Below, piece after piece: positions 1 to 64,000 of a stretch of 64,000 bases of DNA. A model generated the notes under the pieces. The model searched no databases. It saw only the letters and a program-made list of their open reading frames with translations, and was not told where the DNA came from. This DNA is from Tribonema minus (lineage: Eukaryota > Sar > Xanthophyceae > Tribonematales > Tribonemataceae). The DNA lies in assembly GCA_017506865.1 (NCBI GenBank), contig JAFCMP010000518.1, positions 124,001-188,000 of the forward strand, read 5' to 3'. Numbering within the stretch: the stretch's first letter is position 1; every line of letters starts with the position of its first letter. The position numbers and the translations under genes are program-made.

Positions 1-554
1 GGCGCCCAGTGACTCCCTCTGCTTATCTTTATGATATCGGGGTTCACGTAGATAGCCACAATCTCCAGTTCAGGGCCCATTATGGTGACCTTGGCCTGCA
101 TGAAAACTTTGAGATGGAGTCTGCGTGGAGCTGGGTGGCCCTAAGACGGGTCTGTCTGTGGGGGGAGAGTCTTGTAGCTTTGTTTGGTATCCCTGCTAGT
201 ATGTGGGGGACAGTCGCTTGCGGGTGCTTTGTTGGGGGTGATGTGGGGGGCGGGGTGTGGCGTGCAAGCTTTGCATGCTACATCCAAGAGTGAGAACAAG
301 GCGACACACCTACAACATGGCATTTCCACAGCCACAAGTGGAATATAATAAAAGTACAAGCACAACACAAGGAGGACCATTGCAGCATGCACCGCTTTGA
401 CGTACGTGTGGATGTATTAGCACAAGTACGCAAGGGGCAGCATTGCAGCAGACAAAACAAATGCGCATGCCAGCAACAGGTTATGCACACGTGGCTGGAG
501 TGGTTGGACTGTATGACGGAAAAATATGTACTTTACATGTAGAAGGCACGCACA
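1..554. other. no gene recognised; 3' flank of hAT gene
   Basis: No open frame here has recognisable protein character. The stretch lies downstream of the minus-strand hAT stop codon at 555-557. The far end of a hAT element would be expected here or further left, but I could not match a terminal inverted repeat to the opposite side. Confidence 0.5.
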
Positions 555-3500
555 TCAGCAAGTGCGCGTGTTGTACTGCAGCATGCAGCTGCTGGCCACA
601 TAGTCCTCAAGGACATTACCCTGCTGGTCTCCAAATGATGCTTTGAGAATGGAAAACGCGCGCTCAGCCGCTGCAGAGGATGGTTGCACTGTGGCAAATG
701 CCCGGGCAAGCGAACACCAGTTGGGCAGGTCAAGGCGGTGCCTAGCCCAGAAGGGCATTATGTGCTCGGTCTTAAACTCCGGATCACCCCCCCCCAGGTC
801 CTCCACTGCAGCCTTGTACGCACCTAGCTCAATGACAAGGTCGTCTACTGAGAAAGCACGCAAGAATGGTGCAAACTCGAGTAGACCCTCATCGGAAAGG
901 AGAGTGCGCACATCCTCCGCGCTGACACGCAGGTCAGCCATGCGCAAGGGGTGACAAAGCCTTGCTGCCTTGTACAGCAGTAGGTGAGGTGCCAGGTGCA
1001 GCATGACTGTTGCGTGGAAGTAGCTGAAGCACCCCGCAATGAGGTACATACCGTACTGCAGCCACTGAAGCTCCAATGGGTTCTGCTGTGCACTTGCGAT
1101 CTGCCTGGCTGCGGTGCTGGCTGCCTGCATCTCTGCACCTTGCAGGGGCGCACGGTTGCACCTCACATTCTGCAGTGCAGCGCATGCAGACAGTGTCAAA
1201 GACAATGTGGTTGAAGATGTGGGCACCAGATAAGCTTTGATGTAAGCAAACATATGTCCACCGTGCATGAGGCACACCGTCTGCAGCCTGAGTGCGGCGC
1301 ACTTATATAAGCTTGTTTCAGTCATGCAAGAGGCACGTTGGGTGCAGCGCATTCAATTCAGAAAGTGCACATCAGGCATGTATGAGGACCACATTGAGTG
1401 CAGCGCGGTCAGGCAGGAAAGTTGAGGGATGCATTCTGCAGTGCATCACCTCCAAATAGCATTCCAGGAGTGTGGTTAGTACCTGGCAGAAGCAAGTACG
1501 CTATGTTGTGTACATAAAAGCGTACATCATCAAGCACGCATGAGGGAGGTGCTTGAAGACAATCAGATGGGTATATACTAGTATTGTACCTGTGCTGCAG
1601 CTTCGGGGGGGGGCTTGCCTGCTCGCCCATACTTTGCCGCAAGCTGCTGGACGGCAGGGAAGAGCATGTTAGGCAGCAGGTCCCGCCTGGCGCTGTCCAG
1701 CCCCTGGATCAAGTCATACGTGATCATCGCGAGCGGCCCATCCCCCTCGAGCAGGTACGTAGCCTGTACGAAAGGCTTGGCTGCAGCCTGAAGACAGACA
1801 AGCTCGAATGTGATGGCACGCTGATTAGCTGTGATGCGCCACTTGGGAATCAAGCTCTTGGTCACGGTGTCGTTCTTGGGCAGCTTGACAGCGGCGCTCT
1901 GAAGGAACGCTGCTATGGCGCTGCCCCTGGAAGCTGCCTCCCACTGCTGCTCCAAAGTCAGCACCTGCATGAGCACCTCGAACTCGGACCACCACCTGTC
2001 ACGGCAACATGCAGCATAGACACACGTAATACGTGGTGAATGTGCTGCATCATAAATAAAGGGCCATCAAATGCAAAACCTCATAGCGAACTGACCTTGT
2101 CTTTGACTTTGACTGGAGCGTGGTGCCAGTTTCTGCCTGCCACACCTTTTTAGCCACCAGGCTCTTAGACAGCAATGCGCTCAGGCTGCTGCAGAAGGTC
2201 TGCGCTGTGGGAAGCAACACATGCTCTCCGCAGTGGTCGAGTGTATGTGCCAAGCATGCACCAGCTGATGCGCTGTGGTAGATGTTCTGCAGGGTGTCCA
2301 CTGCCACGAGCCCTGTTTCAGACCTGTCGATCTGAAACTGGATGACATCATCTGCCTTGACAGCCAGAGTGGTCATAAGCAGCGTCACCAGCACACCTGC
2401 AGCACCAGCAAATGTTGGCGAACAATGCAGCGACAATTAGCAGACAAGCATGGCATGGCATTGGACTATACGCGTATGCCAGCCACAGTAGCAAGCGAGA
2501 AAGGCACAGACTGTATTTCTCATTTGAGCTTACCAGAGAGCTCCCGGTTGTTGAACGAACGGGCATAGTGCCCCATGTGGACCAGCCGCTGGTGAATGGT
2601 CATGTCGTCATTGACATACCTGCAGCAGCAGTGTCATCACGGCCATGAACCTTTGTGTTAGGCATTGTAACGTGAGCAGGGGGGCACTGTGTAATTGCAG
2701 CAGTACATGTACTGACCAAGCAATTTAACTCACGCAACATCAAGAAAAATGCACTTGCCTCAGCACAACTGCCAGCACCTCAGCGCCACGTGTTGTGCCA
2801 TCAAAGATGACACTCAGCTTCCTGCCGGCGATCTCTTGCCGCAAGGTAGCCATCTCTTCCCGGAGAACAAATGGCAGAAGCTCAGCCATGTGCGAGGAGT
2901 TGGTGAGGCTGTGGCCGCCGCGCTCCAGAGCGCCACGCAGGGGCCCTTCCAGCTTGTGGAGCGGGATGGCGCTTATGAGCAGCATGCGCAGAGTGTCCAC
3001 CCGAAATAATTGCTGGGCATCCGTCAGGCTGGCGCCTTTGGCGTTAGTCTCAGCGAAGTATTCGCTGAGGAGCCGACTGCGAGTCTTCCCGAGCGCAACC
3101 TTCGCAGCGTCCTTTTCTGCTGCGCTGATGTGCTTGGTGATAGCGATGTGGCGGTCCACAGAAGTCTTGTCCTCAGCAAGTTCTGTCTTGCAGAGGCGGC
3201 ACCACAGCCTGCCCGCGTCCGCTGCCAAAACGTCAGGGTGCTCTTTGATGCGCTTGGCCACCTGCTCAAATATACGCGAGCAGTGCAAGGAGAGACGGTC
3301 AAAGGCACATGCTGCTACTGGTGCTCAAGTGTGAACGTCAACTTCCACGTGAGCTATGCAAGTTGCCTCACCTGTTTCGCACTGACTTGCATGCGCCGCT
3401 TCCCTGTCCTGATCCCCACAGGAGGTGCAGGCTGAGCGCGCTTCTTGACACCACTGCTGACAGCAGTACGCTTCTCGCTGCTGGCTGTGCGCCTGGCTGC

Positions 3501-4269
3501 AGCAGCACTGCCACTGTCATCGCTGCCACCGCCATCGCTGCCACCGCCATCGCTGCCACCGCCATCGCTGCCACCGCCGTCGCTGCCACTGCCGTTGGCC
3601 CTCTTGCCATCATCAGCGGAATCGCTGATGACCACCTCCATCGCGTCGTGACCGTGTCTGCACGGCAATGGTGCACCATCGACCAAGTCAGACATGAGCG
3701 GTAGAGTAAGTTGATGATGATGATGTGACTGCACTGCACAGAACGAACAGAGTTCCAGCTTACCGGGAGGGGTTCGAGGCAACACGCCCCGACCGTGCTT
3801 TGAGCGACTTCTCTGGTTGCTCAAGACGCTGGGACAATGTGAGCCCCTTGTTGACTCCTTTTGTAGGCGCTGCTCCAGACCTGTCAACAGCCCTGCTCTC
3901 TTTCGCAAAGAAGCTTCTGATGCCTCCAGTGGCAGGCTTCGCAACCGGCTGAGCTGCTGCAGCAGCCACAACTGCCCGCGATGCTGGCTGAGCTGCAGCA
4001 GCAGCAGCAGCCGCAGCTGCCAGCGTTGGTGTCGCTGCCGGTCTTGAGGCACCTCTGCGCCTTGAGACAGGCCTATTAGCGGACACCAGCGCCTTGCCAG
4101 GCATACAGCTTGGGCAGATCCTCATGGCACCAGAGCCCTCTGCTGGCCCTGCTGTGCCCTCCGCACCGCAGAACGCATGCATGGCTGCACCGCACCCTTC
4201 ACAGCCATGGTGCGACTCTCGCAGCAGCATGCGGCAGCCGCCACAGGGGCCACTCCAGCGCTGCACCAT
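555..4269 (-). CDS. hAT-family transposase-like protein with N-terminal PHD-like finger (7 exons)
   Basis: Exons on the minus strand are 4269-3764, 3657-3372, 3261-2759, 2619-2534, 2396-2096, 1995-1590 and 1169-555. They sum to 2703 bases with every junction in phase, giving 900 aa. Residues 9-55 hold C9-C12-C23-C26-H31-C34-C52-C55, the C4HC3 pattern of a PHD finger. An Ala-rich linker and a Ser-Asp-Gly repeat follow. C285-C288-H302-H308 looks like a BED zinc finger. Hallmarks of the hAT core are VIFDGTT (D418), a candidate second Asp in IDRSE (D484), CLAHTLDH (C508/H511), TRWWSEFEV across exons 5 and 6, and SSAAAERAFS (E865) in the C-terminal dimerisation region. hAT enzymes cut and paste DNA in the nucleus. 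All catalytic-type residues appear present, so this is either an intact transposase or a host-adopted one. Intron 3 appears to be GC-AG. Element ends were not found, so mobility is unproven. Confidence 0.88.
3518..3594. repeat. 15-bp coding minisatellite in hAT exon 2
   Basis: About five tandem copies of a 15-bp unit (catcgctgccaccgc on the plus strand) encode a Ser-Asp-Gly-Gly-Gly repeat on the minus strand. The unit length keeps the frame open, so it is a flexible linker between the finger region and the BED-like finger. Confidence 0.8.
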
Positions 4270-4673
4270 CAGATCTCCTCCTGTGATGTGATTTGAGTCG
4301 TGTTTTCGGAAACTTGCGCGAAAAACATTCGAAACTTGAACCCGGGCTAACTTGAACTAGGGATAGCCCCCCCTAACTCCCAACACCAGTGTTACACCAC
4401 AGATTCGACTAGGAAGTGGTACATCGATGCAGCTCGTTGCGTGCTATCAGATGCACAACTCAGCAGACGAAACAAGCACAAGGAACAGCGCTTACGACGA
4501 AAATCCTGAAAATCCTGTTTTGCTCAAAAAGTGCACCCAATTCCTGGGAGAGGCAGTGTTTCAGCCGCGTGGGGCAAAAAGATGATGGGACATATGATGG
4601 GACACGAAATTGGAGCAAAATTTGGGTTGCAGTTTGAGGCAGTTGTTGCAGTTCACACACGCGCCCGAGAGGC
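4270..4673. other. intergenic; 5' side of hAT gene
   Basis: There is no gene. The stretch 4315-4375 contains repeated words of the type acttgaa and a C-run (atagccccccct). It could include the hAT element end, but no matching inverted copy was located in the window, so I make no boundary call. Confidence 0.35.
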
Positions 4674-6383
4674 ATGCTTTGCAGCGACGACGACATAGAT
4701 GGAGGCATAACCGATGAGCAACTGCTGCAGCTTCCTGACGTATCGCATGGCGCCACTGTTGGCGCTAGTCAGGGCGGTTGCAGCGCTGTGATCGCCACAT
4801 CGGTAGGTCACGCTGCTGATGAGGATGATGTGGGCGCCCCGGCTGGCGCAGGTGCGGCTTCTGGGGCAGCAGACCAACCTTGCAATGCAACAGTTTCGCG
4901 GCAGCCACCTTCTGCACAGCAACTGATGTTGGACGCTGCCAGACGGCAGCAGGAGCTGCAGCGTCGCATCAAGCTGACGGAAGCGCAGTTACAGGAAGCC
5001 AAGGAGGAAAACAAACGGCGAGGACGGTATCCCCGGGAAAAAGCGGCGAAAGTGACGCGCTGGATGCGGAGCTGAAGTTGCTGCAGAGCGGAGTGCTCCC
5101 GGAGGAGGCGCGGGCACCGCCTAAGGTGTCGGAGGCTGCTGCTTTGGAAACTGCCCGCGCCTCCGCTGTTGTTCAAGGCAGGCTGGCTTATCCTCAGCTC
5201 CCGCCAGCTGGCAGGTAGGTGAAAGTTGGCTGCTTTTGTGCTGTCTTCAAGTATCTGTACATAGGCAGTGTACACGCGTGCTACTGCTGGCGGCGGTGTT
5301 CACCAATTGCTATGCTTGTTCCGTTCTGGCTTTAAGCAATGTTTCCACTTGTCAGCTGAATGCCACACATCTGTTGTTGTTGCAGGCCTCGACAGTCAAC
5401 CGCTGCAGCTATCTCTTTCAACAATGCTGCGGCACCAGCAACAGCAGCAGGTGCTGTTGATCCAGCAGTTGTGCCAGCAGCAGCAGCAGCGGCAGCAGCA
5501 GCAGCAGCTCGAGTGTGCCAGCCCTATCACAGTGGCTGGCGATGCCGCTGCAGTAGACGCACCAGCAGGCGCTAGTACAGTGCCAGGCGACATGTCGTCT
5601 GCTGTGCAGTGGGTTACTCAGCAGCTGGGCTTACCACATCTCGGCGCGCCACGTTCTGGTCGTGAGGTGCAACGAGTTCTCAGCGGCGGCCATGGTCCAG
5701 AAGTGTTCTTCCATCAACCTGCAGTGCTGGCTTCTCATGCCATGTCAGCTGGCATTTTGATGCCAGAAACATCTGCTGCCAACTTCTCGCGGAGCGTGGT
5801 GCGCGATGCAGCAGCATGGCAAGTGCTGCAGACGCAATACCAACATCTGCAACGCAGATTACGCGACGAGCCCCTTGCACTGCTGCCACCCATGGCGGGC
5901 TACATCAACACAATGTCACTGCCCCGCACGGAGCGTCTGTCACAAGAGGGCAACATGCAGCGGCTGCCTGGGACATTCATTACATGCCGCAGCACGGCAC
6001 CAGTGCAGCTGCAACCACTTCTCCAGCCATCGCTGCCTGCTGCCAGTGCTGCTTGCGTTGATAGTCAGCGCGATGCGCGGCGCAAGCAAGTGTGGCGGGA
6101 GGCGCAGCAGCGGCGTACTGTGCGCAAGCGGGAGCTACCAGTTTCGGCAGAACAGTTGTCGGCGCGCCGCGAAAAAGAGCGCGTACGGAAGGCAGCACAG
6201 CGAGCAGCCAAGCGGCTCAAGCCAGCAGATGGAGCTGCTCCTGCAGCTGCTGCCGCAGTGACTGCAGCTGCTGCTGCTGCTGCTGCCGCTGCTGCTGCTG
6301 CTGCTGCCGCTGCTGCTGCTGCCGCTGCTGCCGGTGGTAGTGGTGGTGGTGCTCGTGTCACTATGCAAATTTTGTCAAGATGA
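4674..6383 (+). CDS. hypothetical Gln/Ala-rich basic protein, one apparent frame break
   Basis: The family is not recognised. The first exon starts at an ATG with an acidic stretch, then a charged coiled-coil-like segment near 4940-5020 (RRIKLTEAQLQEAKEENKRR). Protein-like sequence then moves to another frame near 5030-5060 and runs to a donor at 5215. The second exon begins at 5386 or 5396. The 5396 acceptor restores phase with the shifted frame. The second exon has a Gln-rich run, a conserved-looking middle, and a strongly basic region near 6070-6225 (ARREKERVRKAAQRAAKRLK) resembling the basic half of a bZIP, without a clear leucine zipper. It ends in about 30 alanines and a Gly-Ser tail. 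It may be a nuclear DNA-binding protein or a transposon passenger. The frame break means pseudogene, sequencing indel or wrong model. Confidence 0.45.
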
Positions 6384-7441
6384 TTATGATGAATTTGAGG
6401 TTCTCAACATTGTGACCATTTGTCTTAGTGTATGTGTGCTGGTGCTGGCAGCATCATCAATTGCATGATGAAATGACGAATTTGTGCACTAAGTAGTGCA
6501 CTGCATGACACTGCATGACATCAACAAATTCAGAAGCTGTATATACTGCAGTGCACAAATTTTCAAAGTCACAATGTGCCATATAAAGCAGACTGACTGC
6601 AGACGTCATCCACAGGCAACATCATGTGATGAGTGAATTCTGCTGCTTTGCCAAGCATGTTTGCTGCAGCCAATGATGAGTTTTTCCCCGACAATGTCAT
6701 TTCGTCATAAATGACGTTTGGTGCTTGATTGGGGCTCTATACTGTGCTTGTCTGGGATGCTTCTGCATGAAATGTCGGCTGTGAAGTGGCGGCGGCGTTG
6801 GAGCGAAATTTCCTCTTTTTCTCCTTTTTCTTCCCCCTTTTTTTCTCTTTTTTTCCCCTCAAACCCACGCAGCTAAAAATTTGCCCAATTCCTGAAAAAA
6901 GTCCTGCAGGTTTTGTGCCGGAGCCTAGCTCTGGCCCCGGCTTGTTTATCATGTTTTTGTTAAAAATAGCCCCGGATTGCCCCCCCGTTTGGGTCCCGCG
7001 TTGGCGTCCGGTCAAAAAAATTGAACCGGCCCGCGTTAACAGCATCACTGAACGTTGACCTTTTCAATACGTTTTTTTAAAAACCTCGCTGACGCTGCGA
7101 AAAAAGTCGCCTTTATTAATACCGCTTCGGGTAAGTGTGGATGCACAACACTGCGGCCGGTAATGATTCATGCCAGTGTGCGCTGACGAACGTTAACACG
7201 GTGCAGTCACCCGCCCACTCATACAATACGCGACGACCAGTCACCAATCATCGAGGCCGTGCGGCGCTCTACGCGAGCACTGAGTGCTGCGGTGCTCAGC
7301 AAGTTCAGAGAAGCTCTTCCACACATACTTAAATCGCGTGCGTGCCGGTTCTCGACAGTAAGTTGAAGTCGACGCAAAAAATTGGAATGACGTCATGACA
7401 CACACAGTCGTTCTGACTCCTAATTCCTGGGACCCTCCCCG
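6384..7441. other. intergenic; long pyrimidine tract, no gene
   Basis: No supported coding region is present. Bases 6809-6860 form an almost uninterrupted C/T tract on the plus strand. An unusual C- and G-run region with short repeated words follows to about 7050, possibly a relic of an unidentified element. The end of the composite mobile element follows at about 7442. Confidence 0.45.
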
Positions 7442-7574
7442 GGGGAAGGGCCTATTTTCCATTCGCTCAGCCCGGAACCCCCCCCCGTAAACCCGTGAAT
7501 CGGGGGGTGGAAACCGCCCCCGTTCCCGGCGTCCGAGACCGATCTTTGGCGCTCTCGCCTGTGTTTTTTCTGGA

Positions 7575-10500
7575 ATGCATGGCCTAGACGAGAGACTACG
7601 ACAGCGTGCAAGCAGAACAGGGATGTCCGGTCAGCAGCTTTGGCGATATACTGGCGTAGAGGGGCCGTTGCGGAAGTGCGATCAGCATTTTCATTGCATT
7701 TGCTGCGGCAATTGGAGAAGCGCAGGAACCTGGTGCGTGGGGTTTGAATACGAGCCTCGCAGAGAAGACAACAGCAATTGGACGCGCGCAAGTGAGCAGT
7801 GCGCAAAGCAGTAAGAGCCGTCGTTCATCAGCATGTCAAAGTTGCGCGGGAGGAGGAGGAGCAGAGCAGGCGTAGCTTGGAATCACGTGCTCAAGCAGCG
7901 GGGGAGCTCGCCGACACGGATGACAACGAATCGCTTGCAGGAGACAACGACGCGGAACGCGATGAGCAGGATGGTCAAATCAACCAAGATGCCCACCAAC
8001 CTCCTGCGTTCTCGGTGCCCCCGCCGCTTCCACGTCCCGCAACGCTGCTCAGTCCAGTGCAGCAGAGACAACTCCTGATGCGCCGCAGAGAATCAGATTT
8101 TGTCAGAGTTGCCTCGTGCCCTTACAAGCGCAGTGCAGATGCCACAAGCTCACAGGACGTGTCGCTGGACGAACTCCTTGCTCAGCACTTCAATGGCTCG
8201 ATCTATCGGGGAAAGGTGTTGGAAACGCACGCCACCGCCATCATCAATCAGGCAACGCTGAGCAGGTGGGTGCAAAGATGATTGACGCTACTTGTGCACA
8301 CATCCTGCCAATCCGTGGAAAATACATATTTATGCAGCATCGCCTGAGGCCTGTTAGCATACTCCTGGTGAATATGAGTGTGACAGTGATTGCATTGTGC
8401 TCATTTCAAGTGATGCTCTGGCCAATTTGAAATTTGAGTACGCTCAATCTACGCTGCCTCTGATGCGTGCTGCTTGCTGACAGCAACAACGCCATGTCGG
8501 CGGCAACAGCGCAAGCTGTTCTGGACCTGTTCTTAACTCCACATCGTGGAGTTTGAATATCTGGACCCAGCCATCGTTTTCCGCAAGGAGCTCATGCTGC
8601 ACAGCAGATGCCATGTCAGAGGACCGCATGGCGATGTGGTCGGAGTCCAGCTACCATGTCCATGGTGCTGCAGCAACAAGCACGTCCACGTTTGCGGGTT
8701 CAACAAGCAGCACTGCCGCGCTTATCACACACTTACAGGAGTTCGTGTGAGCGTCACGTCCATCTACAATTGCACTAATCCGAAGTGCAAGGGTCCACCG
8801 ATGGAAGGCGACGCAGCAGCATCGGCTCCGGCAGTTGCAGATGAGGTCATGGACCAGCCAGTGGACCAGCAAACCCTGCAGCCCATGCCAGCACCCAGGG
8901 CGCAGGGCAACAATGGCAATGCACGGCCAGCGACGGTGTCAAGCGCAGCAGCAGGCAAAGCGCGCCAGTTCAGTCCACACCTTGACAGCTACATGCGGGT
9001 CCTGCCACGGGAAATCCGCGCACGCTTCAAGTCCTTGCACTGCAGCAGCAAAGTGGGTTACGCGGTGGAGGTGGCGCGGTTCCTGCTCGACAACTACGAT
9101 CATCCCACCAGTCATCAGCAACGCGTGCTGGAGGCGCTGGCGCGAGGACGACAGAGCGAGGGAAAGCTCCGGTATGAGGCATTCATACAGAGGATGGCGG
9201 ACACCGTTGCGCCGTCATCGTTCATGCCATGGCACACCTTAGAGGATGGGGGATGCCTCGCTCCTCCATCTGAGAAAGTCATCCGGACCATCTTCAACCA
9301 GGCATTCGACCGCATACAGCCATACCTTCAGCAAGCCCTGCAGGAGCAGTCAGTAGGGATCTGCCTCAGTGGCGATGGCACGCATCGCATCGGTGGACGC
9401 AGCAAAGGCGATACAGCAGCAGTACATTTCGTCATGAACGATGACAGCTACGTCGTGGCATACGGAGCAGCCGCCAGCGACAGCATTGGGCCTATGATTC
9501 CACTATACATGGGCCTGCGGGCAATGGCGGAGCGGCAGAACGGCCTCAGCGATGTGCGCGCAGTGTACCTCGACACGTGCTGCGACCAGCGCTTGGACGT
9601 AAGCGACACACCGATGGCACACATCTTCCCGTCAGTGTCGGGCGTCTCCGGCGACGGCTTTCATCTGGGCAACAGGATCACACGTACCACGCACCCGCAT
9701 CATCCCGCACATGCCCAATTTGCATTTGAGGTGGGCAGGGCCATTCGACAACCACATATACCGGATCACACGGTGGTCGCACAGGCGTTGCTCAGGAACC
9801 CCCCTAAGGGCAGGAGGCGGCAACCATGCGCAGATCTGGCGTCAGCGGAGCGATTGGCATGGGCGGACGCGTACAAGAGTAGCATTCGTACACAAGCACT
9901 ACCAGCACCTACAATCGCGGACAACCTCAGGAAGCTGCGAGACAAGTAAGTGCCGTGACTGCTGCAGTTAACATCATAATCAAGAGGGGTGAGGTGATGC
10001 CACGGTGTTATGAAAGTGTTGTCCTGTCAGTGACTCCAGGACCAGTATTATAGTAAATGTTGCATATGATGGTGATAATATGTTGCATGATGGTGATATT
10101 ATGCAAAGCTTTTCAATTGATGTAATGCAAATTGCGCCTGGTATCATTGAGTATTCAGATGCCATTAATGCTGGACCAATGCCATGGCAACTTTGCAACT
10201 GACTGTTGTCCACGTGCAGGTGACTGTGTCAGGCACCAACTGTGGAGTATTGCACAAAAGCTAATCCTTTTTTTTCAAGTCCACCATAACACAACCGGCT
10301 GTTTGGTCAAGTTGGAAAATGGGTTTACAGAAGAAAAGCAGGCAGTCTGCAGTTCTTGGGCAATTTCCTGAATGATGCGGTGGTGTAAGAATACACCCGG
10401 TCCGGTGGTCATGCATTTTTTTCACTTTATTTCCGCTATCAACATCTCCTCCGTTTGCAACCAGTGCCTTGACCAATATGACAAGCGTTCCCTGAAGTAG

Positions 10501-12232
10501 TATCTAGCATGTGATACCGCGATACTGGTTGAGGTTGCTTAGAATTTAAATTGAATGCTTCGAACTGTATGCTTGTGTGCTCTCTCCGCATTGCAGCATA
10601 TATGAAATACTTCGGTATGTATGACTTATGTACACATACGATTGCGAATATAATGCTTGCGGTACAGTACATGATTGATCCGTAAAGCGGTGTCCCATGC
10701 ATACATGGCATGTACCAAAAATACTACTTCTATTATTAGGTCAGAAAGCTAGCTACCATGCCCGCTAATGCACGCACGCTGCTCACAATCCACAGATGGC
10801 TGGAAAAATCCAACGCATACGGCAAGGACCCATTATTTCGCCCGCCAAACCCAAGGAGCAAAGGCGACCAAGGCACCTTGGAGGCATTCAACAACGCAAT
10901 CGCCTGCTGTGAGAAAGGCTGCTACACATCGCCATTCCACTTCGCCGAAAGCCACAAACTGCTGTACGTCAAGAAGGAGCTCGGCATCCATGTCTATGCA
11001 TCCATCGGGCACACAGGCAAGAACGAGGCATTTCACAGCAAAGTCAACCGCTTGCTCGACTACATCTCTACCATCAGCGAGGATCAGCTGGAGAAACGGC
11101 TTATGCTACTGGTGTTTCACCACAACCGCGGCCGCGACATTGCCCTCAACAAGTGCAGAGATGGCACACCATACCCTTGGGAGGTAAATACAAGAGCTAC
11201 GGAACTTCAAGTGTTCAAGTATGTGTGTCCGCAGCCACGCAGCTGCGTTAGATCGAACGTGGTGGCAGCGCATACTGGATGCTGCTATGGCACATGTGCC
11301 CGATCACATGCACTAGCATTTAGCAGTTTTCATTTCAATTGGTGCTGTAATTTTCACTTCAACTGGTGCTGTACCAGTAATTAGCTACGCAGCAGAACGA
11401 GTACCCATGATGTGCCACCGCGCGTATGAGATCATGGTTAGCGCTGATGCTGTACATCACGCAACGTGCCACAGCGATGCGAGAAAATAGCGACTCACTT
11501 GCGCACTGCTATTTGTACTTGAACTCTACGTGACAAGACGTCGTATGCATCAAAGAGATGTACTGCCTCTGTTTGACACTTTGCATCTGGTGTGCCAGCA
11601 ACAGCACCCAGACCATGTGAGTACTTGGCATTGCACTTTTTTTCAGAGCCTGTCACCAATTTCGTGGTCACTGCTTTTCGTTTGCTGCGCAGGTGGCGTA
11701 TGCACTATCACCTGGTGCAGAGCCGCTTGTGCTGGACTCAGCCACATACGAGCCCATGGGGTGGGAGTACAAGGATGCCTTGGAGCAAGAGCGTCTTGGA
11801 CACCAGCTCTCTGCGTACTACCGCCTTGTCGATGAGGCCCGTGGCAGCAGCAGCAGCAGTTCAGCCGCCCACCTTGCGGGCCTGCCTGCGCGCAGCCGCA
11901 GGAACAGGAAGAAACGCAAGGCGGTAAGCAACGATGGCACGCATGATTCGCAACAATCAGAGGAGATCGCAGATCATGGTCGTCTGCCACCTGCGCAGCG
12001 CATGCGGAAGTACAACAAGGCAGCTGCAGGGCCGTTTCCGCCGGCAGCGCCTATAGAAGGGAACGCGCATCAGGCAGTTGCCGACAAGTTGCTGTGGGAG
12101 GAGGGCCAGGTAGAAGGGCGGTCGCGTAAGGAGGTCATCACGCGCGCCATTGAGAGATACAACCAGCTCTTTATACAGCACTATAGCAAGCTGTTGCAGG
12201 GCGAGGCACAGGGCGAGGGAGGCGCGAAATGA
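7575..12232 (+). CDS. DDE-type transposase, copy 1 (most complete; shared frame break)
   Basis: In-phase exons are about 7814-8265, 8484 to 9946, 10745-11183, 11491-11616 and 11693-12232. A short Cys-bearing frame from 7575 may be a first exon, but its junction is unresolved. Inside exon 2 the frame must change near 8540-8550. The protein then has a zinc ribbon (CPWC about 36 residues before CTNPKC), GDGTHRIGGR (first Asp), VYLDTCC (second Asp, followed by a double Cys), GFHLGNR, and in exon 3 TGKNEAFHSK supplying a candidate Glu. This order (Asp, Asp-x-Cys-Cys, Phe-His, Asn-Glu-x-x-His) matches an Asp-Asp-Glu transposase family seen in animals and protists that I cannot name with certainty. 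The C-terminal part is basic and Ser-rich. The start codon is not resolved. Confidence 0.75.
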
Positions 12233-12233
12233 T

Positions 12234-12905
12234 GTGCTTGCGCCCACCAACGAGACTTTCATGGTGGCACGATATGAGCAGATCAAGCAGATGTGTGACA
12301 ATATGCGTGCCGCAGCATGGGCTGCGGAGCACGTGCGGGCTAGCGCTGCCGCGCCTAGCGAGCAGTCAGCTGCTGCTATGGTTGCAGTTGCTGCTGCCCC
12401 CATGCTTACCATAGCTGCTGGTAGCGACCCATCACAGAAGCTCGCCGCAGGTGATGGCGCCAGTTCAGCTGCAGAGGAAACTTCCTTGCACGCCCTTGCC
12501 AATGCTGCAGCTGTAGCTGCTGCTGCATCGCCTGCAGCTGTCGCTGCTGCTGCATCGCCTGCAGCTGCATTGCCTCCCCTCCCGCAGCAGGCTGCTGCCA
12601 CCGCAGCGCAGCGTGGTGCAAATGTCCTTGTGCCGCCTGTGGTTGCCCGACCTGCAGGTCGTGTCACGCGTGATCGCAGTGGGTACAAAGAGCAGGAGCG
12701 GCAAATTGCTGTTGCTCTCTACAACAGCGGAACGCTGAGAGCAAAAGACATCACTACTGAACTCAGAATTCTTGTGTTGAAGGAATTGTGTGGTTTGTAC
12801 AACATCACGAAGCACGGCGAAAAGCCCTTGTGCATTGAGCGCTTGAAGGCAGAGCTGGAAAGGCTTTACCCGCAGGAGACTGACAGCACACAAGAGCAAT
12901 CGTGA
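12234..12905 (+). CDS. SAP-like C-terminal protein or last part of transposase, copy 1
   Basis: This open frame starts directly after the transposase stop at 12230-12232, in another frame. The first ATG is at 12261 (about 214 aa), but protein-like sequence reaches back to 12234, so it may be a shifted continuation of the transposase. It has an Ala-rich middle with short repeats and a C-terminal helix-turn-helix pattern (LRILVLKELCGLYNI, then EKPLCIERLKAEL) that fits a SAP DNA-binding motif. SAP motifs are known in several transposon proteins and could anchor the protein to DNA. The same frame arrangement is in the mirror copy. Confidence 0.6.
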   Translation: MLAPTNETFMVARYEQIKQMCDNMRAAAWAAEHVRASAAAPSEQSAAAMVAVAAAPMLTIAAGSDPSQKLAAGDGASSAAEETSLHALANAAAVAAAASPAAVAAAASPAAALPPLPQQAAATAAQRGANVLVPPVVARPAGRVTRDRSGYKEQERQIAVALYNSGTLRAKDITTELRILVLKELCGLYNITKHGEKPLCIERLKAELERLYPQETDSTQEQS

Positions 12906-13535
12906 CTGCATTACTGAAGTGCGAGCGTTTTACTTGTAAATAAATTCAACGATTCATCAAGAAAAGGAAGTATATGTTCATCAAATTTGTTGTGTTGCAT
13001 GCCCCGACTGATGTCTGCGACTGCTTCTTCGATCGACGCCGTGCGCCTGGGCGATCGATATCGTGCAACCTAGCCCTTTGCCTGCGTATGAAATTGAAGT
13101 AGAACTTTGAAGGAATGAATGAGGGCGTGCTGCCCCCATTGCTGCAGCCGCAAGTGTATGCATATGCCGAAGCATTTGTGCTCGAACCAATGTTGGCGGC
13201 GGCGAGAGTGCAAGTAGGTGCGTCAGCCTGCCCACACGCGGCCTCTCGGTCTGCTTTCATGTTGGCTTCATGAACTCATCATCAGAGCGCGCACAAAGTT
13301 TATAACGCCTCACCTGCTTGTGACCAGCGCTTGCGCCTCGAGCGCAGTACGCGCCTGCGCAGGTTGCGGAAGCAAGAGCCAGCAGGTGTGTGGCGTGCAG
13401 CAGCTCGACAATGCCTGTGCAGGCCTTCGCTAACAACGATGTTTTGAATTCCCTATGGTTTCCGCTCACCACGTGGCAGGCCCTGAGAGCCGTAAACCAA
13501 ACCTTGGGCGATGACATGAATTCACGGGGGATTTG
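12906..13535. other. non-coding part of mobile element (mirrored at 16088-16717)
   Basis: No protein-like frame is present. This is the region between the SAP-like frame and the 44-bp palindrome, and it recurs in inverted form at 16088-16717. It probably holds 3' untranslated sequence and element sequence. I did not find the transposon's 3' terminal inverted repeat in it. Confidence 0.5.
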
Positions 13536-13579
13536 GATCCCAGCCGGAGCGCTGGGATCCCAGCGCTCCGGCTGGGATC
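13536..13579. repeat. 44-bp perfect palindrome, left copy
   Basis: Bases 13536-13579 equal their own reverse complement across all 44 positions. The half-site reads gatcccagccggagcgctgg and the next two bases. It sits exactly where copy 1 non-coding sequence changes to a segment that reads like the intron of a minus-oriented copy (copy 4), so it marks a join. Confidence 0.93.
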
Positions 13580-14265
13580 GCATTATATTCGCAATCGTAT
13601 GTGTACATAAGTCATACATACCGAAGTATTATCATATATGCTGCAATGCGGAGAGAGCACACAAGCATACAGTTTGAAGCATTCAATTTAAATTCTAAGC
13701 AACCTCAACCAGTATCGCGGTATCACATGCTAGATACTACTTCAGGGAACGCTTGTCATATTGGTCAAGGCACTGGTTGCAAACGGAGGAGATGTTGATA
13801 GCGGAAATCAAATGAAAAAAATGCATGACCACCGGACCGGGTGTATTTTTACACCACCGCATCATTCAGGAAATTGCCCAAGAACTGCAGACTGCCTGCT
13901 TTTCTTCTGTAAACCCATTTTCCAACTTGACCAAACAGCCGGTTGTGTTATGGTGGACTTGAAAAAAAAGGATTTGCTTTTGTGCAATACTCCACAGTTG
14001 GTGCCTGACACAGTCACCTGCACGTGGACAACAGTCAGTTGCAAAGTTGCCATGGCATTGGTCCAGGATTAATGGCATATGAATACTCAATGATACCAGG
14101 CGCAATTTGCATTACATCAAGTGGAAAGCTTTGCATAATATCAGCATCATGCAACATAATATCACCATCATATGCAACATTTACTATAATATTGGTCCTG
14201 GAGTCACTGACAGGACAACACTTTCATAACACCGTGGCATCACCTCACCCCTCTTGATTATGATG

Positions 14266-15543
14266 TTAACTGCAGCAGTCACGGCACTTACTTGTCTCGC
14301 AGCTTCCTGAGGTTGTCCGCGATTGTAGGTGCTGGTAGTGCTTGTGTACGAATGCTACTCTTGTACGCGTCCGCCCATGCCAATCGCTCCGCTGACGCCA
14401 GATCTGCGCATGGTTGCCGCCTCCTGCCCTTAGGGGGGTTCCTGAGCAACGCCTGTGCGACCACCGTGTGATCCGGTATATGTGGTTGTCGAATGGCCCT
14501 GCCCACCTCAAATGCAAATTGGGCATGTGCGGGATGATGCGGGTGCGTGGACGTGTGATCCTGTTGCCCAGATGAAAGCCGTCGCCGGAGACGCGCGACA
14601 CTGACGGGAAGATGTGTGCCGTCGGTGTGTCGCTTACGTCCAAGCGCTGGTTGCAGCACGTGTCGAGGTACACTGCGCGCACATCGCTGAGGCCGTTCTG
14701 CCGCTCCGCCATTGCCCGCAGGCCCATGTATAGTGGAATCATAGGCCCAATGCTGTCGCTGGCGGCTGCTCCGTATGCCACGACGTAGCTGTCATCGTTC
14801 ATGACGAAATGTACTGCTGCTGTATCGCCTTTGCTGCGTCCACCGATGCGATGCGTGCCATCGCCACTGAGGCAGATCCCTACTGACTGCTCCTGCAGGG
14901 CTTGCTGAAGGTATGGCTGTATGCGGTCGAATGCCTGGTTGGCAAGTTGAAGATGGTCCGGATGACTTTCTCAGATGGAGGAGCGAGGCATCCCCCATCC
15001 TCGAAGGTGTGCCATGGCTTGAACGATGACGGCGCAATGGTGTCCGCCATCCTCTGTATGAATGCCTCATACCGGAGCTTTCCCTCGCTCTGTCGTCCTC
15101 GCGCCAGCGCCTCCAGCACGCGTTGCTGATGACTGGTGGGATGATCGTAGTTGTCGAGCAGGAACCGCGCCACCTCCACCGCGTAACCCGCTTTGCTGCT
15201 GCTGCAGTGCAAGGACTTAAAGCGTGCGCGGATTTCCCGTGGCAGGAACCGCGTGTAGCTGTCAAGGTGTGGACTGAACTGGCGCGCTTTGCCTGCTGCT
15301 GCGCTTGACACCGTCGCTGGCCGTGCATTGCCATTGTTGCCCTGCGCCCTGGGTGCTGGCATGGGCTGCAGGGTTTGCTGGTCCACTGGCTGGTCCATGA
15401 CCTCATCTGCAACTGCCGGAGCCGACGCTGCTGCGTCGCCTTCCATCGGTGGACCCTTGCACTTCGGATTAGTGCAATTGTAGATGGACGTGACGCTCAC
15501 ACGAACTCCTGTAAGTGTGTGATAAGCGCGGCAGTGCTGCTTG
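14266..15543 (-). pseudogene. DDE transposase copy 4, exon 2 fragment in palindrome spacer
   Basis: It encodes the zinc ribbon tail, GDGTHRIGGR and LDTCC regions, but no flanking exons. Relative to copies 1-3 it has an extra 8 bases (gcaagttg, about 14942-14949), one missing base near 14550, and an extra Ser codon near 15198, so the frame is broken at least twice. The 14266-14802 frame ends in a shifted C-terminus. It is a dead fragment that separates the two palindrome arms. Confidence 0.85.
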
Positions 15544-16043
15544 TATGCCATTAATCCTGGACCAATGCCATGGCAACTTTGCAACTGACTGTTGTCCACG
15601 TGCAGGTGACTGTGTCAGGCACCAACTGTGGAGTATTGCACAAAAGCAAATCCTTTTTTTTCAAGTCCACCATAACACAACCGGCTGTTTGGTCAAGTTG
15701 GAAAATGGGTTTACAGAAGAAAAGCAGGCAGTCTGCAGTTCTTGGGCAATTTCCTGAATGATGCGGTGGTGTAAAAATACACCCGGTCCGGTGGTCATGC
15801 ATTTTTTTCATTTGATTTCCGCTATCAACATCTCCTCCGTTTGCAACCAGTGCCTTGACCAATATGACAAGCGTTCCCTGAAGTAGTATCTAGCATGTGA
15901 TACCGCGATACTGGTTGAGGTTGCTTAGAATTTAAATTGAATGCTTCAAACTGTATGCTTGTGTGCTCTCTCCGCATTGCAGCATATATGATAATACTTC
16001 GGTATGTATGACTTATGTACACATACGATTGCGAATATAATGC

Positions 16044-16087
16044 GATCCCAGCCGGAGCGCTGGGATCCCAGCGCTCCGGCTGGGATC
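16044..16087. repeat. 44-bp perfect palindrome, right copy
   Basis: This is identical to 13536-13579 and placed symmetrically in the right arm of the large palindrome. Confidence 0.93.
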
Positions 16088-16717
16088 CAAATCCCCCGTG
16101 AATTCATGTCATCGCCCAAGGTTTGGTTTACGGCTCTCAGGGCCTGCCACGTGGTGAGCGGAAACCATAGGGAATTCAAAACATCGTTGTTAGCGAAGGC
16201 CTGCACAGGTATTGTCGAGCTGCTGCACGCCACACACCTGCTGGCTCTTGCTTCCGCAACCTGCGCAGGCGCGTACTGCGCTCGAGGCGCAAGCGCTGGT
16301 CACAAGCAGGTGAGGCGTTATAAACTTTGTGCGCGCTCTGATGATGAGTTCATGAAGCCAACATGAAAGCAGACCGAGAGGCCGCGTGTGGGCAGGCTGA
16401 CGCACCTACTTGCACTCTCGCCGCCGCCAACATTGGTTCGAGCACAAATGCTTCGGCATATGCATACACTTGCGGCTGCAGCAATGGGGGCAGCACGCCC
16501 TCATTCATTCCTTCAAAGTTCTACTTCAATTTCATACGCAGGCAAAGGGCTAGGTTGCACGATATCGATCGCCCAGGCGCACGGCGTCGATCGAAGAAGC
16601 AGTCGCAGACATCAGTCGGGGCATGCAACACAACAAATTTGATGAACATATACTTCCTTTTCTTGATGAATCGTTGAATTTATTTACAAGTAAAACGCTC
16701 GCACTTCAGTAATGCAG

Positions 16718-17389
16718 TCACGATTGCTCTTGTGTGCTGTCAGTCTCCTGCGGGTAAAGCCTTTCCAGCTCTGCCTTCAAGCGCTCAATGCACAAGGGCT
16801 TTTCGCCGTGCTTCGTGATGTTGTACAAACCACACAATTCCTTCAACACAAGAATTCTGAGTTCAGTAGTGATGTCTTTTGCTCTCAGCGTTCCGCTGTT
16901 GTAGAGAGCAACAGCAATTTGCCGCTCCTGCTCTTTGTACCCACTGCGATCACGCGTGACACGACCTGCAGGTCGGGCAACCACAGGCGGCACAAGGACA
17001 TTTGCACCACGCTGCGCTGCGGTGGCAGCAGCCTGCTGCGGGAGGGGAGGCAATGCAGCTGCAGGCGATGCAGCAGCAGCGACAGCTGCAGGCGATGCAG
17101 CAGCAGCTACAGCTGCAGCATTGGCAAGGGCGTGCAAGGAAGTTTCCTCTGCAGCTGAACTGGCGCCATCACCTGCGGCGAGCTTCTGTGATGGGTCGCT
17201 ACCAGCAGCTATGGTAAGCATGGGGGCAGCAGCAACTGCAACCATAGCAGCAGCTGACTGCTCGCTAGGCGCGGCAGCGCTAGCCCGCACGTGCTCCGCA
17301 GCCCATGCTGCGGCACGCATATTGTCACACATCTGCTTGATCTGCTCATATCGTGCCACCATGAAAGTCTCGTTGGTGGGCGCAAGCAC
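16718..17389 (-). CDS. SAP-like C-terminal protein, copy 2
   Basis: This is the mirror of 12234-12905 with the same Ala-rich middle and C-terminal SAP-like helices. Its frame is open throughout. It lies immediately after the copy 2 transposase stop, in a different frame, as in copy 1. Confidence 0.6.
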   Translation of the reverse strand: MLAPTNETFMVARYEQIKQMCDNMRAAAWAAEHVRASAAAPSEQSAAAMVAVAAAPMLTIAAGSDPSQKLAAGDGASSAAEETSLHALANAAAVAAAASPAAVAAAASPAAALPPLPQQAAATAAQRGANVLVPPVVARPAGRVTRDRSGYKEQERQIAVALYNSGTLRAKDITTELRILVLKELCGLYNITKHGEKPLCIERLKAELERLYPQETDSTQEQS

Positions 17390-17390
17390 A

Positions 17391-20300
17391 TCATTTCGCG
17401 CCTCCCTCGCCCTGTGCCTCGCCCTGCAACAGCTTGCTATAGTGCTGTATAAAGAGCTGGTTGTATCTCTCTGTGGCGCGCGTGATGACCTCCTTACGCG
17501 ACCGCCCTTCTACCTGGCCCTCCTCCCACAGCAACTTGTCGGCAACTGCCTGATGCGCGTTCCCTTCTATAGGCGCTGCCGGCGGAAACGGCCCTGCAGC
17601 TGCCTTGTTGTACTTCCGCATGCGCTGCGCAGGTGGCAGACGACCATGATCTGCGATCTCCTCTGATTGTTGCGAATCATGCGTGCCATCGTTGCTTACC
17701 GCCTTGCGTTTCTTCCTGTTCCTGCGGCTGCGCGCAGGCAGGCCCGCAAGGTGGGCGGCTGAACTGCTGCTGCTGCTGCCACGGGCCTCATCGACAAGGC
17801 GGTAGTACGCAGAGAGCTGGTGTCCAAGACGCTCTTGCTCCAAGGCATCCTTGTACTCCCACCCCATGGGCTCGTATGTGGCTGAGTCCAGCACAAGCGG
17901 CTCTGCACCAGGTGATAGTGCATACGCCACCTGCGCAGCAAACGAAAAGCAGTGACCACGAAATTGGTGACAGGCTCTGAAAAAAAGTGCAATGCCAAGT
18001 ACTCACATGGTCTGGGTGCTGTTGCTGGCACACCAGATGCAAAGTGTCAAACAGAGGCAGTACATCTCTTTGATGCATACGACGTCTTGTCACGTAGAGT
18101 TCAAGTACAAATAGCAGTGCGCAAGTGAGTCGCTATTTTCTCGCATCGCTGTGGCACGTTGCGTGATGTACAGCATCAGCGCTAACCATGATCTCATACG
18201 CGCGGTGGCACATCATGGGTACTCGTTCTGCTGCGTAGCTAATTACTGGTACAGCACCAGTTGAAGTGAAAATTACAGCACCAATTGAAATGAAAACTGC
18301 TAAATGCTAGTGCATGTGATCGGGCACATGTGCCATAGCAGCATCCAGTATGCGCTGCCACCACGTTCGATCTAACGCAGCTGCGTGGCTGCGGACACAC
18401 ATACTTGAACACTTGAAGTTCCGTAGCTCTTGTATTTACCTCCCAAGGGTATGGTGTGCCATCTCTGCACTTGTTGAGGGCAATGTCGCGGCCGCGGTTG
18501 TGGTGAAACACCAGTAGCATAAGCCGTTTCTCCAGCTGATCCTCGCTGATGGTAGAGATGTAGTCGAGCAAGCGGTTGACTTTGCTGTGAAATGCCTCGT
18601 TCTTGCCTGTGTGCCCGATGGATGCATAGACATGGATGCCGAGCTCCTTCTTGACGTACAGCAGTTTGTGGCTTTCGGCGAAGTGGAATGGCGATGTGTA
18701 GCAGCCTTTCTCACAGCAGGCGATTGCGTTGTTGAATGCCTCCAAGGTGCCTTGGTCGCCTTTGCTCCTTGGGTTTGGCGGGCGAAATAATGGGTCCTTG
18801 CCGTATGCGTTGGATTTTTCCAGCCATCTGTGGATTGTGAGCAGCGTGCGTGCATTAGCGGGCATGGTAGCTAGCTTTCTGACCTGATAATAGAAGTAGT
18901 ATTTTTGGTACATGCCATGTATGCATGGGACACCGCTTTACGGATCAATCATGTACTGTACCGCAAGCATTATATTCGCAATCGTATGTGTACATAAGTC
19001 ATACATACCGAAGTATTTCATATATGCTGCAATGCGGAGAGAGCACACAAGCATACAGTTCGAAGCATTCAATTTAAATTCTAAGCAACCTCAACCAGTA
19101 TCGCGGTATCACATGCTAGATACTACTTCAGGGAACGCTTGTCATATTGGTCAAGGCACTGGTTGCAAACGGAGGAGATGTTGATAGCGGAAATAAAGTG
19201 AAAAAAATGCATGACCACCGGACCGGGTGTATTCTTACACCACCGCATCATTCAGGAAATTGCCCAAGAACTGCAGACTGCCTGCTTTTCTTCTGTAAAC
19301 CCATTTTCCAACTTGACCAAACAGCCGGTTGTGTTATGGTGGACTTGAAAAAAAAGGATTAGCTTTTGTGCAATACTCCACAGTTGGTGCCTGACACAGT
19401 CACCTGCACGTGGACAACAGTCAGTTGCAAAGTTGCCATGGCATTGGTCCAGCATTAATGGCATCTGAATACTCAATGATACCAGGCGCAATTTGCATTA
19501 CATCAATTGAAAAGCTTTGCATAATATCACCATCATGCAACATATTATCACCATCATATGCAACATTTACTATAATACTGGTCCTGGAGTCACTGACAGG
19601 ACAACACTTTCATAACACCGTGGCATCACCTCACCCCTCTTGATTATGATGTTAACTGCAGCAGTCACGGCACTTACTTGTCTCGCAGCTTCCTGAGGTT
19701 GTCCGCGATTGTAGGTGCTGGTAGTGCTTGTGTACGAATGCTACTCTTGTACGCGTCCGCCCATGCCAATCGCTCCGCTGACGCCAGATCTGCGCATGGT
19801 TGCCGCCTCCTGCCCTTAGGGGGGTTCCTGAGCAACGCCTGTGCGACCACCGTGTGATCCGGTATATGTGGTTGTCGAATGGCCCTGCCCACCTCAAATG
19901 CAAATTGGGCATGTGCGGGATGATGCGGGTGCGTGGTACGTGTGATCCTGTTGCCCAGATGAAAGCCGTCGCCGGAGACGCCCGACACTGACGGGAAGAT
20001 GTGTGCCATCGGTGTGTCGCTTACGTCCAAGCGCTGGTCGCAGCACGTGTCGAGGTACACTGCGCGCACATCGCTGAGGCCGTTCTGCCGCTCCGCCATT
20101 GCCCGCAGGCCCATGTATAGTGGAATCATAGGCCCAATGCTGTCGCTGGCGGCTGCTCCGTATGCCACGACGTAGCTGTCATCGTTCATGACGAAATGTA
20201 CTGCTGCTGTATCGCCTTTGCTGCGTCCACCGATGCGATGCGTGCCATCGCCACTGAGGCAGATCCCTACTGACTGCTCCTGCAGGGCTTGCTGAAGGTA

Positions 20301-21640
20301 TGGCTGTATGCGGTCGAATGCCTGGTTGAAGATGGTCCGGATGACTTTCTCAGATGGAGGAGCGAGGCATCCCCCATCCTCTAAGGTGTGCCATGGCATG
20401 AACGATGACGGCGCAACGGTGTCCGCCATCCTCTGTATGAATGCCTCATACCGGAGCTTTCCCTCGCTCTGTCGTCCTCGCGCCAGCGCCTCCAGCACGC
20501 GTTGCTGATGACTGGTGGGATGATCGTAGTTGTCGAGCAGGAACCGCGCCACCTCCACCGCGTAACCCACTTTGCTGCTGCAGTGCAAGGACTTGAAGCG
20601 TGCGCGGATTTCCCGTGGCAGGACCCGCATGTAGCTGTCAAGGTGTGGACTGAACTGGCGCGCTTTGCCTGCTGCTGCGCTTGACACCGTCGCTGGCCGT
20701 GCATTGCCATTGTTGCCCTGCGCCCTGGGTGCTGGCATGGGCTGCAGGGTTTGCTGGTCCACTGGCTGGTCCATGACCTCATCTGCAACTGCCGGAGCCG
20801 ATGCTGCTGCGTCGCCTTCCATCGGTGGACCCTTGCACTTCGGATTAGTGCAATTGTAGATGGACGTGACGCTCACACGAACTCCTGTAAGTGTGTGATA
20901 AGCGCGGCAGTGCTGCTTGTTGAACCCGCAAACGTGGACGTGCTTGTTGCTGCAGCACCATGGACATGGTAGCTGGACTCCGACCACATCGCCATGCGGT
21001 CCTCTGACATGGCATCTGCTGTGCAGCATGAGCTCCTTGCGGAAAACGATGGCTGGGTCCAGATATTCAAACTCCACGATGTGGAGTTAAGAACAGGTCC
21101 AGAACAGCTTGCGCTGTTGCCGCCGACATGGCGTTGTTGCTGTCAGCAAGCAGCACGCATCAGAGGCAGCGTAGATTGAGCGTACTCAAATTTCAAATTG
21201 GCCAGAGCATCACTTGAAATGAGCACAATGCAATCACTGTCACACTCATATTCACCAGGAGTATGCTAACAGGCCTCAGGCGATGCTGCATAAATATGTA
21301 TTTTCCACGGATTGGCAGGATGTGTGCACAAGTAGCGTCAATCATCTTTGCACCCACCTGCTCAGCGTTGCCTGATTGATGATGGCGGTGGCGTGCGTTT
21401 CCAACACCTTTCCCCGATAGATCGAGCCATTGAAGTGCTGAGCAAGGAGTTCGTCCAGCGACACGTCCTGTGAGCTTGTGGCATCTGCACTGCGCTTGTA
21501 AGGGCACGAGGCAACTCTGACAAAATCTGATTCTCTGCGGCGCATCAGGAGTTGTTTCTGCTGCACTGGACTGAGCAGCGTTGCGGGACGTGGAAGCGGC
21601 AGGGGCACCAAGAACGCAGGAGGTTGGTGGGCATCTTGGT
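17391..21640 (-). pseudogene. DDE transposase copy 2, 5'-truncated at fusion junction
   Basis: Mirror exons are 21139-19677, 18878-18440, 18132-18007 and 17930-17391. The main 467-aa frame (21077-19674) is intact and equal in length to copy 1. The first exon is cut at 21640, where sequence matching position 7983 of copy 1 is joined to exon 3 of copy 3. This copy therefore has no transposon end of its own and lacks its N-terminus. The frame break near the hairpin at exon 2 (21069-21087) is present here too. Confidence 0.82.
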
Positions 21641-24600
21641 AGAGATGTAGTCGAGCAAGCGGTTGACTTTGCTGTGAAATGCCTCGTTCTTGCCTGTGTG
21701 CCCGATGGATGCATAGACATGGATGCCGAGCTCCTTCTTGACGTACAGCAGTTTGTGGCTTTCGGCGAAGTGGAATGGCGATGTGTAGCAGCCTTTCTCA
21801 CAGCAGGCGATTGCGTTGTTGAATGCCTCCAAGGTGCCTTGGTCGCCTTTGCTCCTTGGGTTTGGCGGGCGAAATAATGGGTCCTTGCCGTATGCGTTGG
21901 ATTTTTCCAGCCATCTGTGGATTGTGAGCAGCGTGCGTGCATTAGCGGGCATGGTAGCTAGCTTTCTGACCTAATAATAGAAGTAGTATTTTTGGTACAT
22001 GCCATGTATGCATGGGACACCGCTTTACGGATCAATCATGTACTGTACCGCAAGCATTATATTCGCAATCGTATGTGTACATAAGTCATACATACCGAAG
22101 TATTTCATATATGCTGCAATGCGGAGAGAGCACACAAGCATACAGTTCGAAGCATTCCATTTAAATTCTAAGCAACCTCAACCAGTATCGCGGTATCACA
22201 TGCTAGATACTACTTCAGGGAACGCTTGTCATATTGGTCAAGGCACTGGTTGCAAACGGAGGAGATATTGATAGCGGAAATAAAGTGAAAAAAATGCATG
22301 ACCACCGGACCGGGTGTATTCTTACACCACCGCATCATTCAGGAAATTGCCCAAGAACTGCAGACTGCCTGCTTTTCTTCTGTAAACCCATTTTCCAACT
22401 TGACCAAACAGCCGGTTGTGTTATGGTGGACTTGAAAAAAATGGATTAGCTTTTGTGCAATACTCCACAGTTGGTGCCTGACACAGTCACCTGCACGTGG
22501 ACAACAGTCAGTTGCAAAGTTGCCATGGCATTGGTCCAGCATTAATGGCATCTGAATACTCAATGATACCAGGCGCAATTTGCATTACATCAATTGAAAA
22601 GCTTTGCATAATATCACCATCATGCAACATAATATCACCATCATATGCAACATTTACTATAATACTGGTCCTGGAGTCACTGACAGGACAACACTTTCAT
22701 AACACCGTGGCATCACCTCACCCCTCTTGATTATGATGTTAACTGCAGCAGTCACGGCACTTACTTGTCTCGCAGCTTCCTGAGGTTGTCCGCGATTGTA
22801 GGTGCTGGTAGTGCTTGTGTACGAATGCTACTCTTGTACGCGTCCGCCCATGCCAATCGCTCCGCTGACGCCAGATCTGCGCATGGTTGCCGCCTCCTGC
22901 CCTTAGGGGGTTCCTGAGCAACGCCTGTGCGACCACCGTGTGATCCGGTATATGTGGTTGTCGAATGGCCCTGCCCACCTCAAATGCAAATTGGGCATGT
23001 GCGGGATGATGCGGGTGCGTGGTACGTGTGATCCTGTTGCCCAGATGAAAGCCGTCGCCGGAGACGCCCGACACTGACGGGAAGATGTGTGCCATCGGTG
23101 TGTCGCTTACGTCCAAGCGCTGGTCGCAGCACGTGTCGAGGTACACTGCGCGCACATCGCTGAGGCCGTTCTGCCGCTCCGCCATTGCCCGCAGGCCCAT
23201 GTATAGTGGAATCATAGGCCCAATGCTGTCGCTGGCGGCTGCTCCGTATGCCACGACGTAGCTGTCATCGTTCATGACGAAATGTACTGCTGCTGTATCG
23301 CCTTTGCTGCGTCCACCGATGCGATGCGTGCCATCGCCACTGAGGCAGATCCCTACTGACTGCTCCTGCAGGGCTTGCTGAAGGTATGGCTGTATGCGGT
23401 CGAATGCCTGGTTGAAGATGGTCCGGATGACTTTCTCAGATGCAGGAGCGAGGCATCCCCCATCCTCGAAGGTGTGCCATGGCATGAACGATGACGGCGC
23501 AACGGTGTCCGCCATCCTCTGTATGAATGCCTCATACCGGAGCTTTCCCTCGCTCTGTCGTCCTCGCGCCAGCGCCTCCAGCACGCGTTGCTGATGACTG
23601 GTGGGATGATCGTAGTTGTCGAGCAGGAACCGCGCCACCTCCACCGCGTAACCCACTTTGCTGCTGCAGTGCAAGGACTTGAAGCGTGCGCGGATTTCCC
23701 GTGGCAGGAACCGCATGTAGCTGTCAAGGTGTGGACTGAACTGGCGCGCTTTGCCTGCTGCTGCGCTTGACACCGTCGCTGGCCGTGCATTGCCATTGTT
23801 GCCCTGCGCCCTGGGTGCTGGCATGGGCTGCAGGGTTTGCTGGTCCACTGGCTGGTCCATGACCTCATCTGCAACTGCCGGAGCCGATGCTGCTGCGTCG
23901 CCTTCCATCGGTGGACCCTTGCACTTCGGATTAGTGCAATTGTAGATGGACGTGACGCTCACACGAACTCCTGTAAGTGTGTGATAAGCGCGGCAGTGCT
24001 GCCTGTTGAACCCGCAAACGTGGACGTGCTTGTTGCTGCAGCACCATGGACATGGTAGCTGGACTCCGACCACATCGCCATGCGGTCCTCTGACATGGCA
24101 TCTGCTGTGCAGCATGAGCTCCTTGCGGAAAACGATGGCTGGGTCCAGATATTCAAACTCCACGATGTGGAGTTAAGAACAGGTCCAGAACAGCTTGCGC
24201 TGTTGCCGCCGACATGGCGTTGTTGCTGTCAGCAAGCAGCACGCATCAGAGGCAGCGTAGATTGAGCGTACTCAAATTTCAAATTGGCCAGAGCATCACT
24301 TGAAATGAGCACAATGCAATCACTGTCACACTCATATTCACCAGGAGTATGCTAACAGGCCTCAGGCGATGCTGCATTAATATGTATTTTCCACGGATTG
24401 GCAGGATGTGTGCACAAGTAGCGTCAATCATCTTTGCACCCACCTGCTCAGCGTTGCCTGATTGATGATGGCGGTGGCGTGCGTTTCCAACACCTTTCCC
24501 CGATAGATCGAGCCATTGAAGTGCTGAGCAAGGAGTTCGTCCAGTGACACGTCCTGTGAGCTTGTGGCATCTGCACTGCGCTTGTAAGGGCACGAGGCAA

Positions 24601-25134
24601 CTCTGACAAAATCTGATTCTCTGCGGCGCATCAGGAGTTGTCTCTGCTGCACTGGACTGAGCAGCGTTGCGGGACGTGGAAGCGGCGGGGGCACCGAGAA
24701 CGCAGGAGGTTGGTGGGCATCTTGGTTGATTTGACCATCCTGCTCATCGCGTTTCGCGTCGTTGTCTCCTGCAAGCGATTCGTTGTCATCCGTGTCGGCG
24801 AGCTCCCCCGCTGCTTGAGCACGTGATTCCAAGCTACGCCTGCTCTGCTCCTCCTCCTCCCGCGCAACTTTGACATGCTGATGAACGACGGCTCTTACTG
24901 CTTTGCGCACTGCTCACTTGCGCGCGTCCAATTGCTGTTGTCTTCTCTGCGAGGCTCGTATTCAAACCCCACGCACCAGGTTCCTGCGCTTCTCCAATTG
25001 CCGCAGCAAATGCAATGAAAATGCTGATCGCACTTCCGCAACGGCCCCTCTACGCCAGTATATCGCCAAAGCTGCTGACCGGACATCCCTGTTCTGCTTG
25101 CACGCTGTCGTAGTCTCTCGTCTAGGCCATGCAT
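21638..25134 (-). pseudogene. DDE transposase copy 3, 3'-truncated, supplies right element end
   Basis: It reads from a 5' exon (25134 and 24910-24444) through exon 2 (24225 to about 22762) into exon 3 (21965 to 21638), where it is broken mid-exon at the Asp-Tyr-Ile-Ser-Thr segment and joined to copy 2. The catalytic Glu region, falling just before the break, is still present. A missing G in a G-run near 22907-22911 (five instead of six) shifts the end of exon 2, producing a 474-aa frame with an altered tail. Several amino-acid differences from copies 1 and 2 (for example RFLPRE versus RVLPRE) show it is an older, distinct copy. Confidence 0.82.
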
Positions 25135-25266
25135 TCCAGAAAAAACACAGGCGAGAGCGCCAAAGATCGGTCTCGGACGCCGGGAACGGGGGTGGTTTCC
25201 ACCCCCCGATTCACGGGTTTACGGGGGGGGTTTCCGGGCTGAGCGAATGGAAAATAGGCCCTCCCC

Positions 25267-25495
25267 GTAAGAGAAGTGCACTGCACACGCGGTGGTGGTG
25301 GGTGGTTGGGCTGGTCAAATGCGCATCATACTACATAATATACACACATGCAAGAGGGTTTGGACAAAAGCGATTTTTTAAACGGGAGAGACACGGAGAG
25401 GCTGCGGCTGGCCACATCTTGTGAGGCGCGGCACCTACGGCTGGCGCAACATCGAGCGGACGGCAGCAGCGAAGCGGGGGAGTAGTTTTTGAGCC
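25267..25495. other. short gap between composite element and DIRS-like gag
   Basis: No gene is present. It probably includes the left end and leader of the DIRS-like element, but I could not pair it with a right-end repeat. Confidence 0.4.
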
Positions 25496-26616
25496 ATGTC
25501 GGGTGAGAGTGGGGAATCCGCAGAGCAGGCAACGGAAAACCCCGTAGATATATCCGATAGGCTCGAGCGCTTCATGAACTCGGTGGAGCAGAGGCTGGGC
25601 GCTCTGGAGGACAAGATTGGAGCCATGGCGGGCTCCATGCAAGACGTAGTGGCGCAGGAGGTGCAGCTCCAGGTCGAGGAATCTTCGCGATCCACGTCTA
25701 GTGAGGACACTCGAGAGCGCAAGTCGCTAATGGAGAACGAGGCCTACCGTCGCCACCTCCTGCTGCGGTGCGGCGTACCTACCACTCTGCCTATCAAGCT
25801 GACCGGCGGACAACGGGTCAGCAAGCTGCACGACGTCCTGGCTCGTACAGCGGTGTACGTGGACCAGAAAGTGGTGAACATGCTGTGGGACGTCTCCAAC
25901 CTGCAGCGATCGCCTTTTCATTCCGCGATCCGGCCACTCGCAGCGGCAAGGCGACTGCGAGGTCGTATCAGGTCCTGTATACGGGTTTTAAGCTGATGCG
26001 GGCAGAGCTGATCGGGCTCGGGCTCACGGAGCTTCCGCAGGGCTCGCGGACCTTCATGTCGGAAATGGAGGTCTGCGAGGTCATGCTCGCAAAGTTTGAG
26101 ATGCTGGTGGTACACCAGGAAGGGGTCACGATCTCGGACGCAGATCTGACGGCCATCCAGGGGGCCATCCACTCGGACTTGGACGAGTGGACCAGCAACC
26201 TGGACGCGCTGTCGACGAGTCTGCTCCAGCACCACCGGTTGGCCCCCCCCTTTGGGAGCGGCGAGGCACTGGACGTGCCGGACATCCCGACGGTGTCGTG
26301 GACCAACGCAGCTCGCACGCTGGAGGTCAACGGGGACATAGCGGCGCGAGCGGTGGCGGCGGCGCGCAAGCGCAAGTTTGACGGCGCGTTCCGGGGCGGC
26401 GGCAGACCCGTCGGCTCGGGGGGCGGCGGCGCGGGTGCAGGCGGGGGCGCTGGCGCAGCGGCGGGAGCAGGAGGCACGCGCTCACAGCCGTGGGGAGCGC
26501 CGGCGAACTGCCCTTATGGTGTTTGCTGGGTGTGGTGGAGGCACGTGAAGGAGCAGAACCCAGTCCCGTGCAACGTCGTCCCAGGGCCCTGCAAGTACCG
26601 CCACTCCGACACCTAG
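25496..26616 (+). CDS. gag-like protein of DIRS-like element, frame break near 25915
   Basis: The ATG at 25496 begins a Glu/Ser-rich segment with a coiled-coil-like run near residues 20-50 (RLERFMNSVEQRLGALEDKI). Protein-like sequence continues in another frame after about 25915 and ends at 26616. A Gly/Ala-rich stretch precedes a Cys-rich tail (CPYGVCWVWW, then CNVV and CKYRH), which may be a nucleic-acid-binding finger. Gag proteins of this order package RNA. The frame break looks like a single-base change. Confidence 0.65.
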
Positions 26617-26652
26617 GGGGGCGGGCCCCTGAGCCTGCGGGAGCGGGGGCCG

Positions 26653-27453
26653 ATGGCGGCAGCGGTGACGAGGGAGGCAGCGGAGGTGTGGGCCCTTATG
26701 CGGAGGAGGCCTCAGGAGCTGCGAGGCGTGCGGGTGCAGCCGGGGATAGGGAGCGCTGGGCGCTGCGGGCAGCCGGAGGAGGCGGGCCAGCCGCACGGGG
26801 CTGTCGCGTTGGCGGCAGTGTCCATTGCAGGTGAGCCATCAGGTGGTGCGGTTGCGAGGGGTACTGTAACACTCAATGCATTAAGCGGCGCTGCAGCCAG
26901 GTCAGATCCTGGTGTCTCTGACTCAGGCGCGGATGCAGGCGGTACTACTAGTGATGACGAGGGTCACCGTGGTGATGATGTGTGGCATCAAGCTCAACTT
27001 CATGTTGGTGGTACGCTGTGTGGCGGGCGTGTTCCACGCAGTCATGGCTGTGTTGATGGTACTGATGGTGGTGTGGTGAGGGGTGACGCGGTGCGCGACG
27101 ATGCCTCGCATGGGGCTGGCATCACAAGTGCAGGATTCGCGGTGCGCAACTGTGGTGATGATAAGGGTGGTGATGATTCAGAGGTGGTATACGCAGTGCG
27201 GTGCGCTGCTTATGGTGATGAAAGTGGCATAGCATTGGTGCATGCCGAGGTACAAAGGTCGCATGCGAGTGGTTCAGAGGCCACGCCGATGGACCTCAGT
27301 TGCAACGCGCAAGTTGGCGCGTCTGACGTTGGTGATGATGGTGCCTCATACGCAGTGACACAGGCCCCTCTCGCGCGCGATGCAGCTGGTCGGGGTGGTG
27401 AGGACGCCGGTGGGAGTGAACAATGTGATGGTGGTTTGAGTTGCGCCAGCTGA
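26653..27453 (+). CDS. open linker frame between gag and reverse transcriptase
   Basis: This frame is uninterrupted and of low complexity, rich in Gly, Asp, Ala and Val, with no motif I recognise. It overlaps the next frame by 13 bases. It may be a variable N-terminal extension of the polymerase polyprotein. Whether it is translated is unknown. Confidence 0.4.
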   Translation: MAAAVTREAAEVWALMRRRPQELRGVRVQPGIGSAGRCGQPEEAGQPHGAVALAAVSIAGEPSGGAVARGTVTLNALSGAAARSDPGVSDSGADAGGTTSDDEGHRGDDVWHQAQLHVGGTLCGGRVPRSHGCVDGTDGGVVRGDAVRDDASHGAGITSAGFAVRNCGDDKGGDDSEVVYAVRCAAYGDESGIALVHAEVQRSHASGSEATPMDLSCNAQVGASDVGDDGASYAVTQAPLARDAAGRGGEDAGGSEQCDGGLSCAS

Positions 27454-27479
27454 GTGTGCGCGCGCAGTCCAACTGTCGT

Positions 27480-29677
27480 GTTGATGCGAATCAGATGTCG
27501 AATGCACCGCCTCATGCAAGTGAGTGCTCTGCTTCTTCTACTGTGCATAGATGTCCAGGCCTTACGGCTGAGATGCGCGCCCGGTGGCGCTGCTACCAGG
27601 CCATGGCCGGAAAGTCACTGCTGCCGCTGTCGTCTCTGGCAGACGAAGTCGGCGGGCTGATTGCTGCGCATGATGGCTACATGGTGAACGTGGTGGAGTC
27701 ATTGGGGGTAGGCAATGATCACATGGTGCTTGCGGTTATAGCGTCTTTCTTTGGGCGCGGGGAGGGTTATCCGCGGTTGCAGGAGCTGCTAGATGTGGTG
27801 GCGCACGGTGTGCCGGTGTCTGTCAAACGGCAGGCAGATTTTGAGGCAGAATGGACAGTGTCACGTGGAAACTACCCCCTTGAGCCACGACATGTGCCGG
27901 TGTTTGATTGCAAAGTCTTGGAAGACATTGCTCTGGGTCGGTGCGTTCATGCATGCTGCCATTGCCCGCATGTACTTCAGCACACGGTTGCACATCAACC
28001 CCGTGTTTGTGGTCGACGAGGGTGCTGCAAAGTTTCGCGTGGTGCATGACTTGTCTGCTTTGCTACATGGCGAGAGTGTCAACATTACCACGGTGTTTGA
28101 AAAGGCTCCTGTCGTGGAGTGTGGGCATATATTTGAGGCGATGCTGTACAGGATATGGTCGTTACGGCAGGCATGGCCACGCAAACGCATTTTGATTTCC
28201 GAAGATGGACGTGAAGTCGGCGTTTCGTCAGTTGGCGCTCGACGTAAGAGGCCCATTGCTCGGCTACAGGTACAATGATCTGGTGGTTGTGGACCTGCGG
28301 TTGCAGTTCGGTTGGCGGTCTTCACCGGGGTGGTGGAGCCTGGCCGGCGGGGCGATAGAGTGGTCGGTTCAACAAGAGGCGCCGGGCGAAGGACCAATCC
28401 CGGGACTCGCGGCCGCTCAATTCGTGTCACACGTAACGGTGGTGCCAGCGGTGAGCCCGCGGCAGGTGGTACCGGTGCCGTTGGACGACAGAGCCCGACG
28501 CCGCGTACAGGGAGGTGGGCCTTCCGACCCAGTATGGGCACGCATGTATGTGGATGACTTGATCATGGTCATGGTAGAATGGGACCAGGAAGCGCTGCTT
28601 GCAGTGACTCGCAGCGCGGCCCACGCCCATTTTCGGTTGCTTGGCGAGCCGCAGGAGGGGTTGCCGCCTGCGACATCAAAGAACAAGGTGACAAACTGGG
28701 ATTCGACGATGACGGTGCTGGGTTGGGAGGTTGATACTGAAGCGATGGTGATAAGAATGCCGGCAGACAAACGATCTGCTTTTCAGACGCTGCTGGAATC
28801 TTGGCAGCCACACCGGCAGCAGGCTCGGCGGAAAGAGTTGTGGAGCCTGTTGGGCAAGGTGTCCTGGGCCACATACGAGGTTCGGGCCGGAAAGTTTCTT
28901 GTTTGGCGGTTGCGGGGTCTCCTCAAAGGAGGTCAATGCACTACGAAATACTCAGGAGGTGCAGCCATAGAGATAGGCGCAGAGGCACTCAAGGACTTGG
29001 TGTTTTGGCGGTGGGCAGTGGGGCCCCGGGTAGGGACAGCCGCACTGAGCATGCCCATAGCGGCCCTCGTGAAACGCAAGGCAGATCGCCAGTGGTGGTC
29101 TGACGCGAGCTACACGGCGATTGGAGGGTTTTGCGAGGTCACTGGAGTATGGTGGCGATATGACTTGACGGTAGAGCAGACAAGTCGTCTCAACAAGGGG
29201 ACGAAGGTCAAGGTGGGCGACGGTTCGATACATATCAACTTGCTTGAGCTGGTGGGGATGGTGATGACGGCTTGGGTGATGGTGGTGGTGGAAAACCATG
29301 CACCCCCTGTCCCAGGGGGGGTGGTGCTGCTGCGAGGGGACAACACCTCTGCAGTGGGTTGGGTTCAAAAAGGTGGGGGGGCCGCAGACCCTAGGATTGG
29401 AGGGTTGTTGCGCTTGTTGGGTGCAGTCAAACTGATTGGAGGGTGGAGTTTGAATGCGCGCCACGTGCCAGGCAAACTCAATGTGACTGCTGACGGTATT
29501 TCCCGGTGGGATACTGTGCGCGTGCAGGCGGAGTTACAGGCACGGTTCCCAGATGTAAACTGGCGACAAGCAGGGCTGAGCCAACGCGAGATGCACATTA
29601 TTACCGCTGCCTTAGCCAGGAGCTGGCCAGAGACAGCGTGGGAGCAACATCTATGGGCCAGTATAGGACGGCCTTGA
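27480..29677 (+). CDS. reverse transcriptase and RNase H of DIRS-like element, two frame breaks
   Basis: The N-terminal part lies in one frame to about 27930, the next (with FRVVHDLSALLHG) in a second frame to about 28200, and the rest in a third frame to 29677. Reverse-transcriptase motifs are DVKSAFRQ, FGWRSSPGWW and the catalytic MYVDDL. RNase H residues are in WWSDASYTAIGG (Asp), NLLELVGMV (Glu), LLRGDNTSAVGW (Asp) and HVPGKLNVTADGISR. This RNase H pattern is typical of DIRS elements. It copies element RNA into DNA. The frame changes suggest an inactive copy or base-calling errors in G-runs. Confidence 0.85.
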
Positions 29678-30661
29678 CTCAGTGGTTGGAGTTCAGGCGG
29701 GCGGCAGGGTTGCCAGATTTTATAGTTGTGTCGCTCTGCGACGCGGAAAAGGCCGCTCAAGTAGGGGATTTCATGGCACAGCTGTTTCACCAGCGTGAAA
29801 ATCGAGCCAACACGATACGGTCGAAGGTGTCAGCACTCAACTACTTCCACAAGATGTGGGGGGGGGGTGAGTTGCCGGTGAAGCATTTTCATGTGAGAGC
29901 AGTGTCGGAGGGCATTGCACGACGGCAGAGTATCAGTGGCACAAATGTGCGCCCCTTCCGTCGGGGCCTGACGTGGCACCAGATATGTCAGGGTAGGCAG
30001 ATGAGTCAGTGCGCACGGTTGTGGGCAACGGCTCCGGGGGGTAGGTTGGTATGGTATGGCCTAGCGCTTTCATACCTGTGGATGCTGCGAGCCTCTGAAA
30101 TATGGGGGGAGGATGCCACAGGGGCGGTGCGGCCGGATTACGGTTTGACCAGGGGTAGCTTAACATTTAGGAAAGGGGGGGCTCCCCTGCCGCGAGAGAG
30201 GTACAGGGAAGCCGAAGTGGTGGTGGTACGTATGGACTTGTGGTGGTGGTACACTTCAAAGCGTCCAAAGGGGATCAGAAAAGGGTGGGGGCAGGATAGC
30301 AAGGTCAGGGGCATGTGCGCAGGTCATGATCGAATTATTGTGCCTTTTTCCTGGTTTATCAGACACGGCGCCTCTGATGGCCTACGCGCGGGGGGCAGCA
30401 TTCAGTGTGGTCAGGCGTCGAGAGTCTGACGCAACACGCATTGTGCGACAGATGGTGTCAATTGTGGGGGGTAATGGCCCACCTGCAGAGTATGCTCTCC
30501 ATTCAGGGCGAGTGGGGGGGGTCACCGCGATGATGATAGCAGGCAGGTCTGATACTGAAAGCATGAAAGCGGGGAGGTGGAAGTCGGCAGTGTTCAGAAC
30601 CTACATCAGGCTTTCGCCGGAGATGGAGAATGCCTCCTCCGCACTCGTGCCGGGTAGTTGA
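29653..30661 (+). CDS. tyrosine recombinase of DIRS-like element, one frame break
   Basis: The frame opens at an ATG overlapping the end of the RNase H frame by about 25 bases. LSYLWMLRASEIW supplies the first catalytic Arg. After a frame change near 30355, ALHSGRVGG supplies the His-x-x-Arg box and GRW the next position, and FRTYIRL holds the candidate nucleophilic Tyr near the end. Recombinases of this kind join the circular DNA intermediate to the chromosome without target-site duplication. The motif set is complete apart from the frame change. Confidence 0.82.
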
Positions 30662-31282
30662 CCATAATGGTGGCAGCTTGAAGCCTCAGCGCACTAGACG
30701 TGTCCGCGCAGGGTGGCGTGGCAGTGCGCAACGAGATGATGTCTAATCGATTGTTTACATTGTAACTTTGAAAGTCCAAAGCTTGTCTGGTCAACTGTTG
30801 CCAGTGTGCACATGTCATTGCAGTGCCTCTGAGTCACACGACTAAGGTCAATTGACGCGCTGGTGTGTGCATCAAACATTCAATTTGGGCCCCGGGGTTG
30901 CCTTTGTGATGATGAACGAGATGTGTCACATTGTCAAGTGGTTGCAACAGGTGGTGGCTGGTGACAGTTCCCCCCCACACCTCCCCCGCCCACCCTGCCA
31001 TGGGTGGTCGGGCCCCTGCGCGACGGGGGCGGGTGGGTGCGGGGGGCGGTGGTGGGGGGGTCCCCTGGGCGTTCGGCCCGTTGGAGGCTTGGGCTGCTGA
31101 GCACTGCAGCCCGGGGGTCGATTCTCCACGGGACCCCCCACACACCGGTCACATGGCAATACATTCTGGCAACCAAAAATGTCACATGTGTGTTTCCTGT
31201 TTTTTTGTCTCTGCCGGGAAGCAAGAGGAAAAATGGCTATTCTGCGTCCCAATTCGCCGAAGGTGAACCAAGGTGAAAAGAA
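30662..31282. other. 3' flank of DIRS-like element, G/C-run rich, no gene
   Basis: No supported coding region is present. Bases 30960-31110 hold long C-runs then long G-runs (for example gggggcggtggtggggggg). This is where an internal complementary region or right terminal repeat of a DIRS element would be expected, but I could not demonstrate pairing with the left side. Confidence 0.4.
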
Positions 31283-34200
31283 ATGACTGTGCGGCAGTCT
31301 GTGCCACATGCGGCGAAGCAGATGATGGCAGTACGCCGTTGTTGTTTCCGCTGGGCCGCTATTGTCGCCCTGACGGTCGTCGCCACACCTTCATCAAGAG
31401 CAACTTTGCATGCGGCAGCTTCGGAGCCCGACAACAACAACATTAGAGTTTCTGCGCTGAAGGTGGCTTTGGGGGCGGCGAGCCCACGAGCAGTGACAGC
31501 AGACGCAAAGCATCACACCAAGCTGAGACAAATTGCCCATTCAACGGCCAAGGCCTCATCGGAACATGCAGGCATCAGGACTATTTCAGGCTCATCTGTC
31601 GAGCGGCGGCGTGCGCACTCCTCGGAGGTCAGCTTAAGCGTGGAATTGACGATCAGCGCAACAGCTGGCAATACCGCCAGTTCACCTTATGACACAAGGT
31701 TTGACTGGTATGGTCACAACAGTTCTGCGCCGGTCGTCGACCATCTCCTGGACCCGTATCAGAGGGCAGCGCTGTGGCACTCTCCTGGCTGCCGCAACTT
31801 CTGGCGCAATGACGGGAAACCCCACGAAGGCGAGAACGTGGTGGTGTGGGAGATGGAGAATGAGAGAGATGAATATGAGGGACCGTACCCCACATATGTT
31901 ATATACTGCCCTCAGGTGCGTTAACGACCACTATGAAAATCAAACAAATTCGACGGACAACAACAAGGATCCTGATATGATCCAGAAGCACATTGCAAGT
32001 ATCAGTTCAACATCTGATGATTCAGTTACATGAATCAAATGTTACAGTACTAGACAGAGACTGACTGGCTTAACCCGAAATCTTCATCGCATTCAAATTC
32101 GAGTTTCATACAGGCATATTTCACATTCAGTGAGTCATCGGATCATTGACGCTCAAATCAATCCTCCATAGAAACACCATACCGTGATGACGGTCATTGA
32201 GTCGCCCCTTCCAGACACGCACATTGTACTCAGGCAGCATGGCATACATGCGTTGTGGCATACTTTGAAGCACACTAGGTCCTGCAGCACTGATACTACA
32301 GTCGTATAATGTGCTCCACCGGATGCATTGCCGTGGTGAGCTTACATGTATATTTGTGAGGCATTTCGCATTCAAGTTTTGTGCTTGAGTCACTCACTGG
32401 CAGTTCATATCCGATATCACGGTGATATGCAAACTGAGCCACTACATTGCATGGACACCGATCAATGGCACAAGATCAGGGACGAGGGCAAAGCGGGTGC
32501 TCAAGCTGTCATATTGCATCTTACCCTAACTTAACAAACCAAAAGGTTTGAAAGGCCGCCTTGTTCAGATCGCTTCATTGACAAGCCGGCATATGATAAC
32601 GGACTTTGTCTGGGAGCAGCAGCGCACCGTATGGTATGTGGTGTCAGCGCGGCGCTTGAATTGATCTGCTGTGATGAGTACAAATCGTGTCAAGTGATGT
32701 TAGCACAGCCGACCTGGTGTCGGACATGTGATGCATCTCAGACTGATTGAAAGTGTGCACATCAAATGCCAGAGAGACGAAGTCTTGCTCAGTGATGACC
32801 CTGCATTGGTGGCGCCGTCCTGTCCCTTTGCAGGTCAATCTTGTGTACGTGGGCAATGTCAAGGCTGGCAGCAGCACCATCAACGCCGTCCTCAGCTCCA
32901 ACTTCAAGTGCACCTCGTACAATCACCACTTGTGGGCACCGCCAGAGACCAGGGCAAAATTTTGCAGGTACTACATGACCGCCGAGCCAGACTGTCACAG
33001 TGTCAAATGCATGTGGAGGTTCGTTCATGTGTGCATTCATTCACTACACCACTAGACTAAGTCTACTACTGTAACAGCACTACTGACGCTGAACGCGATA
33101 CTGCTAGCAGTACTGCTAGCACATGCACGATATGAAATTACTCGTAGACTAGACTCTGACTCAGAATTCACTCATGAAAGCCTGAGGCTGACTGATGGAC
33201 ACGCATTAGACCATGGTGCTGCCCAGTGGTACCAATGGTGAGAGCTTGCAGCTGAAGGTTGTGTCAGTACCGCTGTCCCAGCATGTAGCGGCATCACCCT
33301 GAAGTGCAGCGTGAAAGAACGCCTTGCTGACTAGCTCATACACTTGGCAGGCTCTGAGAGTAGAACTACTCTGTCCTAGGAGCTGCCGTGTCAATTCTAT
33401 CCTCTGAGTGGCAATTTGGTAGCCATCCAGCAATTTGGTAGATATCCAGCCAGTCAGTCCCCGGAACGTGCAGCAACTTAATGGTTGTTTGCACCAACAG
33501 CTGCATCATGCCACCGAGCTGCGTCATGCCACCAAAGCTGATTGTGTCAGTAACTGTCTGATCCTGCCGAACCGGCAATGCTGATGGACTGTGTGGATCT
33601 CCCCCCGCTAGTTGCTGCATAGGATATGAACCCTAGGACTACGTCATGTGGTACCCTGGCACGTCAGAACGGGGTGGCCGCCCTCAGGCTGCCATGTGCG
33701 CATAAGCATTTTAGCTCAGGGGTAAAGCGGCAGCCAGAGTCACCACAAGCAGAGCATCTGAAATCATCAGTCTGAATGAGCAACGCATGAATGGGAGGGC
33801 TGCAGCGCAGCACTCGTACGCAGTGCAATGCATACAGGCGTGTGGCTTACTGACAGTGTTGAACTATGCATGAGTTGAAGGACTGCAGCGCAGCACCGTG
33901 ACTCTTACGCAGTGCAACTGCCACACAGGCATGGTGCTCACTGACAGTGTCAGGCTGAATGATTCCCATGGTACTAGCTGCTAATCATTGTCATCATGGT
34001 ATCATTACCTTCACTGACACATTGTATTCTACCATTGTGACTGCTCACCTAATGGTCGTTAGCATCTGCTGGTGGTTGTGCAGCGGTCTAACGGAGGCGG
34101 AGTGCCGCAAGATCAGGGCACGCACCACCTGGCTCGACAATGACCTCATCTCTGGCATGCTGTTCTTCAGCGTCGTGCGCGAGCCCATTGCGCGCTTCAA

Positions 34201-36375
34201 GTCGGGGTACATGCAGGCCGTATCGGTGCCTGACACACCGCTGTGGGGGACTCCCCTGAAGGAGTACCTAGAGCTCTTTCGGTGAGTGACTACTGGTTAT
34301 CATCATGTAATCAATGGTCCAAGTGTTGATCGACTGCATGGGCTGCAGCACTTGTTTACGGGTGGCTGGGTTTCTAGGGTGGCAGCGCTCAGGAAGATCA
34401 GGTCGCGTGGTTCAGAGCGGGGTTTCGTAAATCATTGACAAATGCATGAATCAGAACCATGTGCCGGTGGGCTTAGGTTGACGACTCAGTGCATGCAATG
34501 GTATGGCGGCATTAGACGCAGGATTGACGCCTACTAGCGTAGCGCATTTGACGGCCTCGGTGAAGCAGATTGTGATTTGGCATGTCTGATAGCTGTGCCT
34601 ACTGTAGGCCTGACACACGCCGACACAACTGTCATCAAGACCTACAATGTCGGACAACACAGTGTGGCGAGTGTTCTGTAGATCAAGGGGAAAATAGTTC
34701 ATCGGGTGTTCATGATGTCGGGAAAAGTGCACATTGAATGCGTTCAGATGCGGACGCCCTCCATGGAGCCACATGCACGCTGGAGAGCAGGCACAGCGCT
34801 TGCTGACGTCGGACTTCATGCGCCTCTGCCTGCGGTAGATGCGCTGACGATCAGTTTGCTCTGCACGTGGCAGCCCGACATTTGATTTGGTCTGTTCAGG
34901 CACGCAGTTGCTATCTGCGCTTCATGCGCTAGTCCGTTGGCTGGCACAGAGAGGGTACTTGCTCATCCGCAGTGGCTGCTAGCAGCTTGTCTCATGCCAC
35001 TTAGCACGTGTTGAGTAACTTAAAACTCGTTATCCTTCAGCCCCCCATTGCCTTCCAATGATTACAACCGACTCTGTCAAGATGTGCTCACGCGTGCAAT
35101 CTTTCATCCTGCATGTGTGCCAGGAACTCCTCTGTCAATGAGCACACTTCTACTCAGGCGCGCAGGCTCAGTGGCAGTGACGCCAACGGCAGACAGGTGA
35201 ATTGTGTAATTTTTGCTCCGCATTACATTACGGCCTGATTTTCAGGGCAACTGCTGCAAATGGTGTCGCATTTACCTCTGCATCAGCTGTGGAACCTCGG
35301 AGTCAGCAACATTTTCTTAACCAAAGTTGGCGATGATGATTTACTTGGAGCGCATGGTATGATGAATGGCATTTCTGCAGGTTCGTCCTTGAGTATCTGC
35401 GGTGCCCATATAAAACGTGCGGCCTGCCAGTGAGTGGTGAAAGGTGCTTTGGACCCCACCAGCCCCAGCCATTTCTTTGTATGGCTTCTCCAGCAACATC
35501 TGCAGAAAACTACAGATGGAGGCAGCTGAAGGAGTTGCTGCCATTCCGCATTATGATAGTGGGTTGCGCGTGGGTGTGAAGCCCCTGACCAAGCCTCGAA
35601 GAGTTGCACTGAAAGTGCTGTGCTGGGTGCTCATTCAGACCTGACTTGAACAAGGTACAACCTGCTGCTCAAGGAGCAATATGCACATAAGAACAACGCA
35701 GTGGAGCACACATGCATGAAACCTGCAATGGCAGAATTGGCACGAGGCGCCATGCAAGCAGACCTTGTTAAATCTTAGTGACCCGTGCGATATGTATATA
35801 TATACATACATTTGAGCATGGAAAGGTATGACATGCACACACTGCTGAATTCCTCAGTGGGAATGATGCAGCATGTGTCTGAGGGGCATGAGATTGTGTG
35901 TCTGCTGCTGGTTTGTGCCATCGGTCGTGGGTTCACTGTGTGCACTGTGGTGCATGAGATGCTATTGAACCAGAGCCGACCCCAGTCAGTGCCTCGTTCG
36001 TTTACACAACCATCGCTGCCCCCCTCCCCCCCCCCCCCCCCCCCATTGTCGTTGAATGCTCTCATTGCGCTCGTGCTCAGCAAATCTACACACGCCTTGC
36101 TGCCTTGCCACAACTTGCTCGCTGCGCAGGTTCCGATGCACTTCGTCGCGTCGCTAGGGAACCTTGAGGCAGACCTGCAGACGCTATGGTCAACACTCGG
36201 CCTGCCGCCGCTGCGCGACTTCCCGCACGAGCGCGAGGCCGCTCACGATCCCAACAAGGCAGCGCTCGACACAAGCCTGTCGCGTGCGGAGCTGCAAGAC
36301 GTGTGCGCGCACCTTATGCAGGACTTCATCTGCTTCGGCTATCGGCTGCCGCCGGAATGCACCGGAGCGCCGTGA
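31283..36375 (+). CDS. carbohydrate sulfotransferase-like type II membrane protein (5 exons)
   Basis: Exons are 31283-31915, 32834-33018, 34084-34281, 35381-35429 and 36130-36375. They sum to 1311 bases (436 aa) with all junctions in phase and GT-AG borders. Residues about 19-37 are a hydrophobic signal-anchor (WAAIVALTVVATP), so the protein is probably a Golgi type II membrane enzyme. YVGNVKAGSST (K221) matches the 5'-phosphosulfate loop for the donor PAPS, and FFSVVREPIARFKSGY (R305) matches the 3'-phosphate loop. The C-terminal exon has the family pattern FVASLGNLEADLQTLWSTLG then DFICFGY. Enzymes of this family (Sulfotransfer_2 type) transfer sulfate to sugars. In algae this would fit sulfated wall or mucilage polysaccharides, but the substrate is inferred only. 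Its 3' end converges on the ankyrin gene. Confidence 0.87.
33772..33958. repeat. tandem duplication, about 83-bp offset, in sulfotransferase intron 2
   Basis: Two imperfect copies share ctgcagcgcagcac (33800 and 33883), acgcagtgcaa and gctcactgacagtg-like ends. No coding content was seen. Confidence 0.75.
36016..36044. repeat. poly-C tract in sulfotransferase intron 4
   Basis: A nearly pure C-run of over 25 bases lies 86 bases before the last exon. It is likely polymorphic in length. Confidence 0.9.
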
Positions 36376-37960
36376 CTGCGGTGCCGAGGTCTGGATGTGG
36401 CAGTGCTCACCAAGAGCTTGCCTCCGCAGCCCAAGCGATGCTAGTGGCTCGGTGAAAGTCATCTGCTCTGGCTGGTGGCTGGTACCCACCTGTGGTGCCT
36501 CTCATCAGTGAGCACCCCTGTCCTGGGGGTAGAATCAGCCTTCGCACTGTTGCAGTACCTACCCAGCTACGCACGTTCACGTATACGCAGTCGTTTGTTT
36601 CTCCTGCAGTTCTTACAGTAATTACCGTCCGTCAACGTTACGGCGCAATGCCTGGACAGGTGTGCAATTAGCCCAGAGTGTCTGGAATGCATGGTGGCTC
36701 ACGGGCTAGTATTCGGCCTCCATGGCCCCACTTTGCACTGCCACCCAAGGACCTGGTGAGACGATCTGCAAGATCTGCCAAGTCATTGCAGCCTACCGTT
36801 GTAGTGAATCCCCTACGTTCCTTCCTTTCGCGGAGGTTGGCCCTTGGGCAATGTGTCCTGTAGGCAGTTCCACAAGACCTCGAACATCCCGTTGTGAGCA
36901 CCAAGATGTGTTCCTCCCACAAGCACGGCAGCTTCACGTGAAGCTTTCACCTTCAGGATTCATGTAGAGTCCACCAGGGTAGCTCCATTTCCTCATGCTG
37001 CCAGCTCACTTTTCTGCAAGGGAAACGGCAGGATAAACATTTCCTTGTAATGTAAACCTGCATTACAGTTAAAATAGCAACCAACAGGCTAGCCTGGTTG
37101 GCCAGGCCGTGGTCTTCAAGTTGTCTGCCTTGCTGCCAGTAGCTTGCTCCTACCACATTGTACTGCTGCAGTATCTGCTGCAGTGTCATGGCTGAGTTGA
37201 ATCCCACACACTGTGGCAGCTGCTGGGTGCTTCTGCGCGCGCAGCCGAATTACAGTTGGACGAGGTTGCGCTATGTGCCGATGATGCTCAGTGTGATTGA
37301 GCACTGCGTGCAGTGTCATGTGTTGGCAAGTTGCTACTGTAATTCTTGCTTTAGTTTTTTTTTTTTTCCATGGTTATCATTGACGTTCGCACCCCAGTGA
37401 CAAATCATCAAGAGTTTAGCTGAGCAGTGCCGCACTTAGTCACTACGTGCGCAGCGCGGCTTGCGCCGCCGTTGTTGTGCAAGCGGCAGCCCCATTGCAA
37501 TCATACTTTTTGTCTCCTGCACACTTGCTGCCTGCCGTGTGATTGCATGTACTTCTACTGCACAAGATGAAACCGCAGTGCTCAAAAGCTCGCGCACTGG
37601 CGTGCACGGCACTGCCCATTCATGGTGATACGCGTGCTTAGGCTGCCTCCTGGCCTCGCGTAAGTGAGCGTGCACCACGGCCACAGCTGCAGAGCGCAAC
37701 GGCTGCCTGTGGGCTCGACCAAGGAAAGGCACAGAGGGCAGGGGCCGTGGCGAATTGTGTACACCACGATATACCGCATGCAGGCCAGCCAAAGTGCTGC
37801 TTCGTTGACAATTGTGACACTGAGTTCTGATTGTGATTGCCGTTGAGTCGTGCCTCTTGATCAATGTGCTGATGCCAATACATTCTGAAGCTGGAAGTGT
37901 ACAGTGGCCTGTGTGTGTATATGCGTTCTTTTAAACCACGCCAGTCCACAGTGTGCTCGC

Positions 37961-37998
37961 ATCATGTCCAGCGTTGCCGTTGAGCACTGGGCACACCC
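37961..37998. repeat. dispersed repeat, copy A (partner 40075-40112)
   Basis: A 38-bp segment beginning atcatgtccagcgttgccgt recurs at 40075-40112 with four differences, followed in both by a related cac-c-tgag sequence. The two are 2.1 kb apart in the same orientation. Confidence 0.8.
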
Positions 37999-39254
37999 CT
38001 CTGAGACGTGCTTCGAAGCCTTGCCTTTTTACATCGCCGTGATTCCCATGAACCATGATGCCATCGGCTGCAGCATCACGATGGTGCTGAACCTGAGCAC
38101 TGCCCGAAATGTATGACTGACCACACTTCACTCCCTACACTGATGGTTAAATTACGGTGGCGCCACCACAGCAGCGACATTTCGCAGCAGTGAAACAACC
38201 CCATGGGACTGAAGGAATGATGAGTTGGCGTGCTTGCTTTTTATTAGAAGACTGGCTTGCTGCATGCGAAGTCAGCAGAGATGCACATTTGATGATACTA
38301 AGGTCTGCCATATATGCAGAGAGCATGAGGCACCTTCATCAAGGCATCAGACATGTATGCTTGCCAGTCGCTTTCTGCACCGTTCTCAAATAAGGTCCGC
38401 CACTTCTGAATTATGCGGCCTCATTCTGTCATCAGTGCGTTGAGAATTGCGTGTGTACGTATGGACTTGTATTTATAAAGGCCCAAGGGAGGCCGGGTTG
38501 CCTATGTAATCGAAAAGCTTGCATCAACGCAGCAGCCTAGTCTGCGTGTGTACAACATCAGATGCTCAACAAAGGGCTCAACATTAGGTGGATCTGGCGA
38601 GCGTTGCTTCCCAGGGCTAGGGTTATGCACAGCGGGAGACACGTGCTCGCGCAAAATGAAGTAAAGAGCCTGCTGGGTAGCATACGGTTGCTTGCAAGTG
38701 TCGGTATATTGTGGAACCTCGGGCGCTACATTGGTCATGTAGTGCATAGTCTCAGGAGCTGCGTCTCTACCCAAGTTAATGAATATCACGTCGTGAAAAA
38801 GTCCGAGGCAATGAAGAAGCAGATTCAGATGGACGCTTTCTACAAGCGTCGGTGCGCTCTGTTTGCACAGATCACAAGATGCATTTGGAATTAAGGAACC
38901 TCCAATGACAACAGTGCTGATAGTCCACAAAACACGGAGCTCTTGATAACTTCTGAAGGTGGGGACAGAGCTGGGTAAGTTGGGGAGGGGTGGTGGTGGT
39001 GCTGTAGTGCTAAGTGGGGAAGCCTGTTTGCGATTGAGTCTTCTCTGAGAAGGAGTGCTGCATCAGCGCACTTGCAAACTGAGATGACTGGCCTTCCGTG
39101 CCCCAAGTGAAAATAATGAAAACACTGGATGTTGTGAGCCTATTCATGGCAGTGCTCGAACATGCCAAGATGAACTTGCAGTGTTGCAAGGGCGTCGGAT
39201 GTGAACCCAAATTACCAACTTGATGCCATTTGGCCATGTTGTTGAGAAAAGTGA

Positions 39255-39670
39255 CAGCGCACAGCTCAGCTTATGTTGAGGTTGGATCCTGTTGGGCGCT
39301 GACGTGGCCGCTCATAATGTGCGTCCTGTTCTCAATAATCACTTAATTCTAGCAGCACATGCATCAGACGCGAGTCATATGTCTGCTTGGTCGTCCATTC
39401 CTGGCGCAATGGTGAGCTATACGCTCTCAATCAGCAACGCGCAAATGAGACGGTTTGGAAAATATCAGCTGCTCAGCTCATGTTGAGATTGGTCCTGTTG
39501 GGCACTGACGTGGCTGCTCACAACTTTAAAATTGCCTTCTGGTTCTCATCTCTTCTAGCAATACAAACCACACCTGACATCCCGTGGCCGCTCATCTCTA
39601 GCACGGTGGTGAGCTCTACGCGCTCTCGATCAACAACGCGCTGTGAAACGCTTCGAAACAAAGCAGCAAA
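39255..39670. repeat. imperfect tandem duplication with 207-bp offset
   Basis: Words such as tgttgagrttgg, cctgttgggc, ctgacgtggc and atggtgagctataCGCTCTC-like segments recur at a 207-bp offset (39274 versus 39481). Each copy can encode a short similar peptide (GELYAL), so it may be a decayed exon pair. No gene is supported. Confidence 0.6.
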
Positions 39671-40605
39671 GCGCTTTTGAGACGCTTTTCTACCAGGTGC
39701 ATCTACTGCTAGAATCTGGTAGCAAGCTTTGCCATCACCACCACCTAGTTTTCTGGCGCCCTAAACGAGAACCAATCAGATGGATGAACTTGTAATTGGA
39801 CGACAGACAGCCCAATCGCCAAAGTCAACTTTCAAAGCGTGGACATTTTTCATGACGCATCTACGCACACCCCTCACCACACCCCATGTCAAGGCAGATG
39901 CACAATGCAGAGTGTGTTGAGCAGCGCGACCGAAATGCAAGCCCATGGTCAAGTTCTGCAGTTGGCAACTGTTGCTCAGGTTTCGACAACAGACAGAAAG
40001 GCACAGAACAACACACAATCATGAGAGTCACAGGCCCATTACCGCGCATGAATTTTATAGGCAGAGCAGCACACATCATGTCCAGTGCTGCCGTCGAGCT
40101 CTGGGCACACCCTTGAGCAGTGCTTTACCTTCAGCACCGCCAAGCCGGAGAGGGGGGCAGAGGCCACTGGCGTCGGCGCGTAGATGCAACTGCCCAACAT
40201 CATGATGTGGCTGTTATATAGGGCACTCACTCACTCCACTGACGCAGAAACTGCTGGGTGCTACATGCACGCAGTCATCATCTGGGCCTGCCGTGCACAT
40301 TGCGCCGCCCAACAAAGGCGTGCCACCGCTTACGTGTGATAATCTCTTCTGGCGACGGGATGCAGTAAGGACGGGTGTACCACAGCTGCCGCTGCGCTCT
40401 GTGAGCACAGCGCATGCCTTCAGGCAGAGAGCAAGCTGATGGGCGCTTTACGAAACGCGCCGCCGCCACAACCGCCACCGCTGCCGCTGCCGCCGCCGCC
40501 ACCGCCCGCAAGTCAGATTCATCAGAGCCCGGCGTTCAGTGGTTGTCGTGGCCGCCGGCTCATGCTGGTCTCACAGCGCCATTGATGCCGCTGCTGCGCG
40601 TGCCA

Positions 40606-43600
40606 TCACCCGACATTGTTGATGACGACCCACCCAGCGGCGCCCTTGTTCTTCCTATTCTTGCCAGCCTTGCACCCGCGAGCCTTGGGGTTGCTCTTAC
40701 TGCCTCTGACCTTGCCGTTCTTGCGCAAGCCGTACACAGGCTTCGGCTGCGGTGGGTGAGCACTGCCGCCGCCATGAGCACTGCCACGAGCGTGGCCGCT
40801 GCCGCCGCTGTGGCCATCAGCGCCGCCATTGTGCTCAGGCCAGTCCAGTGCGCCGCGTTCAACGTCCATGCCCATGGCGCCGTACGCACCGGCGCCGCCG
40901 CTGTGGCGGTCGTCCCAGGCGTCATCGACAAAGGCCTCGCGCGCTGCAGGGCGTTCAAGCCAAGGGCCGCGGCCATGCTCAGCGCGCATGAACTCATGTT
41001 GAGCCACGTCGCGCTGTGAGAATTCACGCCGTGCGCTGCTGCTGCTGCTGCGGCTGCCGCTGCGGCCACGGCCGGCGCCGGCGCCGCCGCTGCCGCGTGC
41101 AACGGCCATTCTGCTGCTGCCCTCGCGTGCTACTAGTCTCTCGTCGATGACTGCGCGCTCTGCCCACAGACGCTCGTCGACAGCGTAGCCGTATTCGCCA
41201 TCGCTGCCGCCGTCGCCAGGGCTGCCGCCAAGGCGCCCATCCCAATCATGGTCACGCGGGTCAAATGCGGCGCCGCGCGCGCTGCTGCTGCGACTGCGCT
41301 CCATGACACGCGGATCGCCACGCAGTCCGCTGGCAGCAGCGCCGCCGCTGCCGCCGCCGCCGCCGCCTGCGCCAGCACCAGCTCTAGCACGGCGCGGGTC
41401 ATCAGCGGTGCTGCGCACGGCGCTGCGACTGCCTCCATAGCCACTGCCCCCAGTGGCACCGCTGCGCATTCCCCCCACGCCGCCTGTTAGCCAGTCATCT
41501 TCTGGGTATCCTAGAGCACCGCCCCTGTCGCCGCTGTCGCGCTCATCTTCAAGCCAGCGAGAACTGCTGCTGTTGCTTGCAAAGCCGCGGCCGCTGCCAG
41601 TGGTGGGAGCAGCGCAGGGGCTGAACAATACACGCAACAGAAGAGGTACCAAGCGGGTGTATCAGTTTACGGCAGCTCTGAGGGATCGGCGGGAATGCAC
41701 AGTCGCGCACGCTCCGATTAAGCTCACGGTACATGTACGGCATCACAAACGGCACAGGCCTAGACGTGCATGTGCATGAAAATACGACATGCGCCACCAT
41801 CGAGTGCACGCATAAGCGCGTCAGCTCGCACTGCAGCGTATGCATACACATGCAGAGAGCGCACCACCACCGCCTGCGTGCGCTGCCTACCTCATGTCCA
41901 TCTCAGCGGCTCTGCGCTTCCCTGCATCACCGCGGTGCTCCAGCCACCCCCGCTCGCCCCCACGCCAGCTGCCGCCGCCATCGCCGTCGCCGCCCCCCGC
42001 CACAGGACTCAGGCTGCGCCGTCCGCCAGAGCTGCCGCCAGCGCCTCTGCCGCCACAAAAGCCAGCGCCGCTGCCGCCGTTGCGCCCCTGCGCCAGGCCA
42101 TAATCACTTCTGCGGAGCTTCTCGCCCCCCTCGCCTGCGCTGCGCCCGCCGCCAGCACGCCCAGCACTCACTGCGCCAAAGTCGCCGTCGCTGCTGTCAG
42201 CGTCGCTCAAGCTCCTCTTCAGGCCTGCCAAGGTGACGCCGCTGCCGCCCGCGCCTCTGCCGCCGACTGCGTCCCTGCCGCCGCCGCCCAGTATCGCTGC
42301 CTGCGCACCACTTGAGCGCTGCTGCTGCTGCTGCTGCTGCTGCTTCGACGCCGCTCGCTCCTGGCTGCCTCCGTCTGTGGCAAATCCGTCCTTCCCACGC
42401 AGCTGCCCAACCGAGGAAGCCTGCGGCGCCGCCGCTGCTGCCGTACCACGCGCTGCCGCTGCAGCGCTTGCAGCAGCCGCGGGCGGCTGGTGTAGCGGGG
42501 CCCCTGCTGCCGCTGATTGCTGCGAGTTCACATCATGCGGGTATGGCCGCTGCTGCTGCTGCTGCTGCACCGGCTGCTGGAATGGCATAGAAGAGAACGC
42601 AGCCAGCGAGCCAATGCCGGTGCCGCTGCGGCGCGGCCTGACCTGCTGTTGCGGCGGCAGCTGCTGCTGCTGATGCGCCGGCGTGCCTGCTGTCTGCGCT
42701 GCAGGCACATACGCTTCATCCTCCCGCTGCTGCTGCTGCTGCTGCTGCGACGGCGGCGACGGCGGCGCAGGCGGCGCCGGTGGCTGCTGGCGCGGCAGGT
42801 GCTGCTGCTGCTGCTGCTGCTGCTGGGGCGGCGCTGCGCTCGCCTGTGACGTGGCCATGACACCAGCCTGCGGTGGCGGCGGGGATGCTGCCAACACGCG
42901 CTGCGCCCTGTCGTTGCTTGGCTGCGGCTGCTGCACTACTGCCTGCGCCACTGGTACAAGAGGCGGTGAGCGCGATGCGTCACCTTGCTGCTGCTGCTGC
43001 TGCCGCTGCTGCAAGTCCAAAGGAGGACTAGCCCTGCTGCTGGCCCACTCCGCCGCTTCTACTGATGTTCTGCGCACAAGCTCAGGTATCTGCGGCGGCA
43101 GCTGCGGCCGCTGCGGTTGCGGCTGCGGTTGCTGCTGCTGCTGCGGCTGCTGCTGCTGCTCCTGCTGCTGCGGCTGAACGTAGCTTCCAGGGCCTCCAGC
43201 TGGGGGTACCTTTTGAGTCGCCGCCTGTGGCGTAGGCTGCTGCGCACTGCCTACAGGTGCCGCAGGCGGACGAGGGGCTCCCATTGACGCCAGGAAGTTC
43301 AGCGGCGGCGGCGGCAGCGTGATGATTGGCGGCGGCGGCAACAATGGGCGCGGCGGCGGCAGCTTCGAGTAGTCAAAAATCTGCTGTTGTTGCTGCTGCT
43401 GTGGCTGCTGCGGCAGCGGCTGCTGCTGCGCCTGCGGCTGCTGCTGCTGCTGCTGCGGCTGCTGCTGCAGCTGCGGCTGCTGCTGCTGCCGGTCCTGCGG
43501 CAGCGGCTGCTGCGCCTGCGCCTGCTGCGGCGGCGGCGGCGACGACCGCGCGCCGCCGCCGCTGAGCCTGCGCTCCAGCAGCGCCATCATGTCCGCGTGC

Positions 43601-44269
43601 ATGCGCTGCCGCGCGAGGTCGAGCGGCGTGTTGCCGTGCGAGTCGCTCGCGCCCGCCTCCGCGCCGCCGTCGAGGAGCGCGCGCGCGGCGCGCAGCGCGC
43701 CGTGGTACGCCGCCGCGTGCAGCGCCGTCTCGCCCGTCTGGCGGCGGTAGTTGTGCAGGCCGCTGTAGCGCAGCAGCGACAGCAGCGCCGCGAAGCTCTC
43801 CTCCTTGCCGTCCGACGTGAACGCCTCGTAGATGGCGCGGTCCACGCGCCCCTGCAGCGTGTGCAGCTTGGGCCCCGCGCCGCCGCCGTCGCCGCCGCCG
43901 CCGCCGCTGCCCCCATCCTTCTTGCTGCGGCCCGGCCGCCACGCGTCGCCGGCAATCTCCGGCTTGGGCTTACGCAGTATGCCGCGCCCCTTGCCGTCGC
44001 CGCCTTCCCCCTTCCCCTTCGCAGCAGCGGCGGCGGCGGCGCCGGCGGGCGGGCTCCAGCGGCCGCTATCGTCGCTTGACTCGCGGCACGCGGGCCCGAA
44101 CCGCCCCTCGCGATAGCAGCGCACGCACTGCGAGCACGCGCCGCAGATGGGTACGTGCGCGCGCTCGCACAGCCCGCAGCCCGGCGAGCTGGCGTTGCGG
44201 TAGCGGAAGCGGTGCTCGCCGCACGCGCCCGCCGCGCGCTGCTCCGCGGAGATGTCCCAGTCCTTCCCC

Positions 44270-44303
<34 letters not shown>

Positions 44304-47300
44304 TGCTGCCGCCGCCGCCGCCGTCCGCGGCAGCCGCGCTGGCCAGCTCGTTCGAGCCGAGCTTGAGCTCCTCGAGCCGCTTCTCCGCCATGACGAGTTC
44401 GTGCGGCTTGGTGTTCGCGTCGATGTACGCAACCACGACGCGCGCCGAGAAGCGCGGCGGCCCCCTGCGGCCGCCGCCGCCGCCGCTGCGCGCTGCCGCC
44501 GCGGCCGCCGCCGCGGCCGCCGCAGATGACTGCGTGGCCGCGAGCGACGGCGGCGCGCCCTCATCGTCGACGATCTCGAGACCGTTCTCGCGGGCGTCAG
44601 CGCTCAGCGCATCATCGCCATCACCGTTGGCCTTGGCGTCATTGTCCACCTCCATTGCGCTGTCGCCGTCGCCCCTGTCGCTGCGCGCAGGGGAGTGCGC
44701 AGGCTCTGGCAGCAGGTCCTTGTGTGCGGGGGCATGGGGGGTGGGGATCTGAATGGGGGGTGGCTGCATAGTAGGGGGCTGCATAGCAGGGGGCTGTGCA
44801 GGGGGTTGAGCGGGAGGGTGAGAAGGGGGCCGGGCCGGGGGTTGAGCAGGGGGCTGTGGAGGGGGCTGCAGAGGCGGCTGGGGAGGGGGCTGCAGAGGGG
44901 GTTGAGGAGGGGGCGGCAGAGAGGGCTGAGCAGGGAGCTGCATGGTCGGCGACTCCCTCTTGGGCTGAAGCGCCGCCGTAGTGACAAGGGGCTGCTTGGC
45001 CTGCGGCGTTGGCGCGTGCAGCGCAAACCGCTCGTACTTGAGGGGCGCTCGCTGCTCCTCAATCATCCTGATGAGCTCTGCCGTGGGCTCCATCTTGGTG
45101 TCCTCCACCTTGGGCTCTGGTTTGACGGCCGCCGCAGTCTGCTGCGCTGCCGCCGCCGCCGCCGCCTGCTTCGCTGCCGCCGCATGCTGTGCCGCCGCCG
45201 CATGCTGCGCTGCCGCCACGCGCTGCGCTGCCGCAGCCTGCTGCGCTGCCGCCGCCTGCTGCGCTGCCGCAGCGTGCTGCGCCGCCGCCGCATGCTGCGC
45301 CGCCGCCGCGCGCTGCGCCGCCGCCACCTGCTGCGCTGCCGCCGCCGCTGCTGCGGAGATCATCGGCAGCTGCATGAACGGCGGCGGCGCGAGCTGACCC
45401 GGCAGCAGCGAGCGCGCCGCGAGCGGTCCGCTGACCACGATGTGCGGTGGCAGCATGGGCGGCGGCAGCAGCGGCGGCAGCGGCGGCGGCGTCGCCGTCT
45501 GCTGCAGCGCTGACGCCGCATGAAGGGGCTGCGCCTGCGGCACGCTCATGACCCGCATGAAAGGGGGCATGGGAGGGGGGGCGAGGGGGGGGGCGGCGGG
45601 GGGCCACGTGGGGAGGGCCGCCGCCGGTGCCGCTGCTGGCGGCGGCGTCGCAGCAGCAGGAGGCGCCGCAGTGGGCGCGGCGACTTGCGTGGCGCGGGTG
45701 ATGGGCTTCCACTTCTGGTGCGTCGCGTTGAGGAGGCGCCGCAGCAGGTCGGTCTGCGGGACTTCCTCGCTGTATGAGGAAAAGGGGCGGGGCAGGGGGG
45801 GATTAAGTTAGGGGTTAGAGTGAGGTAGGGTTGAAGTTGTAGGATTTCAAGTTTGAGTTGGAGGAAGGTCGGTCAGCGCGACTTGCTCGCTGCATGCACG
45901 GACAAGGGGGGGCAGGGGGGGGGGGTTGAGTTAGGGTTAGATGGAGGGAGGATTGAAGGAGTAGGGTTTGAAGTTGGAGTTACAAGCAGGGCGGTCAGCG
46001 CGACGTGATCGCTGCAAGGAAGGGGGGGGGAGGGCCAGGGGGGGTGATTAAGTTGGGATTGGATTGCAGGAGGGTTGAAGTTGTGGGGTTTGAGGTTTAA
46101 GTTACAGTCAGCACCGCGTTCATCAGACTGATTTAGGGACTGAGACATTGCCCATGTATAGAGCAGCTGATGCCTGACATCTATTCGCCCCCTCACACTT
46201 ATCAGATACGCATACATTCATCGGGACGTAAGGTTGAAACCTGCAATACAACACGATTCACGGATCTATTTGTCAGGGTCGCTGCAGGACAGGTGAGCCC
46301 TCAAAGTACTCACTTTACTGTTTCTTGTGGACGAGTTTGTGTACTCATCTGTGCAGAAACCAGCAATGCGGCATAAAATCTACTTGCCTAATCAAATAGT
46401 CATTCACTCGCTTACTCACTCGACCTGCGTCGCACCACAGAGCAGAACTCGAGTTTGCTCTGATCTCCGCTCTCTGCAGCAGTGCTCACAGCACCCTGAC
46501 GCCTGGTGGCTCATTGCAACGTCAGGGTTGACAAATACGGTCCGTTCTACGTCATGCATATGGTAGAGACGTATACCGCCCTGAGAACTATACATACGCA
46601 GTATACGTTTGCCGCAAACTTCAACTTTAACTTCACATTTAACTTCATGTTGAACTTCCTCCCGCGGTGCGTGAGAGCTGTGTGATGTTGCCGAGCATGG
46701 TTTTGCTTGTCGAGCACAAGCTGCGCGCTTCATGTTGTATATGAATGCTCATTGCAGGCATTGTACCACCATCTGCGCTCTGTATCCCGGCTGCGCTGCC
46801 CTTGCGGGTACTGCTTGCCTGCACCGTCCGTATATTCGTCCTGGCGGGATTCATACGTACGCTCATACGGCTATACATATACGGTTCATACGGCGTATGC
46901 CGTATATGTCAACCCTGTGCAACGTCACATTATGAGCTAAGCGATCATCTTGAACTTCAAGTTCTCAACTACTGCACTCTTCGAGTTCGTCTTGCTGATT
47001 CAGCTTGACTTCGAGCTGCCTCTAGTCTCAGCGCTGTAGAACACGCAGCATAAGTACTCAATGACTCAAAGACTCACTCAGACTTGACATTGACGACTCT
47101 TCAGCCCTGTAGGTCAAACGGCATCAGTGCTCAACAACTTTGAAGCTCACCCAGATTTGACGTTGACAGCGGACCGAAACTCAAGCTGCCTCTGGTCCCA
47201 GCCCTCTAGAACACACGGCATAAGCCTTCAACGACTTGCGGACTCACCCAGACTTGGCCTCGACAGGGGGGCGGAACTCGAGCTGCCTCTGATCCCAGCC

Positions 47301-50300
47301 TCTAAAACACACGGCATGAGCACTCAATGACTCAATGACTCGATGACTCACCCAGACTTGGCCTTGCCGACGGAGCGGAACTCAAGCTGCCGCTGGTCCC
47401 AGCCCTCGAGCACGCGCAGCATCGCGTCGAGTTGCGTGAACGCCTTGCCCACGACCTTCGTGTCCGCCTCCAGAAGGCCGCCGACATCGGGCTCTAGCTC
47501 TTCCGAAAGCGCCTCGATGATGGCGCGCAGCTGCGGCGCGCACACGCGCACGCTGAGGCCCGGGCCGAACTTTACGAACTGCGCCGCGCCGCACACGATC
47601 TTGTGCGCCTGCGCGATGGCCGCAATGACGGCGGCGCCGCCCGACAGGCGCGACATGAGGCCCTGCGGAGGAAGGGGAACGGCGCAGAGGAACGGCGCGA
47701 GAAGGGTGAGAGAATGGTTCGCGGAATGGTCTTTGAAGGGCGGGAATGGCGCGGAAACGGCGCGGGAAGGGTGAGAGAACGGTTCGCGGAATGGTCTTTA
47801 GGGGGGCAACAGAACGGTGAGAGAACGGCGATGCGGGGGGGGTATGTAGGGTGTTATGGTTCAATGAAACACGCGTGGCCAGCGGCTGCAGTTTACGTGG
47901 CCGTTCGCATCTTGAAATTAGTGATAAAGTGACATTGAGTTTGAAGATGGACCCCCCATTGAAAGCGACGTTCAGATCTGCAGCGGCAGCGCGCCGCGAG
48001 TCGCTTTGAGCTGGCATCAGGAACCCCGCGCCTCAGGATGGCTTGGCGCACGCTATGCCCAACATGGCTGATGTGTGTTGTGCTGAGAGCATCCTAGTGA
48101 GCTCTGTTACATTTGAGCGCTGTCGCATTCAACAAGCTGCGCTGTCTGAGTACAAGCATCGCACCACAAGTGCTGAGTGCCGATGCAGCGCTCCGCAATG
48201 GGTCGCGCTCAGCATGGGGCAGTGCTCAGGAACCGGCAGCGCGGACGCCAAACACACCACTACAGACCAGTACCACCCTGATCATTTCAAAGGGTGTTGC
48301 TGCAAAGGGGTGTCCCCTCCCAGCACTCCATGATCACATACGACGACAGTGCCGTCGATCTGGGGCTGGTGTCGGCTTCAAGTTGCACTTGCAGCAAGAG
48401 TTACAAACAGCGCCAAGCGCAACGCCGATTGCAGCATGCGCACGGAAGCCAGCTTATCAACGACGCCCTACAAGCCATGATGTTACTTGAGTGCGCATGC
48501 CGCACCATATGACCGTCCAAGCTGGTGTGCGCCCAAGTGTTGTCGATACAAGGCATCTCGGTACAGGTCGAACAGGTACCGAAATGCCCTAAGTCGACAA
48601 CACCTGGTACTCAGATGCGCTGTATCGACAACACCTGGTGGCACAGTGGCAACGCTCAGACAGTGCAGTGGCAGCGCTCAGCATACGCTGACAAAGCCAC
48701 CACTAACAACCTCAGTGCTCACACAGCAGCCCATACAAGGAAGCGGAGAGGCACCGTGACATTGACAGCGCAAGCAGCTGTCCGGTACGCCTGTGGCGCG
48801 AGCAAGAACGCCTGCACGCTGCAAAGGACAGATGCCAGACCCTTCGTGCACGGTACGCAGCCGCGAGTTGGCATGGCTGAGCACTGGCGCTTGCATGCTG
48901 GCCCAACAGCGCTCAATACTGCAGCGCATCTACTGTACCCCGCTGTGCTCACGTACTACTTAGCTGATGCTGGACCGACAGAGCAGCGCATGCACGCTTT
49001 GCGTCTAAACGCGCCACATCTGGCGCAGCGCTCTCACATTGAGCTCTGATACACGCTCAACAAAGACGTTGAACCTGGCAACTTTAACCCTAGGCGCAAC
49101 ACGCCGCATCGTCACGGTGCTAGCCTTTAACACGCCCCCTGTTCCAGAGCGGAGGCGGACACAGCTGTCATGCCTGGCTTGAGTGTCACCACCGACAACG
49201 CATGTGTGTGGCCGCAGGCTTTGCTTGAGCGTCGCCACGACTGGCAACAACACTGATGTGTCCTAAGGCTGGCTGCACAGCGGCAGGCTCAGCATGGACA
49301 GCGTTCGCAAAGAGGATGACAGCCTAATGTGGTCGCTGCATCAACACTGCAGCCAGTAACATCGCGCCACTCAATACTGGCAGGATGCATACATATATGA
49401 GGAGCAAGTCTGAGCACAATCCTGCACCCCATGGAGGCCGCTTGATAGGCGACTGGTTGAAGATGCTTCAGCTTCTTGAACGGTGGGACGATCGCCACAA
49501 CGTCAAGCGGCGCATTGAAGCACAACCGATTCTGCTCCTTGCACACCGTCCCCCATCTCCGCAGTTGAAGCCACGTCAGGGCCTCCTAAGCAGAACGACG
49601 CGTCGTCGGTTCAAATGGCCTTGTCTGCCAAGCCCTGCGCACATGCGCATAATGTGCACTAGCAGGCGCTCAAGGGCAGCCATCAGTGGCTGCTGTGCCG
49701 TGCCTGGAACACCCGAAATGGCGGCATGCCTGAGCGCTGGGGCTTGCTCTCCTGAAGCACACTAATAGACATGCATTACTGAGCGCTGATGCTGTGTCTG
49801 AGCGTTGCTTTCAGCATCTGAGCACTGCTGCATCCGCAGCCCCCCTGCATGTGCTGACCACCCCACGGTGGTCTGCATGCTGAGCACTGAGTGCCGGCGC
49901 TACTGAGCGCTGCTGCTGTACAGGGCAGCGCCAAGGCGTCATGATGGCGATGCCGGCAACAGATGGAGAACAACCACAGTGTAGCCCCACCCCCAACCCC
50001 CCTCTGCACCCACCCACCCCAGGCATCACATGCCCGCAAAGCATCAATTGCCTTGAACTTCACAGTTGAAGTGATGCGGACAGCAGCTGGCATCACGGCA
50101 AACTGGCCGAAATTGCACGCGTGCCGTTGCCTGGCACAGATCATGCTGCAGCCGAGGCAGGCGCAGAATGCAGCTTGCTGCTGCAAGCAACGTAGCAACA
50201 CACTTCAAATGCCGCAGCGCAGGAAAAAAGAGGCTCGCGTTGCCTCAACGACTTGCAGTAATGCCAACTTCAAATGCAGAGAGCACCACTGTTGATGGGC

Positions 50301-52817
50301 GTGATTGCGTGGAATGCAATATAGGGATCGTGCTGGGGAATTTACAGCACACTGCTCACAATCACAAATGTGGAAGTCTTGCTCCAGTCTTGACATATCT
50401 TACTTCAATTGGGGAGTTGAACAACAAGCGCTCAAACACGCATGCAGCTCAGCGCAGTGGCTGCACAAATTTGGTCGCCACCGCTTCTCAACACTGCAAG
50501 CGTTGCAAGTGCACCAGTGACGACGGCAATGAGTGCTGCGCAGCGTCCTGTGCACATTGTGTCAGTGCAGCAGAATATATACGTTCAAGTCAGACATGAA
50601 GAGCAAATTGCAGCCAGACAGCATGGCTCAGCAATGGCAATGCTGGCCGAGCGTCATGTAGCCAGCAGGGATGAAGTCGTTGCTGATGTTAGCAGCGTGC
50701 AAGTGCTGAAGCGTTACCAAACACACACATCACTGAACATCACTGCTTGAGTGTACATATTGATTACAGTCTCTTGACATCTGTTTCCTGGGCTTGCACA
50801 GTTCCAGTACACCACAAGAAGACACTAAGACTGAGCTTGCATTGTTTCCGCCACACACAAAAATCAAGACAGTGGCGTGGTCAGAGTCCATAGGTTGAAG
50901 TTGCAGAGAGATTGATGAGTGACACGCCCTGACGAGGTCAACAGTGCTCTCACTCGTGCAATGTGATTACATGGTGTCAAAACAGCAGCATGTGCTGCGG
51001 TACGACTCAACTTCAACGCTTAAAAAATGATATGCGGCACGCACCTCTAGCTCGCAGGTGGTGCTGAACAGCAAGTCCATGATGGTAGAGCGGCCGAGAA
51101 CTTCAAGTAGCTCGGCAGATTCGCCCTGGACAGACTTCAAACGGTAGTCGGCGTCAGTCCACGAGTCCATCTTCTTCACCTTCAACAGACGCTCCACCCT
51201 GTGCAAAACCACATGCCAGGCACGCACGAAAGCAAACAGCAAAGTGGGTCAGCTGCTGCGCCGTTGAATCAATATCGGGCACATGATGGGTTTCATGAAA
51301 TTAGGCGATCAGCTGTGCCTTGACACAAGCGGGCTATGCTACAACTGTGACAAGATATTGCAGCTGCGATCACAGTAGAATATGGCGGTTGCGTGCCAAG
51401 CAGAGGCCAATACTGACCTAAGGCTTATGGTAGGCGAGCACAAACAGGTGATCGCGTAGCCAGGCGAAAGGTGACTTGCACATGAAGTTGATGCAAAAAA
51501 GGGACAAGACTTAGGAGAGCGCCGTGAGAACCTTGAACTCAGGATGAACAGCAGTTCCAACTCTTTGTCACCAGAAAATCCCAGTTCACTGTCCAAAGAA
51601 CCGGTCGACTGAGGCGTGCACGTGTGGTGAGAGTGAACTGAGATGTTTGTGTAGCAGGAAATTATCCGACACTGATTGCGATGCAGAACTCCGCTTGAAA
51701 TATGCACAGAACTGTTTCAAAGTGACAGGAAGGCTACACTCATGAATAGCAAGGTCGTATACTAGCAGAACGCCAAGCGGCAAAGCGAATTGAGGGCAGG
51801 TGCCATGCAGGGGAAACCACAACACAAATATGAAAACACCAACACAAACATGGGATGGCTGGAGCAGCATACCAATACCAGATAGCAACTGCTTCTACAC
51901 TATTGAATACACCTCATGTGTTGCGTGCTAGACACGATGATTTGCCCACGGTGCTCAAGCAAGCGCCTTCGAACCCAAAACCGTACAAGGACTAGGTATC
52001 CATGTACACACATGATGTAGCATGATGGGTGCAAACACTGCAGAGTGTGCAAGGGTTTCACCTAGCATTGACTCCCAGAGACCATGCTCTGCCTGAGCAC
52101 CGTGCTCTGCCTGAGCACTGTGTCACATACTGAGTTAGTATGCATGGCCAGGGTGTCAGATACTGACTGCGCGCCACAACTGCATTACTCAAATCATGGG
52201 TGCAAACAACCGCTTGGGTGGCCTCGCTGTGGCTAGGAGCCCAAAATTGAGCAGTCACCACAAGACGGCGTGCCAGCTGATTCGCAGTGAAGCCAGATAT
52301 TGAAGTACGCGCTTCAGCAAATGGCTTTCATTCGAAGCAGGGCAACAACGTTTTTCTGCGGAAGACCGTTGCATGAAGAATGGTTTCCGAAGCAACAGGC
52401 TGCACCAGCTCTCCTGTCGCTTGAAGGTAAAGCTCACCTCATCAAGAGCGGTTTGGGAATGCCAAGAACCCTGCCGGATAACATGATCCCGCCGGGTAGC
52501 CCCACTAGAAGAGCCGTGGGCCCTCCGCCCGTCTGCAGAAGCTTAGTAAGCACGTTCTCTTGGTATGCGCTGGCATGGCAGGTGATATCGTCAACGGAAA
52601 CGACAAGGTGTCTGTCATCACCCAGGCGATCGGTCATCAGTAGCAGCCCGCTGCACACAATCATGGCCAGGCGCTCGGCGGGCGTTCTCAAATCAGCGTC
52701 TTTGCGCCTCTCAGCTCTCTCAGCTGCCTCGTCCTCGGTGGGGGGCAGCTCCCCCTCCTCCAGGTCATCGTCGACAGCGACGAGTGCGGAGTGAGGGCGC
52801 TTGCGCCCTGACGACAT
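40606..52817 (-). CDS. 1912-aa ankyrin-repeat, Cys-rich, low-complexity protein (5 exons)
   Basis: Minus-strand exons are 52817-52438, 51198-51045, 47662-47352, 45769-41891 and 41620-40606. They total 5739 bases with every junction in phase. Residues 1-350 are well structured and conserved-looking (PAERLAMIVCSGLLLMTD, ESAELLEVLGRSTIMDLLFS, LLRRLLNATHQKWKPITR), but I do not recognise the family. An Ala-Gln repeat, Pro-rich repeats and an Ala/Gly stretch follow. A Cys-rich module sits near residues 795-843 (CGLCERAHVPICGACSQC), and ankyrin-type repeats near 955-1005 (TGETALHAAAYHGALRAARA, then HGNTPLDLARQRM). Long Gln/Pro runs follow, then an Arg-Ser-Gly tail ending in a basic segment. Nuclear regulation or scaffolding is plausible but inferred. 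The start ATG is the first after an upstream stop-free leader, 326 bp from the UTP14 start. Confidence 0.82.
45120..45352. repeat. 18-bp coding minisatellite, Ala-Ala-Ala-Ala-Gln-His type
   Basis: About ten copies of a six-residue unit AAAAQ(H/Q/R) are encoded on the minus strand inside exon 4 of the ankyrin gene. The unit is a multiple of three, so the frame holds. A helical, coiled-coil-like rod is possible. Confidence 0.85.
45747..46110. repeat. three tandem copies (about 121 bp) of ankyrin-gene exon 4 acceptor border
   Basis: The unit begins with the first 23 bases of exon 4 plus its acceptor (45747-45782) and recurs at about 45867 and 45990. Read on the minus strand, each copy keeps an AG acceptor (tacag, tgcag, tgcag) followed by a cga-starting exon-like edge. 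Using either upstream acceptor would run into a stop codon in the copy examined (45867). Confidence 0.85.
46985..47420. repeat. tandem echoes of ankyrin-gene exon 3 donor border
   Basis: The true exon 3 end and donor (plus-strand cacccagacttggcc at 47349) recur at 47245, 47148 and, more decayed, 47075, with a further vestige near 46990-47050. Each copy carries about 70 bases of exon-like sequence (gaactcaagctgcctctggt class) and keeps a GTGAG donor on the minus strand. Confidence 0.87.
47694..47802. repeat. 63-bp tandem duplication beside ankyrin-gene exon 3
   Basis: Two copies of ggcgcg-gaagggtgagagaa, each followed by ggttcgcggaatggtcttt, lie about 63 bases apart in intron 2, just upstream of the exon 3 acceptor in gene direction. 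Confidence 0.8.
48538..48634. repeat. inverted repeat, about 23-bp stem, in ankyrin-gene intron 2
   Basis: gtgttgtcgataca at 48538 faces its complement tgtatcgacaacac near 48621. Flanking cagatgc/gcatctc bases extend the stem. A second direct copy of tcgacaacacctggt lies at 48593. A cruciform or hairpin in intron RNA is possible. Confidence 0.75.
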
Positions 52818-53143
52818 CCTGGAGTTCAAGCTAACGTTTGCTCTTGCCTTGTTGTGTGTGTTGTGTCGGCCCCCTAAACCACCAGATGAGGCGTCCAGAT
52901 AAGCGGAAAAACAGCGTACCCTCTCTCCGCGTGCAATGGAGAGGGGTGGATAACAGCCAAGCCACTGTTGTGCGCGCGTAGACAGCCTGGCCGTGTAGTC
53001 TGCTCTGCAGGCGCAAGCTCCATCTGGTGTGATGCAGGCGATTAAAACCGGCATTTCGAGTCAGAGTCACAAGTTGTAAGGCGAGTTCCCAAACTCAAGT
53101 TGATGTTCTCGGGCTGTGGCCTCCGCTACTTGGTGGCTGCACC
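52818..53143. promoter_or_regulatory. probable shared divergent promoter of ankyrin gene and UTP14
   Basis: Only 326 bp separate the two divergent ATG codons, so both promoters and 5' leaders must lie here or overlap. No convincing TATA box or initiator was seen. One could expect coordinated expression, but this rests on position alone. Confidence 0.5.
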
Positions 53144-56100
53144 ATGGTGGCAAATAGAGCAGGGGGCGGCGCTTTTCGCGGTCGCCAAAGTGGAGGCAGG
53201 GGCCGAGGGCGCGGCGGCAACGGCTTCAGAGGAAGAGGCAGAGGCAGGGGTGCGGCTGCGGGACGAGGCACAAAGTTGCCTCCGTCGCTTACTGGTGCCA
53301 GCCAGGCTTCCAGTGCTGGTGGAAAGGGTCGCAGCAAGAAACGGGGTGCTGATGCTTCTGAGGACGATGAGCGCAGGCGGAGGATGCGTTACGATGATGA
53401 AGCTGGGGACAGCGATAGAGAGATGAATCCTGAGGACAGCGACTTCGAAGATGAGGTACTTGAGAGCAGGATCAAGTTGCTTAAAGGCTTTTCATGGTCA
53501 TGCAGCAATAATTTGCCAGCAGTCACGTCGCGAATGTGTTGTACAGGGTCACCGAGTCCTCGAGGAACGCAGCGCCCTACTCGAGCTGTGGTGATTTTTA
53601 CTGCATGGTCATCGCTCCGGTTGTCTCTTTCATATGATGGGAAACTGCACGCTGAGGCAATGGCACTCAAATCCAAACTCAATGCTGCCAACACTCACGA
53701 TGATGACCAATTTGCTTAGGTGCCCCATGAAAGGGTCGGTCACTTGAGCATCAATAGTTCTGCTGCATCCAGTGCAGCCATCACTGTTCGATTTGACCTT
53801 ACATGTGAACCAGAAGCACGCTGCAGAAGCGCACATTCTGGTCAATTGCTATTCTGTCAGGCAGTGTTCACACTTTCAGAAGCATGCAATGAGTCAACTA
53901 TGCTGCTTTCCTGCACTGATGGGCCGTTTGATCAAATCACTGCTGGCCATTGCTGCTTCATGAAGTAGTAAGCCTCTGGACCATGGGAAGTAATCTGTTG
54001 TGTGCTGCTGGCGTCACCCATTGAGTCTAAGGGGCTGTGAGCATAAGGTTGCCATTTGTAAGATCACAAGTTGTTGATGACACTACCAGCCTGACGTCAG
54101 TTGCAGCAGATCCCAACTGTTCCTCAAATACAGTGCATGCAGGCTTGAGTTGCGGGTACAAAACATTAGACTTCAACATGAGCAATGCTCAACAACTTTA
54201 AGCGTGAGTTGCCAGCACGGGGCATGTGTGCTGTCTACTTCAACAACGTGGTGATTGCGCACCACTTGAAGTGGCATGACCAGAAAAAGTACCTCTTTTC
54301 CAGCCGCTGGACTGCATATGACATGCGGCAGCACAAATTTTAGTCATGCCCGCTCACCGAGCAGCATTTTTAAGCTTCCCGTTCTCTATTTTTCAGTTAT
54401 TCAAATCAACCCCCATGAACAGTATTACTTTGGCAACTCGATGTTTAATGTCACAGTACTCGTCTGCGCGCCTTGCACGGTTTTGCTGCCGTGGTACTGT
54501 AGGTGATCTGCACTTGTGTACACAAGTGATGCAACATCGTGCCCCAGATCTGGCAGCGGCCGGAGCGAGAAGTGTGAAGTTTTCTGTGAACGCTTGGGCA
54601 CTTGCTTGCGACCAAACTGACGACAGGCGGGAACGCCTTCTTTATACATGCAACGTCATGAGGGGGAAGGGTTATCTTCACGTTTTGCAACTGCGATGGC
54701 TGAATGTCATCCCTTTACCGACTCCTGCTCACATTTCCCTCAGGAAATCGACGAGGATGGCGCCTTCAACAGCAGCGACGAGGAGCGCTACGGCGCGCTG
54801 TTCGCGTCCAAACGCAAGCCCGCAAACAACGCTGACGGCGCTGACGCATCAGGCAGCGGCAGCGACGCAGCGAGCGATGGCGGCGGCGAGAGCGATGATG
54901 ACGGCGATGAAGGCGTGCTGCTCTCGGACATGCTCAACGGTGACACTCCGCCGGCAACAGGGGGGAAGCAGGGGGGCGCGCGGCAGAAGGGAGAGACACG
55001 ACGGCGCGTCGCAAGCGAAGCGGAGGCTGGCGGCGGAAGCGCTGGCGAAAGCGGCAGCGAAAGCGGCGGCGAAAGCGGTGGCGGAAGCGACGACGGAGAC
55101 AGCGACGGCGCGGACAGCGAAGAGGATGGCGGCGGGTGAGTGGCATGTTACCTACGTATCTAGCCTCAACCCTAATTTCAAGGCAAACCCTAGCCTCAAC
55201 CATGAGTAGTGAGTGTTGTTGAGCGTTTGCTTATGTGCAGTTGGGGTGCGCATGAATCTGCAGGCAGTTGTTGTGCTGTTCGGTTCAGGATAAAGTTGAT
55301 GTTTGCGGGGCACATACATGCGGACGCTACAAGCTGAAGCCAGCTCTGTAGCACAGCTGATGAGATCCTACAATGGTGCATGGTCTCTGTGCAGTTGTTG
55401 ACAAGCTGAGCGCTGCTGCCGCTGAGCACTGTCGCTGCAGTCACCTTGACGCAAACCTACCGTTAATGCCCTTGCCCTGATTGCTTGCTGCACAAGCAAG
55501 TGGTAAGGTCACGAACTTTGTGTGGTGGCCTGAGTGCACGAGCACTTGCTAGACCTGACCACGTGTGGTCATCGCCTACTCCTGACCGCAGCTGTTTTGC
55601 AAAAGAAGGAAATTCATCCACATCATGATTATCATTTCAGCCAGTGCAGACTGCACCTCTTCAATGTCGGCGCCGAAGCAACTGTCGTAGTCTGCCACTT
55701 AGGGCTTGGGCTAGGGTTCGTATCATGAACACAGTGCTCAGCAGATGCCACACCGCTGCATTGGTTGACTCACCAATGAGTCCTGAGACGGCGCTCTGTT
55801 GACAACTCGTTGTGACCCCTCAACAGCAACCCATCTGCGAACATGAAGAAATTTGGCCACGTCGATCGCTGGCTAGGTTGTTGATAGCACAAGAGTCTGT
55901 TCCAGCATTATAACCCTAACCCTCATTTAGCATTGGTCAAGTTTGGCACAGCAGGTGCAATGGCAGCATGGCTTGTACACAGTTGTCGTGCCTACAGTAG
56001 CTGTGCCACCGGGTTAGAGGATTGCACTGCTCTACAGCAGGCGGTAATTGGGTGTGCAATTGTGTGTGAAGCACCATATTTGCTCTTTAGAGCAAGTTGT

Positions 56101-59100
56101 TTGTGGTTTTACAATGTCTGCGCATCTGCTTTGCACTTTTCAATTCTGCCGAAAGGATGTTTAGTGCTTGTCACGGGCGCACGTGCTCATTGCCTGTATT
56201 TGGCACAACATACACGACTTGCACACACTTGGCGCGCCTTGGTGGCAGGTCTGTCTACCCTGACTAGCAGTAACCCTAACCTGCTTTCAATGCTACTCCT
56301 GATGTGGGTGCTCCAGGTCTGAGATGGAAGATATGGCCGATGAGCAGCACAGCAAGCTGCTCAAGTTTGTGGACAATCTGCAGGTGCGAGCCGTTGCACT
56401 GTAACAGTTACAGTGTAACAGTGCTGAGAGTTGCTGAGTCCTGCGTCACTTCATGCGCGGGTGACGCGTGTTGTTGGTTTGAATTTTATGAGTTGTTGTT
56501 GCTGTGCCGCACAGCAAGTCATAGAAACTTGTACTTGTGGATAACGTGCAGGCTTGAAAATGGAGAATGTACACGCGTTAACTGTCACTTTGCTTAGCTT
56601 AGCACATAGCATATTGCTGTCTATTATTTCCTCCCAGGGCTGGGTGCCCCCCGCGAGTGACACAGACAGTGGCCATTTGTGCAATGCCTACGCATGCACC
56701 AGGAAGCGCACGGAAATTACAGTACACACACAGCAAGTATTATGGGTACTTTTCAAGGGATCATCGTCAACATGCATTTTGTACTTGGCTGAGCAGGAGT
56801 CGCCACTGCTCTGCCGCTGTTCTTTTGCGGTACAGACATCAATCATATCCGTCTTCAACTTCTGATACTTGAAATACACCCCCTGCGTGTTGCCGGCGGT
56901 TCGAACTGGTATTCTGTAACAGTCGTGCATGCTGGGTGTACGGTCATATGCCTGCATTTCAAGCACACAAGCTGCATCACAACCTCGCTGCTAGTCATAC
57001 CCGGCAACTTGTGACACTCAGCACGCAAAACAAAAAAGTGGCTTGAACCTGCTCTCATATGGACACAATGGCAGTTGTCATCGCTCAGCATCGGCCCACC
57101 TCAACGCCAGCCTGTGCGCCACAACACAAAGCATGCGCGTCCGTTTTTTGTCTAGACTCTCATGTGCTCTTCGTGTCCAAAGCCAGCGTCTTGCATCATG
57201 TTACATGCGCGCATGGCTCTGAAGAATAGTACTTCGAGTATTGAGTATGTAGTATTGTAGTCTTGACTCCGGCAGTGAGTTCGAGTGCGCATCGCTGCAG
57301 CGCTGGGTCAACCAATACATACGGATGGGAATGCTGAGCTTCATATGACATACTTCAAGGACATACCCGCGCCTGACAGCAGCAGTGCTCAGGGTGCAAC
57401 GACCGTTACGCTCTGCCAAAGTGCAGGACAGCGCTGCGGAGAAGGAGCTGCGGCGGCAGGAGCACTTTGAGGCACAGCGATTGAAACCCTCGGAGTTCGG
57501 GGCGCTTTCAGGGGGCGGTCTCACTTCCGGTCTTACGCTGGACACTCTGCTAGGTGAGCACTTGAAGTTGCAGCGGGAAGGAGCGTCAACCTCTTCAGCG
57601 CATGAGGTTGTAGTTGATGCTAGGTGAGCGCTTGAAGTTGCAGAGGGAAGGAGCGTCAACGTTTTCAGCGCATGAGGTTGTAGTTGATGAATCAGTTGCA
57701 GACGGTCTGCCGGATGAACTAGTTGAACTTACAGCATGGAGCATCGCGAGCTTCAGGCCACGGTGAACTTAATCAGCTTATAGAAGGCTGTGCCTTTTTG
57801 TGCCGGTACACGTTGTCTGGATGTCAGGATGAATTGTCGCCGAGGGCCCGACGAAATCCTCTGGCTCACAGCTCTGCGCTTCGTAGGCACGTGACATGAG
57901 CAGTGGCGCTGTAATGGCTGACCACTGACCTTCAGGTGATATGGCAGTTATGAGGCATACACATCGTATGAGTTCGCGTGGACCAACTGCACTGCCGGCG
58001 CGACGCCCCTGCGTTCAGCCATCACACATCACTTGTGTCTTCCCTGCATGAGCTCCCATTTCTTATTGCAAGCGCGCTGGATGGCACGTCACCGCATGCA
58101 GGTGACAAACCTCCGTGAAAAGAACTTCACCTCCACTTACTTCAACTATCGCGTCCGCACGCAACTGGCACCTGCCATTATCCCCTTTCACCAGCCCCGC
58201 GCTCTCACATCTCTCTACGTACGCGTGCATGCTGCCATATCCCCCCCTTCCGCCAGCTTTGGTGCATTCATATTATCCTGTGTATGCACGCGCGTGCCAC
58301 AGGCGAGCTGGATGGGACACAGGGCGTTGCTGCGGTGCGCAAGCAGGTGCAGCGCTTTGCCACATACTTCAAATTTGTTATTACATATACTTCAAATTTG
58401 CAATACAACATTCTGTGTGCCGCAGGCGAGCTGGACGGCACACAGGGCTTCGCTGCGGTGCGCAAGCAGGTGCAGCGCTTTGCCGCCAAGGCGCAGCCGC
58501 CAACGGCGCCGGGCGCCAAGTCGGTGGAGGCGCGCGCGGAGCGTGAGGCCGCGTATCGCGCCGCGCAGGCAGAGGTCACCAAGTGGGACAAAACTGTGCA
58601 GGTGGGCTGTGCACTTTTGCGTTTTCTATTGCAAGCACAACTAGGTGATAATGTAAACGTTCAAGGTGATTATACTTGTCGGCTATATGAGGCTGCGTAT
58701 CATGCCGCGCAGGCGGAGGTCACCAAGTGGGACAAGACTGTACAGGTGGGCTTGCATACATAACTAGATCATGTTTTAATTACTCTGGGTTACAATCAAG
58801 TTCTCTTGACTGCTATTTGAGGCTGCGTATCGCGCCGCGCAGGCAGGGGTCACCAAGTGGAACAAGACTGTACAGGTGGGCTTGCATACATTATTGATAG
58901 GTAGTAATTTATGAAAACGAATCACGAAGTAGGCAGTTATTTATACCCAAAAGCAAGCATCATGCGAGGCCGCGTATCGCGCTGCACAGGCGGAGGTCAC
59001 CAAGTGGGACAAAACTTTGCAGGCGGCTTGCGTACTTACTTTGTCGCTTCAAAGCTACATGTAGTCTATGTACCTAGAGTATGAGAAAGCAAACCTGGCG

Positions 59101-62100
59101 GCAAGATTATCGCTGTGTATTTGATGAGACTGTACAGGTAAGTGAGGGTTGTGTACGTGTATGCACATGCATATACTTTTTCAAATGAATACCTCAACGT
59201 AGGCAGGCAGTGTGTAGTATCGCCCCACACAGAAGGGGGTCAACAAGTTGGACAAATGCGAACAGGTTGGCGTTGTAGACTTGTTCAATTCTTGGCAACA
59301 AGCGACAAGGCAGCTGCACTTACATTGTTGTGTGCGCGATGACAGTGCACCAAAAGTACCTCAGAGCTCATACACAGAATTGTCAAATCAGAAGCGTGTT
59401 CATGCACATTGACTCACACAAAGCATGCATGCATTCATGTTCGCTGGAGCTGCTAAGAAGACACTACAGTACTTACATGCTTGTTTTAAGCTAATACTTC
59501 TAGTCTATCATTCACAAGTAAGCACTTGCGGACAAGCTAAAGCTCATGTCTCAACGTTCGTGCCTTTTAAGTTAATAATAGTCTTTTATCCTCCGGAAGT
59601 AGGCACTTGCTGACACCCTGAAGCTCATGACTTGGCGATCCGCTCTCAAGTACTCAACGAATGTCATGGCTTGCCATCCTGACAGGAGGAGACGCGCGCC
59701 GAGGTACAGGACTTCAGCACCAAGCGCACAGCCGTGCTGTCCAACGCCGACCTCACCGCAAAGTTCAAGCCGCAGGACGGGATGGAGGTACGTACTTCAA
59801 GAAGTATGTACATAGCGCTCAGGACATCGCAACGTCGCACATGGCACTGGCGCATGCGCACAGCAAGCGCATACTTTCACGAACGGATAAATCCGCACCT
59901 CTCTGAATGTTCATTCATGAATTCATTGCGGTGTCGCTCGCCTGGATGTGCCTCAAAGACGAGACTGGTGCAGACACACAACAAGGCACAGTTGCTGCAT
60001 AAATGGCTCTGCGCAGCTGTGGTTTCATCTGTGAATTCATGATTGCAGTTGCTTGCGTGGAACGGTCACATGTGTTCATTTTGCGAAGTCCAGCAAAGCA
60101 GCGCGTTCTTGCTCTTGTTGCTGCTCAATTTACACTCAAGTGGATCAGGTTCTGAGTTACAGTTCTGATGTGTATCTGCATGTGTGGCCAAGGACGGCTC
60201 GACTTTCAATCAAGATAGTCGCTGAGTCATAACGAGTCGAATGTCACACATATCTGCAGACAGGGAGCCACCAAAATTCAGCAAAACATCTGCATTCATC
60301 GCCAAGTTTGGCACCTCTTTCACTCAAGCTTTTGATTGACTCATGACTGTTGCACCCTACACGTGTCTGCAGGCAGAGATAGCGGCGATGCTCACCGGCA
60401 GCGGCAGCGCCGATACAAAGGCGATGGCAGAGGCTGAAGAGAAGTCTTTGGCGGCCAAGCACTTCACTCCTGAAGAGGTATGTATATATGCGCTCGATTC
60501 AGCAGTCAGAGCAGGCAGTATTATACTTCAATGACGCATGTACTTTGGATGTACTTCTATGTCTTTTGGCCTTCTTGGTCCTTCATAGCACTCAAACTTA
60601 GCGCACGTCACGCCACTTCACGTGTGACATCAATTCGAGTGTTGACGTAGCCTCAACTTCACCTTACCAGCTAGCATTCCCAAGCTTGATGTGGAGTTAA
60701 GCTTGGGTCCAGGGTATGGTTGCAAGGTTTTAATGTACAACCAACATTTGTAACCATCCCTTGTCACCTAGAGCTCTACGATCTTTTGATTCGTTTTCAT
60801 TTGTGCTCTCACCCACAGTAACCGCGAGCTGCGCGCCACGTAGAGTTGAGGTTAGGGTAAGGGCTAGGCGTGCGGGCTTGTGCTGGCTCTGTGCCGCGTA
60901 CCGACACCGCTCACGATGGCCTTCTCTTTCGTGCTGCATGCTTCACATGCTTCAAAGCATATCAAACAGTGCTTCCAAGACTAGCGGAGCATGAATGCAG
61001 GAACATGCGCTTGTGACCTTGCTGGTTGTGAGTGCTGTTGTATACAGTGGCGGCGCGGCAGGCGGAGCTGCAGCGCATGGGGGCTTGCGCCCCCTGTGTC
61101 CCCCTTCTAACACATCTCATCATGCTGTGCAACACAATGATGTTCATGGCATTAAACAAGCTATCTCTGACCTCTTTGGGTTGGAAATGCACTACTCACA
61201 CTGTTTCTGACCTCGCCGGACTGTGAATGTTGTTGTTGCTTGCAGGTAGCATCGCGGCAGGCGGAGCTGCAACGCATGCGCGCGTTGCTGTTTTACCACG
61301 AGCGCAAGCGGCACCAAATCAACAAGATCAAGAGCAAGCTCTACCACAAGGTGAGGGGGCCAGCGGCGTGTGAAGTTGAAGTTGAAGTTCAATGAACAGA
61401 CGCCTGTCGCAGCTTGCATGGCCTTATGGCAGCTTGTATCGGCAGAGCTGCTGTCTGTGGGCATCATCTGATGCACTCGCTTGTCATTGTGACCGTGCTT
61501 TGTAATGCTTTGCCAAGTACAACAGCAATCAGCAGTATTGCCAGTGCACATCAGTGATGAAGCGTATACTTCAGGTAAGTATGTATGCATCCATGAGCTT
61601 TCATCCTTCGCACAAATGCATTGGCTTCGAAGTCTGTCAACACTGAGTCAACGTGATGGAGTGTCAGCTCCAATGAAGCTTCATCCGCTCACGCATTGAG
61701 CACAGCACAAAACTTCAAAGTATACTGCAAGCATAATGCGCGCTTAATTCTGGACCTTCGACGTACGGGAAACCAATCCTCATAGCGCCTGCTGCTGGCG
61801 CTTGCAGATGCAAGAAGCAGCGCATACGCAATAGCAAACCGAGCGGACAGGCTGCACAAGACAGATTTGCCCTCTAAAACACATGCATGCATATGCGTGT
61901 GCCAAGTGAAGTGCATACTGTGCCGCACAGATTTTACATCACGGCCGTGTCTGCAGACCCACAAGACAGGGTCTGCTTGTCGATTCAAGTACGTTGCCGC
62001 ACTGACTTTCACATCATGGCTGTGTCTGCAGATGCGCAAGCCAGTTTCTGCTTGCCAAGCTTCTTGATAAATATAAACACTTGTATGGAAACAAATCAAA

Positions 62101-64000
62101 AGACTGTAGAGCTCCAGGTGACAAAGTGTGGTTAGCCGTCAAATTGAATGCCTTACACCAATGTGATTTATGTGAAGTATTCAAATAATTTGTTGCACTC
62201 ATTTCATGTCATGGCGGTGTTTGCAGATCCGCAAGAAGAAGCGCGTGCGCGACAGTGAAGCCGAGCGCGAGAGGCTGCACGAGCTGGACCCGCAGGCAGC
62301 GCAGGAGCAGGAGGAGAGGGAGGCGCGGCAGCGCGCAGAAGAGAGGATGACGCTCCGGCATAAGTGAGTTGAAGTTGACACTCCGACAAGAGACATAAGT
62401 TTCAATGATGTGGAGGCATAAGGGGGTGGAGGGGAGGGAGGCGCGGCAGTGTGCAGAGGAGAGGATGACGCTGCGGCATAAGTGAGTTGAAGTTGACACT
62501 TCGGCAAGAGTCATGAATTGAAGTTGATGATCCTGCAAGAGTCTTGAGTCACCAGCAAGGGTGTCGCTGCGGCATGAGTGAGTCAAAGTTTCAATGATGC
62601 GTAGCGAGTACTGCAGGCCCTGTGAGCAATGTCGTCAACAGGGCGGGCAAGGCAGCAGCGTTCCTCATCCATATCATACTTATTTGCAACACAAACAGAG
62701 TAGGTACATAGATATTTACTGTTATGGTCCCTTTTGCCGTTGCCTGCAGGGACACGAGTCGGTGGGTCAAGGGCGCCATGCGAAGGGGTGCTGCCGACGA
62801 GCACACCAAGGCCGCCGTAACGGAGCAGCTAGCGCTCAGCAAGGAGCTGCGGCAAAGGTGCGTCTCACTGTGCCCTGCTGTAGACAATCCACTACATTCT
62901 GCAGTTGTATGGTGCAAGTGTTGCACACCAAGGCCGTTGTTGCGGGAGCAGCTAGCGCTCAGCAAGGAGCTGCGGCAAAGGTACGTCTCACTCCGCCCTT
63001 CTGCAGACAATGCAGTACAATCTGCAGTCGTATGGTGCAACTGCTACATCAGCAAAGCGCTGCGCAAACTAATGATTTACGCCGCCATTTTGTGACAAAA
63101 AATGCGCTCTTCTTAATGCAGTTGCGTCACTGTACTCCTACTCATCAAGGCTGCTGTCATGGAGTAGGTAGCGCAAGGAGCTGCAGCAAAGATAAGGGCT
63201 AGGGCTAGGGCCAGGGTTAGGGTCAGAACTGTACTAGTGCTTTTGAAGGTAGTCGGAGTAGGGGTTGCTTGATGCCTGTAAGCTGTTCAAGTGATTAGAC
63301 TAGCTGTTAGTCAACGCATTACATAAGCTGTTCGACTCTTCCATGCTGTCATGGGGTAGCTACCGGTTAACATGTGCCCTGGAGCTCTGTAGAATTGCAG
63401 TCATTGTCTGCTCCCAAAGCCCTGCTATCTGCCAAGCGCTGCTGGCAGCGTGTCGTACAGCTCACGAATTTGTTTTGGACACTTGTGTACTGGTCCCTTT
63501 TTCAGGCTGTTGTGAGAGACCTCAATGTTGAAGTACAATCTCCTCTGCCGCGCTCAGTGCAGAGCCATGACCCCTATAACTCCATCGGAGCACGAGTCTT
63601 TTGGCTGCCTCAGATTATCTGTTTTCGTGTCCCCGCACGCAGACAAGAACGCGTTGGGAGCAGCGATGAGTCATCCGATGACGGCGCCGACAGCGATAAT
63701 GGCACAGGTATGTAGGTACATGTATGTCATAGTACATGTATGTGAAAAGATGGGGTATGGTACATGTATGTTAAATGGTGGGGTATATTGGTATACATAT
63801 ACAGCATGATTGTGGCACAGGCATGAAGGTATACGTATGCGTATGCGCGTGTGCTGAAGCCACCAGGTCGCTCCACAACCATGCAAGCGGACGGTATGCT
63901 GAATGGAGCTGACGTACCCTACCCACCAACACTGCTGACGGCCCAGGCAACCAGCGCAAAAGCGGCTGCTGCACGCGGCCGACAGAGCAGCGCTGCTCAG
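53144..64000 (+). CDS. UTP14: U3 snoRNP / small-subunit processome protein UTP14, partial at right edge
   Basis: Exons are 53144-53455, 54744-55135, 56317-56383, 57427-57553, 58426-58601, 59686-59787, 60373-60477, 61246-61350, 62227-62363, 62750-62857 and 63643-63707, all in phase, giving 565 codons so far. UTP14 is a nucleolar protein that works with U3 RNA and the DHR1 helicase in 18S rRNA processing. Family hallmarks, in order, are EIDEDGAFNSSDEERYG, AAYRAAQAEVTKWDKTV, AKFKPQDGME, FTPEE, RQAELQRMRALLFYHERKR followed by KSKLYHK, RMTLRHK, DTSRWVKGA and AVTEQLALSKELRQR. The N-terminus is an unusual RGG/Arg-Gly-rich block (residues 1-50), followed by acidic and Ser/Gly-rich segments. The usual length of 750-900 aa means about the last third is outside. 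The next exon, within or past 63820-64000, is unresolved. Its introns are full of exon-edge duplications. Confidence 0.92.
57551..57694. repeat. 70-bp tandem echo of UTP14 exon 4 donor
   Basis: The donor ctaggtgagc at 57551 recurs at 57621 with the following 60 bases (cttgaagttgcag, ggaaggagcgtcaac, cagcgcatgaggttgtag). Both donors keep GTGAGC. Confidence 0.88.
58303..58490. repeat. duplicated 5' half of UTP14 exon 5 with acceptor
   Basis: The acceptor and exon start (cag then gcgagctgga, then gcggtgcgcaagcaggtgca) occur at 58303 and 58426, 123 bases apart. The copies share about 60 bases and the same phase, and the frame 58284-58763 is open through both. A further vestige may lie at 58064-58085. 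Confidence 0.87.
58545..59263. repeat. serial echoes of UTP14 exon 5 3' half plus donor
   Basis: The real exon end (gaggccgcgtatcgcgccgc to cag, donor gtgggc, ending 58601) is followed by copies at about 58689-58745, 58818-58875 and 58965-59022, and decayed ones at 59125-59136 and 59221-59263. Copies 2 and 3 keep donor gtgggctt. The copy ending 59022 has gcgggc-like gcggct instead. Spacings are about 144, 130 and 147 bases. Confidence 0.9.
61047..61290. repeat. echo of UTP14 exon 8 acceptor border
   Basis: gcggcaggcggagctgcagcgcatg at 61057 (written here as its key words gcggcaggcg and gagctgcagc) matches the true exon 8 start at 61246. A preceding gttgtatacag parallels the real gttgcttgcag acceptor. 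The offset is about 199 bases. Confidence 0.85.
62311..62600. repeat. three tandem echoes of UTP14 exon 9 donor border
   Basis: The exon 9 end (gaggatgacgctccggcata, donor at 62364) recurs at 62482 and again, shortened, at 62578. All three keep a GTGAGT donor and a ttgaagtt- or tcaaagtt-type follow-on. Confidence 0.9.
62805..63195. repeat. tandem echoes of UTP14 exon 10 donor border
   Basis: The exon 10 end (gagcagctagcgctcagcaa to caaag, donor gtgcgt at 62858) recurs 123 bases on (donor gtacgt at 62981) together with 60 bases of intron. A third copy ends at about 63187, where the donor is lost (gataag). A vestige with tgctgtcatggggtagc lies near 63346. Confidence 0.9.
63193..63226. repeat. 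degenerate TTAGGG-like tract in UTP14 intron 10
   Basis: About five units of gggcta/gggtta type run together directly after the third exon 10 echo. It is too short and degenerate to be a telomere. Confidence 0.7.

Follow-up and report, generated by a model that had tools for sequence, protein, structure and literature searches.

Short tandem duplications spanning exon–intron junctions in genes of Tribonema minus

Introduction

Intron growth and the existence of long introns are usually ascribed to transposons and random insertion. A stretch of 64,000 nucleotides from Tribonema minus (the window, C515:124001-188000, in an assembly of 158 Mb and 554 contigs) poses the question of whether introns also lengthen by tandem duplication of DNA that contains their own splice junctions. 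An earlier note on this sequence had claimed that at least seven exon borders of two adjacent genes are crossed by local duplications. We ask here whether junctions are special in this respect, what the duplicated units look like, and whether the arrays reflect the growth of introns or their birth.

Results

Two adjacent genes with junction-crossing duplications

The two genes lie on opposite strands of the window. The exons of the plus-strand gene from 58426 on, when joined, match human UTP14A in structure 7mq8 (E 8.7e-23, query residues 6-244) and a second structure, 6ke6 (E 4.4e-21), and from these matches the gene encodes UTP14, a protein of the small-subunit processome. Because the protein match is unbroken, the real exon end can be told from similar copies nearby. 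For UTP14 exons upstream of 58426 and for the last exon the reading frame is the sole basis, and the exon 4 acceptor (57380) is uncertain. The minus-strand gene, whose borders were likewise placed by reading frame, has a long last exon that encodes ankyrin repeats (Pfam Ank_5, E 2.6e-10).

53144..63707, plus strand: UTP14 gene, 11 exons seen, running past the window end
53144-53455, 54744-55135, 56317-56383, ~57380-57553, 58426-58601, 59686-59787, plus strand: UTP14 exons 1-6
60373-60477, 61246-61350, 62227-62363, 62750-62857, 63643-63707, plus strand: UTP14 exons 7-11
41887..52817, minus strand: ankyrin-repeat gene, extent seen
52436-52817, 51044-51199, 47347-47663, 41887-45769, minus strand: the four ankyrin-gene exons, in frame when joined

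Self-comparison of 40-64 kb gave 17 tandem pairs within 45.5-64 kb, and 16 of these fall in arrays at nine junctions, two more than the minimum that the earlier note had counted. Pairwise alignments with the exon marked place each of the nine junctions listed below inside a duplication, and each copy takes in some of the exon end, the splice site itself and some intron. Donors have their extra copies downstream and acceptors upstream, and the intact copy therefore adjoins the exon.

45743..46106, minus strand: ankyrin last-exon acceptor array, junction 45769; 3 copies, period ~120-122
47011..47422, minus strand: ankyrin exon 3 donor array, junction 47347; 3-4 copies, period ~97-104
57548..57689, plus strand: UTP14 exon 4 donor duplication, junction 57553; 2 copies, period 70, 94% identical, sharp head-to-tail edges
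58294..58484, plus strand: UTP14 exon 5 acceptor duplication, junction 58426; 2 copies, spacing 123, 93% identical
58544..59038, plus strand: UTP14 exon 5 donor array, junction 58601; 4 copies, spacing ~130-150
61011..61288, plus strand: UTP14 exon 8 acceptor duplication, junction 61246; spacing 194
61921..62235, plus strand: UTP14 exon 9 acceptor array, junction 62227; 3 copies
62310..62609, plus strand: UTP14 exon 9 donor array, junction 62363; 2 strong copies (spacing 118, 91% identical) and a short third
62801..63191, plus strand: UTP14 exon 10 donor array, junction 62857; 2 strong copies (spacing 122, 85% identical) and a decayed third
59484..59632, plus strand: non-junction pair, period 81, 75% identical; the sole such self-comparison pair in the introns of both genes

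The long introns 47664-51043, 51200-52435 and 53456-54743 contain no pair in the self-comparison; Tandem Repeats Finder reports short-period arrays in them, at 47690-47782, 48575-48639 and 52081-52122. With 80-nt probes, for which shuffled flanks gave a 99th percentile score of 23 and a maximum of 29, a score of at least 50 was reached at 8 of 27 splice borders, and also at 30/315 intron-interior and 12/147 exon-interior positions, which we read as lying mostly within the same arrays. The last 120 bp of the window (63879-64000) have two further copies, 75-76% identical, at C515:188236-188494, and the junction pattern may continue into the next exon beyond the window.

Duplications concentrate at splice junctions in ten genes

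The sample was extended to ten genes on seven contigs, comprising UTP14, the ankyrin-repeat gene, a P5A-type ATPase gene on contig C160 and seven chaperonin genes (PF00118; L017-L023, seven of ten loci grouped from profile matches). Exon ends of the P5A gene reappear in the introns downstream of them; a segment coding VCLMCGDGANDVGALKQAEV, for example, has five imperfect occurrences at steps of 168 to ~300 bp. Another family, the chlorophyll a/b-binding proteins, has 92 exon-level matches in the assembly, in line with a photosynthetic organism.

We counted clusters of tandem copies in bounded introns, i.e. those flanked by exons that, to the extent this could be judged, encode adjoining stretches of the protein, such that a hidden exon is unlikely. 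In the P5A gene 9 of 23 spliced-alignment exons were left out because they were too short or matched poorly; of its 13 introns, 6 were manually classed as bounded. Chaperonin introns were accepted as bounded when their flanking exons overlapped by at most 30 profile positions or lay at most 7 apart; an overlap of 30 arises in L020, and the first donor of that locus is uncertain. In L019 a chaperonin match at 5818-5928 was left out as an intronic copy of the next match. Chaperonin borders come from profile matches and may be a few codons off, and a tolerance of 15 nt was used.

The earlier note had proposed setting borders against intron interiors, and the comparison comes out clearly for borders. 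In 45 bounded introns of the ten genes, 35 of 38 clusters are at splice junctions (18 at donors, 17 at acceptors, 3 at neither), against 9.8 expected if they were placed uniformly in the introns; none of 50,000 simulations reached 35, the maximum being 22. The junction excess is too strong for chance in the examined genes. Broken down by gene, the clusters at borders number 9/9 in P5A, 7/8 in UTP14 and 2/2 in the ankyrin gene, and 2/3, 2/2, 8/8, 4/5 and 1/1 in chaperonin loci L017, L018, L019, L020 and L023; L021 and L022 (two of the seven chaperonin genes, and two of the ten genes overall) have no cluster in bounded introns. Varying threshold, tolerance and allowed exon overlap over nine settings gave 28/32 to 36/39 at borders, with none of 20,000 simulations reaching the observed count in any setting, and with no tolerance 33 of the 38 clusters remain at borders.

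The share at borders is lower when all annotated introns are included. Border clusters then number 18/26 in P5A (4.6 expected) and 7/8 in UTP14 (1.6 expected); in the ankyrin gene they number 2/3 (0.3 expected), a count of 2 being reached in 626 of 20,000 simulations, and the third cluster lies inside a low-complexity exon. When every cluster of the seven chaperonin loci is counted, annotated or not, 20 of 31 are within 5 nt of an annotated border; of the 11 misses, two come near a border (at 1 and 12 nt), and the others are mostly in stretches of unannotated exons.

Duplications of this kind are distributed strongly unevenly between genes and contigs. At E 1e-6 the number of pairs in random 10-kb pieces of other contigs ranges from 0 to 47, and many pieces are rich in duplications; there are few pairs in regions L002-L004 and none in L012. 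Some young duplications in random regions (for example L011:279-524 and L006:7609-7833) look non-junctional by eye. Positions 1-31 kb of the window, which carry transposon-like open frames, contain no pair with a spacing of 30-1000. Genome-wide action is thus an extrapolation from the ten genes and 11 random regions.

Greater visibility of junction copies would account for only part of the excess

An alternative explanation is that duplications arise uniformly along genes, that exonic ones are purged, and that those at junctions stay recognisable longer because one of their copies is a conserved exon. Such a bias is real, in that the exon parts of the units diverge about half as fast as the intron parts. 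We estimated its size from simulations in which duplications fell uniformly, units had the sizes observed, copies decayed neutrally and the real exon was constrained at codon positions 1 and 2. Detection was the same as for the real data, and there were three settings of 270 introns each, with intron lengths entered approximately. The simulated share of clusters at borders rose to 39-45% (98/220, 110/245 and 88/227, i.e. 0.45, 0.45 and 0.39), whereas the observed share is 92%; the odds are about 14-fold apart, and the binomial probability of at least 35 of 38 is 1.1e-9 at a share of 0.45 and 0.001 even at 0.7. Coding starts and ends present the same step from conserved to unconserved sequence, yet none of the 15 carries a pair (0/9 gene starts and 0/6 ends, with chaperonin ends approximate from the family-profile match). 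The excess also survives the strictest threshold (E 1e-8), with 30/32 clusters at borders at 15 nt tolerance and 28/32 with none. We therefore reject a pure visibility bias, for which 39-45% would be expected in place of 92%, and consider this explanation very unlikely.

The junction lies inside the duplicated unit, and inner copies drift

Across all sequence read, 81 tandem pairs are near-complete; their median period is 128, and for 78 of them it lies within 60-210 bp. The nearest unit takes in 6 to 118 nt of exon (median 45, 43 junctions), an amount uncorrelated with exon length (r = -0.08), and the splice site is therefore not where cutting occurs. Among the youngest pairs, several join head to tail at sharp edges, with an overlap of a few bases at most, as in the duplication at 57548 (a block of 72 for a period of 70). 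In older pairs the alignment often covers less than the full spacing. No motif marks the duplication breakpoints. The heptamer ACTTCAA/TTGAAGT was considered for this role and rejected, as only 1 of 139 breakpoints has it within 10 nt, compared with 2.8% of 320 random places.

The nearest aligned copies at the 43 junctions are 67-98% identical. Between the functional copy and its nearest copy the exon part is 91.2% identical and the intron part 80.0%. Mismatches between the real exon and its copies in UTP14 and the chaperonin genes number 39/606, 34/606 and 78/603 at codon positions 1, 2 and 3 (6.4, 5.6 and 12.9%), and this 1:1:2 pattern fits what is expected if the copies drift freely and constraint acts on the real exon only.

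These patterns bear on the proposal that selection retains junction copies, for example as decoys, recursive sites, poison exons or buffers, and that border duplications are thereby kept more often than others. The earlier note had held that the copies keep the splice dinucleotide. This is true of 38 of 47 aligned junction copies in the P5A, UTP14 and ankyrin genes, but other dinucleotides in the same blocks are kept in 71% of cases on average, such that the aligned copies point to an excess that is at most weak, and strong conservation of splice dinucleotides is rejected. Although that slight excess is in the direction that selection predicts, 9 of the 47 copies lack GT or AG, some arrays are reduced to aligning remnants of only 22-33 nt, and the codon-position pattern is that of copies drifting equally at all positions. 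We regard selective retention as unlikely.

Existing introns appear to grow at their edges

Array spans make up 32% of the bases in bounded introns. Introns with arrays have a median length of 785, compared with 551 for those without, a difference that is not significant (P 0.19).

Arrays of this type could alternatively be left over from the birth of the introns by tandem duplication of an exon piece containing AGGT (the Rogers model), and the units do contain AG|GT-like junctions. That model, however, requires the two ends of an intron to be alike. None of 57 introns has a donor-acceptor score of at least 30 (maximum 26), and the median score is 15 both within the same intron and between different introns, the 99th percentile for different introns being 24. 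Donor and acceptor ends are thus no more alike within introns than between them, and the arrays are therefore not a mark of AGGT birth; moreover, the copies sit inside the intron beside one junction. Birth by AGGT duplication is rejected for these introns, and as a general account of the repeats it strikes us as exceedingly improbable. The claim that the duplications enlarge introns that already existed is supported, both by the share of intron bases in arrays and by the unlikeness of donor and acceptor ends in all 57.

The two arrays searched are local

If the repeats belonged to a dispersed mobile element or introner, the same family should be found in the introns of many genes. Two arrays were searched across the 158 Mb, in a DNA search that skips very common words; one occurs at one place and the other at two, one of which is a redundant contig. 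Both arrays thus originated locally, with matches confined to their own place and the redundant contig, and for these two a dispersed origin is rejected. The redundant contig, C92, which repeats the window from 58811 on, does raise the possibility of an assembly artefact, but the nearest copies at the 43 junctions are too diverged for assembler stutter, and the clusters in bounded introns are spread over six contigs. A mobile-element or assembly origin of the repeats has, in our judgement, almost no chance of being correct.

Discussion

A proposed mutational preference for junction-containing segments

In the ten genes, duplications with units of 60-210 bp are biased to splice junctions, and their inner copies drift. 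On balance we favour the interpretation that short duplications spanning junctions recur through a mutational preference and lengthen introns. Head-to-tail duplications of about 60-210 bp would arise repeatedly on segments containing an exon–intron junction, at donors and acceptors equally, with the junction inside the duplicated segment and not at the cut. Because the protein remains intact, the exon-adjacent splice site must stay in use; this continuity suggests that splicing uses the exon-proximal copy, and the other copy would become intronic and decay neutrally. Arrays of two to about six copies could build up in this way, each addition making the intron longer. Such an apparent preference for the outer of two near-identical splice sites would point to exon definition as the probable mode by which exon-proximal sites are recognised.

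We infer that the junction preference itself is mutational, and a dedicated duplicating mechanism targeted to junctions is putative. Candidate triggers would be breaks or replication stalling tied to co-transcriptional splicing or R-loops, or alternatively the step in base composition or nucleosomes between exon and intron, with healing by short-range duplication that needs little microhomology. A stronger version of this proposal is that splicing, or the chromatin or R-loop state that accompanies it, is mutagenic in this lineage, such that the 60-210 bp around junctions are repeatedly duplicated and intron length is a by-product. We offer this version tentatively, as possible but short of probable; if it is correct, introns consist to a large extent of stacked, fossil copies of their own splice junctions.

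Relation to known systems

Rogers-type intron gain likewise involves a short tandem duplication of DNA with AG|GT, but it makes the donor and acceptor of one intron copies of each other, a relationship seen in none of the 57 introns here. Intronic minisatellites are head-to-tail arrays that grow in a slippage-like manner and decay neutrally. The younger pairs described here are likewise head-to-tail units with sharp edges and the arrays decay neutrally, but the unit is 60-210 bp and located at splice junctions; minisatellites with such an anchoring, at donor and acceptor junctions alike, are not known to us. Work by Gao and Lynch (2009), Zhuo et al. (2007) and Lehmann et al. (2010), all cited in PMC3488318, is said, going by the titles, to concern internal gene duplication and introns derived from tandem arrays. 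It has in common with our observations tandem duplication as a source of intron structure, and by title it is about new introns or intron positions. A 'stutter' feature has reportedly been described in Coccomyxa; the word is absent from the main text of the Coccomyxa genome paper, and a literature search for the feature was also empty. Among the matches listed from openly licensed full texts we found no report of systematic junction-centred duplication, which is weak evidence of novelty.

Two other published systems are similar in particular respects, the potato case being the closest among the matches listed. In the RdRp gene of potato (Ma, Lan and Niu 2016, PMC4974935), a tandem duplication across an intron–exon boundary copied the branch site, the polypyrimidine tract and the 3' splice site. 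That unit spans an exon–intron boundary, as do the units described here, but the potato duplication was a single event that created a new intron, whereas the clusters described here number in the dozens, affect donors as well as acceptors, and lengthen introns with the exon unchanged. Introners copy themselves into many genes, and many are biased toward nucleosome linkers (PMC9860276). They resemble the present case in reshaping introns on a large scale, and their linker bias already connects intron change with chromatin. Introners occupy many genes, however, whereas the two arrays searched here are each local to one junction.

The wider interest is in what appears to be a measurable local process, tied to splice junctions, by which introns are lengthened at their edges. 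It also provides a natural test of exon definition, with near-identical competing splice sites 60-210 bp apart of which the outer is apparently chosen, and the divergence between copies could be used to date the growth of introns. Should the bias prove mutational, splicing would be linked to DNA instability on an evolutionary scale.

Other sequence features

Window positions 58811-64000 correspond to C92:285443-290627; of this stretch 3.9 kb were read, and the two sequences differ there by one mismatch and eight small gaps. To the left no match was found, and the point at which the match breaks falls inside the UTP14 exon 5 donor array. C92 is probably assembly redundancy or a chimera; with so few differences it is uninformative as a second allele that might show copy-number polymorphism.

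The heptamers ACTTCAA/TTGAAGT occur 32 times in 45-64 kb compared with 1.8 expected, and are found in introns of many loci. They are densest within 50 bp of donors and acceptors, for example at window positions 57559-57569 and 62365-62376. Random regions L002-L004 and L012 have a GC content of 0.66-0.68, with one at 0.54, and few or no local duplications, yet the intron heptamer is present in them. Telomere-like runs of TTAGGG/CCCTAA are among the commonest 8-mers of the examined introns (e.g. window 55910-55925 and 63196-63225) and may be traces of break repair.

An element of about 80 bp at window positions 62077-62163 has at least about 40 dispersed places in the assembly and a partial inverted copy at 60751-60804 in a neighbouring intron; it looks like a small non-autonomous element. 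Between 7800 and 25000 the window contains long open frames as direct and inverted near-copies (e.g. 8537-9949 on the plus strand and 19674-21086 on the minus strand), an arrangement that looks like a nested transposon complex. At 28196-30661, judged by reading frames, open frames resembling reverse transcriptase/RNase H are followed by one resembling a tyrosine recombinase, in a DIRS-like order.
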